64,000 nucleotides of DNA from a virus. Below the pieces are notes generated by a model that was not told the DNA's origin, did no database searches, and was given only the letters and a program-made list of their open reading frames with translations. Shown piece after piece: positions 1 to 64,000 of this stretch (positions are counted from its first letter, which is position 1; every line of letters begins with the position of its first letter). The position numbers and the translations under genes are program-made. The stretch lies in IMG/VR virus record IMGVR_UViG_3300033571_022590, positions 1 through 64,000 of that record. One strand, 5' to 3'.

Positions 1-894
1 AATCTCCTTGCCAAGCTTCTCAATGCTTTTGTTCTCGCGATCTTTATCAAGCTTCGTGCGGGAGATCTGTCCAGCCAGGTCGTTAAGATCCTTGCGCTTC
101 TGATCCCATACTTTGTGTGCCTTGTGGGCCTTGACCTCGGCTTCAATGTCGATCTTCTTGAGCTCTTCGAGCGCGGTCGTGAGTTTTTCAATCTCTTCTT
201 CATGTTTGGTGGTCCATAGTTGTTGCCGCCTACGCAAGGCTTCGATCTGTTCTTCTATGCGCTTGTTGGCTTCTTGCACAGCACGTATGCGGAATTCTTC
301 TTGCTGTATGCTTTCTTTGGTCAGTCTGTTTTGTTCTTTGATGGCATCTGCACGCTCACTGAGCAAGGTTATGCCTAGCAGTTGTTCAATGATGGTTCTT
401 TGATCATTGGCTTTGAGGCTCAAGAAAGGCTCAGTATACGTGTTCAAGGCCAAGATGTGTTTGAACATGTCATGACTGAGACCCAGAACATGTTCGATGG
501 CATCCTGTGTTTCACGACTGTCGCCCTGTGCTTCATCGGTAATGGCTTGTTCTTCATTGTTGACATAGAACTTGAGGACGTTGGGTTTACGACCACGCTC
601 GATCTTATATTCCTTGCCGGCCACCAAAAAATCCAAACTGACCAACATGTTCTTGCCGTTGGTCTTGTTGACCAGATTGTCTTTGCGAATGTTGCTGAGA
701 GCCTGACCGTACAAGGCATAGCTGAGAGCGTTGATGATTGTGGTCTTGCCTGTGCCGTTTCTGCTACCGTCGCCACCCAGGTCCAGATTTTCTCCTAGGA
801 CCAAGGTTAGATCTCTACGATCAAAGTCTACGGCCTGGGTGTTGTTGCCCACACTCATGAAGTTTTTAACTGTAAGATTTTTTATCTGTATCAT
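1..894 (-). CDS. 46: gp46-like recombination endonuclease large subunit (SbcC/Rad50 family), 3' truncated by window edge
   Basis: Reading the minus strand from ATG at 894 gives 298 codons without a stop, so the gene leaves the window. The N-terminus is an SMC/Rad50-type ATPase lobe. It opens MIQIKNLTVKNF and carries the P-loop GSRNGTGKT at residues 43-51 (Lys50), followed by TIINALSYALYG. From about residue 190 the sequence turns Glu/Lys/Gln-rich, the start of the coiled coil. In T4, gp46 with gp47 resects DNA ends for recombination-dependent replication. Here gp47 lies upstream on the same strand, but a split glycosyltransferase-like gene sits between them. A TTGACT-N17-TATATT promoter lies immediately upstream. 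The C-terminal ATPase half (signature motif, Walker B) is outside the window. Confidence 0.93.
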   Translation of the reverse strand, partial: MIQIKNLTVKNFMSVGNNTQAVDFDRRDLTLVLGENLDLGGDGSRNGTGKTTIINALSYALYGQALSNIRKDNLVNKTNGKNMLVSLDFLVAGKEYKIERGRKPNVLKFYVNNEEQAITDEAQGDSRETQDAIEHVLGLSHDMFKHILALNTYTEPFLSLKANDQRTIIEQLLGITLLSERADAIKEQNRLTKESIQQEEFRIRAVQEANKRIEEQIEALRRRQQLWTTKHEEEIEKLTTALEELKKIDIEAEVKAHKAHKVWDQKRKDLNDLAGQISRTKLDKDRENKSIEKLGKEI

Positions 895-901
895 TAGTTA
901 T

Positions 902-930
902 AATATAACAAAAACAGCCAACAAAGTCAA
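902..930 (-). promoter_or_regulatory. sigma70-type promoter upstream of gp46
   Basis: On the minus strand TTGACT (925-930) is separated by exactly 17 bp from TATATT (902-907), 8 bp before the gp46 ATG at 894. The -35 box overlaps the stop codon of the upstream glycosyltransferase-like ORF. This would give gp46 early transcription independent of the gp55-gp47 transcript. Confidence 0.6.
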
Positions 931-1457
931 TTACTGAGTTTTTCTGACAGCAAAGCCAGCTCTCTACGTTTGAGATCAATCAAATTATGGTAGTTGTGTT
1001 CTAGTCGGTTCTGATTCAAACGCATATATTGTTGTATCTCCACCAGTGGAAGACTACAAAAATCTCTGATGGTTTTAGATACTGCCAAAAATCTTGATTC
1101 GCTATCGACAATAGAATCGTAGGTTTCGTCGATGAGATCTGACCAAGTCTCAAACCCTTTGCGTTTTAAAAGATCCAAGGTGTTTGGGGCACCCACTATA
1201 ATAAACATACGTTTGCAGGATATTGGACGCAGGGTTTTTTCGCTGATATAAGGGTACGGATAGTCAAACACAGTCTCAACCACAATATCAAGTGCAATGT
1301 ATTGATAAAAATTGGCCTGGAATCTGGTTTGATTAGCTTGACCAGCCACAATGTGAGAAGAAATAGATTGCTTGGGAGGAGTACAATCAATCGATGATCC
1401 GTAAACAAACTTATCGTTGCACCTAGAGTCTGACGGAGAAACAGTGATGATGTACAT
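927..1457 (-). CDS. TEK-motif glycosyltransferase-like protein, C-terminal half of a split pair
   Basis: 176 aa. It matches the C-terminal half of five other proteins in this window (genes at 37278, 40097, 42517, 52437, 53614). The shared block runs VVETVFDYPYPYISEKTLRP (SEK at residues 72-74, where the paralogs have TEK), then RMFIIVGA, then LLKRKGFETWSDLIDETYD. A [TS]EK-x-[WF/L]-[RK] block followed by a hydrophobic strand resembles the nucleotide-sugar-binding motif of GT-B enzymes such as GT10 fucosyltransferases. That family assignment is inference. The start is a TAATG overlap with the upstream ORF and has no Shine-Dalgarno of its own, so translation would be coupled. The missing N-terminal half is encoded at 1457-1999. 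Confidence 0.65.
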   Translation of the reverse strand: MYIITVSPSDSRCNDKFVYGSSIDCTPPKQSISSHIVAGQANQTRFQANFYQYIALDIVVETVFDYPYPYISEKTLRPISCKRMFIIVGAPNTLDLLKRKGFETWSDLIDETYDSIVDSESRFLAVSKTIRDFCSLPLVEIQQYMRLNQNRLEHNYHNLIDLKRRELALLSEKLSN

Positions 1458-1999
1458 TATATTTTAATGGTCATTGCTATATGCGTGGTAATCAAATCTT
1501 TGACAGCATTATATACAGCATAGCGATGGCTACGACGCGATCCTGCCATCATGCATATTGCATGCGTGTCAATGCTGTCAATATTGACTTCCACGCTGTT
1601 ATATTCTTTAGAACTGTAGTTGCCTGGATTGATAAAAGTTTCTATCACTGTGGGCCGATCATTTGGGTGTGATCGACTTAATAACTGATCTATTTCTTGA
1701 CCTATGCCAAAGTGATTGGTGTAGAATAACATAGTGTATAGCGGAAGATTCAAAGAACACCATACAGTAAAAAGATTATTGAGATTTATACCATGACCAT
1801 GCCAGTAAAAATCAGTATCAAACTGCACTATTACATATCTGTCATTGGAGGCATAGTGTTCTTTTTTTGTAGCGGACAATCGCGAAATTAGCGATTCAAT
1901 TTTACCACAGTCAAAACTTTTAGTTCCAATAATGTCTATTAAGTTGTAATGTTTTTCTAGTACTTTTTTAAAATCTTTATCCAGCAACGGTTCAACCAT
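1457..1999 (-). CDS. TEK-motif glycosyltransferase-like protein, N-terminal half of a split pair
   Basis: 180 aa, no recognised domain alone. Near its C-terminus MAGSRRSHRYAVYNAVKDL aligns by eye with LNGRLRPHRKALIDALREKN in the intact paralog at 42517, and with SRLHKWWRATIMADL at 52437. This is the segment that directly precedes the TEK half in those proteins. It ends ...MTIKI-TAA, and the next ORF starts at the second A of that stop. Together the halves total 356 aa, the length of the intact family members (314-398 aa). A -1 shift in the AAAATATA run would join the frames. The pair may be a functional two-subunit form, a programmed frameshift, or a recent break or sequencing indel. Confidence 0.6.
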   Translation of the reverse strand: MVEPLLDKDFKKVLEKHYNLIDIIGTKSFDCGKIESLISRLSATKKEHYASNDRYVIVQFDTDFYWHGHGINLNNLFTVWCSLNLPLYTMLFYTNHFGIGQEIDQLLSRSHPNDRPTVIETFINPGNYSSKEYNSVEVNIDSIDTHAICMMAGSRRSHRYAVYNAVKDLITTHIAMTIKI

Positions 2000-2000
2000 G

Positions 2001-3014
2001 TCACAATCCCTGATATATTTTTAACAAAAGTTTTGGATCGTAGAATTCACTTTCAATATTGGTGAGCTGATCAGTAACAATTTGATCCACACTTTCAAAT
2101 TTTACTTCGCCTGGGGCCATGTCAGTATCTACATCGGTCTTTTTTACAGGAATTAGGGCCATTTCTCTCAATGCATAATCTTTGATAAAAGTGTCTTTGA
2201 TAAAACCGGCTTCTTCGTAGCTGATATCAATGTCCAGTTGCACACGTACATGCATGTTAGGTGCCAGCAAGGTGGGCGCATTGTCAATAACTTCACTAAG
2301 TTTGAGCACACGATACAGGGGTTGGCCTGGCCACGCATGATATTCAGGAGCACCGCCCCATTCCAGGATCATCATGCCACGTGCGGCATCGCCTGCATCA
2401 GCATAGTTGTGTGGGAAACAGTTGCCTATATAGTGGATGTTCTTTTTCTGCTGACGCAAGTGGAAATGTCCTGAAAACACCTTGTCGAACTGACCAAAGT
2501 GATCCATTTGAATCTCTCCATGATCGGGCATTTCCACCATGGCGTTCATCTTGAAATGCGGCAGTTCAAAGTGCCCAAACATGTACTGACCTCGGAGTTT
2601 GGGTATGCGTTTGTGATCATCTCCGACCAGCCATGGAGCAATTACCACATCACCATCTTGGAACCAGTCATTGACGATCTGGATGTTGGGTATGTGTCGC
2701 GCCCACTCTGTGCTGTAGATATCACGTTTGTCACGATAGTACAAGTCGTGATTGCCCGGAATAAAGTAAAAGCGATCAAAAGCCGCACTCAATTTCTCCA
2801 AACTACGCAGACTGTACTGCAAGGTCTGCATGTTGATTGCGGCACGCTGGTGGCTCCAGTCTCCTAGGAACATGCCGGTTTCACACCCATTTGCTTTTGC
2901 AGTGGCAATAAACCAATCAATAAAATCACTACAATCTTGATTGTGTTGTAGGCTGTTTGACTTTAGGCCAAAGTGTATGTCCGTGCAGACTGCTACTTTT
3001 TTAAATAAACTCAT
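2001..3014 (-). CDS. 47: gp47-like recombination endonuclease nuclease subunit (SbcD/Mre11 family)
   Basis: 337 aa calcineurin-like metallophosphoesterase. Metal-ligand motifs are in the canonical order: TDIHFG (Asp12, His14), GDW (Asp52), PGNHD (Asn88, His89, Asp90), GHFE (His148) and SGHFHLR (His183, His185). Partner of gp46, processing DNA ends in recombination-dependent replication. It lies 12 nt after gp55, with a 14-bp perfect palindrome spanning that junction. Its TGA stop is one base from the ATG of the split glycosyltransferase-like gene, which separates it from gp46. In many relatives gp47 and gp46 lie closer together. Confidence 0.95.
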   Translation of the reverse strand: MSLFKKVAVCTDIHFGLKSNSLQHNQDCSDFIDWFIATAKANGCETGMFLGDWSHQRAAINMQTLQYSLRSLEKLSAAFDRFYFIPGNHDLYYRDKRDIYSTEWARHIPNIQIVNDWFQDGDVVIAPWLVGDDHKRIPKLRGQYMFGHFELPHFKMNAMVEMPDHGEIQMDHFGQFDKVFSGHFHLRQQKKNIHYIGNCFPHNYADAGDAARGMMILEWGGAPEYHAWPGQPLYRVLKLSEVIDNAPTLLAPNMHVRVQLDIDISYEEAGFIKDTFIKDYALREMALIPVKKTDVDTDMAPGEVKFESVDQIVTDQLTNIESEFYDPKLLLKIYQGL

Positions 3015-3017
3015 TGA

Positions 3018-3031
3018 ACTAGTATACTAGT
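3018..3031. repeat. perfect 14-bp palindrome at the gp55/gp47 junction
   Basis: ACTAGTATACTAGT reads identically on both strands. It covers the gp55 stop codon (3027-3029) and ends 3 bp before the gp47 ATG (3012-3014). As RNA it could form a short AU-rich hairpin over the gp47 initiation region. As DNA it could be an operator. No function is proven. Confidence 0.6.
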
Positions 3032-3935
3032 CTTCAGATATAATCACAACCTCACTGGCAATCATGTTTGGATTTTTCTTGCCTGAGTTTTGACGTGTCC
3101 ATGACGGATTGAGTCCGTTCATTTCTAAAATGTCATCGCGAATGTTTTGATTTTTCTTTTCCAGATTCAAGATCCTGGTAAAGCTGTTGGTAATGGCCGC
3201 GGTGTAGTAGGCAAAAGGATTTTGACTCTTGCTCTCATCAAACTGTAGACCAATCTGGCTGAGCTGTAGGAGTGCTTGTCCACGCATTTCCTCGTTGTAG
3301 GTATAGCCACGCCAGTTGCTACGTGTGGCATAGCGTTCACATAGTTTCATGAACATCATGGCCAGCTTGCGTGTCATTTGTCCGTGTTCGCGACAAAATT
3401 CTCCGTGCTCAAGATCGCCCCGCCAATGACTCTTGCCCACTAGAAATGGCTGTTTGTTTTCGTCTAGGCGATAGTGATAGAACGGGGGAAAGTTGAGTCG
3501 CACATGAGTGGGATCCAAGATTGGTTCATCCACAATGTCGTCTAGGCTTGCATCCATGGGATCATCGAGTTCAAGAATGTCTTCAATTTTCTTTTTCTTG
3601 GTCTGTGTCTTGGGCACTTTCTTGGGTGCCATGGGTATGTGTTCCCAGCAGGTTACTCGAAACACTAGATCAGTGTTGGGGATTTTTTTTGGGTCAATCA
3701 CTGTGCCAGTTTCACGCTTGATGCGATCTGCGCGATTTCTACGTGCTTCGGCTATGGTTCTTTGATTGATCTTTTCCACTGTGGGCAGGATGATGTCATA
3801 CTGATGATCAAGCACAGAGTCTCGATATGTGCAATATGTGTTTTTACTCAAGTGTATTTCTTTTAAAATATCTCGATTGTTGAGATAATTTACTTTGGGT
3901 GATGTTTTTGGAATCGCTACAGGTGGTGTTACCAT
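3027..3935 (-). CDS. 55: gp55-like late-transcription sigma factor
   Basis: 302 aa. The C-terminal third carries the phage sigma core: YATRSNWRGYTYNEEMRGQ (region-2-like), then FDESKSQNPFAYYTAAITN and SFTRILNLEKKNQNIRDD. This is the arrangement of T4 gp55, which redirects host RNA polymerase to TATAAATA late promoters. Several such motifs stand before structural genes in this window. The N-terminal ~130 residues are basic and contain a KKVPKTQTKKKK stretch followed by an acidic run. Those are absent from the much shorter T4 protein but are usual in cyanophage homologs as I remember them. Start: ATG at 3935 with AGGAG 9 nt upstream. It is first gene of the minus-strand gp55-gp47-GT transcript. 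Confidence 0.88.
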   Translation of the reverse strand: MVTPPVAIPKTSPKVNYLNNRDILKEIHLSKNTYCTYRDSVLDHQYDIILPTVEKINQRTIAEARRNRADRIKRETGTVIDPKKIPNTDLVFRVTCWEHIPMAPKKVPKTQTKKKKIEDILELDDPMDASLDDIVDEPILDPTHVRLNFPPFYHYRLDENKQPFLVGKSHWRGDLEHGEFCREHGQMTRKLAMMFMKLCERYATRSNWRGYTYNEEMRGQALLQLSQIGLQFDESKSQNPFAYYTAAITNSFTRILNLEKKNQNIRDDILEMNGLNPSWTRQNSGKKNPNMIASEVVIISED

Positions 3936-3955
3936 CTAAAATTTCTCCTAGCAAG

Positions 3956-3963
3956 TATTTATT
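3956..3963 (-). promoter_or_regulatory. late-promoter-like AATAAATA before gp55
   Basis: On the minus strand AATAAATA lies within CAATAAATACT. The same 11 bases occur on the plus strand before gp6 (11623). It overlaps the TACAAT -10 box of the sigma70-type promoter, so gp55 may be transcribed early by host polymerase and later by its own product. Confidence 0.45.
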
Positions 3964-3988
3964 GTAGCACAAAAACGACACTTGTCAA
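3961..3988 (-). promoter_or_regulatory. strong sigma70-type promoter for gp55-gp47
   Basis: TTGACA (plus-strand tgtcaa, 3983-3988), 16-bp spacer, TACAAT (attgta, 3961-3966). Perfect -35 and 5/6 -10. It faces the gp55 start 26 bp away. It shares the 110-bp divergent intergenic region with the late promoter of the structural operon. Confidence 0.75.
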
Positions 3989-4018
3989 CCGTTCTTAAAC
4001 TACGTGGTTAAAAAAATG

Positions 4019-4026
4019 GTTAAATA
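4019..4026 (+). promoter_or_regulatory. candidate late promoter before the first baseplate gene
   Basis: GTTAAATA followed by CACTACAAGG and the ATG at 4045. It matches 6 of 8 positions of the T4 TATAAATA consensus and lies in the gap between divergent operons. AAGGA provides the ribosome site. Weaker than the exact copies at 11215 and 31318. Confidence 0.4.
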
Positions 4027-4044
4027 CACTACAAGGACCACGAC

Positions 4045-5274
4045 ATGGCAACAACATTTTTTCCTGAAGATCAAGATCCAGACCTGGACCCTGAACTGCC
4101 GCAACCAGAGCAAGAGCAGTTTGTGGAAGAATTCACGCCTGAGCCCTTGACTGTCCCCCCAGGAGCCGATCCTGATGAAGAATTTGTAGAAAGTTTTGAG
4201 CCACTTAATCAAGAGTTGCCCGAGGATCAATTTGTTGAGCGTGATGGGCTTTTTGTGTTGGCATCCGAAGCAGAACCAGTGCCCGACGAGGATGGATTTA
4301 TAGAAACCCCGGGTGGCTTGAGAGTACTGAAAGAGGATCTGGATGCCGAGCAGGACGAAGCTGTATTCCGTCAACAACAGGAAGACCAAGGAGTACCACA
4401 AGCCCTGAATGTTGACAGCGAAGAAAGCCTCAATCAGCTTAATATTCAGGCCAAGGTCAAACAAGCGCAAGACCAAGCCACAATACAGCAAAGATACAAT
4501 CAGACCACTCAGGGCGATTGGCGTGTACGCATACGTTTGGCACCAGGCGCCAATTATCTCTACAATGACACCACCAATGCTCTGCTGGCTCCATTGCGTG
4601 CCAGTAATGGTGTTATATTTCCTTATACGCCCACAATAAGCACCAGTTTCAATGCCAACTATGACAAGTATGATTTGACACACAGCAATTATCGTGGCTA
4701 CTTTTACAAAAACAGCAACGTGGGCGACATACAAATCATTGGAGAATTCACAGCTCAGGACACTGCCGAAGCCGAATATCTCTTGGCCACAATTGTGTTT
4801 TTTAGATCAGTCACCAAGATGTTCTACGGCAAAGACACTTTTCGTGGAGCACCTCCGCCCTTGGTAGAACTGTCGGGAATGGGCCAATATCAGTTCAACA
4901 ATCATCCTTGCCTGTTGGCCAGCTTCAATTACAGCCTGCCCAAAGATGTTGATTACATTAGAGTCACGCCCAACAATCAAGGCATAAATCTAAGCCCCAG
5001 ACGCAATCAAGTCAGTAGCAGTCCTGGTAGCACCATACAAAGCGTGTTGCGCAGATTGGAAACAATTGGTGTTCCGAGGGGCGCAGTTGGACAACCCGGC
5101 GACCTGGGTGTGGTGACCAGCACAGTAAATGGTACTGGACAAAGTACCTACGTGCCTACCAAGATGGAAATTCAAATTACCTTGTTGCCAGTTCAGACTC
5201 GCCAACAAGTCAGTCAACAATTCAGTGTCAAGAATTTTGCCAATGGTAACTTACTCAAGGGAGGATTCTGGTAA
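4045..5274 (+). CDS. baseplate tail-tube cap/initiator-like protein (gp48/gp54 type)
   Basis: 409 aa. The first ~140 residues are an acidic, Pro/Glu/Asp-rich extension with repeated FVE and PDEDGF motifs. The folded part (about 155-409) contains WRVRIRLAPGANYLYND, GVIFPYTPTIS, NYDKYDLTHSNYRGYFYKNS, FTAQDTAEAEYLLA, FFRSVTKMFYG and GQYQFNNHPCLLASFNYSLP. I associate these blocks with the baseplate tail-tube junction proteins of T4-like cyanophages. That assignment is from memory, so the exact gp48-versus-gp54 identity is uncertain. It would sit on the baseplate hub and start tube polymerisation. The next gene, gp53, begins in its stop codon (TAATG). The N-terminal EPLTVPPGADPDE motif recurs in the 995-aa protein. 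Confidence 0.55.
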   Translation: MATTFFPEDQDPDLDPELPQPEQEQFVEEFTPEPLTVPPGADPDEEFVESFEPLNQELPEDQFVERDGLFVLASEAEPVPDEDGFIETPGGLRVLKEDLDAEQDEAVFRQQQEDQGVPQALNVDSEESLNQLNIQAKVKQAQDQATIQQRYNQTTQGDWRVRIRLAPGANYLYNDTTNALLAPLRASNGVIFPYTPTISTSFNANYDKYDLTHSNYRGYFYKNSNVGDIQIIGEFTAQDTAEAEYLLATIVFFRSVTKMFYGKDTFRGAPPPLVELSGMGQYQFNNHPCLLASFNYSLPKDVDYIRVTPNNQGINLSPRRNQVSSSPGSTIQSVLRRLETIGVPRGAVGQPGDLGVVTSTVNGTGQSTYVPTKMEIQITLLPVQTRQQVSQQFSVKNFANGNLLKGGFW

Positions 5275-5573
5275 TGGCCAACTATGACGCAACCAGTCCC
5301 TATTATCTAACTCAGTACAGTCAGTTCTTTTTGGATGTCATGATCAATCGACCAATTCCGCAGGAAAGTGATGACTTGCAACTGACCATTAATCTTACCT
5401 ATCAGTATAGACCCGATCTTCTGGCCTATGACTTGTATGGTACAGGGTCTTTATGGTGGGTGTTTTATCAACGCAATCCCAATACTTTGACCAAACCTCC
5501 CTTAGACTTCAAGGCTGGCACCAAAATATATCTTCCAAAAGAATCTACTCTGAAATCAACTCTGGGCTACTAA
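5274..5573 (+). CDS. 53: gp53-like baseplate wedge protein
   Basis: 99 aa. The conserved block YQYRPDLLAYDLYGTGSLWW followed by VFYQRNPNTL and FKAGTKIYLP is the LysM-like core of phage gp53 wedge subunits. In T4, gp53 clamps adjacent wedges onto the hub. It is much shorter than T4 gp53 (about 196 aa), as is usual in cyanophage-type homologs. It starts in a TAATG overlap with the preceding gene and ends 3 bp before the next start, inside the baseplate operon. Confidence 0.85.
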   Translation: MANYDATSPYYLTQYSQFFLDVMINRPIPQESDDLQLTINLTYQYRPDLLAYDLYGTGSLWWVFYQRNPNTLTKPPLDFKAGTKIYLPKESTLKSTLGY

Positions 5574-5576
5574 GGC

Positions 5577-8564
5577 ATGGCAGATCCAATCATTCCAGAC
5601 ACGCTATCAGACGGCGACGGCGATCTTGGACTAGATCCAGAAACCATCACTCTTGAACAGAGTCAAGGTGTAAACGAATACGAATCTGAACTACAAGGCG
5701 AATTGTTGCAGGAACCGTTGCAGTTGCCGCCCGGTGCTGAACCCGATGAAGTCACAGCTCTAGATGAAAGTGATGGTCCCATACTGCTCAACGAGCAAGC
5801 TCCCAATCTTACCACATCAGCCGGCGCTGGAGCCAATGATGACAATCAGGGACTTGGTGCCTCCTTGGGATTTTTTAACAACAATGGCTCGCCCAGCAGA
5901 TCAGGCTCAACCGGAGCCACGGGCAAAATTACACCACAACCCAATGTGTTGGATCGTTTTGCCACTTATACCTATACAGCCAGCGTGTATCTCATGAGTC
6001 CAGAGCAGTTGGACATATACACAAAAACTGGCAAGCGTTCGGTGCAAGGCTATAATCTTTTGTTTCAAAGTGGTGGAGCACCCAACAACATTGGTGGAGC
6101 CCAAGGAGCTCTCAGTGCTGAAGGGTTAGCAGCCAGTCTGGGGCTTGAAGGAGCCACTAGTCCAAGCACACCCACATCACAGCAGACAGATTCAGGACGC
6201 AATCCTTTTTTTCCCTTGGACTATTACATAGACTCTATTACCTTGAACAACAGTCTGTTTGGTCGCAGCACCAATGCCGCTCACAGCACTGTGGACATGA
6301 AATTTACTGTGGTTGAACCCAATGGCATTACCCTAATTGACAACATGTATCGTGCTGTGCAGGATATTGCACCACGCACAGCCGCTGGTAGTATAAACTA
6401 TGCTGCTGCAGTGTATCTCATGGTGATAAGATTTTACGGACAAGATCTCAACGGTGTTGTACAACGTGTGGGTGCGGCCGATCCAGGCACTGGTCTCAGT
6501 GATCCCAACGCTGTGGTAGAAAAATTTATTCCCTTCAAAATTAAAGAAATAAAATTCAGTGTCAGCAACAAGTTGGTTACCTATGATTTTGAAACAGCTC
6601 CAATTGGTCAAATGATTGGAGCCGGCACACGTCGCGGCACAATACCGGCCGATATTGAACTCAGTGCCACCACGGTGGGGAAAATGCTTACTGGTGATGT
6701 TGAATACAGTTCAGCCACCAGCAGTTCCAATGCTCCAGGAGCCAGCACCACAGCAGCCAATACCACACCCACAGATGGACGTGCCAGCTCCACACAGCCA
6801 AACAATGAAACTCCAGAATCACCACCCAAGGCCAACAATGCACCCAATACCAAACGCACAATCAAGCAAGGCCTCATGGCGGCCATGAACGAATTTCAAA
6901 AAGAACTAGTCAAGAAAAAAATTTACGATGTGGCCGATGAATACATCTTGGAATTTGCCAACGGGGCTGAAGCCATACGCGATGGTAAAATTTCTAAGCC
7001 CGACAAGAAAGTCAACAAAAGTGCCACGCCCATGAGCGAAGCACCCAGCCAAAACAGTCAAACTGCCAGCCCTGACAAAAGTGCCATGGATGTAACTGCA
7101 CGCAACTGGGGTGTCACAGCCGGCATGCAACTGGTACAAGTGATTGATTTAATCATACGCAACAGCAGTTACATCACTGACCAGGCCTTAGTCACCATTG
7201 ACGAAGATTCTGGCAAGCCAGTGCCCAATCCCAAGGCTGGCACACGCGGCATGAAGTGGTACAACATACTCATGGAAACCACACAGTTGGACTATGACAA
7301 AAAACGCAACGACTTTGCCTATAGAATCAAGTACATCATAGTGCCTTATACCTTGACCGACTTTGACAGTCCCTATTTCCCCATTGGCAATTTTAGAGGC
7401 CTGCACAAACGCTATCCCTATTGGTTCACCGGTGAAAACACACAGGTCTTGGACTATCAGGCTTCGTTCAACAAACTTTATGTGCTCACTGTGTCAGGAC
7501 CACCTGGTAGCACCGGCTTGGAAAATGTACGCAAAAAGTACACCTCCAGCATGCGAGACATTGCCTATTATCAGTATCAAGCACGCAGTACAGAATCGGC
7601 TCAGGGAGCCGAGGGCAAGGCCAACGAACTGGCAGCGTCGGCGGCCGAGTACTTGTATAATCCCAGCGACAATGGCAATGCCAAGATAAGAATCATAGGC
7701 GATCCAGCCTGGATACAACAGGGCAGTGTGGCCAATTCTATTGATCCCAAATCACTCAAATACGGACCATTTTTACCGGATGGTACCATCAATTTTGATG
7801 TCAATGACATAATGTTCGAAATCGCCTGGCAAAAACCGCAAGACTATGATCTAGCATCTGGCATAGCCGATCCCTACAAGGCCACCAGTCGCACATTTGG
7901 CGATCGAACACCCATACAAAGCGTGGTATATCGTGCCAAGAGTGTGGTCAGCGAATTCAAGCAAGGTCGTTTTGAAACCACGTTGGAAGGCACCTTGTAT
8001 CAGTATCCAGTGCCCAGCGGAGCAAACAAGGCTTCGACCGCCAGCAATCCTGTGCCTAATACTTCAATAAATTCTGCCGACCTGGTCAATGATGGCAGCG
8101 ATGGTGAATCTAACTCCTCTGGCTTGAGTTCAGAGCTGGTGCGTGAACCCTTGGATGAACAAACTGGCAACACTGGCGATAGAATCAGCGGAGACCAATT
8201 CCAAGGCGAGGAAGAACTAGTGCAACTGGGCTATAATGATTTCAGTCAAAGTGCTGAATACGAAAATTATGGTGGCCCTGGGCTTGTAGCCGAGCCCGAT
8301 CTTGCCAGTATTGATCCAGGAACTGGATCGGGAGAATTTGTGGCAGACTCGCCCACCAGTGCTGACACAGCCTCACCTGCCGAACCCGATGCCGAAGTAG
8401 AAAGCAACGGTGTTATTGTGGGCACAGGAACCGGACAAGCTATTCCGGTCAGTGGTAGATTAAGCGCGGCTCAGCGTGCGGAGATAAATCAAAACACACT
8501 GGGTTTTGATATAGAACTCAATCCAGTACCGGTAAATCCACAAATCATTGCAAGAGATTGGTAA
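5577..8564 (+). CDS. large virion structural protein, candidate baseplate hub component
   Basis: 995 aa, no confidently named domain. An acidic N-terminus (PLQLPPGAEPDE around residues 45-56) precedes a block starting FATYTYTASVYLMSPEQLD at about residue 128, then FPLDYYIDSITLNNSLFG and MKFTVVEPNGITLIDNMYRA. This looks like a beta-rich hub-type domain. The middle (370-470) is Ala/Thr/Pro-rich linker, and the C-terminal ~150 residues are acidic and low-complexity. The position between gp53 and the gp5 spike is where a gp27-like hub subunit would be expected. That functional guess is contextual. No catalytic motif seen. Confidence 0.6.
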   Translation: MADPIIPDTLSDGDGDLGLDPETITLEQSQGVNEYESELQGELLQEPLQLPPGAEPDEVTALDESDGPILLNEQAPNLTTSAGAGANDDNQGLGASLGFFNNNGSPSRSGSTGATGKITPQPNVLDRFATYTYTASVYLMSPEQLDIYTKTGKRSVQGYNLLFQSGGAPNNIGGAQGALSAEGLAASLGLEGATSPSTPTSQQTDSGRNPFFPLDYYIDSITLNNSLFGRSTNAAHSTVDMKFTVVEPNGITLIDNMYRAVQDIAPRTAAGSINYAAAVYLMVIRFYGQDLNGVVQRVGAADPGTGLSDPNAVVEKFIPFKIKEIKFSVSNKLVTYDFETAPIGQMIGAGTRRGTIPADIELSATTVGKMLTGDVEYSSATSSSNAPGASTTAANTTPTDGRASSTQPNNETPESPPKANNAPNTKRTIKQGLMAAMNEFQKELVKKKIYDVADEYILEFANGAEAIRDGKISKPDKKVNKSATPMSEAPSQNSQTASPDKSAMDVTARNWGVTAGMQLVQVIDLIIRNSSYITDQALVTIDEDSGKPVPNPKAGTRGMKWYNILMETTQLDYDKKRNDFAYRIKYIIVPYTLTDFDSPYFPIGNFRGLHKRYPYWFTGENTQVLDYQASFNKLYVLTVSGPPGSTGLENVRKKYTSSMRDIAYYQYQARSTESAQGAEGKANELAASAAEYLYNPSDNGNAKIRIIGDPAWIQQGSVANSIDPKSLKYGPFLPDGTINFDVNDIMFEIAWQKPQDYDLASGIADPYKATSRTFGDRTPIQSVVYRAKSVVSEFKQGRFETTLEGTLYQYPVPSGANKASTASNPVPNTSINSADLVNDGSDGESNSSGLSSELVREPLDEQTGNTGDRISGDQFQGEEELVQLGYNDFSQSAEYENYGGPGLVAEPDLASIDPGTGSGEFVADSPTSADTASPAEPDAEVESNGVIVGTGTGQAIPVSGRLSAAQRAEINQNTLGFDIELNPVPVNPQIIARDW

Positions 8565-8567
8565 CAC

Positions 8568-10067
8568 ATGGCAGAAGAGATACAACGCAGTCGCGGTAGA
8601 CCTGGAAATTATCGACAAGATCGCGGTGGCACACCAGCCGAATATGGTCCCTATCTGGGCATTGTAAAAAACAACGTGGACCCAACTCGGTCAGGACGTT
8701 TACAGGTTTACATTGAAGCCTTTGGAGATGGCGGCGAAAAAGACGACAACAAGTGGACCACAGTCAGTTATTTGCCGCCGTTTTATGGAGCCACACCCCC
8801 GGGCGGCAGCGCACGCGAAGGCACTGGCGGATATCCAGGCAATCAAAACAGCTATGGCATGTGGTTTACCCCTCCCGATGTGGGAGTAACTGTGGTTTGT
8901 ATATTTGTCAATGGTGATCGCAGTCAGGGCTATTACATAGGTGCTGTACCAGAAAACGGCATCAACCACATGGTGCCAGCTATAGGTGCCGAAGCCAAGT
9001 ACATTCCGGGCAATGCCAATCAGAAAACATATTTTGCTAATGCACCCTTGATGCCAGTTACAGAAATCAACAACAACAACATCAAGATTGATAACAACGC
9101 AAGATTTTTTGATCAACCCAAACCCATACAAAGTGTGGTAGCTGCCAGTTTTTTCCAACAAGGTGTGGCCAAAGATATCGAGCGCGGCCCCATACGCAGT
9201 AGCAGTCAACGTGAAAGTCCCAGTGCTGTGTTTGGCATCAGTACTCCGGGCATTCCCATTTATCAAGGCGGACTAACACCCAAGGACGCCAGACAAAAAC
9301 TCAATTCAGGCACAGTCAAGCCCAACGACATCAACGTGATTGGTCGCATGGGTGGGCATACATTTGTCATGGACGATGGCGACATCGATGGCAACAATCA
9401 ACTGTTTAGATTGCGCACAGCCAAAGGTCATCAGATCATGATGAATGACACAGGAAATTTTTTACAAATCATGCATGCCAACGGACAAACCTGGATTGAA
9501 CTAGGTGTGGAAGGCACTGTGGATGTATTCAGTACCAACAGCGTGAACATACGCACTCAAGGCGATCTCAATTTGCATGCCGATCAAGACATCAACATGT
9601 ATGCCGGGCGTGACATAAAAATGAAAAGCGCAGCCAGTACCACAATAGAATCTGCAGTGAACTTGTCTATGATTGCGCAGGCTTCGGTAGCCATATACAG
9701 CAAGGCCACAGTGGCAGTCAAGGCCGATGGTAGCTTGGCCTTGCAAAGCGAAGGCGGAAGCTGGAATGGAGGTGGAAGTTTGGCATTCACTGGCGGCGGA
9801 ATTGATTTAAATGGACCAGCAGCGGCTTCTGTGGTGGCGCCAACTCCCATACAAAAAACCACGCTGGATGACACAACATTTAATACCAGCACAGGTTGGC
9901 AGGTAGAAGCCGCAGCCTTGGAAAGCATTGTGTCTAGAGCACCCACACATGAGCCCTATCCCTATCACAACAAGGGTGTCGATGCACGAGTAACATTTGA
10001 GGAAGGATCTGCACCACCGCCAGCCAGTGAACCTGTGCCGTCTGGTGTGGAGATACAGGCGCTATGA
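8568..10067 (+). CDS. 5: gp5-like baseplate central spike protein, no lysozyme domain
   Basis: 499 aa. Residues ~25-125 form an OB-fold like gp5/gpV/VgrG: GPYLGIVKNNVDPTRSGRL, VSYLPPFYG, SYGMWFTPPDVGVTVVCIF and GYYIGAVPE. The C-terminal half is a repeated beta-helix stalk (RTAKGHQIMMNDTGNFLQI, then NIRTQGDLNLHADQDINMYA, DIKMKSAASTTIES) as in the membrane-puncturing needle. T4 gp5 has a lysozyme domain between these parts. None is visible here, and residues 125-235 contain no lysozyme-like Glu/Asp motif. The following gene overlaps it by ATGA. Confidence 0.85.
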   Translation: MAEEIQRSRGRPGNYRQDRGGTPAEYGPYLGIVKNNVDPTRSGRLQVYIEAFGDGGEKDDNKWTTVSYLPPFYGATPPGGSAREGTGGYPGNQNSYGMWFTPPDVGVTVVCIFVNGDRSQGYYIGAVPENGINHMVPAIGAEAKYIPGNANQKTYFANAPLMPVTEINNNNIKIDNNARFFDQPKPIQSVVAASFFQQGVAKDIERGPIRSSSQRESPSAVFGISTPGIPIYQGGLTPKDARQKLNSGTVKPNDINVIGRMGGHTFVMDDGDIDGNNQLFRLRTAKGHQIMMNDTGNFLQIMHANGQTWIELGVEGTVDVFSTNSVNIRTQGDLNLHADQDINMYAGRDIKMKSAASTTIESAVNLSMIAQASVAIYSKATVAVKADGSLALQSEGGSWNGGGSLAFTGGGIDLNGPAAASVVAPTPIQKTTLDDTTFNTSTGWQVEAAALESIVSRAPTHEPYPYHNKGVDARVTFEEGSAPPPASEPVPSGVEIQAL

Positions 10068-11212
10068 GTCAATACACATTTATTGATCCAGACACCGGCA
10101 GAGAATTCACGGTCAAGGGCGGTTCAGGTCTTACAGAAGCACAGGCCTTTGACATTTACAATCAACAACGTGACACTGGTGCGCTGGTAAATCTCAAACC
10201 CGGGGACATACTCAGTGCCGCCAGTCAAGTTTCTGCGGGATTCGCAGGGGCCTTGTCGCAAGTGGCACAGGGCTTGGCCGGTATTGCAGGAAGTGCCACT
10301 GGAGCCCTGGGCGGCGCCATAAACAAAGTCAAACAAACAGCCACTGGTCTTATTTCAGCACCAACCTTGAGCAATGGACTAACCGGTGCGTTGGGTACAG
10401 CTCGCAGTGTGGCCAGTCAGGCCTTGTCTGGGATAGCCACGGCTGCCAAGTCTTTGCCAGTCACAAATGGTATCACAGTGGCCAACTACGCCAAGCAGGC
10501 CACAGCCTTGATGCCAATCAAGGGCGTTGTGTCCAATATTACAGCATTGTCGTCACTGCCGGTAACAGGACTCACCAACAACAATGTTACTGCCACCTTG
10601 GCACAGGCGCAAAAGCTTACTGGACAATCATCCTCGGCAATTTCAAACTCCCTGGGTGTAGGCAAATATGGTCTTAGTTGCACACAACTAGAACTAGCAG
10701 GGGTGGTCAAACCAGGCACCTATAGCAAGTACTTGGCATCAGGCACTGGCAATCTTACATCGGTGTTAAACAGTCCGGCTGTGTGGACTGGTAAAAATGG
10801 CATCAAAAATGTGGATAATCTTTTGAGTTCCACAGTGAGTCAAGACAAAATACAACAAACGCTCATGACCAATGGTCTACAGAGTGTGGCACAATTGGGC
10901 ATTCCGGTGAGTCAGTTAAATCCACAACAGTTGGCAGGCACTGCTCTTAATGCGGCCAAATCTGCTGCGGACACAGTGTCCTGGGCCACCGGTGCCCTGG
11001 GCGGTTCAGCTAAGACAGAATATGATACCACTGCTAGAGATGCGGCTTATGCCGTGGATTTCAGTGAGGAAAAAATTGACACTGCCATGAGTGATCAAGA
11101 AGTTCCTCCTGCAGCCACACAAACAGTAGATCGTAACACACTTGATGCCGCGGTGAATCGTATCATAGGTAACAAGAAAATCCCCACAGTTGATTATACC
11201 AGTGATGCCTGA
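10064..11212 (+). CDS. virion structural protein of unknown role (gp5-gp25 interval)
   Basis: 382 aa. It opens MSQYTFIDPDTGREFTVKGG (a short beta N-terminus), then an Ala/Gly/Ser-rich amphipathic region at residues 45-150. A conserved block follows: KYGLSCTQLELAGVVKPGTY and VWTGKNGIKNVDNLL, then repeated helical QLG/QLN segments. The Cys-Thr-Gln-Leu-Glu-x-Ala-Gly-x-[LV]-Lys-Pro-Gly block suggests a small helical domain that may bind a partner. I do not recognise a named family. Translationally coupled to gp5 (ATGA). The gene ends 6 bp before an exact TATAAATA late-promoter motif for gp25. Confidence 0.6.
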   Translation: MSQYTFIDPDTGREFTVKGGSGLTEAQAFDIYNQQRDTGALVNLKPGDILSAASQVSAGFAGALSQVAQGLAGIAGSATGALGGAINKVKQTATGLISAPTLSNGLTGALGTARSVASQALSGIATAAKSLPVTNGITVANYAKQATALMPIKGVVSNITALSSLPVTGLTNNNVTATLAQAQKLTGQSSSAISNSLGVGKYGLSCTQLELAGVVKPGTYSKYLASGTGNLTSVLNSPAVWTGKNGIKNVDNLLSSTVSQDKIQQTLMTNGLQSVAQLGIPVSQLNPQQLAGTALNAAKSAADTVSWATGALGGSAKTEYDTTARDAAYAVDFSEEKIDTAMSDQEVPPAATQTVDRNTLDAAVNRIIGNKKIPTVDYTSDA

Positions 11213-11214
11213 TC

Positions 11215-11222
11215 TATAAATA
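11215..11222 (+). promoter_or_regulatory. exact T4-type late promoter TATAAATA before gp25
   Basis: TATAAATA ends 5 bases before the gp25 ATG (11228). In T4 the start site lies about six bases downstream of this box, so the transcript would begin at or next to the ATG and the message would be nearly leaderless. No Shine-Dalgarno lies between box and ATG. Confidence 0.6.
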
Positions 11223-11227
11223 TTGAC

Positions 11228-11602
11228 ATGACCACATTTATTGGATTCAACACCATTGGACAACGCAAAAAATTCACCCTAGTGGATTTTCCCTTAATTC
11301 AACGCGATTTGCTCAATGCTTTTAACATACGTCAAGGCGAGTTGCCTGGTAGACCAGCCTATGGAACTGTGATGTGGGACTTTATTTTTGAAAATCAAAT
11401 TGAAGAACTACAACGCAACGTTGAGATTGAAGTACAACGAGTGGCCGGCGGCGATCCTAGGATCCAAGTCAGCAACGTACAGGTATTCCCACAAGAAAAC
11501 GGTTTGTTGATACAGTTACAAATCACTATTTTACCCACCACTAACGCAGAAATTCTCAGCATATTTTTTGATCTGCAACAACGTCGTGCCAGCTACATCT
11601 AA
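11228..11602 (+). CDS. 25: gp25-like baseplate wedge / sheath-initiator protein
   Basis: 124 aa, the usual size of the GPW/gp25 family. Hallmarks are RKKFTLVDFPLIQRDLLNAF, RQGELPGRPAYGTVMWDFIF, and a C-terminal strand pair NVQVFPQENGLLIQLQITIL. The protein forms the wedge core with gp6 and starts sheath polymerisation. Start chosen at ATG 11228, since the family begins just before TFIGF and no earlier in-frame start fits. The usual ribosome site is lacking. gp6 follows after a 50-bp gap with a hairpin and a late promoter. Confidence 0.92.
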   Translation: MTTFIGFNTIGQRKKFTLVDFPLIQRDLLNAFNIRQGELPGRPAYGTVMWDFIFENQIEELQRNVEIEVQRVAGGDPRIQVSNVQVFPQENGLLIQLQITILPTTNAEILSIFFDLQQRRASYI

Positions 11603-11620
11603 AACTCTGCCGTTTTAGAT
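11597..11620 (+). other. 9-bp perfect inverted repeat between gp25 and gp6
   Basis: ATCTAAAAC, six-base loop TCTGCC, GTTTTAGAT. It overlaps the gp25 stop codon and lies just before the gp6 late promoter. It is AT-rich with no following U-run, so it is a poor intrinsic terminator. It could stabilise the 3' end of the gp25 message or act as an operator. Confidence 0.55.
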
Positions 11621-11623
11621 CTC

Positions 11624-11631
11624 AATAAATA
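11624..11631 (+). promoter_or_regulatory. late promoter (AATAAATA) before gp6
   Basis: AATAAATA in the context CAATAAATACT, identical in 11 bases to the motif before gp55 on the opposite strand. It lies 21 bp before the gp6 ATG at 11653, which is a suitable leader length. Confidence 0.55.
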
Positions 11632-11652
11632 CTGTCAACAAGGCTGGTATAC

Positions 11653-14600
11653 ATGGCAAAAACCACAAGACAAACTGCAATATTTGGCGTAGAGGACTGG
11701 AAGCAGATCTATCAAACCTATCGTGAGGCTGATTTCCAGAGTTATGATTTTGAAACTCTGCGCAAGAGCTTTATTGATTATCTGCGCCTGTACTATCCTG
11801 AAACTTTCAATGATTATATTGAAAGCAGCGAGTTTATTGCCCTGCTAGATGTGATTGCATTTATGGGTCAAAGTCTGGCCTTTCGCACCGACCTAAACAC
11901 ACGTGAAAATTATCTAGACACCGCCGAACGCAGGGATTCGGTCACACGTTTGGCCAACTTGATCAGCTATACTGCCAAACGCAACACAGCCGCTTCAGGA
12001 TTCTTAAAAGTGTTTAGTGTGCAGACCACAGAAAATGTGATAGACTACACCGGCACCAATCTCAGCAATGTCACAGTGGATTGGGCAGATCCCACTAATC
12101 CAGACTGGCAGGAGCAATTTACCACAATTATCAATGCGGCCTTGGTAGACAGTCAAAAAATTGGTCGCCCTGCTAATCGTCAAACCATTCTGGGTGTGCG
12201 AACCGACGAATACAGCATTAATCTTGTGCCTGGGTTTTTGCCAGTGATTCCCTATAATGCCACCATAGATGGCATTGCCATGCCTTTTGAAGCTGTAACT
12301 TCAACATCGGTAGATCGTGACTACATTTATGAACCTTCTCCAGTGGCCAGTTCGGTGTTTAATGTGCTGTACAAAAATGATCAACTGGGATTTGACAGTG
12401 CTAATACTGGCTATTTCTTTTATTTCAAACAGGGCACACTACAAAACCAAGACTTCAATCTCAGCGAGCGCATAGCCAATCGAACTGTGAACATCAACAT
12501 AGAAGGCATCAACAACGAAGATCGTTGGCTGTTTCAACTAGACAACGTGGGCAATATTTCGCGTGAGTGGACCTATGTGGAAAATATCTATTCTGCAGCC
12601 GTGGAACAAACGGCCGGTCTAAGACCCATTTACTCTACCACAAGTCGTGCCAACGATCAAATCACCATGGTATTTGGCGATGGTGTTTTCAGTGAAATTC
12701 CTGTGGGCATATTCCGCGCCTATGTGCGTGCTTCAAACGGCTTGCAGTATATTATCAACCCAGAAGAAATGCAAAACGTTGTGTTGCCTATAAGTTATAT
12801 CAGTCGGTCTGGCAATCTAGAAACCATTACCTTTACTTGCGGCATCACAAGACCTGTCAGCAATGCACAAAGTCGAGAACCCATTGCAGAAATCAAGCAA
12901 CGTGCACCAGCTAGATACTACACACAGAATCGCATGGTCAACGGTGAAGACTATAATTTGTTTCCGTTTACCTTGTACAACAGCATCATAAAGAGCAAGG
13001 CTGTGAATCGTGCCAGCATTGGCACCAGCAGATATCTTGACCTAGTGGACAATACCGGCAAGTACAGTTCAACCAACAGTTTTGGCAGCGATGGCGGATT
13101 ATGGAATCAAGACATACTGCCCACAATCTTGTTTTCTTGGACCAATCGCAATGAAATTGCCGATGTAATCACCAATCAAATTCAGCCCAAGATCTTGGAA
13201 AGCACCATGAAGCAATTTTATTATGCAAACTTCCCAAGGCAATTGGTCAACAAATTTGATTTTGTATGCCAATCTACCACAGCTACCTTGAACACAATCA
13301 CAACCAGTAGCACAGAATTTTTTGCTTTGGCTGCTAAAGGACAAATTGTGGCAGGCTCGCCCATAGTGTTTACAGACACCTTGGGTGGACTCACTGCTGG
13401 GTTGCCATATTTTGTACGCACCATCAATGCTACAAATTCAACTTTTACAGTCAGCACGGCTCCCAATGGACAAAACAGTATTTTGACCACGGCCACGGGT
13501 GCCATGAATGCCACAGTGACCTTGACCACAGGCGGCACAAACTGGAATCAAAGCACTACATTGGCAAACGAAACCACAGGGTTTTTTAGAAATGCCGCAC
13601 TAGAACCAGTGTCGGTGGGTGAATCCAATTCCACTGTGGTAAAATATGCTGTGGTTGGCAGCCTTATAAGATTTACGCCACCCACAGGCTACTACTTTGA
13701 TGTCAACAATAGATTGCAACTGGGAGTGCCAACTAGAGCCGGAGAAAGTTTGGAAATTTGGGCCAGCCCCATACGCATCATAGGCGATGGCGATGGCGAT
13801 GGTCTGGGCAATTTGTCTGATGGAAGTGGACCAGTGATCTTGAACAATTTTGTGCCAACTGGTGCTATCATGGACATTGTTATTCCAGTGTTTGCCACAG
13901 ATCTTCCACTGAGTATTCAAACACAAATGACCGAACAATTTTTGTTGTTTAGAAATTTTGGTCTTGGCTACGACAACGACGGTTCAATAACCGGAGTACC
14001 ATACTCGTGGTACTTGATAACATCTACCAATCTTGATGTAGATGCCACCTGGAGCGAACAGTATGCTGGCAATACCACTGGAGCCAATTTAGATGCAAGT
14101 TGGCTGATTCAATTTGTAGTGGTAAATCAAAATTATACCATAACCTTTCGTGGACTCAGCTACAGCTTTGGCAGTGTGCTACAAACACGCTTCTTTTTCT
14201 ATGATGGACAACAAATATATGACAGTCGCACCGGTACAGTGATCAAGGACTATATCAATGTGCTGGCTGTAAATACTCGGCCAGACTCTGCCTTGCCCTT
14301 GAGTGGCGATATCATAATGAACATAACTGGTCAGCCAGTTGAAAGTGATGGCTATGTTGATGACTTCCAGGTTCAAGTGGGATTCAGAGACAGCGACAAT
14401 GATGGCATTCCTGACAATCCAGATTTCTTTGATGAGATTGTGGCGGCCAATATTAACTCCAATCAAAAATATGTGTTTTTTCAACAGACCGTGGATTTTG
14501 ATAACTTACAACGTTATCTCTTGGTAGAACCTGGAGTAGTCAACAGTGATTATGCCACGCTGGATGATATTGAAGCAGAAAAATTCAAATGGAGTCCGGG

Positions 14601-15348
14601 TCAGGTATTTTATGCATATACCGAAAATACATTCTATCGACTCAGTAGAGAAGTCACAGGCAATTTGATCTTGACCGAAGTCACAGGATGGCTGGCTCGT
14701 GTTGGACGACAAAGTTTGTACTATCAGTATCGACACAATTCGCCCTTGACTAATCGTATTGATCCAGGCACCACCAACATCATTGACCTTTACGTGGTCA
14801 CACAGGAATACTACACAGCCTATCAGAACTGGTTGCGTGATACTACCAATACCATACTGGAACCCGAACAACCCAGCATAGATGATCTTAACACAGCTTA
14901 TCAAAATCTCAACGACTACAAGATGCTGAGTGACAACGTGGTCCTTAACTCTGTAACATTTAAACCCCTGTTTGGCGCCAAGGCCGAGGCCACACTGCGT
15001 GCCACCGTCAAGGTGATTCGTGCGCAAGGATCAACTGCCAGCACCAGTGAAATAAAAAGTTCTGTAGTGGCACAAATGAACAGCTATTTCAGCATAGATA
15101 AATGGAATTTTGGAGATACATTTTACTTTTCAGAACTGGCAGCTTTTCTGCATAGACAATTGGGTAGCATTGTAAGCAGTGTGGTTCTAGTACCTCTGGA
15201 TCCTGAAAAATCCTTTGGCGACTTGTATGAAATACGCAGTCAGCCCAATGAAATTTTTGCCAATGCTGCTACAGTCGACAACATTGACGTGATTGAAGCT
15301 TTGACCAGCACCAATCTACGCACAGCCCCAGGTAGTGGAGTGATTTAA
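11653..15348 (+). CDS. 6: gp6-like baseplate wedge subunit (J-like)
   Basis: 1231 aa, about twice T4 gp6 (660 aa). The N-terminus is the recognisable gp6 core: FETLRKSFIDYLRLYYPETF, SSEFIALLDVIAFMGQSLAF, RTDLNTRENYLDTAERRDSV. The C-terminus (PLFGAKAEATLRATVKVIRA... MNSYFSIDKWNFGDTFYFSE) is also gp6-type. gp6 dimers form the inter-wedge ring that triggers baseplate expansion. Residues ~539-630 hold an inserted repeat-type domain also found in the giant downstream protein. Two Asp-rich calcium-loop-like motifs occur: GDGDGDG around residue 711, and DSDNDGIPDNPD at 913-924 (thrombospondin-3/EF-hand spacing). The stop overlaps the next start (TAATG). Confidence 0.93.
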   Translation: MAKTTRQTAIFGVEDWKQIYQTYREADFQSYDFETLRKSFIDYLRLYYPETFNDYIESSEFIALLDVIAFMGQSLAFRTDLNTRENYLDTAERRDSVTRLANLISYTAKRNTAASGFLKVFSVQTTENVIDYTGTNLSNVTVDWADPTNPDWQEQFTTIINAALVDSQKIGRPANRQTILGVRTDEYSINLVPGFLPVIPYNATIDGIAMPFEAVTSTSVDRDYIYEPSPVASSVFNVLYKNDQLGFDSANTGYFFYFKQGTLQNQDFNLSERIANRTVNINIEGINNEDRWLFQLDNVGNISREWTYVENIYSAAVEQTAGLRPIYSTTSRANDQITMVFGDGVFSEIPVGIFRAYVRASNGLQYIINPEEMQNVVLPISYISRSGNLETITFTCGITRPVSNAQSREPIAEIKQRAPARYYTQNRMVNGEDYNLFPFTLYNSIIKSKAVNRASIGTSRYLDLVDNTGKYSSTNSFGSDGGLWNQDILPTILFSWTNRNEIADVITNQIQPKILESTMKQFYYANFPRQLVNKFDFVCQSTTATLNTITTSSTEFFALAAKGQIVAGSPIVFTDTLGGLTAGLPYFVRTINATNSTFTVSTAPNGQNSILTTATGAMNATVTLTTGGTNWNQSTTLANETTGFFRNAALEPVSVGESNSTVVKYAVVGSLIRFTPPTGYYFDVNNRLQLGVPTRAGESLEIWASPIRIIGDGDGDGLGNLSDGSGPVILNNFVPTGAIMDIVIPVFATDLPLSIQTQMTEQFLLFRNFGLGYDNDGSITGVPYSWYLITSTNLDVDATWSEQYAGNTTGANLDASWLIQFVVVNQNYTITFRGLSYSFGSVLQTRFFFYDGQQIYDSRTGTVIKDYINVLAVNTRPDSALPLSGDIIMNITGQPVESDGYVDDFQVQVGFRDSDNDGIPDNPDFFDEIVAANINSNQKYVFFQQTVDFDNLQRYLLVEPGVVNSDYATLDDIEAEKFKWSPGQVFYAYTENTFYRLSREVTGNLILTEVTGWLARVGRQSLYYQYRHNSPLTNRIDPGTTNIIDLYVVTQEYYTAYQNWLRDTTNTILEPEQPSIDDLNTAYQNLNDYKMLSDNVVLNSVTFKPLFGAKAEATLRATVKVIRAQGSTASTSEIKSSVVAQMNSYFSIDKWNFGDTFYFSELAAFLHRQLGSIVSSVVLVPLDPEKSFGDLYEIRSQPNEIFANAATVDNIDVIEALTSTNLRTAPGSGVI

Positions 15349-18300
15349 TGGCACGCACACGGTCAGTAGATTTTTTACCAGAAATATTTAGAACCGAAGC
15401 CAACAAACAATTTTTGTCGGCTACATTGGACAATCTCATTCAAGAACCCAAGTTCAAAAAGACTCAGGGGTTCATTGGACGCACTGTGGGACCTGGTGTC
15501 AACCCCAATGACAAATACGTGGTTGAACTTGATAAAACCAGAGCTGACTATCAGCTTGAACCGGGTGTAGTCAGTCTTAGACCCGACACCAACGAAATAC
15601 AAGAAGTAATAACCTATCCTGGCATGGCCGATGCCATATCATTTCAAGGTGGTCAGGGAAATCGTGCCGATCGCCTGTACGAGAGTGATTACTATACTTG
15701 GGATCCGTTTGTAGACTTTGACAGTTTTGTAAACTACAGCCAGTATTATTGGGTGCCCAACGGACCAGACGCAGTTGATGTGTCGGCCACGGGTGTTCCC
15801 ATTACCAACAGTATCACAGTCACACGTGAAAATGGCGTGTACACATTCAGCGGAGTAGTAGGCGACAATCCAACTCTGGAACTAGTGCGTGGCGGAAATT
15901 ACACCTTCAACGTGGCACAAAACGACAAAGAAACTGTGAACTATCGTGTGACCAACAAAGGCAACAGCAGTTACACAATTGATTATCAAGACAATCCTTC
16001 CTTGACCTTGGTGCGTGGTAACACCTATGTGTTCAATCTAACTCTGCAGGGAATTTTTCCGTTTTGGATCAAGACACAGCCGGTGTTGGGCTTGGCCAAT
16101 GCCTTTAATACTGGAGTCAGTCGAAATGGTAGTACCATAGGTTTAATTACCTTTACAGTACCACAAGACGCCCCCGACACTCTGTACTATATTGCAGAAA
16201 ATCAAATCAACATGCAGGGCGTGCTCAACATTGTAGACGGCATACCAGGCACAGGGCCAGGCTTTTGGATTCAGACCAGTCCTGGTGTTACGGGGCAAGT
16301 CCCCACAGCACCAAATATTTCCAGCAGAGATGTGTTTGGAGTCATTAACAACGGTGAGGATCTTGGCACAGTAACGTTTAATGTACCCCTCAAAACAGCA
16401 CAACAATACTACTATGATCTTCCAGATTTTGGCACACCTGTAGATCTTGTGACAGATTTGAAATTTGATCAGATCAATAATCAACGCTTGGATGTGTTTC
16501 TGGCCGAATATGGCGGCATTGACGGTGTCAGTGCTTTGGCCAATAGAACCTTGATTTTCACCAACCCATTGACTGATGCTGTTGACGGTGGCTGGCAACG
16601 CACAACAAGATTTGACCCTTTAGGTCAGGATGTTGCCAACAATGGTTTGTTGGGCAGTTTTGATTCCACTCTGTACAGTCAAACTTCAGAGATACCTGTA
16701 GATCAACGTTATCAACTGTATCAAATTACCTTGGATATCAGCAACGGATATGCTTATATGCAGTTGAATCGCATTGCCGATATTCCTGTATTGAACAAAT
16801 TTACTATAAGATACGGCGATGTGTACAGCAGTACTAACTGGCTCAAAGACAGCAGCGGAAGATTTCAACAGATACCGTTGCTGACTGCTGTGAATGATAT
16901 TCTATACTATCAAGACGGTAATGACCCTGAAATTTTTGGCGAAATAAAGCTGATAGATGTAGAGGGAAGAACCACGCTTGACATCAACGATATCATTGGT
17001 AAAAAGAATTATACCAGCCCCAACGGTGTAGTATTCACCAATGGATTAAAGGTAGTTTTTCGTGGTCTAGTTGAGCCTCCCAACTATAGCTCGGGCAGTG
17101 TAGTATTTGAATGTTCGGCCACGGCTGATGAAATCAATGCTATAACCACAACCAACACAGACATACTGTATGTGGGTCAGGAAGTTTCGTTCCAGGCACC
17201 CACACTGGGCGGTCTTGTAGCTGGACAAACCTACTATGTGCAAAGCATTGTAAATCAGTTTCAGTTCACTGTGAGTGACATGATCGGTGCTGGTGCTGTG
17301 GCCTTGTCCACAGCCACAGGGCTCATGACAGCGGTCAGTGTGAATTATCGTGAATATTATGTAGCCGGTGTTGGCACTGAAATAAATTTGATTCCGGTCA
17401 CAGAACTTAATCTATATGAACCCTATGTGACTGATGCCAACGACAGCACCGTGATTCGGGAACCCGCAACACCCGACTATATCACTATAGATCGAAACAG
17501 CATGAGCCGCAATCCCTGGAGTAGAAGCAATCGCTGGTTCCATGTAGATGTGATCAATGCCACGGCTGCCTACAACAACACTGTGCCAATACTGGACAAC
17601 AATCGTAGAGCCAAACGTCCAATTTTGCAATTTAGACCCAACATCAGACTGTTTAACATGGCACCTGAGTGTGTGGAACCAGTGGATATCATAGATTTTG
17701 TAGTGGCCGATGCATTTGGTACTGTGCAAGGCAGCACCGGATATACCGTAGACGGATATGAATTGGTCAATGGTAGTCGCATTATTTTTGCAGCAGACAC
17801 CGATGCCGAAGTGCGCAACAAAATTTGGTTGGTAGAATTTATCATACCCAACAGCGCCACCCTGATCACGGCAGATAATTTGTCGCCTGGGTTGGTGTAC
17901 ACAATTATATCGTTAGGCAACACCGATTGGAACGCAGTGGCTGGCACCACTGGAATCAGCTATGCTGTTGGCAACATTATCACTGTGGCAGAAGTTGGAA
18001 CTGGTACTGGTCTGGCTGAATTTAATCAGCCTGTGATTAATTTGACATTGGCTCCAGATGGTGTTGTTGCGCCAGATCGTGCCACACATACCATGAATGG
18101 TGAAACTGGACAAGGCATTTCATATTGGTATGATGGGGTTGAGTGGATAGTGGCTCAACAAAAACTTGGTGTCAATCAGGCACCCTTGTTCAATGTGTAC
18201 GACGCGGATGGAGTCAGCTTCAGTGATCAAATAAAATATCCGTCCAGCGATTTTGTAGGTAGCAAACTGTTCAGCTATGCACCTGGTGAAACCGGTATTC

Positions 18301-21300
18301 TTGATCCTGTGTTGCAGATTCCGCTCAAGTATCTTACTCTTGAAAACGTGGGCGATATTGTGTTTGATAACAATCTCTACAAGGACACATTTGTTTACAC
18401 ACGTGAAAATGTTAGTGTGACTCTAGACATCAGTTCAGGATCTGCTAGAGAATACAATGTGTCCATGGGCGTGTCTAGCACAAACGGCATAAACAGTACA
18501 ACGAGCACGACATCTGTCTCAACTTTGACTGCTACCGGTACTGAAGAGTTTGCACGTCTTATAGGTTGGCAAAATGCAGTGACTACCAGCAAGACCTACC
18601 AGCAGTTTAAATTTATCTATGACGGAACCACGCTCAAACTGGATGTGGTTGTGCTTGATCAATTTGCCAGCGCGGTTCCTGTAATAAAAATTTATGTTGG
18701 CAGTCAGTTCCAAGACCCCAGCACGTACATCTATGCTACCAACACTGACAGCACCACAATTACACTCAACAAAGAGTATGTGCTAGGCGATATTGTTGAA
18801 GTCTTGGTGTTGAGTGATCAGGTCAGCAAGGTTGCATTCTATCAAGTACCCTTGAATTTGGAAAACAATCCGCTGAACATAAACAGTCAAAGTTTTAGTC
18901 TGGGCACCATAAGACAGCACTATCAAAGCATCTGTGAAAATTTACCAGATATTTCAGGCGCAATTTCTGGGGCCAATAATACCAGAGACTTGGGTGACAT
19001 TGGACCGTATGGTTTGATTATTTTGCAACAGAGTGCACCGTTGACGTTGGCTGGATATTTCTTGCGCAGTGAAAAATACAATATTTTTAATTCTCTAACT
19101 TATAACAGCCGAGAGTATATCAAATACAAAAATCAATTGTTGGAATCAGTGACCCAACAACAAATTAATTTTCAAACAGCAGGAGAAATATTAGATGCAG
19201 CCATAGCTGACATCACCGCTGGTCGAGTAGAAACACAGTCGTTTTACTGGAGTGACATGTTGCCGTCGGGTGCTGTGTATATTCAAAACACATACACGGT
19301 GTCGTTTGTTACTACCAATGTATTTGACACCGTGCAGGTATACAACTTTGCTTCAGCCAACTATCTGGGACTCAGTGTGTATGTGAATGACGTGCTTATT
19401 ACTCGTGGCATGGACTACGTAGTGGCCACTGACGGACCACGTTTGACTATTATCAAAATGTTAGAAATTGGTGACACAGTGACTATACGTGAATACAGTT
19501 CCACTTATGGCACATTCTGTCCCAATACTCCTACCAAAATGGGACTGTATCCGGCTTATCTGCCAGAAATAACCACACAACGCACTACCACAGGTGAACA
19601 AACTGTCTTGATTGGTCATGATGGTAGTGTCACAAAAACTTTTGGTGACATACGTGATCAAGTATTGTTGGAGTTTGAAACTCGAATCTACAACAACATC
19701 AAACTGGATGGCAACCCTTGTCCCTTGTTAGCAACCAACGTACTACCTGGACAGTTCCGTGTCACCGGTTACAGCACAGATGAAATCAACAATATTTTGA
19801 ACACAGAATTTTTGAGCTTTGTGGCCACTAACAAACTAAACTATCGCGAACAAGATTATAATGCCAACAATGAATTCAGCTACAATTATAGTGGTGCTCA
19901 AGGCCGACTCGACAACAAAAATTTGCTAGGGGCCTGGCGTGGTATCTACAGATACTATTATGACACGCAACAACCAGAATCTACGCCTTGGCAAATGCTG
20001 GGCTTCAGTGAAAAACCTGTCTGGTGGGACGTGACTTATGGCACTGTACCCTACACCAGTGAAAACTTTGTGTTATGGGATGACTTAGAAGCTGGCTTGG
20101 TGCGTGATCCAGCTGGTGCTTATATTTTGCCTGAATACGCACGCCCAGGCCTAAGCGAAGTCATACCCACTGGTGATGAAGGACAATTATTGAGCCCATT
20201 CAACAGCGTGGTAGGCACTTTTGATCAAAATCAATTCCGCAAGAGTTGGAGCCTAGGAGATGGATCTCCAGTGGAAGCTTCGTGGTGGAACAGTTCTAGT
20301 TATCCATTTGCAGTCATGCGCTTGTTGGCTCTTACAAGACCGGCCAAGTTTTTTGCCTTGTTTGCTGATAGAGATTTATATCGTTACAACACAGAGTTTG
20401 ATCAGTTCTTGTACAATAACCGCTATAGATTGGATGCCAACGGCGTTGAAGTTTACGGCGACGGTATCAGCAAGGCCAGTTATATCAATTGGATAGTTGA
20501 CTACAATCGACAAAGCGGTTTAAACAGCACGGAATTATTAACCAATGACTTGGCCAATCTTGATGTGAGGTTGTGCTACAGAATGGCCAGCTTCTCAGAC
20601 AAGAAATTCATAAAGCTATTCACTGAAAAATCCAGTCCAGAGTCTACCAATACCAGTTTCCTGATTCCAGACGAAAGCTATGCCTTGCTGTTGTACAAAA
20701 ATCAACCATTTGATCGAGCCAGTTACAGTTCAGTGCTGATACAACAAGTTCCGGGCGGATATGCAGTGTTTGGCTACAGCACCTATCAGCCCTATTTTAA
20801 CATCTTGCAAAGCCAGGCCACTGGAAAACTACGAACCATTAGCACAGCTGGAGTCAGTGTGCGAGTTCCTACCTTCTACACCAGTCGTGTTGCACAGATA
20901 CCATATGGTTATGTGTTCACTGACATCACAGCAGTCAGTGACTTTTTGTTGAGTTATGGCAAGTATCTTGAAGGGCAAGGACTTAGCTTTACCAACACTG
21001 CCAATGGTTATCAGCTGGACTGGAATCAAATGGTAACTGAATTCCTGTACTGGAGTCAACAGGGTTGGGAAGACAATTGTCTTATTGCTATCAATCCCTT
21101 GGCACTCAAGCTCAGTGTCAGTAAACCCTTTGCCGTGGTTGACGATATACAGGCACAGACTTCAGAAAATATTTTATTGGATCAAAACCGCAAAGAGTTA
21201 CCTACTCGCAATCTCAATATTGTGCGCATGGGCAATGAATTCACAGTGGAGCCAGCCAATGATCAAACCCTAAGTTTTATAGATCTAAAATATACCAGCT

Positions 21301-24300
21301 ACGAACACATGATTGTGCTAGACAATGTGTCAGTATTTGGTGATTTGATCTACAATCCCCCTACCGGAGCCAGGCAAAGTCGTCTTAATCTTGTAGCTGT
21401 GACCACTACCGAGTGGAACGGCAGTGTGGATGCTCAAGGCTTCATAATAAATCAGGACAATGTGGAGCCCTGGAGCGGTCATAGAACCTATGCCAAGGGC
21501 GAAATTGTCAAGTACAAAGACAACTATTGGTCAGCTGCTACAATTGTTCAGCCCAGTGAAGTTTTTGATTTTAATGACTGGTTGCAGAGCGATTACACAC
21601 AGATTGAACTTGGACTTTTACCCAACCTTGCCAACAAAGCCGATCAATTGGTCAATTCCTACAACATTAACACAGCCAATCTTGAACGCGATACGGATCT
21701 ATTAAGCTATGGATTGATTGGATTCCGACCAAGGCAGTACCTGGCCGCAATTAATCTTGACGATGTAAGCCAGGTCAACGTTTATCGACAGTTCTTGGGC
21801 ACCAAAGGCACGCTGTTGTCAGCTGAATTATTCAAACAGGTCAATCTAGGCAAAGAGTTAGCCGAATATGAAATTTTTGAAAATTGGGCAGTGCAACGAG
21901 CTGTGTACGGTGCCAATGCCAATCGCAGCTATTTTGAATTACGGTTAAATCGAGCTTTGCTCAACGCCAGTCCCAGTCTGGTGCAAGTTGTGGCATCTCA
22001 ACAAACCAGTGAAGCTGATCAGTCCATACAAGTGGGCGATATTTGGCGTCAAAGTTACAAAATCAACAGCCCGGACATATTGCCTACCACGGTAGCTGTA
22101 CCCGCAGACACTGCCTTGCCCACAGCTGGCTATGTGAATCTTGACGATGTTGATATCACAGTGTTTGACATCAGTGACAGTGCCAGCCTTGAAGCCAATC
22201 TAAACGAAATTGGTGTTGGTACCAGTATCTGGGTAGCCAAGGTCAACAATTACGACTGGGACATATATCGTGCCGAAGCTGTACCGGGCACTATAAGTCA
22301 CGTATGCGATAATCTTGACGGTACCAGTCGTGTGATTTTTACTCTGCAACATGGTATCACAGTTGGACAACAGGTTATTATAAGATTTTTTGACAGTGAA
22401 GTTGATGGAGTTTACACAGTTCTAAGTGTCAGTAATCTCAATACCATCAACATAGCATTTAGGTTTACAGGCAGTAGAACCGTGGTGAATGGTATCGGCT
22501 TGGCCTTTACACTGCAAACCATGAGAGTTGCACAGGCCAGTGATGTGATTGACCTGCCTTATGCCAATCAAATTGCAGATGGAACCACAACCTGGGTCGA
22601 CGACGATGGCAACGGTCGTTGGGTAGTTTTGCAAAAACAAAACGTATTCACACCGGTTAGTGAGCTTTCACCACAGATACTGGATGCAGAAGAAAATTAC
22701 GGAGTGGTGGTAAAACAAGCAATTGACAAATTTGCTGCATTTGTTGGCAGTCCACGTTATGGTTTTGGCACAGGTACTCAAACGGGTGCTGTTTACACCT
22801 ATGTAAACAACTTTGGCACTGCTTATCAACCTATTAGTCCTGTGGAAAGTGGTGATGCCATAATCACTCTTGCTACTACGGGTGTTAGAAATCTTGGAGC
22901 CAGCATCGCAGTGGGTAGTCAGGCCTGGCTAGCAGCCGGTGCTCCAGGTAGTCTGGGCGGTGCTGGCCAAACCAACAGTGGGTATGTCACTGTGATTTAT
23001 CGAGATTACAACACATATCAGGCAGGTGACAATCCCTATGTGGTATGGCAATTACTGACCACACCTGGTAACATCAACACTGATCAAGGTCGTTTTGGTG
23101 CTGGCATAACCATGTGTGCCAACGAAAACTGGTTGTATGTGGCAGAGCCAGATGTAAATCGTGTTTATGCTTACAACCGCATAAATTACCAATATCAGTT
23201 TTTGTCGGCCTTGGGTGACGGCATCACCACAAGCTATGACATTAGCAACAACATACAAATTGACGAAGCCACACAGATTCAAGTCACAGTGAATGGTGTG
23301 TTACAGGTATTAAACGTGAACTACACAGTGAATATTTCATTTACCACTGTGACCTTTACCACAGTCCCCAGCGCAGGTTCTGCTGTGCTAATTGCAAGAC
23401 CATTCTTGTTACAGCTGGATTACGCTCAGTATTACAGCTTGACTGCCACTGGAGCGACAACTGGTACAGGTGCCTTGTTTTCAATCAATCGCATACGTGG
23501 CACCGTAGAAGTTGGTATTCAAGCCGGCGGTTCAGGTTATACCAATGGTGAGACACTGACTATACCAGCCACCAGTTTTGGAGGAGGATCTTCGCCAGCC
23601 AACGATGTTACCTTTGTTATAACTGTGGTAGCTGGCAAAATTGTTCAGCTGACCGGTGTTTCCTATACTCCGCCTGCCTTGCAGAGCACATTTAGTTTGA
23701 ATGAACTTTTCTTCACTGCTACCACCTTAAACAGTTTTACAGTGTTGGTAAATGATGTGATACAAAGGCCACACATTGACTACACCTTCAATGCTGGCAC
23801 GCAGGATTTATCATTCCTTGTAAATCCAGGTGCCGGAGCAATTATAAAAGTTCGTGCTGACAGTTATTTTAACTACGTGGGAGAAATCCCCACAGCTGGA
23901 CTTGGTTTGCAACCTGGAGATGATTTTGGCGCCGCATTGAGTTGCACCACAGATGGTAGACAAGTCATGATTGGTGCTCCCAACTGCACCGTTGATGGCG
24001 AAGTTGAAGCCGGTTGTGTATATGTGTTTGACAGAAATGTTCAACATTTTATCTACACACCGAGCTCCACACCTACCTTTGTGCTGGCTGGTTCAGGATT
24101 GACGCCGCTGGCTGTGAGTGTGAATGGTCAGTATTTGATTGATGAAGCCACTACAATTGTAGGCAATCCAGGCACGTACAGTGTCAGCGGTAGCACAGTG
24201 ACTATCAATCAAACACTGAATGTGGGTGACAGTATTGAAATAGAAACAGACCAGTTTCGTCTATTGCAACGAATCACACAGGAACAGCCTGCACAGTACA

Positions 24301-27300
24301 GCAACTTTGGACAAGCAGTTGATCTATGCTCGTATAATTGCAGTCTTTATGTTGGAGCTCCAAACAGTAGTCTACAGGTCATTAAAGGTGGCGTGGTTGA
24401 GCGCGAAATAAATCAAGCACGTGTTTATGGTATTATAACCTCCACAGTGTCCAATCCCACGCTTACAGCTGGTGATACCCTGCGGGTCAACAATGTTGAT
24501 GTGATTATACCATCTGCCCCAAACAACAATATTGTGGGCTTGGCCAGTGCTATTAATTCTACCGCTCCAAATGCCACAGCCACAGTTACCTCAGCTGGAT
24601 ATCTGACCATATCTGTGACCAATATTGATGCGGCTGTGCCCGGAAACTTGTTGCAAGTGGCACCAGGCAGTGTGGGTTCAGCTTGGGCGGCCTTGGGCTT
24701 TGATATATTCAGTTACACACAAACCATATTAAGTCCCTACGCAGTTGATTTTGCTGGGTTTGGAACCAGCATTAGCTTGGACGAAACAGCAACAACCTTG
24801 ATAGTAGGTGCTCCACAAGGCACCATGTATCTCATCACAATTTTTGATGATGGTACCACAGATTTTGATGCCAATGCCACAACCTTCTTTACAACCATAT
24901 TGCAAAGCGGTGCGGTGTATACTTACAACTTGTTGAATTCTGCCAACAGCAGTGCCAGCAATCCTGACAAGTTTGTGTTTGGTGAACAAATCAGTATCAC
25001 TGATGTGGCCTATCTTGATCAGCTGGGAGCGTCAGTGGACTACTTGAGTGGCAGTCTTTGGTTGGGTGCGCCCGGCAGTGATGTGGGCGACAGCAGCACC
25101 AGTAACTATGGAAAAGTGTTTGTTTGGCAAAATGCTGAACGACAAATGACCTGGATTCCAAAATACATTCAACAACCCACTGTGGATGTAAGACTGTTGA
25201 ATTCAATATTTCTGTATGATAGAATAACATCTTCAACCACGGAGTTCTTGGATTTCTTCAATCCCTTGCAAGGAAAAATTCTTGGCGCTGCCCGACAAAA
25301 TATTGACTATATTGGTGCCGTTGATCCAGCATTTTACAACGTGGGTCCACAAAATATTCTTGGGACCACATGGGCCGCCAATCACGTGGGAGAAATTTGG
25401 TGGGATATCAGCACGGTGAGATTTATTGATCCCAATCAGGATTCCATTGTGTATGCATCAAGACGTTGGGGACAAATTTTTCCTGGCAGCACAGTTGACA
25501 TCTATCAGTGGATCGTGAGCACGGTTCCGCCAGCTGAATATGCTGGCCCTGGAACTCCAGCCAGTCTTGTAAGCTATACTATTAACACAGTGCTCAGTGA
25601 TGATGGCTCATTCAACACGCAGTATTTTTACTGGGTACGCGGATTACCCACAGTGGCCACACAAAAAGGCAAGACACTCAGTACCAACAGTATCAGCAAC
25701 TATATTGCTGATCCACGTTCTACGGGCATAGCCTATCTTGCACCCATAAACTCCAGCACTTTTGCATTGTACAACTGTGAGAATCTTATAGAAGCACAGG
25801 ACACTATTCTCAACATTGAGTTTGATCAACAACTCAACAACGACAATGTACACGTTGAATATGAGCTGGTGGCGCAGGACAAATCCAACAGTTTCTTGAG
25901 TGACAATCTGTATAGAAAACTGCAGGACAGTTTCTGTGGTGTTGACAGCTTTGGAAATCTAGTTCCAGATCCTACCTTGAGTCCTGCAGAACGGTACGGA
26001 GTACAATTTAGACCCAGACAAAGCATGTTTGTCAACAGATTTGTTGCACTCAAGAACTATATCACTCGAGTGAATTCAATTCTGCGTCAGTATCCTGTGA
26101 GTGAAAATAGAGTTTTGTCATTGTTGAACAGCAAAGAGCCACTGCCAGGAGTCAACAGTGGCCTCTACAATGCCAGTGTACCCACCAGAGAAATACTAGA
26201 TTTCCAAAACATCTATGCCGTGCCACTGGGCTACAAGTATCTTGTGGTCAGCGATGATACCAATCGCGGTTTATGGACCATATATCAGGTCAGCCCCAAT
26301 CCCACGATCTTGGACAGTTTCACCAGCACAGGATCTTTCATAAGCGGCAATACTCTCAACATTGGAGTATTGACTTCTGGAACCATTACCGTGGGTCAAC
26401 TTGTGACTGGCATTGGAGTTGAAAGTGGCATTATTATTGTCAGCAACATTAATGGTGGCAGCTCAAGTGGATCAGTTTGGGTTATAAGCAAAATAACCAA
26501 TGTGCCCACAACCAATATCAATGGTGCCGCACCACGTGAATTGATACTGTTCAGGGTACAAAACTTCAACACACCTGATTACTGGAGTTATATTGATTGG
26601 TATTTGCCCGGTTACAACAGCAGTATCAAGCCCGTGGCCGAAGTCAATAACTTTTCTGAATTGACTACCTTGAATGTACCTATAGGTAGCAGTGTGCAGG
26701 TTAAAGCCAATGCACAAGGCAAATTTGAAATTTACCTACGCACCGATGTGGGTTACGAGCGTGTGGCCCTGCAGGATGGAACCATAGAAATTTCTGCTGA
26801 AATTTATGACTATGCATTGGGACGTTTTGGTTTTGACCTTGAAGTGTTTGACGCACAATATTTTGATCAAGAACCCGTGATTGAAACAAGAAAAATAATT
26901 CAGGCTATTAATGAAGAATTATTTGTTGGTGATCTAGAAATAGAAAGAAATCGAGCTTTGGTGTTGATGTTCAACTATGTGTTGAGTGAATTTTCAGCAC
27001 CTGAGTGGTTGGTCAAAACCAGCCTGATTGATGTGGCGCACAAAATTCGCGAACTGTTACCGTTCCAAAATTTCAGTCCAGACAATCAAGAATTTGTAGT
27101 GGACTATATTCAAGAAGTAAAGCCTTACCATGTGCAAGTTCGTGAATTCAATTTGCAATACTTTGGCAGTGATACCTTTCTAGGGGATCTTGTAGATTTT
27201 GATTTGCCAGCCTACTATGACACTACATTGCCAGTACCACAATTTGTGAGTCCTGTGTTGACTCCTTACGCCATAGCCACCAATGATGTAAGCAATGTAT

Positions 27301-30300
27301 TAAGCAATGTTCCGCCCACCAGTCAGTTATGGGAAACTTGGCCTTATAATCAGTGGTTTGCCAACTACCTTTTGACCCTGACATCAGTGCGAGTGGCACG
27401 CCAGGGTTCTGGATACACCACTGTACCACAGATTACATTTGAGGGCGGTGGCGCAACTACACAAGCCACTGGAGTGGCTGTGATAAACAGCGTGGGTCAG
27501 GTTGTAGCCATCAATGTGACCAACCCCGGCAGCGGCTATAGATCAAGACCCACAGTCAATATCACAGGTGGTAATGGCTCCGGTGCAGAAGCCTACGCTG
27601 TGCTTGACAATCCCTTGGTTCGCGAATTCAAAACTACAATAAGATATGATCGAGTCCAATATCAAACCAGCGTGCAAACCTGGAACAGCGAATCAACCTA
27701 TTTAAATGGAACACTGGTTCGTTATGACAATCAAGTTTGGTCAGCCAGCAACATCGACGGCAGTTCTGCAGTGACCGGACCCACGTTTGATCTTGAAAAC
27801 TGGACCCTGGTAGATGCAGCCACATATCAATATCCAGGATCTGGAGCAAACACTGGTCTAACCGGTGTAGATCGCACAGCAGGTTTGTATGTGCCTGGAT
27901 TTAACAATCCTGGTCTAGACCTCCCACTCTTGGTTGACGGTATTGATTATCCAGGAGTACAGGTCTGGGGTGATTATTTCACTGGTACAGAGCAACTTGA
28001 TGCCATATATCAAAGCAGTTTTAGTGATGTGTTTTTGGGTACCAGACCATCAGATATCAATATAGATGGTGGACAATTTGTAGGACCCTACGAAGGGCAT
28101 GCTCCAGAAGAATTGGTTAATGGCAGTGAATATGACACGCTGGATTTGAGAGTTTATACAAGGCCCGGCAGTGACTGGCAACTAGACGGTCATGGATTCC
28201 AGATAAAAAATATCAACTATATCTATCGTCCTGTCACCAGCAGTAGTCTTAGCTATGCTGGCCAGGTTGAACACCCTGTGGAACTTGTGGTCAGTAATCA
28301 AACCACAGGTAAAGTTTACAATTTTGGTGTGGATTATTTTATCAACTATGCCACACAAAGAGTGGAAATTGTGGCTGGCAAGGCCTCCACGGGCGACATC
28401 ATCAACATCAGTGTGTATGAACTAGGTGGCGGCGCTCAACTTTATAGAGTAAATTACGTTGGTGATGAAATTCCTGAAGGCGAGTTTTTTGTTCCGGTGA
28501 GCAGTGCTGAAATACTGACTATAGCGGTGTTTGTCAACGGTGATATTTCACCAATTCCAAGCTGGGAGCCCTACATAGATGTGCCAGCCTGGGACATCCT
28601 TGAAGCCTATCCAGTCAACAGCATTGTTGAGGACTCAGGCACATATTACCAGGCCATTGACACTGTGCCAGCAGGTACCAGCATAGCTGATCAAGATTAC
28701 TGGGTAGTCTACGTTCCAACCTTGTTGAGCAAGGTCACCATGCCAAATCCTCCGCTGTCTGTTGAAGGTGTTTCTGTAGTAGTGTTTGGCTATAACTATG
28801 TGGCAGCAAATCAACTCATTCGTGGACGTCAATACACTATTAGTAGCGTGGGCAACACCGAGTGGACCACGCTTGGAGCTGTCAACGATAATGTGGGCAC
28901 CACATTTATAAGAAATAACATTGATCTAGGATCTTATGGTACTGGAGTGGCCACCACCAACTTTACCTGGAGTGTGCCAGTCACTCAGCAGGCCACTGTG
29001 ACACCGGCCGTGATCAACATTGGTGGTGTACAACTTGTCAATGAAATGACTGGTACCAATCCTGCCAATATTATTGTCAATGTGAATGGAATCAGACTTA
29101 TTCCTCCCGCTGGTATTGAGTGGATTGGCGACGGAAGCAGTGTGAGTTTTGGTTTGCCACAACGTCTGGGCGCCAGTTTCCAGCAGAGCACTATTAATGC
29201 TACGCAAGACATTCAGGTCTGGATTGATGCCATACCGCAAAGTCAGGCCGCAGGCGATTACTCGGTGACTAACTGGGATGGCAGCAACACTCCAGGTCGA
29301 CAAGTGGTGTTTGCTATCCCCCCAGTACCTGGCGCAAGAATTTTAATTTCTGTCAGTACTTTGGCTGACTACAAGGTAATCACCAACAATATTGGTCCAT
29401 TCCTGGCCTTGAACATAGCACCAACACTGGGCGATTTGATCAGCATCACCAGCTGGAATGATACCAGCCAACAAAATTTGTTGACTCAAGTGTTTGTAGG
29501 ACCCATTGTGTTAGGCACAATTATTGAAGAACCTTTTGACAGCGGAGACTTTGATGCTGGCCTAATCACAGGCGGACCAGGCACATTTGACTACAGCGTG
29601 GGTGCCAGTGTGGCAACCAATCAACTGTATCTTGAAGGCACAGACATCACTGGCACCAGATTGTGGGTGACCTTGAATGGTGAACGTCTGTTTGAAGGTC
29701 AAGATTTTGTGATCACCAACAACGAAATAGTGTTGGCTCAAGGCGCCATAGCACTCAGCGATGTCTTGGCAGTAACACAATTTACTAACAGTGTGGTACC
29801 TGAAAGCTGTGCTTTCCGTGTGTTCCAAGACATGCGTGGCACACAAGCCACATATAGAATAACTTTGGCAACCACCACGGTGTTGACTCAGGATCTTGCT
29901 GCAGATGACGACGTCATCTATGTTGAAAATGCAAGACTTTTAACAGAGCCCAATCTAGTTGAGGGACGTCTCGGTATCATCACCATCAATGGTGAAAGAA
30001 TCATGTATCGAGTGCGTGACATTGCCAACAACACCTTGAGTGAGCTACGTCGTGGCACAGCAGGCACAGCCGCAGCTCCGCATCAAGCTGGAGTAGATGT
30101 CTATGACCTGGGCCGCGGAAATATCCTGGCACCACAATATCAGGATTTTGTTGAAAAAGATTCCACGTACGGGGATGGCAGTACCACAGTATTTGATGCG
30201 CCAAGTTTGACCACGTTTGATTTTGGCGATAGCTCTAGTATATTTGTTGAAAGTATTGAAGTCTATGTGGGCGGAACACGTCAATACACGCTGGGACCCA

Positions 30301-30545
30301 ATCGTTTTGGTGACATTATTCCATGCCAATATCCCTATACCGTAGTAGATGTAAATCCTGTGACCATTGAATTTTATACCGATAGTGATCCAATTGAACC
30401 AGTGTTGCCACCACCACCCGGTGTAGAAATTACAATTTTACAACGTAAAGGGCTGGGCTGGTACGGCCCCGGCGTAGAGGAAACCACTGGAAGAGCCCTG
30501 CAAGAAACCAACACTGCGCAAGCAAGGTTTTTGACTGATAGATAA
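15348..30545 (+). CDS. giant 5065-aa baseplate/tail structural protein (gp7 position)
   Basis: 5065 aa from one uninterrupted 15.2-kb frame. The N-terminus (RSVDFLPEIFRTEANKQFLS, DKYVVELDKTRADYQLEPGV, ESDYYTWDPFVDFDSFVNYS) resembles the long protein that follows gp6 in T4-like marine phages, where T4 has gp7. Visible modules: two VRGGNYTFN-type beta domains (about residues 175-300); a module shared with gp6 (about 588-663); an SLGNTDWNAVAGTTG motif near 845 with a second copy SVGNTEWTTLGAV near 4500; FG-GAP-like propeller repeats with GAP signatures between about 2430 and 3260; and GSGY turn repeats near 4030-4080. No catalytic motif seen. Probably a wedge/tail-fibre-network protein built by domain accretion; an adhesin role for the propeller part is possible. 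Confidence 0.8.
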   Translation: MARTRSVDFLPEIFRTEANKQFLSATLDNLIQEPKFKKTQGFIGRTVGPGVNPNDKYVVELDKTRADYQLEPGVVSLRPDTNEIQEVITYPGMADAISFQGGQGNRADRLYESDYYTWDPFVDFDSFVNYSQYYWVPNGPDAVDVSATGVPITNSITVTRENGVYTFSGVVGDNPTLELVRGGNYTFNVAQNDKETVNYRVTNKGNSSYTIDYQDNPSLTLVRGNTYVFNLTLQGIFPFWIKTQPVLGLANAFNTGVSRNGSTIGLITFTVPQDAPDTLYYIAENQINMQGVLNIVDGIPGTGPGFWIQTSPGVTGQVPTAPNISSRDVFGVINNGEDLGTVTFNVPLKTAQQYYYDLPDFGTPVDLVTDLKFDQINNQRLDVFLAEYGGIDGVSALANRTLIFTNPLTDAVDGGWQRTTRFDPLGQDVANNGLLGSFDSTLYSQTSEIPVDQRYQLYQITLDISNGYAYMQLNRIADIPVLNKFTIRYGDVYSSTNWLKDSSGRFQQIPLLTAVNDILYYQDGNDPEIFGEIKLIDVEGRTTLDINDIIGKKNYTSPNGVVFTNGLKVVFRGLVEPPNYSSGSVVFECSATADEINAITTTNTDILYVGQEVSFQAPTLGGLVAGQTYYVQSIVNQFQFTVSDMIGAGAVALSTATGLMTAVSVNYREYYVAGVGTEINLIPVTELNLYEPYVTDANDSTVIREPATPDYITIDRNSMSRNPWSRSNRWFHVDVINATAAYNNTVPILDNNRRAKRPILQFRPNIRLFNMAPECVEPVDIIDFVVADAFGTVQGSTGYTVDGYELVNGSRIIFAADTDAEVRNKIWLVEFIIPNSATLITADNLSPGLVYTIISLGNTDWNAVAGTTGISYAVGNIITVAEVGTGTGLAEFNQPVINLTLAPDGVVAPDRATHTMNGETGQGISYWYDGVEWIVAQQKLGVNQAPLFNVYDADGVSFSDQIKYPSSDFVGSKLFSYAPGETGILDPVLQIPLKYLTLENVGDIVFDNNLYKDTFVYTRENVSVTLDISSGSAREYNVSMGVSSTNGINSTTSTTSVSTLTATGTEEFARLIGWQNAVTTSKTYQQFKFIYDGTTLKLDVVVLDQFASAVPVIKIYVGSQFQDPSTYIYATNTDSTTITLNKEYVLGDIVEVLVLSDQVSKVAFYQVPLNLENNPLNINSQSFSLGTIRQHYQSICENLPDISGAISGANNTRDLGDIGPYGLIILQQSAPLTLAGYFLRSEKYNIFNSLTYNSREYIKYKNQLLESVTQQQINFQTAGEILDAAIADITAGRVETQSFYWSDMLPSGAVYIQNTYTVSFVTTNVFDTVQVYNFASANYLGLSVYVNDVLITRGMDYVVATDGPRLTIIKMLEIGDTVTIREYSSTYGTFCPNTPTKMGLYPAYLPEITTQRTTTGEQTVLIGHDGSVTKTFGDIRDQVLLEFETRIYNNIKLDGNPCPLLATNVLPGQFRVTGYSTDEINNILNTEFLSFVATNKLNYREQDYNANNEFSYNYSGAQGRLDNKNLLGAWRGIYRYYYDTQQPESTPWQMLGFSEKPVWWDVTYGTVPYTSENFVLWDDLEAGLVRDPAGAYILPEYARPGLSEVIPTGDEGQLLSPFNSVVGTFDQNQFRKSWSLGDGSPVEASWWNSSSYPFAVMRLLALTRPAKFFALFADRDLYRYNTEFDQFLYNNRYRLDANGVEVYGDGISKASYINWIVDYNRQSGLNSTELLTNDLANLDVRLCYRMASFSDKKFIKLFTEKSSPESTNTSFLIPDESYALLLYKNQPFDRASYSSVLIQQVPGGYAVFGYSTYQPYFNILQSQATGKLRTISTAGVSVRVPTFYTSRVAQIPYGYVFTDITAVSDFLLSYGKYLEGQGLSFTNTANGYQLDWNQMVTEFLYWSQQGWEDNCLIAINPLALKLSVSKPFAVVDDIQAQTSENILLDQNRKELPTRNLNIVRMGNEFTVEPANDQTLSFIDLKYTSYEHMIVLDNVSVFGDLIYNPPTGARQSRLNLVAVTTTEWNGSVDAQGFIINQDNVEPWSGHRTYAKGEIVKYKDNYWSAATIVQPSEVFDFNDWLQSDYTQIELGLLPNLANKADQLVNSYNINTANLERDTDLLSYGLIGFRPRQYLAAINLDDVSQVNVYRQFLGTKGTLLSAELFKQVNLGKELAEYEIFENWAVQRAVYGANANRSYFELRLNRALLNASPSLVQVVASQQTSEADQSIQVGDIWRQSYKINSPDILPTTVAVPADTALPTAGYVNLDDVDITVFDISDSASLEANLNEIGVGTSIWVAKVNNYDWDIYRAEAVPGTISHVCDNLDGTSRVIFTLQHGITVGQQVIIRFFDSEVDGVYTVLSVSNLNTINIAFRFTGSRTVVNGIGLAFTLQTMRVAQASDVIDLPYANQIADGTTTWVDDDGNGRWVVLQKQNVFTPVSELSPQILDAEENYGVVVKQAIDKFAAFVGSPRYGFGTGTQTGAVYTYVNNFGTAYQPISPVESGDAIITLATTGVRNLGASIAVGSQAWLAAGAPGSLGGAGQTNSGYVTVIYRDYNTYQAGDNPYVVWQLLTTPGNINTDQGRFGAGITMCANENWLYVAEPDVNRVYAYNRINYQYQFLSALGDGITTSYDISNNIQIDEATQIQVTVNGVLQVLNVNYTVNISFTTVTFTTVPSAGSAVLIARPFLLQLDYAQYYSLTATGATTGTGALFSINRIRGTVEVGIQAGGSGYTNGETLTIPATSFGGGSSPANDVTFVITVVAGKIVQLTGVSYTPPALQSTFSLNELFFTATTLNSFTVLVNDVIQRPHIDYTFNAGTQDLSFLVNPGAGAIIKVRADSYFNYVGEIPTAGLGLQPGDDFGAALSCTTDGRQVMIGAPNCTVDGEVEAGCVYVFDRNVQHFIYTPSSTPTFVLAGSGLTPLAVSVNGQYLIDEATTIVGNPGTYSVSGSTVTINQTLNVGDSIEIETDQFRLLQRITQEQPAQYSNFGQAVDLCSYNCSLYVGAPNSSLQVIKGGVVEREINQARVYGIITSTVSNPTLTAGDTLRVNNVDVIIPSAPNNNIVGLASAINSTAPNATATVTSAGYLTISVTNIDAAVPGNLLQVAPGSVGSAWAALGFDIFSYTQTILSPYAVDFAGFGTSISLDETATTLIVGAPQGTMYLITIFDDGTTDFDANATTFFTTILQSGAVYTYNLLNSANSSASNPDKFVFGEQISITDVAYLDQLGASVDYLSGSLWLGAPGSDVGDSSTSNYGKVFVWQNAERQMTWIPKYIQQPTVDVRLLNSIFLYDRITSSTTEFLDFFNPLQGKILGAARQNIDYIGAVDPAFYNVGPQNILGTTWAANHVGEIWWDISTVRFIDPNQDSIVYASRRWGQIFPGSTVDIYQWIVSTVPPAEYAGPGTPASLVSYTINTVLSDDGSFNTQYFYWVRGLPTVATQKGKTLSTNSISNYIADPRSTGIAYLAPINSSTFALYNCENLIEAQDTILNIEFDQQLNNDNVHVEYELVAQDKSNSFLSDNLYRKLQDSFCGVDSFGNLVPDPTLSPAERYGVQFRPRQSMFVNRFVALKNYITRVNSILRQYPVSENRVLSLLNSKEPLPGVNSGLYNASVPTREILDFQNIYAVPLGYKYLVVSDDTNRGLWTIYQVSPNPTILDSFTSTGSFISGNTLNIGVLTSGTITVGQLVTGIGVESGIIIVSNINGGSSSGSVWVISKITNVPTTNINGAAPRELILFRVQNFNTPDYWSYIDWYLPGYNSSIKPVAEVNNFSELTTLNVPIGSSVQVKANAQGKFEIYLRTDVGYERVALQDGTIEISAEIYDYALGRFGFDLEVFDAQYFDQEPVIETRKIIQAINEELFVGDLEIERNRALVLMFNYVLSEFSAPEWLVKTSLIDVAHKIRELLPFQNFSPDNQEFVVDYIQEVKPYHVQVREFNLQYFGSDTFLGDLVDFDLPAYYDTTLPVPQFVSPVLTPYAIATNDVSNVLSNVPPTSQLWETWPYNQWFANYLLTLTSVRVARQGSGYTTVPQITFEGGGATTQATGVAVINSVGQVVAINVTNPGSGYRSRPTVNITGGNGSGAEAYAVLDNPLVREFKTTIRYDRVQYQTSVQTWNSESTYLNGTLVRYDNQVWSASNIDGSSAVTGPTFDLENWTLVDAATYQYPGSGANTGLTGVDRTAGLYVPGFNNPGLDLPLLVDGIDYPGVQVWGDYFTGTEQLDAIYQSSFSDVFLGTRPSDINIDGGQFVGPYEGHAPEELVNGSEYDTLDLRVYTRPGSDWQLDGHGFQIKNINYIYRPVTSSSLSYAGQVEHPVELVVSNQTTGKVYNFGVDYFINYATQRVEIVAGKASTGDIINISVYELGGGAQLYRVNYVGDEIPEGEFFVPVSSAEILTIAVFVNGDISPIPSWEPYIDVPAWDILEAYPVNSIVEDSGTYYQAIDTVPAGTSIADQDYWVVYVPTLLSKVTMPNPPLSVEGVSVVVFGYNYVAANQLIRGRQYTISSVGNTEWTTLGAVNDNVGTTFIRNNIDLGSYGTGVATTNFTWSVPVTQQATVTPAVINIGGVQLVNEMTGTNPANIIVNVNGIRLIPPAGIEWIGDGSSVSFGLPQRLGASFQQSTINATQDIQVWIDAIPQSQAAGDYSVTNWDGSNTPGRQVVFAIPPVPGARILISVSTLADYKVITNNIGPFLALNIAPTLGDLISITSWNDTSQQNLLTQVFVGPIVLGTIIEEPFDSGDFDAGLITGGPGTFDYSVGASVATNQLYLEGTDITGTRLWVTLNGERLFEGQDFVITNNEIVLAQGAIALSDVLAVTQFTNSVVPESCAFRVFQDMRGTQATYRITLATTTVLTQDLAADDDVIYVENARLLTEPNLVEGRLGIITINGERIMYRVRDIANNTLSELRRGTAGTAAAPHQAGVDVYDLGRGNILAPQYQDFVEKDSTYGDGSTTVFDAPSLTTFDFGDSSSIFVESIEVYVGGTRQYTLGPNRFGDIIPCQYPYTVVDVNPVTIEFYTDSDPIEPVLPPPPGVEITILQRKGLGWYGPGVEETTGRALQETNTAQARFLTDR

Positions 30546-30549
30546 CACG

Positions 30550-30557
30550 GATAAATA
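30550..30557 (+). promoter_or_regulatory. late promoter (GATAAATA)
   Basis: GATAAATA in CGGATAAATAATACACC, 7 of 8 to TATAAATA. It follows the giant gene stop and lies 7 bp before the ATG of the 51-aa gene at 30565. Confidence 0.5.
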
Positions 30558-30564
30558 ATACACC

Positions 30565-30720
30565 ATGTCGAATACAGTACCAAATAAACCAAATTCAGTG
30601 CCCAGCACAAACACCAATAAAACCCGTCGTCCCAATGAAGCCGGTGCATTTCATGTGCAAGCACATGTGAAAATTTTTGATCCTGCTACCAAGACAGTTT
30701 ACGTGGAGAAACGAGCATGA
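30565..30720 (+). CDS. 51-aa protein, partial relative of the adjacent structural protein
   Basis: 51 codons from ATG 30565, after a late-promoter motif and ending in an ATGA overlap with the next gene. The first ~25 residues are Asn/Pro/Thr/Lys-rich and disordered. The last part, VQAHVKIFDPATKTVYVEKR, aligns with residues 11-28 of the neighbour (IEGFVKIHDPVTGEVLVDKK). It thus looks like the beta-hairpin N-terminus of that family standing alone. Function unknown; probably a small virion or assembly component. The context and overlap make translation likely. Confidence 0.65.
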   Translation: MSNTVPNKPNSVPSTNTNKTRRPNEAGAFHVQAHVKIFDPATKTVYVEKRA

Positions 30721-31322
30721 TTCAGCCAGGATTTGCACGCATTGAGGGATTCGTAAAAATACATGATCCTGTCACAGGCGAAGTCCTGGTAGACAAAAAG
30801 AATGCCATTCACTACGAAAATATTTCTATCGCTCTAGCTCAAACTCTTAGTGATAGAAATCTTGGGTACATCTACAGCATGGCCTTTGGCAACGGTGGCA
30901 GCAGTGTGGATCCCACAGGAGTTATCACATATCTGCCGCCCAATACTACGGGACAAAATGCCGACTTGTACAACGAAACCTACAGCAAAGTAGTCAACGA
31001 CAATTCGGCATCAAATACCGATCCTGAAAACAACAAAATGACAGTGTTGCACACCCCGGGCACAGTCTATACTGATATTTTAGTGACCTGTTTGTTGGAT
31101 TATGGTGAGCCACCAGAACAACAGGCATTTGACAACAGCACCAATTTCAACGGGGAATTTGTGTTTGATGAACTTGGGCTCAAATCATGGAACGGCGCCG
31201 TGGATAATTTGCGCTTGATCACCCATGTTATTTTTCACCCGGTTCAGAAGAGTTTGAATAGGCAGATACAAATTGATTACACTTTGCGCATTCAAACCCT
31301 GAGCAACATAAACGCTGTATAA
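30717..31322 (+). CDS. virion structural protein, conserved T4-like type
   Basis: 201 aa. It opens with a beta motif GFVKIHDPVTGEVLVDKKNA, then helix HYENISIALAQTLSD, then IYSMAFGNGGSSVDPTGVIT and FVFDELGLKSWNGA. The pattern (conserved DPxTGEVL start and AFGNGG turn) belongs to a structural protein family found near baseplate and fibre genes of cyanophage-like T4 phages, as I remember it. No enzyme motif. ATGA-coupled to the 51-aa gene that shares its N-terminal motif. The stop codon is followed at once by the next late promoter. Confidence 0.6.
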   Translation: MIQPGFARIEGFVKIHDPVTGEVLVDKKNAIHYENISIALAQTLSDRNLGYIYSMAFGNGGSSVDPTGVITYLPPNTTGQNADLYNETYSKVVNDNSASNTDPENNKMTVLHTPGTVYTDILVTCLLDYGEPPEQQAFDNSTNFNGEFVFDELGLKSWNGAVDNLRLITHVIFHPVQKSLNRQIQIDYTLRIQTLSNINAV

Positions 31323-31325
31323 ATA
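31318..31325 (+). promoter_or_regulatory. exact late promoter TATAAATA before the tail-fibre gene
   Basis: TATAAATA overlapping the stop codon of the preceding gene (GTATAAATATGG). 26 bp separate it from the ATG at 31352, and AGGAACAGGTAA in between supplies the ribosome site. Confidence 0.65.
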
Positions 31326-31351
31326 TGGTATAATAGGAACAGGTAACTGAC

Positions 31352-33151
31352 ATGGCATATACAATTACACTAACTGATGGCACCTTGTTTGCCACAGTCG
31401 CAGACGGTACTGTTAATCAGACCGCTGGATTTTCAAGCACTGCACCACTTACTCTTATCGGTAAAAACTACGCAGGTTACGGTGATTTCTTAGATGAAAA
31501 CTTTATTCGCTTGCTTGAAAACGGCAGCAATACCACAGCCCCGCCCTCTCCACTAACTGGGCAACTTTGGTGGGACAAAGCCAACAATCTTTTAAAGGTC
31601 TACAACGGCGCCACTTTCAAAACCATATCTGCAGCCACAGCTAGTTCCACAGCACCTGCCTCCAATGTGGTTGGTGATCTATGGTATGACACAGTAAATC
31701 AACAGTTGAAAGTATGGACTGGTAGTGCCTTTTTAGTCATTGGTCCTGCATATTCAGCTGGGCAAGGTACTTCGGGCGCTATCCCTGAAACCATTACTGA
31801 CTCTGTAGGTGCCACCAAGTTTATTACCAGTTTATATGTCAATAACAATCGTGTTGGTATTGTGTATGACACTAGTTCGTTTGTACCTCAGGCCAGTCTA
31901 CAATCTACCTTCCCCACAATTTTTCCTGGTATCACACTGACCACCACAAACAGTGCTCAGTTTGCAGGCACCGCCAACAATGCTACCTATCTCAACAGTT
32001 TGACCTCCAGTCAGTTCATGCGCAGTGATACCAACACCAGTACCACTGGTGTGTTGCGTGTGCTCAATAATTCAGGCATGTTTGTGGGTGCAGGTAATGC
32101 TACCAATATCACACAAAGCGGCAACGATGGTCTTATTAGCGGTACAATCAGCACAGGTAATGTTATAATTCAAGCCAACGTGGGCGGAGTGCCATATGTT
32201 GTGGCTACAGCTCAGGGTGCCAGCGGTAACCTGGCCATTGGTAACGCAGCCACAGTGGGCACCACACTCAGTGTAGGCGGCAACATTACTGGCGGCAATT
32301 TGGTCACAGCAGGAGTCATCACAGCCACAGCCAATATCACTGGTGGAAATATTTTGACAGCGGCTCTAGTGCAAGGCGGAAATGTCAGCGCAGTTGCCAA
32401 CGTACAGGGCGGCAATCTACGCACCTCGGGCATAATCAGTGCTACTGGCACAATTACTTCGGCAGCAAATATTTCTGGTCAATTCTTTATAGGTAACGGT
32501 AGCCAACTTACTGGTTTAAGTGCTGCGGTTAGTGTACAAAAGATATCCAGCGGCACTTCAGAAGTCAACATTGGTGTACCTAACGGCAATGCCAATGTAT
32601 CAATCGCAGGTACCTCCAACGTGGCAGTGTTTACCACAACTGGTGCTATCCTAACTGGCTTGAGTGTGCCCAGCATTGACAAAACAGGTACCAACGCCGT
32701 GGGTAATATTGGATCAGTCAGCAACTACTTTAACCGCATATTTGCCACAGCAACTACAGCACTCTACGCTGACGTGGCCGAGCGATTTGAAGCAGATGAA
32801 ATTCTTGAAGCCGGTACTGTGGTTGAACTGGGCGGCGCTAAAGAAATTACTCGTGCTCAACAGGAATTAAGTGAGAATGTGTTTGGAGTCATAAGTACAC
32901 GTGCAGCTTATTTGATGAATGGTGGTGCTGGCAATGACCATACACATCCCCCAGTGGCAATGACAGGACGTGTACCAGTACAAGTTATTGGTACTGTACG
33001 CAAAGGCGATCGTTTGGTCTCAGCTGGCAATGGAATAGCCAGAAGTGCCAAGATTGGTGAAGCCACTGCATTCAATGTGATTGGCAGAGCATTAGTGGAC
33101 AAGCACACGCCAGATCTTGGAACACTAGAAGCCATTGTCACAATAAAATAA
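31352..33151 (+). CDS. tail fibre protein with C-terminal G2-peptidase/chaperone-type domain
   Basis: 599 aa. N-terminal attachment module: TLIGKNYAGYGDFLDENFIR, LLENGSNTTAPPSPLTGQLW, WDKANNLLKVYNG, with a second GDLWYDTVNQQLKVW copy. The middle (about 240-420) is a regular beta-helix of short repeats such as ITGGNLVTAGVITATANITG. C-terminus: ALYADVAERFEADEILEAGT, VVELGG, NVFGVIS, AAYLMNGG, MTGRVPVQVIGTVRKGDRLV. This matches the peptidase-G2/intramolecular-chaperone-like domain that ends many marine phage fibres and may be cleaved after trimerisation. Likely a host-recognition fibre. Own late promoter and Shine-Dalgarno. Confidence 0.8.
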   Translation: MAYTITLTDGTLFATVADGTVNQTAGFSSTAPLTLIGKNYAGYGDFLDENFIRLLENGSNTTAPPSPLTGQLWWDKANNLLKVYNGATFKTISAATASSTAPASNVVGDLWYDTVNQQLKVWTGSAFLVIGPAYSAGQGTSGAIPETITDSVGATKFITSLYVNNNRVGIVYDTSSFVPQASLQSTFPTIFPGITLTTTNSAQFAGTANNATYLNSLTSSQFMRSDTNTSTTGVLRVLNNSGMFVGAGNATNITQSGNDGLISGTISTGNVIIQANVGGVPYVVATAQGASGNLAIGNAATVGTTLSVGGNITGGNLVTAGVITATANITGGNILTAALVQGGNVSAVANVQGGNLRTSGIISATGTITSAANISGQFFIGNGSQLTGLSAAVSVQKISSGTSEVNIGVPNGNANVSIAGTSNVAVFTTTGAILTGLSVPSIDKTGTNAVGNIGSVSNYFNRIFATATTALYADVAERFEADEILEAGTVVELGGAKEITRAQQELSENVFGVISTRAAYLMNGGAGNDHTHPPVAMTGRVPVQVIGTVRKGDRLVSAGNGIARSAKIGEATAFNVIGRALVDKHTPDLGTLEAIVTIK

Positions 33152-33163
33152 AAGGAAACTAGA

Positions 33164-34132
33164 ATGACGTATGTAGCTGGTGGTTTGATTCAAGCCACAG
33201 ATTATAATGGGTTTGTAAGTACCACTGCAGGGGCAAACGTCAACGCCACATGGAGTACCGGAGTAAGCGATGCTGGATACGGTCAATCGGCATTGGCCAC
33301 AGTGTCTGCTGCCACCACAGTAACTGCCACACAGTGGGCCAGCCTGGTCAATACTATTACCTCTATGGCCAATCATCAAGGTACTGTTCCAAGTGCATCA
33401 AGAACTGCACCAGTGACTGGCAATCTAATACAAATTTTTGCTGGTATAAACACAGACCTTACCAATTTGTACAGTAATCGTGGAAACGCAATTGCATCTG
33501 GAGCACAGTTCACAGGCTGGACCGGCACAAATTCTAAAACCACTACCACCACTGGTGCAACCTGGACCATTACCTTTACCAATACCATTACATTTGCCAG
33601 TGTTGATGCTGCCAGATATTTTTGGAACGCTGGTGGCCTTGTCAAAATTGACGTAAGCAAAACAGCCACTGGACAAACTGGTGATCCTGAGTGGAATGAT
33701 CTTGCCAATACTTTGTGTGGTGATATCTGGATTTCAGGTCGTATTGCTGGTGGTGCACAAACCATTGGTGGTGTAATTTATACCGGAGTGACCAAGATTG
33801 GTGGCACAGGCACTCCAGCAACTTTGGCAACCACATCTGGTTGGTATAATTTGACCACAACAGATACCATAATTTACAAACAGTTTGCTGACACGGCACC
33901 CTATACCAGCAACTTTATTCAACATTCGGCTCGCACAGCCGGTTCAGGAACTCAGCTTATTATCACTACATTATGGTCAGCCAGCGACGGAGATCCAATT
34001 TCGGGCGGCACTGCCAGCTCGGGTGCAACTCCTGGTACAGCACCCACTACAATTGTAACTTACTACCCGCCTAGCACCACTTACCTGACTCAAACCTGGG
34101 GAATCCCTGCAGTAGCAGCCACCACGGTTTAA
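33164..34132 (+). CDS. putative tail-associated structural protein
   Basis: 322 aa, Thr/Ser/Ala/Gly-rich (many TTT, TATT and GTG runs), as in fibre or adhesin proteins. N-terminus TYVAGGLIQATDYNGFV. A helical stretch TATQWASLVNTITSMANHQG and a jelly-roll-like region (WTITFTNTITFASVDAARYF, WNAGGLVKIDVSKT) follow. No named domain recognised. It starts 12 bp after the tail fibre with AAAGGA as ribosome site and is probably on the same late transcript. Likely a fibre tip or receptor-contact protein; this is inferred from position and composition. Confidence 0.55.
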   Translation: MTYVAGGLIQATDYNGFVSTTAGANVNATWSTGVSDAGYGQSALATVSAATTVTATQWASLVNTITSMANHQGTVPSASRTAPVTGNLIQIFAGINTDLTNLYSNRGNAIASGAQFTGWTGTNSKTTTTTGATWTITFTNTITFASVDAARYFWNAGGLVKIDVSKTATGQTGDPEWNDLANTLCGDIWISGRIAGGAQTIGGVIYTGVTKIGGTGTPATLATTSGWYNLTTTDTIIYKQFADTAPYTSNFIQHSARTAGSGTQLIITTLWSASDGDPISGGTASSGATPGTAPTTIVTYYPPSTTYLTQTWGIPAVAATTV

Positions 34133-34151
34133 TCAAAACAGCCGTAAATTC

Positions 34152-34180
34152 TTTACTTTTACAGCAGTATCTTGTATAAT
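34152..34180 (+). promoter_or_regulatory. sigma70-type promoter at the head of the accessory operon
   Basis: TTTACT (34152-34157), 17-bp spacer, TATAAT (34175-34180; perfect -10). It is the only recognisable promoter before a 17-kb run of overlapping genes ending at 51428. The first ATG (34187) is 7 bp after the -10 box, close to the expected transcription start. Confidence 0.65.
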
Positions 34181-34186
34181 CAGAAG

Positions 34187-34492
34187 ATGAATACCAACGA
34201 CTTGATAAATCACGCCCGTGCTAGATTTGACCATGAAGTGGCACGACGTGTGTTAAAGGAAAAGTACGAAGCCAAAATGTTGTTTGCCCATTGTGGTGGA
34301 ATGTTCCGGGCTGGTCCAGAATTGATCAACATCTTAAATTGTTGTACTTGTAACAAGGCTGTGATTTTAGATTTATATGAAACTCCGGTGAGTGTGGATG
34401 TTCTTGAACTTAAAAAGTTGGCCGAGCAACGCTGGCAAGAACAAATGACTGCCTGGCAAATCGAATTTGAGGAAACATCAAAAAAAAGATGA
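34187..34492 (+). CDS. conserved phage protein of unknown function (101 aa)
   Basis: 101 aa, MNTNDLINHARARFDHEVAR then VLKEKYEAKMLFAHCGGMFR and LAEQRWQEQMTAWQIEFEE. Helical, charged, with Cys-x-x-Cys (CCTC) near residue 51. I recall near-identical architecture in T4-like marine phages but no assigned function. ATG 34187 was preferred to the in-frame TTG at 34172, because the TTG lies inside the promoter -10 region. It ends in ATGA with the following glycosyltransferase gene. Confidence 0.6.
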   Translation: MNTNDLINHARARFDHEVARRVLKEKYEAKMLFAHCGGMFRAGPELINILNCCTCNKAVILDLYETPVSVDVLELKKLAEQRWQEQMTAWQIEFEETSKKR

Positions 34493-35292
34493 CCACGGGT
34501 GCATTGATATTTGCCTTCAACAATGAAAAAATTGATTATGTAAGTTTGGCTGCTTGGAACGCAAAAAACATACAACGCCATCTGGGCATTGGCACAGCAG
34601 TTGTTACCGATGCAGACACTGTTCCTGATGCGTTTGAACATGTGATCAAAATTGATCCTGATATGACAAACACCGAGTCAAGATATTTTGAAGATATCAA
34701 AACTTCGGTAACCTGGCATAATCGCAATCGCATGGACGCATTTGAGGTGTCGCCATGGCAAAAAACTATTTTGCTAGATGCTGATTATGTGGTGGCCAGC
34801 AACAGTCTATTGCCAACACTGGAATGCAAGCAGGATTTTTTGTGCTACAAGGATGCATATGATGTTTCGCACGTGACTGATTTTAGTGGCCTCAACTCCT
34901 TTGGTTCCATGTGTTTGCCCATGTGGTGGGCCACGGTAGTTGTGTTTGAGAGGTCACGCAAAGCAAAAATGATATTTGACTGTATGAAAATGATTAAACA
35001 ACATTGGTCACACTATAGAAATCTGTACGGCATACAAAAAAAGACCTACCGAAATGACTTTGCCTTGAGCATAGCCCTGGGCATAGTAAGTGGACAAACC
35101 TGGCGGGCAGAATCGTTGTCAGGTAGCATGGCCTCAGTCATGCCTGAACATGAATTAACACAGCTGGATACGGATCACTATCAAATACGGTATCAGAATC
35201 GTGATAACCAACCGCGCACAATATCTTGGAAAAACATGGACTTTCATGCCATGGGCAAAAGCCACCTGGAGGCCATAATTGCGTCCCATTGA
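34489..35292 (+). CDS. GT-A-type glycosyltransferase-like protein (GT8-like) 1
   Basis: 267 aa. Rossmann-type start ALIFAFNNEKIDYVSLAAWN, donor-pocket region, then KTILLDADYVVASNS with the metal-binding DxD at Asp97-Asp99, and a later SHYRNLYGIQKKTYRNDFAL segment. The pattern fits GT8-like retaining glycosyltransferases; sugar and acceptor unknown. The next gene is a paralog. No membrane segment, so probably cytoplasmic. Coupled to the upstream gene by ATGA. Confidence 0.6.
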   Translation: MTTGALIFAFNNEKIDYVSLAAWNAKNIQRHLGIGTAVVTDADTVPDAFEHVIKIDPDMTNTESRYFEDIKTSVTWHNRNRMDAFEVSPWQKTILLDADYVVASNSLLPTLECKQDFLCYKDAYDVSHVTDFSGLNSFGSMCLPMWWATVVVFERSRKAKMIFDCMKMIKQHWSHYRNLYGIQKKTYRNDFALSIALGIVSGQTWRAESLSGSMASVMPEHELTQLDTDHYQIRYQNRDNQPRTISWKNMDFHAMGKSHLEAIIASH

Positions 35293-36031
35293 AGAACAAG
35301 GCTACCTTGTGGTGGCCACACAACATTATGTTCACAACGCTGTAAAATTGATAGAAAGCTTTAGGCAACAACATGCCACGGCGCGAGTGTGTCTGCTGAC
35401 TGACCAAGCTCTTGAGCACAAACTTTTTGATCATGTTAGAATCATAGACAATCCCAATCTTGAAAATGCCTGGGCCAATGACTGGCAAGTATTTCGAAAA
35501 TCTCCATTTAGAGAAACCATCAAACTTGAAGCTGACATGTTGATAGCATCACCTATTGATCACTGGTGGTCTTTGTTTAGACATCGTGATGTTGTTATCA
35601 GCACCGGTTGCCGTAACTGGCACGGTGAACTCAGCACAGCTAGACAATATCGTAAAACTTTTGATGCCAATTGTTTGCCTGATGTCTATAATGCCATCAC
35701 CTACTGGCGTTTGAGTCAAACAGCCAAGGAATTTTTTGATTGTGTTCGTGACATATTTGAAAACTGGGAACATTATAAAAAGCTGATTAAATTTCCTGAG
35801 TCAGTGCCCAGTACCGATTTGGTTTATGCCATGGCGGCGGTAATTGTAGGGCAAGACAAAGTTACCATGCCCTTTACAACATACCCACAGGTGGTGCACA
35901 TGAAGTCGCATCATGCTGGCACACAAGGCAGGGATTGGACCAAAGAATTGGTATGGGAAATGGATCCATTGCGCATAAACACTGTGGCACAGTGGGGAGC
36001 CTTTCACTATCATGTCAAGGATTGGATATGA
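35279..36031 (+). CDS. GT-A-type glycosyltransferase-like protein (GT8-like) 2, TTG start
   Basis: 250 aa, paralog of the preceding gene: GYLVVATQHYVHNAVKLIES, then FRETIKLEADMLIASPIDHW. The metal motif is Glu84-Ala-Asp86 rather than DxD, so activity may differ. The start codon is TTG at 35279: GGAGG lies at 35268-35272 with a 6-base spacer, and no in-frame ATG precedes the first beta-strand. It overlaps the upstream gene by 14 bp and the downstream gene by ATGA. Confidence 0.6.
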   Translation: MRPIEEQGYLVVATQHYVHNAVKLIESFRQQHATARVCLLTDQALEHKLFDHVRIIDNPNLENAWANDWQVFRKSPFRETIKLEADMLIASPIDHWWSLFRHRDVVISTGCRNWHGELSTARQYRKTFDANCLPDVYNAITYWRLSQTAKEFFDCVRDIFENWEHYKKLIKFPESVPSTDLVYAMAAVIVGQDKVTMPFTTYPQVVHMKSHHAGTQGRDWTKELVWEMDPLRINTVAQWGAFHYHVKDWI

Positions 36032-36369
36032 ATCTTGAAGAATTAGTAGATATTTTAACCAACACCCCAAAACCGCAACCGGTATTTTATCGTCTTTATC
36101 ATGACGACCATGGCAATGCCTTGTTTTACAGTATGCAAGATGTGCCGGGCAAATATATTGAAATTGATCGCGATACCTATGCAAAAAACAGCATGCGGGT
36201 GAGAGTAGTCAATGGAGAATTACAAGAAGTGGCCTGGCGAACGGTCACTAAACTTGTGCCAAGCACTAGTGGTACCGCCTGTCACAAAACCAATGTGGCC
36301 GTGGTAGTTGATACAGATACCAACATAAAATGGAGTATGAAATGCACAGAGTTGATGTCGCAGACTTAG
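36028..36369 (+). CDS. conserved phage protein of unknown function (113 aa)
   Basis: 113 aa: MNLEELVDILTNTPKPQPVF, YRLYHDDHGNALFYSMQD, IEIDRDTYAKNSMRVRVVNG, KLVPSTSGTACHKTNVAVVV. A compact alpha/beta protein. I associate this pattern with hypothetical proteins in T4-like cyanophages, function unknown. Start ATG 36028 (ATGA overlap) with AAGGA 7 nt upstream was chosen over a longer frame from 35935. The C-terminus overlaps the next gene by 28 bp. Confidence 0.6.
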   Translation: MNLEELVDILTNTPKPQPVFYRLYHDDHGNALFYSMQDVPGKYIEIDRDTYAKNSMRVRVVNGELQEVAWRTVTKLVPSTSGTACHKTNVAVVVDTDTNIKWSMKCTELMSQT

Positions 36370-37268
36370 ACTGTATATTTTTAACATATGATGAACCAAA
36401 TCGCGAGGAAAATTGGGTCAAAATTAAGAACATGGTACCATGGGCCCAGCGTGTGGATGGTGTTAAAGGGTCTGACGCCGCTCACAAAGCCGCCGGCGAA
36501 GCAAGTAGTACCGAGCGTTTTATTCTTATTGATGGCGACAACATTCCAGATTCTGCGTTCTTCAATCTCACACTAGAATTCCCCACAGCAGAATACGAGC
36601 AGGCAGTGTTTCGTTGGCGTGCAAGAAATCATATCAACGGACTCATGTACGGCAACGGTGGTTTGAGTTCGTGGACTCGTACCTTTGTCAAGAATATGCG
36701 CACACACGAAGCCACTGACGGGCGCAGTGAAACCGAAGTTGAATTTTGTTTTGATCCCCTGTATTGGCCCATGTATAACTGTTATTCAACCACGTATCCC
36801 AATGGTTCGGCATTTCAGGCCTGGCGTGCAGGATTTCGTGAAGGTGTCAAGATGTGCCTGAACAAAGGTGCTCGTCCCACCGTGGACGAATTCCGTGAAC
36901 GAGTACATCATAGAAATCTTGATCACCTGACCATATGGCACAACGTAGGTGCTGATGTTGACTACGGATTATGGGCCATGGCTGGTGCCAGGCAGGGCAC
37001 TTACATGACCATGTTGACCGGCTGGGATCATCGTGAGGTTCAAGATTTTGATAAACTTGCTGAGTTATGGAAAACTGTGGCCAACACTGATCCACGCTTG
37101 CTGGCCAATCGCGTGGGGCCTGATCTTGGCGGCGAGTTAGATTTGCCAATGAGCATGCTAGATGTTGATCAAAGCAAGTTCTTCAAACATCACTATCGAA
37201 GTAATTGGCACAATATGTCGGTCATGACTAGAGAAATTGATGTAATAAGACAGCAGGAAGGTTGGTAA
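36342..37268 (+). CDS. GT-A glycosyltransferase-like protein with DGDN motif
   Basis: 308 aa. LDCIFLTYDEPNREENWVKI (nucleotide-binding strand/loop), then SSTERFILIDGDNIPDSAFF with DxD at Asp64-Asp66, then FRWRARNHINGLMYGNGGL and AFQAWRAGFREGVKMCL. This is a phage family of GT-A-like transferases. The C-terminal domain of the 998-aa protein at 54710 is a clear relative that has lost the DxD. ATG 36342 was chosen because GGAG sits 6 nt upstream; the ATG at 36330 has no ribosome site. Substrate unknown. Confidence 0.6.
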   Translation: MHRVDVADLDCIFLTYDEPNREENWVKIKNMVPWAQRVDGVKGSDAAHKAAGEASSTERFILIDGDNIPDSAFFNLTLEFPTAEYEQAVFRWRARNHINGLMYGNGGLSSWTRTFVKNMRTHEATDGRSETEVEFCFDPLYWPMYNCYSTTYPNGSAFQAWRAGFREGVKMCLNKGARPTVDEFRERVHHRNLDHLTIWHNVGADVDYGLWAMAGARQGTYMTMLTGWDHREVQDFDKLAELWKTVANTDPRLLANRVGPDLGGELDLPMSMLDVDQSKFFKHHYRSNWHNMSVMTREIDVIRQQEGW

Positions 37269-37277
37269 AACAGTATC

Positions 37278-38222
37278 ATGCCCGAGCAAAATTATCTTGA
37301 ACTCAAGTTAGAAAATGATTTATTACTGGAAACCTCAGAGTTTGTGAAGTTTTGTGTGGCTCATCAACAACAACATATTGTGCTACGGGTCAACAACGAA
37401 GCTCACTGTTTAACTTATTGTGGCGTGTATGATATTCTTGATCAGTTTGATTTTGCTTCTGTAACCATAATAACTGCCAATGCCTTGGAACAGCATCCGC
37501 AATACAAAATTGAAAAAAAAGTATGGACGCACTGGCTTCAAAATATTAAAACATTTGATTTTAATTATGATTATGCCTGGAATGAACAGAAACTGTTTGG
37601 GTGTTTTTATGGTAGACCCAGTGCGCCAAGACTGGGTATTGCCACACACTTGGCTCAGCATCATTCCAGCCGATCACTTATACGCACCAAATTTGATTTT
37701 GAACGAGAAGAATCTCGAAAACTTTTTGATTTGCAAAGACTGTTTGCCTGGCAACCAGAAATTATAAATCATTTACATTTGCTGAACAATCAACAATATA
37801 TTGGTGATCAATACTATGATCGCGGTCACTACGATCAAGCCAACACTCTCAGTCACATGTATAAACATTTTTTGATTGACATTGTAGCGGAACCAGTTTG
37901 CGAAGGGCAAAGTTTTTACCCCACTGAAAAAGTTGTACGAGCCATGTTGTGTAAGCGGCCATTTATTGTCATGGCATCACAAAATTATTTGGAATACTTG
38001 CGTCAAATGGGGTTTCATACATTTTTTGAATTTTGGAATGAAGAATACGATGCTTATGATGCCAAGAATCGCTACATGAAAATACTAGATCTGATAGATC
38101 ATTTGGCCAAAAAAACACATGCTGAAATGGTAGATCTTTATTATGCAATGACCTTTCAGCTAGAGCATAATTATAAGTTGATTGTCAGTCAATCTTATAC
38201 CACAAAAATTTTACCAATATAA
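37278..38222 (+). CDS. TEK-motif glycosyltransferase-like protein
   Basis: 314 aa, closest in the window to the gene at 40097. N-terminal half: KLFGCFYGRPSAPRLGIATH (basic GR-x-x-x-x-R-L segment). C-terminal half: IVAEPVCEGQSFYPTEKVVR (TEK at 216-218), KRPFIVMASQNYLEYLRQMG, FHTFFEFWNEEYDAY. The arrangement of a basic mid-segment followed by [ILV]-x-x-E-x...TEK-x-x-[KR]-x...PF[IV]V suggests the donor-binding half of a GT-B enzyme, resembling GT10. Catalytic activity is not proven. It starts 9 bp after the previous gene and ends 1 bp before the RmlB-like gene. Confidence 0.6.
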   Translation: MPEQNYLELKLENDLLLETSEFVKFCVAHQQQHIVLRVNNEAHCLTYCGVYDILDQFDFASVTIITANALEQHPQYKIEKKVWTHWLQNIKTFDFNYDYAWNEQKLFGCFYGRPSAPRLGIATHLAQHHSSRSLIRTKFDFEREESRKLFDLQRLFAWQPEIINHLHLLNNQQYIGDQYYDRGHYDQANTLSHMYKHFLIDIVAEPVCEGQSFYPTEKVVRAMLCKRPFIVMASQNYLEYLRQMGFHTFFEFWNEEYDAYDAKNRYMKILDLIDHLAKKTHAEMVDLYYAMTFQLEHNYKLIVSQSYTTKILPI

Positions 38223-38223
38223 C

Positions 38224-39252
38224 ATGTCCAAACAAGTATTGATCACAGGCGGTGCTGGTTTCATTGCACATCACATGATTGAGCATATCATACAGACCAC
38301 GACCTGGAACGTGATTTGCCTGGATCGTCTTGATTTCAGCGGAAATTTAAATCGTCTGCACGAGATATTAGCAAAATTTTTGCCGCAAGATCAAAGTCGA
38401 GTCAAGATTGTGTATCATGATCTCAAAGCTGAAATTAATTCTATGATTGCGGCCGATATCGGGCAGGTAGACTATGTGTTGCATCTTGCGGCCAGTAGTC
38501 ATGTTGATCGTAGCATATCAAGACCCATGGATTTTGTCATGGACAACGTGGTTGGTACTGTGAATTTGTTGCAGTGGGCCAGAACACAAAACAATTTAGA
38601 AAAATTCATGTATTTCAGCACGGATGAAATTTTTGGTCCTGCACCTGCTGGTGTGGCCTACAAAGAACGAGATAGGTACAACTCTACAAATCCTTATTCA
38701 GCCAGCAAGGCTGCTGGCGAGGAAATGTGTGTGGCTTTTGAAAACACCTATGGCCTACCCATAGTGATCACACATACCATGAATGTGTTTGGTGAGCGGC
38801 AACATCCAGAAAAATTTATTCCACTGTGTGTGCGCAAGGTCCTGGCTGGTGAAACCATCAAGATTCACAGCAACAAGGACCGCACACAAGCTGGTAGCAG
38901 ACACTACATTCATGCCAAGGATGTGGCTGCAGGTGCCATGTTTATTTTAAATGTCAGCCCTGACAATGTAGTTAAAGATTACGGCGGAGCTCGGTGTCCC
39001 AAATTTAATTTGGTAGGTGCTGAAGAAATTGATAATCTTGCTCTGGCTCAATTGGTGGCGCAGTCTGTGGGGAAACCTTTGCATTATGAACTTGTGGATT
39101 TTCACAGCAGTCGCCCAGGGCATGATCTTAGATATGCACTCAACGGTGATTTCATGGCTTCCCTGGGCTGGAAGCCAACAATCAAACTGTCGGATCGCAT
39201 TCAGCAAGTGGTAGCATGGACCCTGCAAAATCCGCAATGGATACAATCATGA
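38224..39252 (+). CDS. RmlB-like NAD-dependent nucleotide-sugar 4,6-dehydratase
   Basis: 342 aa, extended short-chain dehydrogenase. NAD-binding GGAGFIA at residues 9-15; TDE triad STDEIFG (Ser132-Thr133-Asp134-Glu135), diagnostic of 4,6-dehydratases; YSASK with catalytic Tyr158 and Lys162; RHYIHAKDVAAG near the C-terminus. Expected reaction: dTDP- or another NDP-hexose to the 4-keto-6-deoxy sugar. No RmlA-type nucleotidyltransferase is in the window, so the NDP-sugar would come from the host. It could feed the DegT aminotransferase at 57678. ATG 38224 chosen over 38182. ATGA overlap with the first radical SAM gene. Confidence 0.88.
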   Translation: MSKQVLITGGAGFIAHHMIEHIIQTTTWNVICLDRLDFSGNLNRLHEILAKFLPQDQSRVKIVYHDLKAEINSMIAADIGQVDYVLHLAASSHVDRSISRPMDFVMDNVVGTVNLLQWARTQNNLEKFMYFSTDEIFGPAPAGVAYKERDRYNSTNPYSASKAAGEEMCVAFENTYGLPIVITHTMNVFGERQHPEKFIPLCVRKVLAGETIKIHSNKDRTQAGSRHYIHAKDVAAGAMFILNVSPDNVVKDYGGARCPKFNLVGAEEIDNLALAQLVAQSVGKPLHYELVDFHSSRPGHDLRYALNGDFMASLGWKPTIKLSDRIQQVVAWTLQNPQWIQS

Positions 39253-40100
39253 CCAAGCCTGTGTTACCTTTTGTGGAAATCATGGCCACACAGGCCTGCA
39301 ATATCAGTTGTACAGGTTGTACAAATTACAGTGATCTCAATCACAAAGGATGGTTGTCCTGGGAACAAGCTCGAGCACAAATTACGCCATGGCTACAACG
39401 AGTCGACATTCCTGATTTTGGTATTCTTGGTGGAGAACCTTTGTTGAATCCTGAAATACGCGACTGGATCCGTGGCATAAGAGAACTCATGCCCAAGGCA
39501 CAGATAAGATTTACCACAAATGGGTTATTGTTAGACAAGAATCTTGATATCGTTGATTTAGCAGCAGAAGTGGGAAACATTGTTTTTAAAATTGGAGTAC
39601 ACACAGACAGTTTAGCCATTGAACAAACAATTGATTATATTTTAAATAGATTTGATTGGCAACCAGTGACCGAGTTTGGTATCAATCGGTTACTCACTAA
39701 AAACAAATTTAGATTTCAAATAAATCGGCCAACTACTTTTTGGAAAAGTTTTCGAGGTGACTATACAAACATGCAACCTCACAACAGTAATCCAGCCGAG
39801 GCTTTTTCAATTTGTTGCCAGAAGACTTGTCCATTACTATATCAAGGAAAAATATACAAATGCAGCACCAGTGGTTTACTGTTAGATGTGTTAGAAAAAT
39901 TTGGGCACCAAGACAACACCGAGTGGCTTCCGTTTATTAGCCAAGGATTACAGCCAGATTGCACAGATCAACAATTACAAGAATTTTTGAATAATTTTGG
40001 ACGTCCACACAAGATCTGTGGCCAATGTCCAACACAAAAAGATCTGGGCAGTAAAATAGTGCATCTACAAAACGTGCATACCAAAAAAATCAAATCATGA
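39249..40100 (+). CDS. radical SAM protein 1 (short, no N-terminal twitch domain)
   Basis: 283 aa. The 4Fe-4S/SAM motif is at the N-terminus: CNISCTGC (Cys17, Cys21, Cys24), followed by DFGILGGEPLLNPEIRDWI (GGEP SAM-binding motif). The C-terminal half carries CCQKTCPLLYQGKIYKCSTS and KICGQCP, Cys clusters suggesting an auxiliary Fe-S cluster of SPASM/twitch type. Differs from the five others, which have a Cys-rich N-terminal extension. Start ATG 39249 (ATGA) preferred to 39216 and 39237. Substrate unknown; such enzymes often modify peptides or sugars. Confidence 0.85.
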   Translation: MTKPVLPFVEIMATQACNISCTGCTNYSDLNHKGWLSWEQARAQITPWLQRVDIPDFGILGGEPLLNPEIRDWIRGIRELMPKAQIRFTTNGLLLDKNLDIVDLAAEVGNIVFKIGVHTDSLAIEQTIDYILNRFDWQPVTEFGINRLLTKNKFRFQINRPTTFWKSFRGDYTNMQPHNSNPAEAFSICCQKTCPLLYQGKIYKCSTSGLLLDVLEKFGHQDNTEWLPFISQGLQPDCTDQQLQEFLNNFGRPHKICGQCPTQKDLGSKIVHLQNVHTKKIKS

Positions 40101-41146
40101 ACACGTGCTTGCCAATATCTGTACAAACACAAGATCGAAAAATTTATCGTAAAGATAGATTAGTTGCGGCCTTTTTTCAAGCACGAGAACAGAATAAAAA
40201 TTTAGAAATAGATTTTTACCCTGAGGGTAGTTGTGCCACGTCATTGCGATTGTATGAAATTTTGGATGAACTTTGTGAAAAATACAATTTTGATAAATCA
40301 CGAATCACAATCAAAACTGCCAATCTTTTAGAACAACATGATCACTACCGTATAGTTTGTGTTCCTAGTTACTGGTATGAGATTCGGGAAATCCAGGCCT
40401 GGGTGACCAAGAATTCCATAGATACTGGAATTATGCCCACGCGGCATTTTGGTTGCTTTGTGAGTAGAAGTACCTGGTCCAGACTATGGGTTTCCACGTA
40501 TCTTAACAAACATCACGCAGATAAAACTTTGCAAACTTATCACTATGATCGTACCAGACAAAACTACAATGGCAACGGCTATGTGGGTCTTGATGATCTT
40601 TTTCAGTTTGGTTGCAATATCATACCTGACTGTGCAAATTTTTTGACCACGTGTCCTAGAACCATTGATCTTGATTTTTTAAAAACGTATAAAAATGCAA
40701 AATCGTTATTTCAGCACGGCGACAGTTACTATCCAATTCAAGTACCTGCCAACATGAATTTGCTGAACTACTATCATGACATATTTGTAGACATTGTTAC
40801 AGAACCAAATGTCATGGGCACAAACTTTTTAGTCACTGAAAAACTTTGGAGATGCATTGTGGCCAGGAGACCTTTTATTGTGCTTGGTACTGCAAACTAT
40901 TTGCATAATTTGAGAAAGTTGGGATTTGACACTTTTTATCAGTACTGGGACGAGAGTTATGATGGACAAATTGGACAAACCAGAATTGGTCATATGCTAG
41001 AAGTTATTGACAGGTTGGCGACTTGGGATACTGAACAATGCAGTCAGACACTCAACCGCATGCAACCCATACTTGATCATAATTTACAAGTTTTTAAATC
41101 GCTTGATTACAACAAACTTGCCAAGGTATTTGACATCAATGACTGA
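40097..41146 (+). CDS. TEK-motif glycosyltransferase-like protein
   Basis: 349 aa, close paralog of the gene at 37278: RHFGCFVSRSTWSRLWVSTY matches its KLFGCFYGRPSAPRLGIATH. The C-terminal signature is DIVTEPNVMGTNFLVTEKLW (TEK at 247-249, here TEKLWR exactly as in GT10 fucosyltransferases), then RRPFIVLGTANYLHNLRKLG and FDTFYQYWDESYDG. ATGA-coupled to radical SAM 1 and overlapping radical SAM 2 by 8 bp. Each TEK gene in this operon precedes a radical SAM gene. Confidence 0.62.
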   Translation: MNTCLPISVQTQDRKIYRKDRLVAAFFQAREQNKNLEIDFYPEGSCATSLRLYEILDELCEKYNFDKSRITIKTANLLEQHDHYRIVCVPSYWYEIREIQAWVTKNSIDTGIMPTRHFGCFVSRSTWSRLWVSTYLNKHHADKTLQTYHYDRTRQNYNGNGYVGLDDLFQFGCNIIPDCANFLTTCPRTIDLDFLKTYKNAKSLFQHGDSYYPIQVPANMNLLNYYHDIFVDIVTEPNVMGTNFLVTEKLWRCIVARRPFIVLGTANYLHNLRKLGFDTFYQYWDESYDGQIGQTRIGHMLEVIDRLATWDTEQCSQTLNRMQPILDHNLQVFKSLDYNKLAKVFDIND

Positions 41147-42533
41147 TAAATCAGATTTTTACTCAGCCGCCGAACACATGCGTGATGTGCTAGGCAAAGG
41201 CATGTGCCTGGCCAAGTGGAAACAGGTAAGCCTGCACTTGCCTACCGGACTCAATAATTCATGTTATCACCCACCTTTGCATGAAATACCAGCTGATTTG
41301 TTGACTTCCAATCCCAGTGCCTTGCACAACACTCCTTACAAAAAACAGCAAAGACAGATCATGCTACGTCAAGAACGTCCGCAAGAATGCAGTTATTGTT
41401 GGGCCATGGAAGACAACGGCAAACTCAGTGACAGACATTATAGAAGTGGTGAGCCTTGGGCTGCCAAAGATTTTGATACGATCATAAATTCCACAGGAGA
41501 TGAAGATGTTTTACCTAGTTATGTTGAAGTCAATTTTAATCATGCTTGTAATCTTAAATGTAGTTACTGTAGTCCACAATTCAGTTCAACCTGGCAGCAA
41601 GAAGTGGATCAGCTTGGCGCTTATCCTACTAGCACTCAACACAATGATCCTGATTATTTTAGGGGTCGCCGTAAGCCTATTCCTGTTCGCGAACATAATC
41701 CATACGTAGAAGCCTTTTGGCAGTGGTGGCCTACTTTGTATCCAGAGTTAGAACATTTTAGAATGACTGGTGGTGAGCCGCTCATGGACCGGAATACCTA
41801 TCGTGTGTTTGATTATGTGCTAGAGAATCCTAGCAAAAAATTGCATCTAAATGTGACCAGTAATTTCACTGTGGAAGAAAATTTGTGGAAAAAATACAAA
41901 GACTATGTGCGAAGGCTGTGTGACACTGATGATGTCAAACTGGAACACTTCATGCAGTATGTCAGTCTTGATGCCTGGGGCGCACAGGCCGAATACATCA
42001 GACACGGTCTAGATTTTGAATTGTTGTGGGATCGAGTCAATCAATACCTGGAAGAAATACCTTATAGAAACAGTTTGACATTTATAGTGACCATGAACAA
42101 TTTGAGTGTAACCACACTGGCAAATTTGTTTGCTGGCATCCTTGGGTTAAGACAAACCTACAGCAAAACCTATCAACGTGTATGGTTTGACACACCAGTA
42201 TTGCGTCAACCAGAGTGGCAAAGTCTACAGATTCTACCTGAAAGTTATGCTGAAAAATTAGAACACTTGTGGGCCTGGATGATTCGACAAACAGAACGTC
42301 CTGAAGATCCATTTCACGGTTTCAAGGATTATGAAATTGCCCGGCTGGATCGAGACATAGCCTGGATGCGTAGTGGTCAGAACCTGGACCCTGCAGTATT
42401 ACAGTCCAGAAAAGCTGACTTTTACAGATTTTTCAACGAACATGATCGCAGGCGCGGCACTGACTTTTTGAAGACTTTTCCTGACATGGCCTCTTGGTGG
42501 AAGGAGTGCGAATATCATGCTAGGCAATCATAA
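41139..42533 (+). CDS. radical SAM protein 2 (twitch-type, HPP subfamily)
   Basis: 464 aa. N-terminal Cys/His domain: GLNNSCYHPPLHEI and ECSYCWAMED, likely ligands of an extra cluster. Radical SAM core: NHACNLKCSYC (Cys137, Cys141, Cys144), FRMTGGEPLMDRNTY, then TIM-barrel strands LHLNVTSN and MQYVSLDAWGAQAEYIRHG. The C-terminus FYRFFNEHDRRRGTDFLKTF recurs in radical SAM 3, its nearest relative. ATG 41139 gives a short overlap with the preceding stop; an in-frame start at 41007 would overlap by 140 bp. Function unknown. Confidence 0.85.
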   Translation: MTDKSDFYSAAEHMRDVLGKGMCLAKWKQVSLHLPTGLNNSCYHPPLHEIPADLLTSNPSALHNTPYKKQQRQIMLRQERPQECSYCWAMEDNGKLSDRHYRSGEPWAAKDFDTIINSTGDEDVLPSYVEVNFNHACNLKCSYCSPQFSSTWQQEVDQLGAYPTSTQHNDPDYFRGRRKPIPVREHNPYVEAFWQWWPTLYPELEHFRMTGGEPLMDRNTYRVFDYVLENPSKKLHLNVTSNFTVEENLWKKYKDYVRRLCDTDDVKLEHFMQYVSLDAWGAQAEYIRHGLDFELLWDRVNQYLEEIPYRNSLTFIVTMNNLSVTTLANLFAGILGLRQTYSKTYQRVWFDTPVLRQPEWQSLQILPESYAEKLEHLWAWMIRQTERPEDPFHGFKDYEIARLDRDIAWMRSGQNLDPAVLQSRKADFYRFFNEHDRRRGTDFLKTFPDMASWWKECEYHARQS

Positions 42534-43629
42534 AGTGGTTGTTGACGAGTGGGCTGAAGTCTGGGACCTACTACGGCCTTATGCAGATGCAAGTTTTTGG
42601 CGTTGGGAAGACGTACCGCTTGATCCAGATACCATATATGTTGTGGGACGAGTGGTACTCAAACAAAATTGGATCAGTATTACTGAGTGGGCAAAGCGTC
42701 ATCCTGGTAAGATAATTTTTAGTAATCCAGCCGAAGGTAGTCAAACCATACTGTTACAGTTACAACGCATGCGCATTGTTGATTTGGTAAAAAATGGTTC
42801 GATAGGTTTGTTGACTTCAGGAGATCTTGAACCAGGCTGGAAATATTGTCAAACCGACTGTTACTTTTCCAATATTGTAGAATATTTAGAAAACATAGAT
42901 GCCCACACATATTCAAGTCAGGTTAGAGAAAAAATTCAAAAACCTTATAATTTTTTGATGCTGAATGGTCGACTACGGCCACATCGTAAGGCCTTGATCG
43001 ACGCACTGCGTGAAAAAAATTTATTGGATCGGGCCCTATGGACCAATCTTGGCAGCAGAGTTGAAATGGAGTTTACCAGTCAACTGCAAACCAACAAATT
43101 AGAATCCATAAGATTGTTGCCGCCCGAATACGAAATTGAGCGTGCAAGGCCCAATCTAACTGCCAGCATGTACACTGACGGTGGATTTGTCAAACACCAA
43201 TTATTCAATAATACCTGGGGCGATGCCATTGTAAATCCACAGGCCTATATTGACACCTATTTTAGTCTAGTTACGGAAACCATATTTGATTATCCTTACA
43301 CTTTTAGAACAGAAAAAATTTGGAAACCCATGATCATGCAACACCCCTTTGTGGTGGCGGCCAACACAGGTTATTATCGAGATTTGCGAAAAGCTGGGTT
43401 CCGTACTTTTGATCATTTAATTGATGAAAGTTTTGATCAAATTGACAACAGTGCCGACAGAATTTCGCGTATAATACAAGTTGTTGATGCAATAATTTCT
43501 AATGGTGCAGATGAATTCTTAAAAGCCAGTGAAGATGTATGTAAATATAACTATCTGCACCTGCGCGAACACAATCAACGTGAGCGTGATCAATTGCCTA
43601 TGAAATTAACCCAGTATATCAATGAATGA
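42517..43629 (+). CDS. TEK-motif glycosyltransferase-like protein
   Basis: 370 aa, the most complete intact model for the split pair at 927-1999. Mid-segment NFLMLNGRLRPHRKALIDAL then EKNLLDRALWTN; C-terminal LVTETIFDYPYTFRTEKIWK (TEK at 265-267), HPFVVAANTGYYRDLRKAGF, RTFDHLIDESFDQ. The phrase TE-x-FDYPY is shared with the split gene (VVETVFDYPYPY), so these two are closest relatives although 40 kb apart. Overlaps radical SAM 2 by 17 bp and radical SAM 3 by 8 bp. Confidence 0.62.
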   Translation: MLGNHKVVVDEWAEVWDLLRPYADASFWRWEDVPLDPDTIYVVGRVVLKQNWISITEWAKRHPGKIIFSNPAEGSQTILLQLQRMRIVDLVKNGSIGLLTSGDLEPGWKYCQTDCYFSNIVEYLENIDAHTYSSQVREKIQKPYNFLMLNGRLRPHRKALIDALREKNLLDRALWTNLGSRVEMEFTSQLQTNKLESIRLLPPEYEIERARPNLTASMYTDGGFVKHQLFNNTWGDAIVNPQAYIDTYFSLVTETIFDYPYTFRTEKIWKPMIMQHPFVVAANTGYYRDLRKAGFRTFDHLIDESFDQIDNSADRISRIIQVVDAIISNGADEFLKASEDVCKYNYLHLREHNQRERDQLPMKLTQYINE

Positions 43630-44962
43630 TTTAGAATTTCGTCGTCAAGTATTGGACACTAAAAGTGCCAGCTTTTGTGCGGCCAAATGGTACAATGCCA
43701 CCATATGGTTGGGCTCAGGTCAGACCACTAGTTGCCATCATCCACCAGCACACACTATTGGAGAAGAGTTTCGAATCAACCCGCGGGCAATTCATAACAC
43801 TGCTCAAAAAAAAGAAGATCGTCGCATGATGTTGGCTGGTGAAAGACCACCTGGATGCGAGTACTGCTGGAAGATCGAAGACATGGGCGTGGATGCTGTG
43901 AGTGATCGTGTGTACAAAAGCAAAATTTATCCTATCGAGGCCCTGGATCAAGCATTTGGCACACCGGTCGAAGCCGACGTGAATCTTCGCACGCTGGAAA
44001 TTGCTTTCGATCGCACTTGTCAATTTGCCTGCTCGTACTGTAATCCAGCGTTCAGTAGCACCTGGGTCAAGGACATCAAGAACAACGGAGCCTATGAAAA
44101 TTTAATCAGCGACGGGCGCAATCATTTTACACACGAACACGACAGTGCTCAACTCTATCGCTTTGGCGAAACCAATCCCTATGTTGAAGCCTTTTTTGCC
44201 TGGTGGGAAACAGACCTGCATCGTACTTTGCAAGAATTAAGAATCACTGGCGGTGAACCAACCATGAGTGGCGAGCTATGGAAGTTGATTGATTGGTTCA
44301 AAGACAATCAAGGCAAGAGCCAAACACGCTTGGCCATCAACTCAAATCTGGGCATGGATCGTCTCCGGTTGTTGGACTTTATCAAACGTGTGGAAGGTAT
44401 TCCGCACCTGGAAATTTACACCAGCATGGAAGCCACTGATGCTCAAGCCGAATACATCAGAGATGGTCTGGATTACGATCTATGGATGCACAATGTACAA
44501 GAATTGTTGGAACACGATGACATACGTGCTGTGCATTGTATGTGTACTATCAACGCCCTGTGCCTGGACAGCCTACCAGATCTGCTGGATCAATTGATGC
44601 GACTCAAACAGGTTTATACCCGTGAGCGTGTGAACTTTACATTGAACATATTGAGATTCCCCAGCTTCCAGAGTGCCCTGGTCCTGCCAGATGCCATACG
44701 TACACAGTACAGACACAATCTTGAAACCTGGTTGAAACTCAATCAAGCCAATCCCTTGTTGCACGAGCATGAAATCAATCACATGCAGAGATTGATCGAC
44801 TATCTTGATGTGGTCAAGACCCCGCACAGTGACACATTTGAAATGCCAAAACTGCACAACGATTTTAAAAAATTCTATCAACAATATGATCAACGACGCA
44901 ACAAAAACTTTGTTGATACTTTTCCTAACCTAGCCGATTGGTTCAATGACATACCAGTATAA
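43622..44962 (+). CDS. radical SAM protein 3 (twitch-type, HPP subfamily)
   Basis: 446 aa, paralog of radical SAM 2. N-terminal TTSCHHPPAHTI and GCEYCWKIED; core motif CQFACSYC (Cys133, Cys137, Cys140); LRITGGEPTMSGELW; LAINSNLG; LEIYTSMEATDAQAEYIRDG; C-terminal FYQQYDQRRNKNFVDTFP. All SAM and Fe-S residues are present. Tandem paralogs with conserved N-terminal clusters suggest sequential modification of one substrate class. That is an inference. Overlaps both neighbours. Confidence 0.85.
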   Translation: MNDLEFRRQVLDTKSASFCAAKWYNATIWLGSGQTTSCHHPPAHTIGEEFRINPRAIHNTAQKKEDRRMMLAGERPPGCEYCWKIEDMGVDAVSDRVYKSKIYPIEALDQAFGTPVEADVNLRTLEIAFDRTCQFACSYCNPAFSSTWVKDIKNNGAYENLISDGRNHFTHEHDSAQLYRFGETNPYVEAFFAWWETDLHRTLQELRITGGEPTMSGELWKLIDWFKDNQGKSQTRLAINSNLGMDRLRLLDFIKRVEGIPHLEIYTSMEATDAQAEYIRDGLDYDLWMHNVQELLEHDDIRAVHCMCTINALCLDSLPDLLDQLMRLKQVYTRERVNFTLNILRFPSFQSALVLPDAIRTQYRHNLETWLKLNQANPLLHEHEINHMQRLIDYLDVVKTPHSDTFEMPKLHNDFKKFYQQYDQRRNKNFVDTFPNLADWFNDIPV

Positions 44963-46205
44963 CAGTGCAGACCTAGTCAAGCCGGTAGAGCTGACTGAAC
45001 GTGAAGAATTTTTACTAAAAGATAGTAAAACATTCTGCATCTATCCTTGGATACACTTGCATGCCTATCCCACAGGTGAAGCCTATCCTTGTTGCCATGC
45101 TGAAATGAAACCCGGGGTTGTAGGAAACTGTCGCGAAAAAACCCTGGCAGAGATATGGGTTGACGAACCCATGCAACGACTACGCAAAGACATGCTGACA
45201 GAAACACCCAACCCGGCATGCACAAGATGTTATGAACAAGAACAAGCCGGATTCTTCAGTGGCAGAAAAAGTGCCAACAAGCATCACGGACACCATATCA
45301 AGAAGTTGGAATCAAATCCATTTGAGATGACCTACTGGGACATACGATTCAGTAACTTGTGCAATCTCAGTTGTCGTAGTTGCGGGCATATTTTCAGTAG
45401 TAGTTGGTACCAAGATCAAGCTGTGCTGGCTGGCCCTGAATGGAAGAGCAACAATAAGCCTTTGAACTATGCTGGACGTACCGAAACCGACATCTGGGAA
45501 CAATTGATTCCGCATCTTGATCATGTGGAACAGATTTACTTTGCCGGTGGCGAACCGCTCATGATGGAAGAGCATTACAACATTCTTGAGGAACTAGAAC
45601 GCCGTGGCAGGTTTGATGTGCGTTTGATTTACAACACCAACTTCACACACGTCAAGCTCAAAGATCGCTGGGTGTTTGATTATTGGAAAAAGTTTAAATC
45701 AGTGGCAGTGGGTGCCAGCTTGGATGCCATGGGTCTGCGTGCCGAATACATTAGGAAAGGCACAGTATGGAAGACGGTTGAAAACAATCGACGCCAGATG
45801 CTGTTGGAATGTCCACATGTGGACTTTTATATCAGCCCCACCCTCAGTATATTAAATGCCTGGCACCTGCCCGATTTCCATCGTGACTGGAGCGAAAAAG
45901 GTCTGATCAGACCACAGGATCTCAACGTGAACATACTGCAAGACCCGGCCTACTATCGCATAGATATCGCACCTACGGAATACAAACAGAAGTTGCGTAA
46001 AAAGTTTGAAGAACATCTGGCATGGTTACAATCACAAGACATGTTGAATCGTGCCAGCGTGGGATTTGAAAGTGCCATAAACTTCTTGATGAACACTGAC
46101 AACACTGCACTGATACCCAAGTTTTGGGACAAGACCAATCAACTTGATAGCATACGCAATGAAAATCTATTGCGAGTCATTCCTGAACTTGAGGCTCTTA
46201 AATGA
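44946..46205 (+). CDS. radical SAM protein 4 (twitch-type, CxxPW subfamily)
   Basis: 419 aa. The N-terminal domain differs from proteins 2 and 3: FCIYPWIHLHAYPTGEAYPC, CHAEMKPG and ACTRCYEQEQAG. Core: DIRFSNLCNLSCRSCG (Cys139, Cys143, Cys146), IYFAGGEPLMMEEHYNIL, LIYNTNFT, VGASLDAMGLRAEYIRKG. CxxPW...PCC is the pattern of the twitch/SPASM-type radical SAM proteins known from many T4-like phages, function unknown. Overlaps radical SAM 3 by 17 bp and radical SAM 5 by ATGA. Confidence 0.85.
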   Translation: MTYQYNSADLVKPVELTEREEFLLKDSKTFCIYPWIHLHAYPTGEAYPCCHAEMKPGVVGNCREKTLAEIWVDEPMQRLRKDMLTETPNPACTRCYEQEQAGFFSGRKSANKHHGHHIKKLESNPFEMTYWDIRFSNLCNLSCRSCGHIFSSSWYQDQAVLAGPEWKSNNKPLNYAGRTETDIWEQLIPHLDHVEQIYFAGGEPLMMEEHYNILEELERRGRFDVRLIYNTNFTHVKLKDRWVFDYWKKFKSVAVGASLDAMGLRAEYIRKGTVWKTVENNRRQMLLECPHVDFYISPTLSILNAWHLPDFHRDWSEKGLIRPQDLNVNILQDPAYYRIDIAPTEYKQKLRKKFEEHLAWLQSQDMLNRASVGFESAINFLMNTDNTALIPKFWDKTNQLDSIRNENLLRVIPELEALK

Positions 46206-47422
46206 ACTTGCCACACGATCAATTTTGTGTATTACCTTGGATCAGCTTAGAAGCCAGTCCCATTGGCACTGTGAGACCTTGTTGTTTAGCTGACGACGAA
46301 ATTGTAGATGAACAAGGCGAAAAATTCAATTTGTCTTCAGCCAACTTTGGAAGCATACAATCTAGTCGTCACATGACACAGCTCAGACAAGATTTCTTGT
46401 CGGGTAAAAAACCACAAACTTGTAGAAAGTGTTGGAACGAAGAACGTGCTGGTCGTACCAGCAAACGCATGCACACTCTTGACAGACTCAAACATATTTT
46501 GCCCGATCAGGAGTGGACGCAGGATGCCAAACCCTTGATGTTCTTGGATCTCAAATTGGGCAATATCTGTAATTTGAAATGTAGAATTTGTGGCTCCTGG
46601 AGCTCCAGTCAATTTGCCACAGAAGAATTGGCTGACATGCCTTTGGAAACCGACAAAAAAACTACCTTTCCCTATCAAATGTTGCGTGCGGGATCATGGC
46701 CCAGAGACAACAAACAATTTTGGCAACAAATTGACCAGCACCTACACGATATTAGGTACATTGAATTCACTGGTGGTGAACCATTCATGATTCAAGAACA
46801 CTTTGACATGTTGCAAGGCATAGTAGATCGCGGCATTGCGCATCAAGTGGAAATACACTACAACACCAATGGCACTCAATGGCCCGAACAGGCCGAACAA
46901 ATATGGCAACATTTTCGCACAGTGGAAATTGCATTCAGCATCGATGACATTGGTGAAAGATTTGAATATCAACGTAGCAACGCTGTCTGGACTGAAGTAT
47001 GTGCGAATCTTGAAAAATTCAACAAGTTAAAACAGCGACATTCAAATATTGTGCTACAAATTTGTACCACAGTGAATGTTTTCAACATACGGTATCTTGA
47101 TCAAGTGGCTGCTTGGATTGACTCTCATAAAGAAAATTTTAACTTTGTGTACTGGAATATCATGCATGATGCCTGGTATTTCAGTATTTCTACCTTGCCA
47201 GACACAGTGAAAAAATCCTTGACAGAATACTTGACGTCTGTTGCGATACCAGAACAGTACAAATCAGAAATTCAAGGCATAATTGAATTTATGAATCGTG
47301 GTGCTTCCACAGATGGATTCATGTTAAAATTAAAAATAAAAGATCTAGATCGCAAGCGCGGTCAAAATCTTGCTCTAGTAGAGCCAGAGTTTGCTCAATT
47401 GATTGACTATGCCGGCCCCTAA
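46202..47422 (+). CDS. radical SAM protein 5 (twitch-type, CxxPW subfamily)
   Basis: 406 aa. N-terminal FCVLPWISLEASPIGTVRPC, CLADDE and TCRKCWNEERAG; core ICNLKCRICG (Cys123, Cys127, Cys130); IEFTGGEPFMIQEHFDML; IHYNTNGTQWPEQ; VEIAFSIDDIGERFEYQRS. All cluster ligands kept. The SxDxxGxRxEYxR strand, shared with proteins 4 and 6, likely lines the SAM pocket. Middle gene of three tandem CxxPW paralogs, ATGA-coupled to the first and overlapping the third by 14 bp. Confidence 0.85.
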   Translation: MNLPHDQFCVLPWISLEASPIGTVRPCCLADDEIVDEQGEKFNLSSANFGSIQSSRHMTQLRQDFLSGKKPQTCRKCWNEERAGRTSKRMHTLDRLKHILPDQEWTQDAKPLMFLDLKLGNICNLKCRICGSWSSSQFATEELADMPLETDKKTTFPYQMLRAGSWPRDNKQFWQQIDQHLHDIRYIEFTGGEPFMIQEHFDMLQGIVDRGIAHQVEIHYNTNGTQWPEQAEQIWQHFRTVEIAFSIDDIGERFEYQRSNAVWTEVCANLEKFNKLKQRHSNIVLQICTTVNVFNIRYLDQVAAWIDSHKENFNFVYWNIMHDAWYFSISTLPDTVKKSLTEYLTSVAIPEQYKSEIQGIIEFMNRGASTDGFMLKLKIKDLDRKRGQNLALVEPEFAQLIDYAGP

Positions 47423-48716
47423 GCAAAGACCTGAAACCCTGTGCATGGCTCCGTGGACGCATACCTATCTTAGTCCACAGACCGAACGGCGCATGTGTTG
47501 TGCCAGCCGAGAACCTGCGCAAAACTTTGAGCAGTACATAGACACGTCCTCAGGCACAGGCGAATATAGTCCCGTGGCTCTTGATGAACACTGGAATAGT
47601 GAACACATGAGAAGTGTGCGACTGCGTATGATGCGTGGGGAAACCCTGCCCGAATGTGAAGTATGCAACAACAAGTTATTGAACACTGATGTATATCGAG
47701 ACTATTTCAATAGACTGTTCGAGCACAAGTATGAGGAATGCATGCGTGCTACGGATCGCTATGGATTTACCAAGGTGCGCCCTGTGAGCTGGGATTATAG
47801 ATTCAGTAACCTATGTAATTTTAAATGCAGAATGTGTGGAGACATGTTGAGCTCTAGCTGGGAAACTGAACAGCGTCAACATGACATGATTGACTGGTCA
47901 GATAAAAAAAATACCTGGATGCGTCCTGAGGTTCGTGAACGTATTTCACTCTATCAAGACACGCAAATTGAACATGAATTTGCACTGGCTGTGGAACAAC
48001 ATCGAGTAGAAGAAGTGTATTGGGTCGGTGGTGAGCCACTCATGTATGAACAGCACTGGCGTTATATGCGTCGTATCATCGAACTAGGCGATGGTCCTCG
48101 AGTGTATGCCAGATACAACACAAATCTCAGCAGGATAGACTACAAAGGAACAAATCTTTACACAGACATTTTGGCACACATACGTGATTGGCAGATATGT
48201 GCCAGTCTGGATGGGACTGGAGCCACCGGTGAATACATTAGAACAGGCTTAAACTCTGAATCCTGGTTGGCAAATTTTGTGCAAGGTCGTCGGCTGGCCT
48301 CTCATCGCAGGCAAATGCGTATAGACTTTACTTTGACTTTGCCAGGACTTTTCCAAGTCGAGAACATAAACAGTCTTGCACAAAGTCTAGATGTAGATGT
48401 TCTAGCCAAGGTTGTTTTCAGTTTTACACCAGACATTATCATGAGTCCTTTGGCCTTGCCTAGACAGTTATTAGACGATACAGTAGACCGTTTGGCGGAT
48501 CGTATACCAGCCGGTGCCTTGAAGGATGTGTTGTTACAGCTCAAACAGCGACCTACATTTGCGGAACAATGGCCCACTGAGTGGCAGGCTGGACTTGCAA
48601 AAGGCAAGCGTCGTGTGTTAAAATTAGAACAAATACGTGGTGATACCTATACCATGGCAGATATACTCAGACCCAATCAGGAAATATATGACTGGTACCA
48701 AGCAATCGCTACTTGA
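47409..48716 (+). CDS. radical SAM protein 6 (twitch-type, CxxPW subfamily)
   Basis: 435 aa. N-terminal LCMAPWTHTYLSPQTERRMC, CASREP and CEVCNNKLL; core FSNLCNFKCRMCG (Cys136, Cys140, Cys143); VYWVGGEPLMYEQHWRYM; ARYNTNLSRI; ICASLDGTGATGEYIRTG. Start ATG 47409; the TTG two codons upstream is less likely. Last of the six radical SAM genes. It overlaps the next gene by 29 bp. Confidence 0.85.
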   Translation: MPAPKQRPETLCMAPWTHTYLSPQTERRMCCASREPAQNFEQYIDTSSGTGEYSPVALDEHWNSEHMRSVRLRMMRGETLPECEVCNNKLLNTDVYRDYFNRLFEHKYEECMRATDRYGFTKVRPVSWDYRFSNLCNFKCRMCGDMLSSSWETEQRQHDMIDWSDKKNTWMRPEVRERISLYQDTQIEHEFALAVEQHRVEEVYWVGGEPLMYEQHWRYMRRIIELGDGPRVYARYNTNLSRIDYKGTNLYTDILAHIRDWQICASLDGTGATGEYIRTGLNSESWLANFVQGRRLASHRRQMRIDFTLTLPGLFQVENINSLAQSLDVDVLAKVVFSFTPDIIMSPLALPRQLLDDTVDRLADRIPAGALKDVLLQLKQRPTFAEQWPTEWQAGLAKGKRRVLKLEQIRGDTYTMADILRPNQEIYDWYQAIAT

Positions 48717-49743
48717 TGTTGTAGAAATAGATCTAGGTACCGCAGAAGATCGTTTGCGTGTGTATGCCAACATCTATGACAACAGTCTCAGTCGCAAATG
48801 GCTAGCGGCCTTGAATGATTTGCTGATCAATCAATACCACCTGGAAAAGAACTACTGTTTTTTTGGATTTGCCGATGGTCCCAGGAACGGACCTTATCTG
48901 TTAGAACAAATCAATAACAGTATACAAGCTATTAACAAGTCCGGTATAGGCTATCACATTGACGATTATTTTGATATGGCCAACAGTGTGGATGAGTCAG
49001 ACGATGTTGATCACAATCATTTCAATCAACTACACAGATACTTTGAAGACTTGCAAGGCGGCAGTGGCCACATCAGTGATTACTACTGGCAAGCTGACAA
49101 CGCCACACGTTGGCATATTAGACAACTGAACTTGTTGTGCCATGAATTTGAAAGTTGGCAACTGAGCTGGCGGAAAAAACACACGGCACCGATGTGGCAA
49201 CGACCCAGCCAACTCATGTGCTGGCTGAGTGCGCCACGTTTTGTTTTAGATGAAGCGGATTACGAACTGTTTGGCATAGAAACAATAAATCGTAGCCTGG
49301 GCGGAGTATATGTAGGCGTCAACAAAGCAGTTGGCAAACATCACTGGGAAGTGTTTCAGGATGAAGGCCGCGACAGCAGGATAGGCGAGCTGACTACTAC
49401 CAGCCTTAAAGCTCAAACTGAAGCCGCTGGAGACTTTGACATAGAGTGGGCCAACAATCCAGGCACATTTCCTTGGCAGATAAAACAACTAAAAGAGTTT
49501 CGCGAATGGCTAACGGTCAATGGCTTTGATCCCGAAGATCGTAGCTTGACCATTGGACATCCGCAGGTGGGACAAGTGGATTTAATCCGCAGTTTTGGCT
49601 CGGAAGATTATCAAGAGATTTGGGCGCAGTTAAATACTCATTTAAATGTGCATGCTATTCGCACCAGCACTGCACGTGCCACTTATGAATATTTGTGGTC
49701 TGACCCAGACTACATGCAACAACAACTGAGGAACATGAAATGA
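48688..49743 (+). CDS. protein of unknown function downstream of the radical SAM genes
   Basis: 351 aa, not recognised. Acidic N-terminus (LLDVVEIDLGTAEDRLRVYA), FFGFADGPRNGPYLLEQINN, an Asp/His-rich stretch (DDYFDMANSVDESDDVDHNH), then GVYVGVNKAVGKHHWEVFQD, GRDSRIGELTTTSLKAQTEA and FDIEWANNPGTFPWQI. Many Trp and His residues, no Cys motif, no membrane segment. The start at ATG 48688 has AGGAA 5 nt upstream. Position in the operon suggests a partner or acceptor-handling protein for the radical SAM enzymes. That is only context. Confidence 0.6.
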   Translation: MTGTKQSLLDVVEIDLGTAEDRLRVYANIYDNSLSRKWLAALNDLLINQYHLEKNYCFFGFADGPRNGPYLLEQINNSIQAINKSGIGYHIDDYFDMANSVDESDDVDHNHFNQLHRYFEDLQGGSGHISDYYWQADNATRWHIRQLNLLCHEFESWQLSWRKKHTAPMWQRPSQLMCWLSAPRFVLDEADYELFGIETINRSLGGVYVGVNKAVGKHHWEVFQDEGRDSRIGELTTTSLKAQTEAAGDFDIEWANNPGTFPWQIKQLKEFREWLTVNGFDPEDRSLTIGHPQVGQVDLIRSFGSEDYQEIWAQLNTHLNVHAIRTSTARATYEYLWSDPDYMQQQLRNMK

Positions 49744-49841
49744 AATGGATTCGTAATCTCATCGAACGTATACGTCTTGAAATACGCTATAGAAAAAAAC
49801 TAAAAGAACTACGCAAACGCGATCCGTTCATTTATAAATGA
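49740..49841 (+). CDS. 33-aa highly basic conserved phage peptide
   Basis: 34 codons including stop, starting in an ATGA overlap and ending in another. The peptide begins MKWIRNLIERIRLEIRYRKK and ends KRDPFIYK. It is an amphipathic Arg/Lys-rich helix. I recall a very similar peptide next to a DUF1289 gene in T4-like cyanophages, which argues that it is real and is not specific to this cluster. It could bind nucleic acid or membrane. Function unknown. Confidence 0.6.
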   Translation: MKWIRNLIERIRLEIRYRKKLKELRKRDPFIYK

Positions 49842-49996
49842 TCACTCCTTGTGTAAACATCTGTATCATGACCAATGGCGTGTGCGAAGGGTGTGGTCGC
49901 ACCATTGATGAAATTGCAGAGTGGACCTTGTATACCGATCAAGAGCGGCTGACAATCATGCAAAGACTAGGACATGAGCAACATACTGGGAATTAG
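49838..49996 (+). CDS. DUF1289-type small Cys-rich protein
   Basis: 52 aa: TPCVNICIM then VCEGCGRTIDEIAEW then RLTIMQRLG. The spacing Pro-Cys-x3-Cys...Cys-x2-Cys-Gly-Arg-Thr-x2-Glu-Ile-x2-Trp is the DUF1289 signature, four Cys likely holding Zn or an Fe-S cluster. ATGA-coupled to the 33-aa gene and overlapping the carbamoyltransferase by 23 bp. Proteins of this family are common in proteobacteria and phages without a defined role. Confidence 0.8.
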   Translation: MITPCVNICIMTNGVCEGCGRTIDEIAEWTLYTDQERLTIMQRLGHEQHTGN

Positions 49997-51428
49997 TGCT
50001 GGATTTCATGATGCTGCTGTTACAGTAATTGATCGCCATGGCGACATACTGTTTGCTGCACACAGTGAGCGTTTTAGCAAGAAAAAAAATGATGCCAATC
50101 TGCATCCTAATCTCATGATGGACGCTATGCATTACGGTGATATCAATCACATTGCGTACTATGAACGTCCCTGGCTAAAACAATTACGTAGACTACGAAG
50201 TGGCGAAGGCATACAGTGGGATCAACTCACTGTCAAACAAATATTAACAAAACAACTGGGGTCAGCTGTGTGGCCTCAAATAAGCACTCACAATCATCAC
50301 CTGTGCCATGCGGCTGCAGGTTTTCAAACCAGCCCATATGATCGTGCCACATGTGTGGTCATAGATGCCATTGGCGAATTTGACACAGTTTCAATCTGGG
50401 GAGCAGAATATGATAGTAAAAATCAAGCAAAGTATAAGAAACTTTGGAGCCAGAGTTACCCGAGGAGCATCGGGCTCTTTTATAGTGCAATTACTCAGCG
50501 AGTTGGCCTACACCCGCTAGATGAGGAATACATCACCATGGGCATGTCCGCTTGGGGTCAGCCACGATATGTAGCGGAATGTCGCGCCCTGTTGGCGGAT
50601 AACCTGCACATAGGCATAGACCCCAACTGGTTGCCTGACGCAGTCAATGAAGACATAGCTGCATCAGCACAGATTTTAACAGAAGAATTGATATATACGA
50701 TTATACGTCGTGCTAAGGATTTTGATTGGAGCACCAATCTGGTGTACCAAGGCGGCGTGGCTTTGAACTGTCTTGCTAATAGAAAACTCGGTGAATATTT
50801 TGAAAACATTTGGATCATGCCTGCTCCTGGCGATAGTGGCAATAGTCTTGGCGCTGCCGCATTGGCCCACGGAAAACGTTTACGCTGGAGGCATGCGTTT
50901 CTTGGCCACGAAATCCCAGGAGAATATCCTGTTGGCGCCGTCGTTGATCATCTACTATCAAATCAGATCGCTGGAGTTGCTAGTGGACGAGCCGAGTTTG
51001 GACCTCGAGCCCTGGGAAACCGAAGCCTCCTCGCCGACCCCCGAGGAATACATATAAAGGATCAAGTCAATGCGATCAAACGCCGCCAAAAGTTTAGACC
51101 ATTTGCGCCAGTTATCCTCTCAGAGCATGTGGATGAATTTTTTGATATGCCCCGGGGTTGGAGTAGCAGTCCTTATATGCAGTCAATCGCAACTTGTCGC
51201 CGTCCTGACTTATTTCCTGCTATCTGTCATGTGGACAACACTAGCCGAGTACAGACTGTTGCGGCTGACGGCTCAGGCATTAGACGTCTCTTAGAGGCCT
51301 GGTATGCACGCACAGGCTGTCCCATGTTGCTGAACACCAGCTTGAACATACGCGGTGAACCCATGGTCAATGATCGTCGAGATGCAGATAGATTCGAACA
51401 ACTATACGGTGTGAAAGTTTTTAGTTAA
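49974..51428 (+). CDS. NodU/CmcH/TobZ-family O-carbamoyltransferase
   Basis: 484 aa. N-terminal Kae1-like domain: ILGISAGFHDAAVTVID, then NHHLCHAAAGF (His-x3-His metal site) and VVIDAIGEFDTVS. Then YQGGVALNCLANRKLGE, MPAPGDSGNSLGAAALAHG, and the C-terminal signature GRAEFGPRALGNRSLLADPR with FRPFAPVIL and LNTSLNIRGEPMV. The family makes carbamoyl-adenylate from carbamoyl phosphate and ATP and transfers carbamoyl to a hydroxyl of a sugar, antibiotic or nodulation factor. Slightly shorter than bacterial members (about 550-570 aa). Last gene of the plus operon; its stop overlaps the stop of the convergent amidinotransferase. Confidence 0.92.
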   Translation: MSNILGISAGFHDAAVTVIDRHGDILFAAHSERFSKKKNDANLHPNLMMDAMHYGDINHIAYYERPWLKQLRRLRSGEGIQWDQLTVKQILTKQLGSAVWPQISTHNHHLCHAAAGFQTSPYDRATCVVIDAIGEFDTVSIWGAEYDSKNQAKYKKLWSQSYPRSIGLFYSAITQRVGLHPLDEEYITMGMSAWGQPRYVAECRALLADNLHIGIDPNWLPDAVNEDIAASAQILTEELIYTIIRRAKDFDWSTNLVYQGGVALNCLANRKLGEYFENIWIMPAPGDSGNSLGAAALAHGKRLRWRHAFLGHEIPGEYPVGAVVDHLLSNQIAGVASGRAEFGPRALGNRSLLADPRGIHIKDQVNAIKRRQKFRPFAPVILSEHVDEFFDMPRGWSSSPYMQSIATCRRPDLFPAICHVDNTSRVQTVAADGSGIRRLLEAWYARTGCPMLLNTSLNIRGEPMVNDRRDADRFEQLYGVKVFS

Positions 51429-52450
51429 AGATAAGTTTCAAGACCGCCACGTCTGCGTAAATCCTGAGTGCAACAACTTATGCCACCATCCCAAAAATAA
51501 CTGTGACGCAGTTCTGAAATAATAGGGTTGATTCGGTGACGTTTGCAGTAATCAAATACTTCGCGATTGTAGGCACTGAATATCACATTTTCTTCATCTA
51601 GCACAAGACAGTTGACATCAAACACCGTTTCAGCCACAAAGCCAGTCCACTTGTTCAAATAGGTGTCTACAAATTGAGTGAACTCAGGTGTGGGAGTTTG
51701 TCCTTGCACATACCAGGCCCCAGGATTTGATTCGTATTTGAACTTGCCTACCTCCATGGCGGCCCAAATTGAACTATCCCAGATTTTACATATATCCCAG
51801 CCAGGAAAATCTCTGGCAAGATCAAGATTAACATCGTGCTTGCTGCTCAACAACACGCCTGGCTTGAGAATAGCAAACACGGCATCGCCGTGACCATCTG
51901 TGACAGCTTCGTGTATTCTATACTCTGGCCCCAGCACATTGTCCACAATCCAGCGTGTTTGTTCTGGCTTCAAGAAATCACTGTTGTCAAAAAACACATC
52001 ACGGCCCACACGCACAATACACGAAGCCGACGCACCATTCAAGATACAATCTGGATCCCAAGCACTGCGATGTGGGTTAACCACCGATTCTGAAAACTTG
52101 GTGCAGACCTTGTCCAGTTCTGGCACTGCCAACACACGCAACAAACGATCACCTAGAGTAATTTGCCAATCTCTGGGAGTCAAGGGCGGTAGTGGAGCTC
52201 CCCCGCCTTCGGTTTGAAACCACACAAATTCATCTTTGTTAGGCAGTTCAGGTCTGTGAACCAGGGCACCATACTGTTCAATTGTACGTTGCAGATTGTC
52301 AAGATCTTCCTGGGTTTCAGCCAGGATCTGTTGTAGTTGACAGCGTACCTGAGCATTGTCAATGAAATCAAAGTAATCGGGCGTGTAAGCACGACCCACA
52401 ATGACTTCTTCAAGTGGTTGCCACGAGGTGTATGAATTAACTTTGGCCAT
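51425..52450 (-). CDS. amidinotransferase (glycine/inosamine amidinotransferase family)
   Basis: 341 aa, pentein fold. SYTSWQPLEEVIVGRAYTP, CIVRVGRDVFFDNSDF, TDGHGDAVFAILKPGVLLSS (catalytic His region) and C-terminal DGGISCCTQDLRRRGG. The last aligns with GGFHCWTCDVRRRG of animal glycine amidinotransferase, placing the nucleophile at Cys326 and showing Ser instead of His at 325. The usual Ala-Asp-Phe before RxGRD is not evident (SASC here), so activity should be checked. Such enzymes move the amidino group of arginine to an amine, for example in streptomycin (StrB). Overlaps the upstream TEK gene by 14 bp; converges on the carbamoyltransferase. Confidence 0.82.
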   Translation of the reverse strand: MAKVNSYTSWQPLEEVIVGRAYTPDYFDFIDNAQVRCQLQQILAETQEDLDNLQRTIEQYGALVHRPELPNKDEFVWFQTEGGGAPLPPLTPRDWQITLGDRLLRVLAVPELDKVCTKFSESVVNPHRSAWDPDCILNGASASCIVRVGRDVFFDNSDFLKPEQTRWIVDNVLGPEYRIHEAVTDGHGDAVFAILKPGVLLSSKHDVNLDLARDFPGWDICKIWDSSIWAAMEVGKFKYESNPGAWYVQGQTPTPEFTQFVDTYLNKWTGFVAETVFDVNCLVLDEENVIFSAYNREVFDYCKRHRINPIISELRHSYFWDGGISCCTQDLRRRGGLETYL

Positions 52451-53633
52451 GGATTTTTTGATGCAAGTTATTTAAACGATCTAATTTTGATGTTGCAAAT
52501 AGTCGTTGATTGTGATCAAGATCCGCCTGGCACTGTTTGTATAGACTATCTAGACCCTGACTATGCGCCTGTTTGATAGCTTCGCACAATTTGATCCATC
52601 TATGAGTGTGATTGGGTTCTAGATCATATGTGTTATCTAACACATCGTCAAACACTCGATATCCTAGATCACGCAATTGTTGTAGACTGCCAGCACCGCC
52701 AGCAACAAAAAACAACTGACCATGTTTGATGGGTTTAAATGTTTTTTCCGTGATAAAAGCACCGCCGCTTTGATCTACATCAAATTGACTTTCTAACACA
52801 ATGTTGCAATAGCTGTCAACATGGTATTTGAATACGGTAATTCCATGATCATTGCGTTGATCCTGCGTGAGATCGTCGCTGAAGTAGGGTGTTTGTGATA
52901 CAAACTTCTCCAGTGACCAACGCAATTGTGAAATACTGTCAATCTCCAGCGGGTTGTCGCAGGTGCTGTCTTGATCAGTGGGTTTTTCGCAGTAACTCCA
53001 GTAACTGTTTTCCAACAAATTGTTTTTTTTCAAATCAGCCATGATTGTGGCTCGCCACCATTTGTGCAGTCTAGACAGCACTGTGAAATCTTTCGAACGT
53101 GGTCGTGTGTGTATGGGCAAAGGTGCTTCACGGTTACGAGCATGATACCAAAGTTCAAAATCTACAAAATACACAAAATTTTCTAGATTCTCGGCTGCGC
53201 TGTTGCTGCTCACAAACACATAACAATTTTTAGGTAGTGCATGTTGTTGCACCAAGCTGTCAAGTCTTGATTTTATGCGTTGCGGGTTGTCGCCCTCATG
53301 ATACAAAAATAACACACGCAGTTGATGTTGTTTGAGTCGGTTGCGCACAGCAGACCCCATGAGTTCAAAATAGTCAATTTCAAAATCAAAAAATCCTATA
53401 CCAATGGGATAAAAAGTATTTTCTGGCAGTGATGATTGCAGTTCATGAATATTGATTTTGGCTCCATGTACTTGACAATATTCTTCCAGGCGCAAGGGAA
53501 TGGTGTAGGGCCAGTGTTGTCCAAATTCTCTCCAGCTTTGAGTATACGGCCGGCCCTGATGTCGAGCTAGAGCTGGATATATTTTGCCCTTGATGGTTCT
53601 GTCTGCTACAAAATTAAATTCTAAATTCATCAA
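52437..53633 (-). CDS. TEK-motif glycosyltransferase-like protein
   Basis: 398 aa, the longest family member. Mid-segment FTVLSRLHKWWRATIMADLK then NNLLENSYWSYCE; C-terminal NIVLESQFDVDQSGGAFITE with TEK at 295-297, KTFKPIKHGQLFFVAGGAG, LRDLGYRVFDDVLDNTYDLE. Also LRVLFLYHEGDNP and PKNCYVFVSSNSAAEN, strands of a putative N-terminal Rossmann lobe. Middle gene of a minus-strand triplet (TEK, TEK, amidinotransferase) with overlapping junctions. Confidence 0.6.
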   Translation of the reverse strand: MMNLEFNFVADRTIKGKIYPALARHQGRPYTQSWREFGQHWPYTIPLRLEEYCQVHGAKINIHELQSSLPENTFYPIGIGFFDFEIDYFELMGSAVRNRLKQHQLRVLFLYHEGDNPQRIKSRLDSLVQQHALPKNCYVFVSSNSAAENLENFVYFVDFELWYHARNREAPLPIHTRPRSKDFTVLSRLHKWWRATIMADLKKNNLLENSYWSYCEKPTDQDSTCDNPLEIDSISQLRWSLEKFVSQTPYFSDDLTQDQRNDHGITVFKYHVDSYCNIVLESQFDVDQSGGAFITEKTFKPIKHGQLFFVAGGAGSLQQLRDLGYRVFDDVLDNTYDLEPNHTHRWIKLCEAIKQAHSQGLDSLYKQCQADLDHNQRLFATSKLDRLNNLHQKIHGQS

Positions 53634-54711
53634 ACATTCCTAAAAGTTCGGTCCAAAGCCGTTGACTAAATCCACCGTTGTAAAAATGATCAAAGTTATG
53701 CTCTACCACGGGCAAGCATCTGCGGTGTATTTCTTGACGCTCTTGCTGGCTCAAATTGTCAAGGTCTTTAAGTAATTTTACAATCTTTTCCATGCGCAGT
53801 CTATCATCGATTTCTTCATCATAGCTTTCATCAAATATGTCACCAAAGGTTTGGAATCCATATTCACGCATGTATGCCAAACTGCCTGCTGGTGCTACCA
53901 ACACAAAAGGCATTTCTAGAGCAATGGCCTTGAAAGTTTTTTCTGTGATATGCAAACGGCGTCCAAAATATACAGTTTCTGTGGCCACGTATATCAAACT
54001 GTCAGCAGACTCTTCAAAATTGGTAAGCCAACAGCTGGCCATGTGTTGTGTGTCCTCGCCGCTGAACAATCTTGGCAATGTGGCTGCGGCAAACACTTGC
54101 TCAATGTCGGGATATATGTTATTATACTTAGAAGCAACTTGTGCTATATCAATGTTTTCGTACACACATGTTCTTGGAGCACTGATATGATTGTGCGCTA
54201 GATCATGTTTGAACACGTTATAAAGAAACAATACTCTATGATCACGCTTGCCACCTACTATGCGATTGGGACTGATAAAAGTACGACTGGGTCGACGATT
54301 GCGAGCTCGAGCGATCAGAAAGGTTTTATCGTATCCACGGAACCAGTCCTGACTGGCCCAGCCGTGGAAAAAGTAGTAATGTGGAGTCCAGCCATACTGT
54401 TTGCACATAGCATCCACAAATTCTCCGCGTTCACTGACCACAATGTGTCCAGGTGGTGTGTTTGGATATAAAATATCTCGATTACGTCTTTTTACATCTT
54501 GAAACAGGGGTTCGTGTAGATCCAGCCACACTGGTTCTTGATCATGCATGTAAACATAGTCGGTTTCTATGATGTCATCCCTACCAAGATTAAATAAATG
54601 ATCCTTGTCAGTGTGCCCAAACGGGTCACAAAAAAACAATCTTGTGCCTGGTCTGTGTTGTGCAAACCAAGGCCAAAATGTATGGTTGTAAATTTCATCA
54701 ATTCTAATCAT
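53614..54711 (-). CDS. TEK-motif glycosyltransferase-like protein
   Basis: 365 aa. RLFFCDPFGHTDKDHLFNLG, then VYMHDQEPVWLDLHEPLFQ, PPGHIVVSERGEFVDAMCKQ, SPNRIVGGKRDHRVLFLYNV (basic segment), and the family signature SLIYVATETVYFGRRLHITE with TEK at 256-258, TFKAIALEMPFVLVAPAGSL, YGFQTFGDIFDESYDEE. Its ATG shares two bases with the ATG of the divergent 998-aa gene, so its promoter must lie inside that gene. The downstream TEK gene overlaps by 20 bp. Confidence 0.62.
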   Translation of the reverse strand: MIRIDEIYNHTFWPWFAQHRPGTRLFFCDPFGHTDKDHLFNLGRDDIIETDYVYMHDQEPVWLDLHEPLFQDVKRRNRDILYPNTPPGHIVVSERGEFVDAMCKQYGWTPHYYFFHGWASQDWFRGYDKTFLIARARNRRPSRTFISPNRIVGGKRDHRVLFLYNVFKHDLAHNHISAPRTCVYENIDIAQVASKYNNIYPDIEQVFAAATLPRLFSGEDTQHMASCWLTNFEESADSLIYVATETVYFGRRLHITEKTFKAIALEMPFVLVAPAGSLAYMREYGFQTFGDIFDESYDEEIDDRLRMEKIVKLLKDLDNLSQQERQEIHRRCLPVVEHNFDHFYNGGFSQRLWTELLGMFDEFRI

Positions 54712-57706
54712 GTTTGACGTATTTTATATTGGGACTAAACCAAATTTGTTTGCGCATGAGAAACCGTGTCGTGATATCACGCATGCACAGGAATTAAGTG
54801 GCACACGTTTTTGTTGGGTAGTGGATTATTTAACCGACTACACAGGCTTTGATTTTTTATGGGAACCCCCGCCCTGGCAGGCAGATTTTACACATGTTTG
54901 GCCCAGTCAGTGGGATCAGTACCATGCGGCATATTTGATTCCAAAACATGCCACAAGTCTTGATTATCACGCACACACCCAAACTCTTTGGCCCAAAAAG
55001 TTTCTAGACAATTATCAAACATTGGTGCCTTGTCAGTTTGATTATTCATGGGTGCCACACCCGTGGGAACCACCATACATTTATGTGTTTGGTAATCAAC
55101 ACTATGCCAGCACCATCATGCCCACGGTGGAATATTATACACCAGGTGCCACAGAACGAAAGTTTGTTGATGACATAGCGGCTAGACTGTTGCCCTGTCG
55201 TGATAATTGGGAAATTCTTGAACCCATAGACCAAGAATCCTGGGACTGGTCTTGGAGACCCGATCCAGGAGAACCTGCCTATATCTATGTGTTTGGCAAT
55301 CAATGGAATCCGCCTGAATTCAAAGCCAGCGTGCGTTATGTTGTGCCCGGTGCCACACAAGTCAAATACATGGATCAGCGTACACGTCGACTACCACAGC
55401 CCGAACTGTTCCGTCACAATTTGCCTGTAGCAAAATTTGACTACTCATGGGAACCCAATCCGTTTGATCCGCCCATGACCTATGTGTTTGGAAATCAATG
55501 GAATCCAGCAGTGCTAGAGCCCACGATAGTTTACAGCACTGGCGGCACAGAAATCAAGTATGTGGATGACATTGTGGCCACGATAGCCCAGGAAATGACA
55601 TCATGGACTCTGTTAGACGATATAGAAACATTTGATTACAGTTGGAGACCCAATCCCACAGATCCGCCTTATATCTATGTGTTTGGAAATCAGTGGCTGA
55701 CTCCTGAGCAACGTCCGGCTTTGCGTTATGCTGTGCCTGGAGCCACTGAAATCAAATACATGCACGAACCTCGTGCTAGACGTGTAGGCAATCCTGAACT
55801 GTTTGTGCAATTGTATCCTTGTAACTTTGACTGGTCATGGGAACCTGACCCTGGAAGCCCGCCTTATATCTACGTGTTCGGCAATCAATACTACCCCGCT
55901 GAAGTCATGCCCACAGTAGAATATCATGCGCCAGGTGCCACCGAGCGGAAATACATGGACGTGCCCGCACAGCTATTGCCGGATGACACATCGGCCTGGA
56001 AACTGTTGCATACCTGTGAATGGGACAAAACCTGGCGTCCAGAACCAGGAAGTCCGGCCTACATTTATGTGTTTGGTAATCAGTGGTGGCCAGCAGAAAA
56101 AATGCCCACAGTAGAATATCACATGCAGGGTGCCACGGAACGCAAGTACATGACAGCGCCTGTGGCTCAACTACCTGTAGACATGACACAGTGGCATGTG
56201 CCCGAGGGCGTAGACGTGCGTGACATGGATTTTTCTTGGGTGCCCGATCCTGGTGAACCGCCTTACATATATCAGTTCGCTACACAACATCAAAAAACTG
56301 GTGGACCACAATACCGTGTGCCAGGCGCTGTTGAAGTCAAATACTTGGATATGATGCGTGCCACAGTCACTAAAGAAGCTGTGCCCATATTTGAAATTGA
56401 TCACTTGGATGGCAATGCCGGGCAGATTCCCAATACGGTGCGCCGCGTGCGTTACTTTGACAACTATCGAGACACCTTGATTCGCTTGGCTAAAAACCTC
56501 AAAGGCGAATACGAACATATATGGGTGTGCAGTAGCGTTTGTGATTACACAGACTTTGACTTTAGTTGGCATCCAGAAATCTGGCAAAGCACCATGTTAC
56601 ATGTGTTTGCGTCAGACGGGGAAAAGTTTGGTGACACATTTTACATGCATGTGCCTACCTTTGCTGAACGTGCTGAGAAAAAAGAGTTGTTAGAATGGTA
56701 CAGTGTAAACTATGTGTCACGTCGGAACGTGCCACGCAGGCCCTTGCCGATGATACAACACAATCATGACACACATGTCGAAGCAGTCAAAACCATGACA
56801 TGGTCTGGGCCTTTGGCAGTGTTTGCCACAGAACCTGTAGAGCGAATTCCTCCTGTGCCACTATGGCGAGAAAAGACTAAAACGGTTGTGCCACTGAGTA
56901 AGGGTGCTAGTCAAGTCATAGTGCCCAAGGTGGCAGTGCCCTATATCAAAACTCAGTTGTATGATTATCCCTACATAGACAAGACACAACGACATCTTTG
57001 CAAAGAACAACCCTTGGACATAGTCTTCATTGACAACGGCGAACCCAATGCTGAATCTAATTATCAGCACCTGGTGGAAGTGGCCAGCCTGACTTGGCGC
57101 AATCGTATACACCGCAGTACAGGAGTCACAGGCCGTGTGGCCGCATATCATGCCGCAGCTGAACTAAGTAGCACACCTTGGTTTTTTGCTGTGTTTGCCA
57201 AGTTGCGTGTTGATAAAGATTTTGATTGGTTATGGCAACCAGACCGTATGCAGGAACCCAAGCACTATATCTTCCATGCGTTTAATCCTGTGAATGGCTT
57301 GGAGTATGGGCACCAGGCCATGATTGCCTACAACAAACGATTGGTCCTGGCCAACCCAGGCACAGGACTTGACTTTACCTTGGATTCAGCACACGAAGTA
57401 GTGCCTATACTATCAGGTACGGCCCACTATACAGATTCGGCTTGGATGGCCTGGCGCACTGCGTTCCGCGAAGTAATCAAACTGCGTCACAGTTTGCCCA
57501 ATGTAGAAAACGAATACAGATTAAACAAGTGGCTACAAGAAAACAACGACAATGATCGTGCGATGTACAGTCATTTGGGTGCGCAGGATGCTGTGGAGTA
57601 TTACGAATCTGTTAAAGGGGATGAAACAGAACTACGCAAGAGCTATGACTGGGCCTGGTTGGCCAGTTATGCTTTGATCAAACGCAATCTAACAGCGAGT
57701 CAATAA
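54710..57706 (+). CDS. 998-aa repeat protein with C-terminal GT-A-like domain
   Basis: 998 aa. At least seven repeats of about 65 residues, with YIYVFGNQ-type cores near residues 122, 190, 257, 320, 385, 450 and 519. Each runs FDYSW-x-P-x-P-x-x-PPYIYVFGNQ, then P-x-V-x-Y-x-x-PGATE-x-KYMD. A degenerate first copy is at ~47 and another near 620. The C-terminal domain from about residue 765 (DIVFIDNGEPNAESNYQHLV, then AAYHAAAELSSTPWFFAVFA, NPVNGLEYGHQ, AWMAWRTAFREVIKLRH) is homologous to the glycosyltransferase-like protein at 36342. The DGDN motif is replaced by FAKL at about 829-832. Likely a scaffold, lectin or inactive transferase. Transcribed alone on plus between two minus-strand groups. 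Confidence 0.7.
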   Translation: MFDVFYIGTKPNLFAHEKPCRDITHAQELSGTRFCWVVDYLTDYTGFDFLWEPPPWQADFTHVWPSQWDQYHAAYLIPKHATSLDYHAHTQTLWPKKFLDNYQTLVPCQFDYSWVPHPWEPPYIYVFGNQHYASTIMPTVEYYTPGATERKFVDDIAARLLPCRDNWEILEPIDQESWDWSWRPDPGEPAYIYVFGNQWNPPEFKASVRYVVPGATQVKYMDQRTRRLPQPELFRHNLPVAKFDYSWEPNPFDPPMTYVFGNQWNPAVLEPTIVYSTGGTEIKYVDDIVATIAQEMTSWTLLDDIETFDYSWRPNPTDPPYIYVFGNQWLTPEQRPALRYAVPGATEIKYMHEPRARRVGNPELFVQLYPCNFDWSWEPDPGSPPYIYVFGNQYYPAEVMPTVEYHAPGATERKYMDVPAQLLPDDTSAWKLLHTCEWDKTWRPEPGSPAYIYVFGNQWWPAEKMPTVEYHMQGATERKYMTAPVAQLPVDMTQWHVPEGVDVRDMDFSWVPDPGEPPYIYQFATQHQKTGGPQYRVPGAVEVKYLDMMRATVTKEAVPIFEIDHLDGNAGQIPNTVRRVRYFDNYRDTLIRLAKNLKGEYEHIWVCSSVCDYTDFDFSWHPEIWQSTMLHVFASDGEKFGDTFYMHVPTFAERAEKKELLEWYSVNYVSRRNVPRRPLPMIQHNHDTHVEAVKTMTWSGPLAVFATEPVERIPPVPLWREKTKTVVPLSKGASQVIVPKVAVPYIKTQLYDYPYIDKTQRHLCKEQPLDIVFIDNGEPNAESNYQHLVEVASLTWRNRIHRSTGVTGRVAAYHAAAELSSTPWFFAVFAKLRVDKDFDWLWQPDRMQEPKHYIFHAFNPVNGLEYGHQAMIAYNKRLVLANPGTGLDFTLDSAHEVVPILSGTAHYTDSAWMAWRTAFREVIKLRHSLPNVENEYRLNKWLQENNDNDRAMYSHLGAQDAVEYYESVKGDETELRKSYDWAWLASYALIKRNLTASQ

Positions 57707-58754
57707 CATACTCAACTTCTAGATCTGTCAGTTCAGGATAGATAGGCAAACACAGGGTTCTGCGACTCAAGGCCGACGCAACACTGAGTACATCGGGTCC
57801 TGGAAATTCATCGTAAGCTGGTAGCTCATGCAAGGGTTCCCAAGACAAAATCTTGGTTTCAATTCTGCGTATTTCAAGATTGCGTTGTAGGATATCACGC
57901 TTGTCTACATCAATCACAAACTTGTTGACAGCATGAGTTCTATGATTGGTCTCGTCTATGAGACTGCGTGCTCGAGTACCACGCAAGCGTTCCAGCCAAT
58001 ACCCTGCAATTTTACTACGTCTGCGTTGCCAGTCATCTAAGTACCGGGTTTTGACCATGAGTTGGGCACAGTCAACTTCACTCATTCTTGAATTGGTGCC
58101 AATCATTTGATGATTTGGTTTACCATTGTTGCGCCAACTTCGTGCAAAATCCAACATATTAATATCATCAGTAACTATGGCACCACCGTTGCCGTAACTG
58201 TTGAAATTTTTCATAGGGTCAAAACTTATGGCTGTTACATTGCCCACACGTCTACATGCATCACTGAGCCAGTGCTGAGCACCATCTTCAATTATGATAG
58301 CATTGTTGTTCAAGTATTCGTGTTTGTTGATGCTTTGCCCATACAAGCCCACGGCCACTGTGGCCTGTACACTTTGTTCACGATCAATTTTCTTATGATC
58401 CATTTGACCGTAGGCATCGGTATCTACTATGGTCACAGTCCAGCCAGCACGTTGAAAGGCATTTATAGTGGCCACATAAGTCATGGCCGGTATCAACACA
58501 CGCGGTGGCCTAGGCATGTAACCTTGAGTGGCATAATATTCGGCAATGATTTCCAAGGCTTGTGTGCCCGAATGACAGGTTACAGCATATTTGGTACCGT
58601 TCTTTTTGGCTAGCCAATTTTCTAATTCGGCTGTGTAGTTGCCGTCCATGAGTCGACCACTGCGTAAAACTTCATCAGTGGCATCTAGTATTTCTGTTCT
58701 GAGATTGTTATACTGTTTTTTGATTCCAGTAAACGGAATTTGCAAGCCATTCAT
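57678..58754 (-). CDS. DegT/DnrJ/EryC1/StrS-family PLP aminotransferase
   Basis: 358 aa. IPFTGIKKQYNNLRTEILDA, TCHSGTQALEIIAEYYATQG (phosphate-binding), VLIPAMTYVATINAF, IIEDGAQHWLSDA, and SFDPMKNFNSYGNGGAIVTD with the PLP lysine; ...RRTLCLPIYPELTDLEVEY. Family members transaminate keto sugars to amino sugars, so the RmlB-like product could be its substrate. Start is uncertain: ATG 58754 begins nearest the conserved IPFTG; ATG 58781 adds nine residues and enlarges the overlap with the upstream epimerase from 47 to 74 bp. The 3' end overlaps the convergent 998-aa gene by 29 bp. Confidence 0.9.
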   Translation of the reverse strand: MNGLQIPFTGIKKQYNNLRTEILDATDEVLRSGRLMDGNYTAELENWLAKKNGTKYAVTCHSGTQALEIIAEYYATQGYMPRPPRVLIPAMTYVATINAFQRAGWTVTIVDTDAYGQMDHKKIDREQSVQATVAVGLYGQSINKHEYLNNNAIIIEDGAQHWLSDACRRVGNVTAISFDPMKNFNSYGNGGAIVTDDINMLDFARSWRNNGKPNHQMIGTNSRMSEVDCAQLMVKTRYLDDWQRRRSKIAGYWLERLRGTRARSLIDETNHRTHAVNKFVIDVDKRDILQRNLEIRRIETKILSWEPLHELPAYDEFPGPDVLSVASALSRRTLCLPIYPELTDLEVEYVIDSLLDCV

Positions 58755-59676
58755 GATATATTTGAAATCCTTGTTCGACATCTACCTGTGGATCATATCC
58801 AAAATCTCGCTGTGCTGCTTCTATATTTAACGCACCGCGGCTGGGGAAATCCGCATCTTTGTCGTGAATTTCAATGCGCCCGCGACCTATCAACTCAACT
58901 ATTTTTTGTGCGGCTTGTAAAAGTGTAACACTGTGACTCTTGGTGATGTTGTATGTTTTGTTTACTGCGTTTAAACTCAGTGCGGCACCCATTATGCCAC
59001 GAGCGGCATCATCTACATAGGTAAAGTCCAAGGTTTCAGAAGCACCACGCACAGTCAAAGTTTCGTCGCGCATGGCTCGCAACATGAATCTACTGATAAC
59101 ACGATCTTCCACATCCAAAGGACCATACACAGCACTGGGACGAATTATGGTATGTGCAAGATTTTTTGTTCTTGTATAGTCGCGAGTGAGCCACTCACCT
59201 GCCAGTTTCATGATACCATACTGTCCTTGTGGCATGCACACAGCATGTTCAGAAACTGCATCTTGAAAATTGCCATACACCATGCTACTAGACACATAAA
59301 CAAATCTTGAAACATCATGACGTGCGCTGGACTCCAATAAATTTATGAGACCCTCCATCATGACTCGGCTGCCCCAGGCCGGATCTGCATTTACAACTTT
59401 CTGTCGGGGAAAACTGGCCAAGTGTATGACACAATCTGGTTTGTGCGTGGACAATAACCAATCAATGCCGGACCGGTCACAGATGTCAATGCGATAAATT
59501 CTGTCAGTAGCAATGTGACGGCGTCGTTCGATTAGCAAGTAGTCAAGTTCAGATTGCGGCACAATGCCGTATGTGGTTTGAATGTCTGTGATGACAATTT
59601 CGTGCCCTTGAGTTTCCAGCATGGCTACCAGCCTATGCCCGATCAAGCCCAGTCCACCAGTGACCAAGATTTTCAT
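58708..59676 (-). CDS. NAD-dependent epimerase/dehydratase
   Basis: 322 aa extended SDR. MKILVTGGLGLIGHRLV (GxxGxxG, residues 7-13), CVIHLASFPRQKVV, VYVSSSMVYGN, YGIMKLAGEWL (YxxxK), IIRPSAVYGPLDVEDR and LDFTYVDDAARGIMG. Lacks the TDE of 4,6-dehydratases, so an epimerase or reductase of a nucleotide sugar is more likely. Start ATG 59676 chosen because it forms ATGA with the upstream stop; ATG 59694 is possible. Operon: 83-aa gene, this gene, DegT aminotransferase. Confidence 0.88.
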   Translation of the reverse strand: MKILVTGGLGLIGHRLVAMLETQGHEIVITDIQTTYGIVPQSELDYLLIERRRHIATDRIYRIDICDRSGIDWLLSTHKPDCVIHLASFPRQKVVNADPAWGSRVMMEGLINLLESSARHDVSRFVYVSSSMVYGNFQDAVSEHAVCMPQGQYGIMKLAGEWLTRDYTRTKNLAHTIIRPSAVYGPLDVEDRVISRFMLRAMRDETLTVRGASETLDFTYVDDAARGIMGAALSLNAVNKTYNITKSHSVTLLQAAQKIVELIGRGRIEIHDKDADFPSRGALNIEAAQRDFGYDPQVDVEQGFQIYHEWLANSVYWNQKTV

Positions 59677-59924
59677 TTTGTTTTTTGCCCCCATTTTAGT
59701 TCATGAAACACAGCATCAGCTGAGGATAGTTGTCCTTTGATGTTGACTCTATAACCCATGTAAGTAGGATCTGCATGGCACCAAAACACTGCTTCTCCCT
59801 GCACATGACTCATGCACCACTGTCCGTGTTCGGTTTGTTGCCACTCACCAATGGGCATGGCTGCATATAGATATGGGTCTTCAACATCGCCCATTCTAAA
59901 ACTGTGAAAAACTATTTCTGGCAT
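59673..59924 (-). CDS. small conserved phage protein (83 aa)
   Basis: 83 aa: IVFHSFRMGDVEDPYLYAAM, PIGEWQQTEHGQWCMSH, GYRVNIKGQLSSADAVF. I associate the pattern DVEDPxLYxAxPIxxWQQTxxGxW with T4-like marine phages; function unknown. First gene of a minus operon with a TTGCAA-N17-TATAAT promoter 6 bp upstream, and ATGA overlap with the epimerase. Confidence 0.65.
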   Translation of the reverse strand: MPEIVFHSFRMGDVEDPYLYAAMPIGEWQQTEHGQWCMSHVQGEAVFWCHADPTYMGYRVNIKGQLSSADAVFHELKWGQKTK

Positions 59925-59929
59925 AGTTT

Positions 59930-59958
59930 ATTATAACAGAACTGCTATTCTGTTGCAA
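59930..59958 (-). promoter_or_regulatory. sigma70-type promoter for the epimerase/aminotransferase operon
   Basis: On minus: TTGCAA (59953-59958), 17-bp spacer, TATAAT (59930-59935, perfect). It overlaps the 3' end of thyX (stop at 59945) and leads to the 83-aa gene at 59924, with almost no leader. Confidence 0.6.
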
Positions 59959-60610
59959 CAAACTCTTGGATCATTGGAAAGATTGGAGCGATGGCATCGG
60001 CGCAGGCCTGTGCCATCTGTCTATGTTCTAGTTGTGTGCCGTTGCCAGACCTTAGTTCGATGTAGTGAACCCAACTTCGCAGGGTGCCTTGCATGTACAG
60101 TCGGCTGGCAGTCATGCCTTCGGGCAACACAGCACGAGCTTGTTCTTTGGCTATGCCACGAGCCAAGGCCCATTGATAAGCACTGCGGGCATAGTCTTGA
60201 ACTTGTTGTTGTTGCTTTAACCAATGTTTCTTTAGACTTTCATCTTCGGTAGCCACACTGTTTTGACGATTGGTGGTGTCTTGCAATCTGGCTTCGCGGT
60301 TTTCAAACTCCACATCAGCCACAGCATAACGCTGACTGAATTCTTGAAAACTAAAACTACGATGTCGCAGAATTTGGCGTGCTATATCTCTAGTGGTTTC
60401 AATTTCCAAACACACACTGACCATTTCCAAGGGACTCCAGTGACCATGCCGGATCAAATAGCGTATGAGTTTTTCGCTGGTTTCAGTGTTGTGTTGATTT
60501 GAAGGATTGCTGACCCGGGCACAGTAAGCCACAAGCTCTTGAGCATTGTTGATGCCTTGAGCTTGTAGTTCTGCGCTGGGTTGACTGTAACTAATTAATG
60601 CGACTTTCAT
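59945..60610 (-). CDS. thyX: ThyX flavin-dependent thymidylate synthase
   Basis: 221 aa, full length. The ThyX signature RHRxxSxxxxSxR is present as RHRSFSFQEFSQR at residues 82-94. Also HGHWSPLEMVSVCLEI and LPEGMTASRLYMQGTLRSWV, HYIELRSGNGTQLEHRQMAQ. Makes dTMP from dUMP using methylene-THF, FAD and NADPH, supplying thymine for phage replication. Common in T4-like marine phages. Lies 9 bp after the FkbM gene. Confidence 0.97.
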   Translation of the reverse strand: MKVALISYSQPSAELQAQGINNAQELVAYCARVSNPSNQHNTETSEKLIRYLIRHGHWSPLEMVSVCLEIETTRDIARQILRHRSFSFQEFSQRYAVADVEFENREARLQDTTNRQNSVATEDESLKKHWLKQQQQVQDYARSAYQWALARGIAKEQARAVLPEGMTASRLYMQGTLRSWVHYIELRSGNGTQLEHRQMAQACADAIAPIFPMIQEFVATE

Positions 60611-60619
60611 ACATTCTCT

Positions 60620-61270
60620 CTATGTCTTAATCAATGTTGTATCATTTGGCCATCTATTACTAAATTTTTTTCCTTTTAGTTTAAACAATGGTTTTAGTGT
60701 CTGCAAATTTTTTAATTGATACCCATTTTGACAAAACAAACCAATGGTGTTTAAAATATCTTTGCGAGTACTCAAAAAGTTTGTTTCAAAATTTATTTGA
60801 TCCGGGTAATATTCACTTGGTTTATCTTTGAGATATTCTAGAAAAAAATTCAAAATCTGACAGTCAGAACCTTCAGTGTCAATTTTTAAATGTTTGATAC
60901 GACGTATATTTAGATCTGTCAATAGTTTAGCTATTGGTATTTGTGTGATAGTTTGTTTTTCAACCAAGTGTTTGAGATTTTGATGCCTATGAATTTGATG
61001 ATATCGACCTATTACAGAACAACCTTTGAGATATTCTTCTAAACCTCGATTTTTTATACTACGATTGCTTATATAAAAAATTTCTACAGTTTGTTCAATG
61101 TTATTTGCAGCTATGGCTGCATTGATTTTAATAACATTAGTGGGGGAAGGTAAATTGTCTAAAAACTCTTTGACTGGTTCAACAACAACGCCAACAGTGT
61201 TGTCATTGGCTTGTTCCACTAAGGTATCAAAATCACATGACCCAATTTCTAAAAAATCTAAGTCAAGCAT
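60620..61270 (-). CDS. FkbM-family SAM methyltransferase
   Basis: 216 aa. DLDFLEIGSCDFDTLVEQAN (SAM-binding motif I region), VGVVVEPVKEFLDNL, and HLKIDTEGSDCQILNFFLEY (the FkbM IDxEGxD/E motif). The family O-methylates sugars or polyketides. AT-rich (many Lys/Ile/Asn codons) compared with neighbours, which suggests later acquisition. It starts 9 bp after the stop of the 100-aa gene; a TATAAT stands just before its ATG, without a good -35. Confidence 0.8.
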   Translation of the reverse strand: MLDLDFLEIGSCDFDTLVEQANDNTVGVVVEPVKEFLDNLPSPTNVIKINAAIAANNIEQTVEIFYISNRSIKNRGLEEYLKGCSVIGRYHQIHRHQNLKHLVEKQTITQIPIAKLLTDLNIRRIKHLKIDTEGSDCQILNFFLEYLKDKPSEYYPDQINFETNFLSTRKDILNTIGLFCQNGYQLKNLQTLKPLFKLKGKKFSNRWPNDTTLIKT

Positions 61271-61279
61271 AACATTGTA

Positions 61280-61582
61280 TTATAGTTTGCCTAATAGTTT
61301 GTCGGTTTCTGGTTGTACAATTTTTGCTACGCTGTTTACGTCAACCACAAAGTCAACATCACGAATTTGGTGATCATTTTCTTGAAAATATCGAGTCAGT
61401 ATCTGCTCAACATCCTCTAGATCTAGACCCTGTTTCAACATGGCATGCACGTTCAAGGTTTTTTGGCGGCCTTGTGCCAGTTTTATGACTACCTTCTTGA
61501 TGCACTCAAGTGGAACATCAGTTTTGTTTACGCCTGCAATTATGTTTTCCCATTGAGTCAAAAAATCATCATTGGACTGCAT
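61280..61582 (-). CDS. conserved phage protein of unknown function (100 aa)
   Basis: 100 aa, acidic/helical: DFLTQWENIIAGVNKTDVPL, ECIKKVVIKLAQGRQKTLNV, LDLEDVEQILTRYF, IRDVDFVVDVNSVAKIVQPE. The pattern of small T4-like cyanophage core proteins, function not assigned. Overlaps the upstream gene by 14 bp, so it is translated with it. Confidence 0.6.
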   Translation of the reverse strand: MQSNDDFLTQWENIIAGVNKTDVPLECIKKVVIKLAQGRQKTLNVHAMLKQGLDLEDVEQILTRYFQENDHQIRDVDFVVDVNSVAKIVQPETDKLLGKL

Positions 61583-62276
61583 CTACCGGCGCTTTCTTGC
61601 GAGCACGTGTCTTTGCGGTTTCTGTTTTGGTTGCCTTGGCATCAGATTTAACCACGCTGGGAAAGATTTTTTCAGCTTCTTTTTTCATTCTTGCAGCTTC
61701 AGCAATCATACCTTTGGCTTCAACTTCCATGCGTTGAGCTTGAGTCAACATGTTGGCGGCTAGAGTGCGATCATCCAAGGCTGCATCCTGTGGTGCCTGC
61801 ATGACTTGTCCGCGTGCTTCGGCTGCCAAACGTTGACGTTTGAATTCCTGTTCGGCCTGACGCTTTGTGGCTGGATCAACAAGACCCTGACTGGCATTAA
61901 GATCGGCCAGTTTCTTGGCCGCATCTGCCCCGCTTTCCATTTCTTTAACGATGCGATTGAGTTCGTCTAGTTTGACTGAGCTTGTGGCAGTGGGTGTAAC
62001 AATGACTTGATTTGTTGGTACTTTTTTCAACATGCCTTCACGATGCAAGGCTTCTAGTATCACACGACCATCTGGTAACAGATTACGGTGCAAGGCATTG
62101 GCCAAGGTGTTTTCTTGTTGTCCGCTGGGACTTTCAATCACTTTCATGATTGTGTCATGAATGTGTGTGGGCAACACTTCAGGATATATTACCAGACACA
62201 TGTGATCCTCGCCGGGAATCTCTCTAAAAATAATTGCTACCTTGCGGTCACCATGTCTACCTATGTGTTTAAGCAT
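61569..62276 (-). CDS. conserved phage protein of unknown function (235 aa)
   Basis: 235 aa. Folded N-terminus MLKHIGRHGDRKVAIIFREI, PGEDHMCLVIYPEVLPTHIH, DTIMKVIESPSGQQENTLAN, then a long Ala/Lys/Glu/Gln-rich helix (residues ~105-215) and a basic tail (TKTETAKTRARKKAPVDAV). Start at ATG 62276 because AAGGAG lies 6 nt upstream; the ATG at 62282 abuts that ribosome site. I recall the N-terminal block from marine T4-like phages. A nucleic-acid-binding or scaffold role is possible but unproven. Confidence 0.6.
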   Translation of the reverse strand: MLKHIGRHGDRKVAIIFREIPGEDHMCLVIYPEVLPTHIHDTIMKVIESPSGQQENTLANALHRNLLPDGRVILEALHREGMLKKVPTNQVIVTPTATSSVKLDELNRIVKEMESGADAAKKLADLNASQGLVDPATKRQAEQEFKRQRLAAEARGQVMQAPQDAALDDRTLAANMLTQAQRMEVEAKGMIAEAARMKKEAEKIFPSVVKSDAKATKTETAKTRARKKAPVDAVQ

Positions 62277-62469
62277 TTTCATCTCCTTGTGCTTGTTGAT
62301 TTTGCGCAATCATTTGAGCTTGTGATTGCGCAACAAAAAATTCTAACTTGTCATAAAGCATACCTACAGTGGTGAGTTCTGAGGCTTTGAAAGCGCCACG
62401 AGAATTTGCTGCTTCGATAACTGCTTTGAGACTGGCCATGTCGGCTACGGTAAGTTGTTTGTTTTCCAT
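62269..62469 (-). CDS. small conserved phage protein (66 aa)
   Basis: 66 aa, helical: KQLTVADMASLKAVIEAANS, RGAFKASELTTVGMLYDKL, EFFVAQSQAQMIAQNQQAQ. No cofactor motif. It lacks a Shine-Dalgarno; instead TAAATAT-N4-ATG precedes it, the same arrangement as gp25. It follows a strong terminator, so it is first in its transcript. The end overlaps the next gene, whose ribosome site lies in its last codons. Confidence 0.6.
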   Translation of the reverse strand: MENKQLTVADMASLKAVIEAANSRGAFKASELTTVGMLYDKLEFFVAQSQAQMIAQNQQAQGDENA

Positions 62470-62474
62470 GCAGA

Positions 62475-62482
62475 TATTTACG
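62475..62482 (-). promoter_or_regulatory. candidate late promoter (CGTAAATA) before the 66-aa gene
   Basis: CGTAAATA on minus, placed TAAATAT-N4-ATG relative to the start at 62469, the same spacing as the exact late promoter before gp25. A TTGACT at 62495-62500 is present but no good -10 box is at the right distance. Confidence 0.35.
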
Positions 62483-62506
62483 ACAAAATTAGAGAGTCAA
62501 CAAATA

Positions 62507-62531
62507 AAAACACCCCAAATTGGGGTGTTTT
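62507..62531. terminator. bidirectional intrinsic terminator
   Basis: Twelve-base arms AAAACACCCCAA and TTGGGGTGTTTT around a single A, giving a CCCC/GGGG-based stem with an A-run on one side and T-run on the other, so it can terminate in both directions. It lies 17 bp after the stop of the membrane-protein gene on minus. It is the clearest terminator in the window. Confidence 0.85.
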
Positions 62532-62547
62532 GGTAAAACTGACCTGT

Positions 62548-62718
62548 TTATTTGCCGTTGAAATACCAGTTGGCTCCGGCGATAGCGAAACAAATGATAG
62601 CATTGAGCCACTGTCCAGATCCAAAATAAATCAAGCCACTCATGATCATGGCACCAATGATAAACCATGTGATTTGTACTGCGTTGGCAAGATACCACAG
62701 TCTAAAACGTTCAAGCAT
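62548..62718 (-). CDS. small membrane protein (56 aa)
   Basis: 56 aa from ATG 62718: MLERFRLWYLANAVQ, a first hydrophobic stretch ITWFIIGAMIMSGLIYF, then QWLNAIICFAIAGANWYF as a second. Two predicted transmembrane helices with a basic N-terminus. Start chosen because AAGGAA is 7 nt upstream; the ATG at 62745 is less well placed. Overlaps the end of the VWA gene. Two-helix size is compatible with a holin or envelope factor, but nothing specific supports this. Confidence 0.6.
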   Translation of the reverse strand: MLERFRLWYLANAVQITWFIIGAMIMSGLIYFGSGQWLNAIICFAIAGANWYFNGK

Positions 62719-64000
62719 GTGCTGTTTCCTTTTCATAGTAAGCATACTGACCCCAGGGTGGAATCACAGTAGTATTACCGTGTATGATCCACACTGTGTC
62801 AGCATAGTTTTCGTCACCCCACGAACCAAATGGGTAACCGTCGGTGAATACCACCAAGCGTTTGGGTTCGATTTGTTCTTCTTTCAAATAGCTGAATATG
62901 CAATCAAAGTCAGTGCCTCCTCCGCCCTTGACTTCGTAGTCACAGATGGTATCCAAATTATCTGAGTTGTAGGTAGCTGGATTGTAGGTTTGTGTATCAA
63001 AGGTAAAGATATGTATCTTGTAGCTCTGGAACTGGTCCATGATGCCCTGGGTTTCGCTCAAGAAATCCTTGAGCATGCGCTCGTCGATACTACCACTTGC
63101 GTCAATACCTATGGCTATGTCAATCAACTCATCATTCTTCATACCGGGCATGACAGCATCCATGTGCCAACCACGTCGGCTGGCACGCATCCAGGTAAAG
63201 TCCGACTTGATGGTACTTTCCAACTGCATACGCAACAACTCACGCCAGTTCATCTTGGGTGCGGTCATGTCCTGGATAAGACGCTTGACACCTGCAGGCA
63301 AGTTACCTGCACCATCACTGGCAGCCGCTGCCGCTAGGACTGCTTCTTTGATCTCATCGCGGATCTTTTGGCGTTCTTCGGCTGAAATCTTGGGACGACC
63401 TTTGCCCTTGCCATCTTTGTCGTCACCATCGCCTTCGCTTTCGCCGTCACCCTCGCCATCCAAGTGATCGTCCAAGAGCTTGTCGATGAGATCACTCAAG
63501 CTGATTTTTTCTGCATTCTTGTACAGATCGTCGTAGATTTCTTCCGAACTCATGCCTTCATACTTTGAATCATACAGGCAGGGCACTGACGTGATAAACT
63601 CGCCTACTCGATGTTTCTTCAAGTCTGCATTGACCGCAAAGTCGTTGGCTACATTGAACAGTTGATGATCTCTGTCACCTCGGCGTCCAAAGTGATCATA
63701 CACGCAGTGAAGCACCTCATGTCCAAACAAGAACTCGATCTCTTTGGGACGGAGCATGTCAATGAATCTGCTGTTGTAGTAGAAGTTACGACCATCCGTG
63801 GCTGCGGTTCCGCACCATTCGTCAGCGTTGACTAACTTGAGTCGAGTGGCCAGGTTGCCAAAAAATGAAGCACGTAGCAACAATCCTACACGGGCTGTGA
63901 TCAGCTTTTCACGAACTTCACGATCCAATTTGGGATCCATGGGACCAACAAGATCTTTGAACTTGTCTGCTTCTTTTTTGTTTTGTGAAGTTGCTGTGCT
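62711..64000 (-). CDS. VWA-domain protein with HExxH motif (DUF2201-like), 5' end beyond window
   Basis: At least 429 codons; the frame is open to the window edge upstream of ATG 63940, so the true start may be outside. N-terminal metallopeptidase-like part: EIEFLFGHEVLHCVYDHFGR (HEVLH), LFNVANDFAVNADLKKH. Acidic linker (DGEGDGESEGDGDDKDGKGK). C-terminal VWA domain: IAIGIDASGSIDERML (MIDAS DxSxS), GGGGTDFDCIF, RLVVFTDGYPFG. The layout matches putative metallopeptidase/VWA proteins found in bacteria and phages, often beside MoxR-type AAA ATPases; none is visible here, possibly off the edge. Role unknown, perhaps assembly or metal-dependent remodelling. Confidence 0.82.
   Translation of the reverse strand, partial: STATSQNKKEADKFKDLVGPMDPKLDREVREKLITARVGLLLRASFFGNLATRLKLVNADEWCGTAATDGRNFYYNSRFIDMLRPKEIEFLFGHEVLHCVYDHFGRRGDRDHQLFNVANDFAVNADLKKHRVGEFITSVPCLYDSKYEGMSSEEIYDDLYKNAEKISLSDLIDKLLDDHLDGEGDGESEGDGDDKDGKGKGRPKISAEERQKIRDEIKEAVLAAAAASDGAGNLPAGVKRLIQDMTAPKMNWRELLRMQLESTIKSDFTWMRASRRGWHMDAVMPGMKNDELIDIAIGIDASGSIDERMLKDFLSETQGIMDQFQSYKIHIFTFDTQTYNPATYNSDNLDTICDYEVKGGGGTDFDCIFSYLKEEQIEPKRLVVFTDGYPFGSWGDENYADTVWIIHGNTTVIPPWGQYAYYEKETAHA

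Follow-up and report, generated by a model that had tools for sequence, protein, structure and literature searches.

Published accounts of T4-like phages rich in radical SAM genes appeared in 2010 and in 2017 (accessible portions of PMC2853527 and PMC5332604). Like the island described here, a cluster in the virulent T4-like Campylobacter phages CP220 and CPt10 combines, in the available part of that report, five radical SAM genes with a putative glycine amidinotransferase (PMC2853527), and the end of the CP220 cluster holds two genes with nucleotide-diphospho-sugar transferase domains. The T4-like ocean virus TARA_ERS488813_N000010 is alike in that the text at hand lists twelve radical SAM genes and an A-type Fe-S carrier gene, a likeness taken from the published description and not from sequence (PMC5332604). 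Resemblance extends to the host-recognition cluster of pelagimyophages, likewise T4-like, which is described in the consulted excerpt as hypervariable, with radical SAM cassettes and glycosyltransferases alongside tail-fibre genes; in the same excerpt, the freshwater genomes are without radical SAM proteins (PMC7029224). Finally, Vibrio phages K566/K567 (OZ196521, OZ196593) carry four radical SAM genes interleaved with GT8 genes (K566 examined); in K566, two of the interleaved genes are GT8 and one is weakly GT4-like.

Phage context and the conserved core

The window analysed here, a stretch of 64,000 nt, sits within a 236-kb T4-like phage record, and its own genome is cluster L009 of our near-relative set. 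Matches to baseplate wedge and clamp loader families (PHROG phrog_10646, 2e-275; phrog_219, 5e-24; phrog_168, 2e-75), which we take to be T4-type, assign the phage to the T4-like myoviruses, on these genes rather than on capsid or terminase. The giant-phage group carrying the five-radical-SAM island is widespread, and we know of no cultured member of it. The island is positioned near the tail genes, 28.6-33.6 kb downstream of a baseplate gene and on the same strand in 20/20 records. A T4-late-promoter-like motif, TATAAATA (31318..31325; coordinates refer to the + strand unless marked -), precedes a tail-fibre-type gene at 31352; this ATAAATA-type motif, presumably a T4 late promoter, is the final such site before the island, and none was found inside it. 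The frequency of ATAAATA in the window was not above that in shuffled windows; its placement alone is informative, and may reflect late expression of the genes that follow. From 37268 to 49743, adjoining genes overlap by 4-29 nt or sit 1-9 nt apart, in line with the touching or overlapping junctions noted in an earlier sequence-only reading of this DNA, and the carbamoyltransferase gene at 49974 starts after a 230-nt gap.

That reading had listed six radical SAM genes with CxxxCxxC and GGEP motifs, and all six were found at their given starts with both motifs. Scored as whole proteins against the NCBIfam twitch domain-containing radical SAM protein model NF033640 (cut-off 170 bits), five reached 280-393 bits (E 4e-83 to 2e-117) and are on this basis assigned as N-twitch radical SAM enzymes of that family: rS41 (41139..42533; 322 bits; 57/58 near-relative clusters), rS43 (43622..44962; 305 bits; 57/58), rS44 (44946..46205; 393 bits; 58/58 by construction, as rS44 was the query of the near-relative scan), rS46 (46202..47422; 334 bits; 57/58) and rS47 (47409..48716; 280 bits; 55/58). 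The sixth, rS39 (39249..40100), is short, lacks the N-terminal twitch and has a Cys-rich C-terminus. Because it passed the Pfam Radical_SAM cut-off (E 9e-13) and scored 32 bits against NF033640, with the match confined to the barrel part, it belongs among the radical SAM proteins but represents a different type, outside that family; a gene like it (at least 100 bits) occurred in 4/58 clusters. The six thus consist of five conserved enzymes and one accessory gene.

The seven ligand Cys residues, i.e. those of CxxxCxxC and four N-terminal cluster Cys, were invariant in near relatives (54-60 rows per paralogue, after dropping 0-4 rows each with <40% identity), so that loss of the Cys ligands in relatives, which the earlier reading had set as a refuting result, did not occur. 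Among distant relatives, the Cys motif was present in 17/17 (rS41), 20/22 (rS43), 23/23 (rS44), 22/22 (rS46) and 23/23 (rS47). In the phages sampled, a branch supported at 99-100 SH-aLRT set each of the five orthogroups apart from the rest, and the five core genes are therefore distinct rather than recent tandem copies.

All five occurred in the same order and on the same strand in 54/58 near-relative clusters (L009 included). This conservation, together with the NF033640 and Pfam E-values, excludes chance, and a conserved neighbourhood, named in the earlier reading as support for a system, was seen in many phage contigs, with core homologues not scattered as its other refuting result would have had it. 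The fixed core comprises the five radical SAM genes, H48 (48688..49743; a conserved protein in 52/58 clusters) and the carbamoyltransferase gene Carb49 (49974..51428; 49/58). At distant loci, rS47 and Carb49 (at least 100 bits) were jointly present in 20/27 and jointly absent in 7/27, and H48 was without radical SAM neighbours in 7/27. The slots between core genes vary strongly: of 197 slot genes, 57 were TEK and 18 radical SAM by motif, and Pfam searches of 139 returned Radical_SAM (17), nucleotide-sugar SDRs (9) and DegT (3), as well as UGD, GHMP kinase and methyltransferases. Such variation might suggest a hot spot of metabolic genes that share no joint pathway. However, the order of the five orthogroups was unchanged in 54/54 near and 18/18 distant loci showing all five, the genes mostly abut, and rS47 and Carb49 agreed in presence or absence in 27/27. 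The conserved core order largely refutes unlinked cargo, to which we give almost no credence.

Radical SAM matches at E <= 0.001 numbered 5-21 per record in 45/45 records searched. The large records examined had 10-19 radical SAM matches each (11/11); Fe-S carriers (PF01521) were found in 10/17 records, G001 among them. Sequence matches to rS44/rS46 occurred in merely 3/50,697 phage records. The clustering of radical SAM genes, first called exceptional, is so by sequence match among phage records at large, but it is the rule within the phage's own contig group and has printed T4-like precedents.

Glycosyltransferase-like and sugar-modifying neighbours

The TEK-motif genes were placed as originally described, with an RmlB-like gene between the first of them and rS39. 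They are T37 (37278..38222; 13/58 clusters), T40 (40097..41146; 10/58) and T42 (42517..43629; 55/58 near clusters, 6/19 distant loci); further members are T52 (52437..53630, -; 33/58), T53 (53614..54711, -; 27/58) and the short T0 (927..1457, -). Five TEK proteins gave no Pfam family over cut-off (one sub-cut-off S6PP match, T53) and no PHROG, three searched in NCBIfam gave one chance-level match, and a six-member TEK profile had no sequence match in the PDB. A TEK gene was absent from the stretch covered in 7/23 distant clusters with the radical SAM core. TEK genes, proposed as partners of the radical SAM genes, are thus not obligatorily paired with them; the fixed partners are H48 and the carbamoyltransferase.

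Searched with Foldseek alone, the AF2 model of T42 (pLDDT 94) had no match at E <= 0.001. In its fold list, the 50 matches shown, spanning the full protein with Z 11.0-12.8, were glycosyltransferases or sugar synthases, presumably GT-B, and the model places T42 in the two-Rossmann GT-B glycosyltransferase fold. Membership of the GT10 fucosyltransferases was rejected by sequence, 2nzx topping the list merely by a tie. Among the near folds is T4 beta-glucosyltransferase (1j39, Z 12.6, rmsd 4.2, 273 residues), and base-modification systems have known or predicted members among both carbamoyltransferases and radical SAM enzymes; these points would suit an island that makes modified sugars and attaches them to the phage's bases, as in T4. 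Yet the Z values of the list are ties of a common fold, and proteins of PF00303, which we take to be the family of thymidylate synthase and dCMP/dUMP hydroxymethylase, were found in 0/11 large records (possibly fragments) versus 9/14 control genomes. T4-type hydroxymethylated DNA is unlikely because this synthase family is absent from 11/11 records, and we regard DNA hypermodification as very improbable.

Upstream of T37 lie putative glycosyltransferase genes of a different kind. G34 (34489..35292; at least 100 bits in 46/58 clusters) has a DAD motif and a C-terminal H..K, which we take to be of GT-A/GT8 type; it had no Pfam, PHROG or NCBIfam match and is 26% identical to G35 (35279..36031; at least 150 bits in 48/58; phrog_1903, unknown function), likewise a putative GT-A/GT8-like enzyme. 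G36 (36330..37268; DGD motif; 55/58), possibly glycosyltransferase-like, went unmatched when 50,697 phage records were searched by tblastn; it is weakly matched by the profile of R54 (54710..57706), a repeat protein with PYIYVFGNQW-type units present in 18/58 near and 21/33 distant clusters.

Carb49 is a NodU/CmcH-type carbamoyltransferase (phrog_1601) with both Pfam domains over cut-off (Carbam_trans_C, 2e-47; Carbam_trans_N, 3e-36) and the NodU equivalog itself under cut-off. Amid51 (51425..52450, -; 35/58 clusters) had no Pfam or NCBIfam match; its alignment with PDB 2jdx (E 9e-14) in three stretches, including a C-terminal Cys motif (GGGFHCWTCD / GGISCCTQD) whose Cys we take to be the amidinotransferase hallmark, makes it a relative of L-Arg:Gly amidinotransferase and a homologue of L-Arg:X amidinotransferases, with predicted amidino-transfer activity. 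Many distant loci lack T42 and Amid51, and the core product therefore cannot depend on either. The RmlB-like NDP-sugar 4,6-dehydratase gene (38224..39252; TIGR01181 244 bits, below the cut-off of 365; GDP_Man_Dehyd 9e-50) occurred in 1/58 clusters, the window's own genome, and is accessory, as are rS39, T37 and T40. Further along are genes for a DegT/PseC-type sugar aminotransferase (57678..58781, -; Pfam 6e-55; PseC 2e-34, below cut-off), an NDP-sugar SDR dehydratase/epimerase (58708..59694, -; TIGR01181 2e-37, below cut-off) and, weakly, an FkbM-like methyltransferase (60620..61270, -; TIGR01444 7e-4, below cut-off).

Candidate substrates and products

No island radical SAM protein passed an NCBIfam model of known substrate, and NF033640 names no function. 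The best solved-structure match of a six-protein radical SAM profile was an unnamed radical SAM protein; other solved matches act on peptides, lipids or nucleotides, and the N-terminal part of the profile weakly matched the end of BtrN, a cyclitol enzyme (E 6e-4). Peptides are frequent substrates of twitch/SPASM radical SAM enzymes, and the five could likewise alter side chains in a phage protein such as a tail fibre, which glycosyltransferases may then decorate. Consistent with this, peptide-maturase profiles weakly matched the radical SAM proteins (all far under cut-off), the island encodes the small conserved S36 (36028..36369; 113 aa; tblastn match in 59/102 loci; no NCBIfam match), and the AF2 model of H48 (pLDDT 86) weakly resembles a cyclophilin-like barrel (1j2a, Z 8.6, rmsd 3.6, 138 residues), cyclophilins acting on peptides. 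Peptide maturation is nonetheless improbable: a non-systematic look recognised no precursor peptide, S36 being the sole small candidate noticed, slot partners are mostly sugar enzymes, and H48 can, as described, lack radical SAM neighbours.

The island probably builds an unusual sugar structure. That it is the glycan-building part of a host-recognition island of T4-like jumbo phages, serving the virion or the host surface, is a proposal we consider evenly poised. Sugar-nucleotide enzymes (RmlB-like, DegT, SDR) would supply amino- or deoxy-sugars, on which, or on the growing glycoconjugate, the five N-twitch enzymes might each perform one C-H-breaking step (candidates being dehydrogenation, deoxygenation and epimerisation). 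Hydroxyl or amino groups would be capped by the carbamoyl- and amidinotransferase. Joining the units would fall to the glycosyltransferases of the GT8-like and TEK (GT-B) kinds. The fixed core may specify the common part of the product and the exchangeable slots its diversification, with display on virion tail fibres or the infected-cell surface. The glycan or glycopeptide pathway first suggested from the sequence is upheld in part: in its radical SAM enzymes, the predicted T42 glycosyltransferase fold and the linkage to sugar-nucleotide, carbamoyl- and amidinotransferase genes. It is corrected in that TEK genes are not the fixed partner and that rS39, RmlB, T37 and T40 are accessory.

A narrower version, in which only the host surface is remodelled, with the LPS O-chain or capsule rebuilt during infection so as to keep out rival phages or aid release and the virion not a target, seems doubtful to us; as a sub-case of glycan building, its likelihood lies within that of the broader proposal. 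Variable slots suit an arms race, and O-chain modification has been proposed, in the excerpt consulted, for the pelagimyophage clusters (PMC7029224). The enzyme set, however, fails to separate host-surface from virion glycosylation, and adjacency to tail genes without an internal late-promoter motif suits the virion at least equally. Within the glycan-building proposal, a bolder and rather unlikely form is that these phages make a new radical-tailored glycan. In this form, an amino sugar or cyclitol with carbamoyl and guanidino groups would be made with aminoglycoside-pathway logic by radical SAM enzymes, five of them dedicated to the task, and be carried on the virion tail or infected cell, the slots acting as a fast-changing surface code common to widespread jumbo myoviruses. 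Despite the demands and oxygen sensitivity of radical SAM enzymes, five are retained in fixed order throughout this phage group. Identifying the product would show the role of radical SAM enzymes in viruses, give access to new sugar chemistry and account for a large, so far unexplained share of such phages' host-recognition regions.

Comparison with described phage clusters

In composition, the island fits the CP220 module of five radical SAM genes, amidinotransferase and NDP-sugar transferases, G34 and G35 being GT8-like by motifs alone, and the CP220 amidinotransferase and Amid51 share phrog_25854. In contrast, the CP220 radical SAM proteins are shorter, with none over the NF033640 cut-off (best, 31 bits), and CPT_0080, 0081, 0083, 0084 and 0087 had no match to the five core profiles at E <= 10 with filters on. 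Unlike the island, the CP220 cluster has no annotated carbamoyltransferase. The two Campylobacter clusters are described, in the available text, as sequence-unrelated and interchangeable (PMC2853527), whereas the five genes of the island are fixed orthogroups. The radical SAM genes of K566 matched the core profiles distantly, at 73-101 bits; K566/K567 differ in showing about 23% identity and another order and neighbours, and TEK, H48, Carb49 and Amid51 profiles had no match in 29 kb of the K566 cluster. Pelagimyophage cassettes differ between two genomes, and the accessible part of that paper describes no conserved five-gene core (PMC7029224). Radical SAM-rich phage clusters are already precedented in Campylobacter and Vibrio phages, and the island is a further variant; together, these cases suggest that T4-like phages have joined radical SAM enzymes with glycosyltransferases more than once.

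A conserved radical SAM core

The window is part of a virus record of 75,291 bases, the whole of which matches bases 4957-80247 of a larger record, G001 (236,309 bases), at 100% identity. G001 is T4-like: its genes include one for a baseplate wedge subunit (phrog_10646, 2e-275), the 1231-aa protein encoded at window position 11653, and one for a clamp loader (2e-75). Gene calls for G001 and the loci are simple ORF picks. Eleven genes on one strand overlap or abut between 37278 and 49743. Five of them (rS41, rS43, rS44, rS46 and rS47) encode N-terminal-twitch radical SAM enzymes, scoring 280-393 bits against NF033640 (cut-off 170), and rS39, at 39249, encodes a radical SAM protein of a type other than N-twitch. 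The TEK-family members of this row (T37, T40 and T42) had no Pfam or PHROGs match, and NCBIfam returned one chance-level model only; G001 contains ten TEK matches altogether. A short TEK-family protein, T0, is encoded distant from the island (927-1457, minus strand). The virion gene region of the window also holds a single reading frame of 5065 aa (15348-30545, plus strand), and frames of 4774-5027 aa lie directly downstream of the baseplate gene in seven other records.

Scanning viral contigs with rS44 as the query yielded 214 relatives, the best 80 of which were retained; clustering these at 97% rS44 identity gave 58 clusters, including that of the window's own genome. Since the best 80 of the 214 are all at least 75% identical to the query in their best segment, they understate diversity, and 44 further loci supply the distance. 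The complete five-gene set was present in 54 of the 58 clusters, with order and strand constant in all 54; the radical SAM cluster picked out by the sequence-only reading is thus real and stronger than had been stated. T42 was present in 55 clusters, H48 (a conserved protein encoded after rS47) in 52, the carbamoyltransferase Carb49 in 49 and the amidinotransferase relative Amid51 in 35, and the accessory genes T37, T40, rS39 and rmlB (encoding an NDP-sugar 4,6-dehydratase-like protein) in 13, 10, 4 and 1, respectively, with presence thresholds of our choosing and with absences being upper bounds, as several loci end at contig ends. The NF033640 cut-off was passed in all 45 whole records searched from among the 80 loci (5-21 matches each at E <= 0.001) and by none of 14 control genomes.

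Seven cysteines, three of the SAM cluster and four of the twitch, were invariant in every retained row (54-60 per gene, rows below 40% identity being left out). An additional late cysteine, invariant across the 54-60 rows per gene in rS41 (C261), rS44 (C289), rS46 (C288) and rS47 (C264), is possibly a catalytic residue or an extra ligand. The aligned positions of this cysteine differ between the enzymes. In a tree of 86 proteins, built by a quick method with core genes taken from 12 of the 58 clusters plus the window, a branch supported at 99-100 set each of the five core groups apart from the rest, indicating separate specialists rather than recent copies; several extra rows and those of Vibrio phage K566 are long branches of unsure placement.

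Among 50,697 phage records, we detected neither nucleotide-level relatives of the window nor tblastn matches to H48, T40 or G36, a glycosyltransferase-like protein. Full-text search of an open-licence library returned no description of the conserved five-gene core.

Across whole genomes, Pfam radical SAM models gave 10-19 matches per record at E <= 0.001 in 11 large records. Outside the island, G001 encodes an additional NF033640 member; it also encodes one or more B12-binding-type radical SAM proteins that fall below the models' cut-offs. An A-type Fe-S carrier (PF01521) was found in 10 of 17 records searched, in G001 at 178106-178408 (minus strand), which fits a heavy Fe-S demand. DNA hypermodification through hydroxymethylated bases is unsupported, PF00303 proteins being absent from all 11 large records.

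Core and accessory genes in distant relatives

Using as a second query the H48 relative from a metagenome-assembled genome (MAG) contig, 39% identical to H48, we recovered the 44 further loci, at 34-73% identity to that query and in 33 clusters; as they span at most about 21 kb, gene counts there are lower bounds. The five radical SAM genes were all visible in 18 of these loci and kept their order in every one. rS47 and Carb49 were both present in 20 of the 27 loci with enough flank and both missing from the remaining 7. Across the 33 clusters, the repeat protein R54 occurred in 21, the nucleotide-sugar SDR protein SDR58 in 16, the aminotransferase DegT57 in 15, Amid51 in 6 and a TEK match of any sort in 17. 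The NF033640 cut-off was passed in 18 of 22 whole records searched from among the 44 loci. The conserved unit is the five radical SAM enzymes together with H48 and the carbamoyltransferase.

The link between TEK and radical SAM genes, a central element of the sequence-only reading, held in part. It is common near this phage, yet T42 was found in only 6 of the 19 distant loci showing both its neighbours, which weakens the pair as a functional unit, and seven distant clusters with the radical SAM core had no TEK gene in the stretch covered. TEK pairing is thus secondary: frequent near this phage, yet dispensable.

H48 probably serves a separate function, as it is also found without core neighbours: on contigs L103-L110 and L116, the stretch covered contained no core radical SAM or carbamoyltransferase gene, and the records of two of these (L105 and L108) carry an NF033640 member elsewhere. 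In bacterial and archaeal genomes, H48 relatives occurred only on two MAG contigs (9 and 22 kb; marine by name; of phage or bacterial origin), neither with a core radical SAM gene in the stretch covered, and this search consequently found no bacterial operon from which to borrow a function. Foldseek gave a best match of E 0.23, and VIA structure comparison returned mainly cyclophilins (1j2a, Z 8.6, 138 residues), a likeness of the model that hardly exceeds the tool's common level and may hint at this fold, though others may be missed.

Sugar-related surroundings and genome position

Slots between core genes were filled most often at G36-rS41 (45/55 loci), followed by rS46-rS47 (26/55) and rS44-rS46 (19/57), and in 4-6 of 49-57 loci at the remaining four junctions examined. 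The 197 slot genes included 57 matches to TEK profiles and 18 genes with radical SAM motifs. Pfam, for 139 of the 197, identified radical SAM proteins (17), nucleotide-sugar dehydratases/epimerases (9), DUF6071 (8), DegT aminotransferases, AMP-binding enzymes and GDSL hydrolases (3 each), and single matches to a UDP-sugar dehydrogenase, a GHMP kinase and a methyltransferase. The T42 model (pLDDT 94) adopts a glycosyltransferase fold. Its leading VIA matches, all within a tie, include alpha1,3-fucosyltransferase (2nzx; Z 12.8, rmsd 4.0, 265 residues) as well as the beta-glucosyltransferase of T4 (1j39; Z 12.6, rmsd 4.2, 273 residues); Foldseek alone gave no significant match. Carb49 is of the NodU/CmcH type, and three further G001 proteins match the profile of the amidinotransferase relative Amid51 (119, 32 and 22 bits at 84733, 108874 and 217396).

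Between the glycosyltransferase-like genes G35 and G36 lies a gene for a small conserved protein, S36 (36028-36369, plus strand), many copies of which show a GT.CHP-like motif; tblastn matched it in 59 of 102 loci, and a substrate or accessory factor is possible. R54 (54710-57706, plus strand) shows, by eye, several PYIYVFGNQW...PGATE.KYM-type repeats, and its profile weakly matches G36. The island's surroundings speak for sugars, and the proposal of the sequence-only reading, a phage-encoded pathway making a radical-modified glycan or glycopeptide, is the best explanation at hand.

In all 20 records examined, rS44 is found 28.6-33.6 kb downstream of the baseplate gene, with both genes on one strand. 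ATAAATA is the T4 late promoter core. In G001 it occurs at 21 sites, 14 wholly and 3 partly non-coding and 4 within genes, non-coding DNA making up 4.8%. The window contains it at 3956, 11216, 11625, 30551 and 31319, four sites being intergenic and the fifth overlapping the last bases of a gene. Motif counts in the window were not above chance (TATAAATA, 2 vs 1.6 expected; ATAAATA, 5 vs 9.0), and it is thus the placement of ATAAATA, not its number, that would mark it as a late promoter signal like that of T4. Neither sigma-70-like sites (49 vs 42 +/- 7 in shuffles) nor terminator-like sites (21 vs 18 +/- 5) were in excess. No ATAAATA lies between the site before the tail-fibre-type gene (window 31318) and G001 position 69053, and no late-promoter motif belonging to the island itself was seen. 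With the motif so placed and none within the island, late transcription by read-through from the tail-fibre transcript is plausible.

Comparison with other phages

Radical SAM-rich phages are already in print, as a kind known though unexplained: two papers describe a T4-like virus from the ocean that carries 12 radical SAM genes (PMC5332604) and, in pelagimyophages, host-recognition regions in which glycosyltransferases occur alongside radical SAM cassettes (PMC7029224). Against this background, what stands out about the core is its conservation, its wide spread among viral contigs and its unexplained chemistry. In Vibrio phage K566, four radical SAM genes alternate with glycosyltransferase genes, two of the GT8 type and one weakly GT4-like; the four are distant matches to the window core profiles, and a K566 enzyme used as a query against viral contigs returned no match. 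Campylobacter phage CP220 carries, in one row, five radical SAM genes, an amidinotransferase gene sharing a PHROG with Amid51 and two genes whose annotation includes nucleotide-diphospho-sugar transferase domains, but the window core profiles find no match among its radical SAM proteins. At least two unrelated radical SAM sets have thus come to be combined with sugar or amidino transfer, which argues that these enzymes and both kinds of transfer function jointly.
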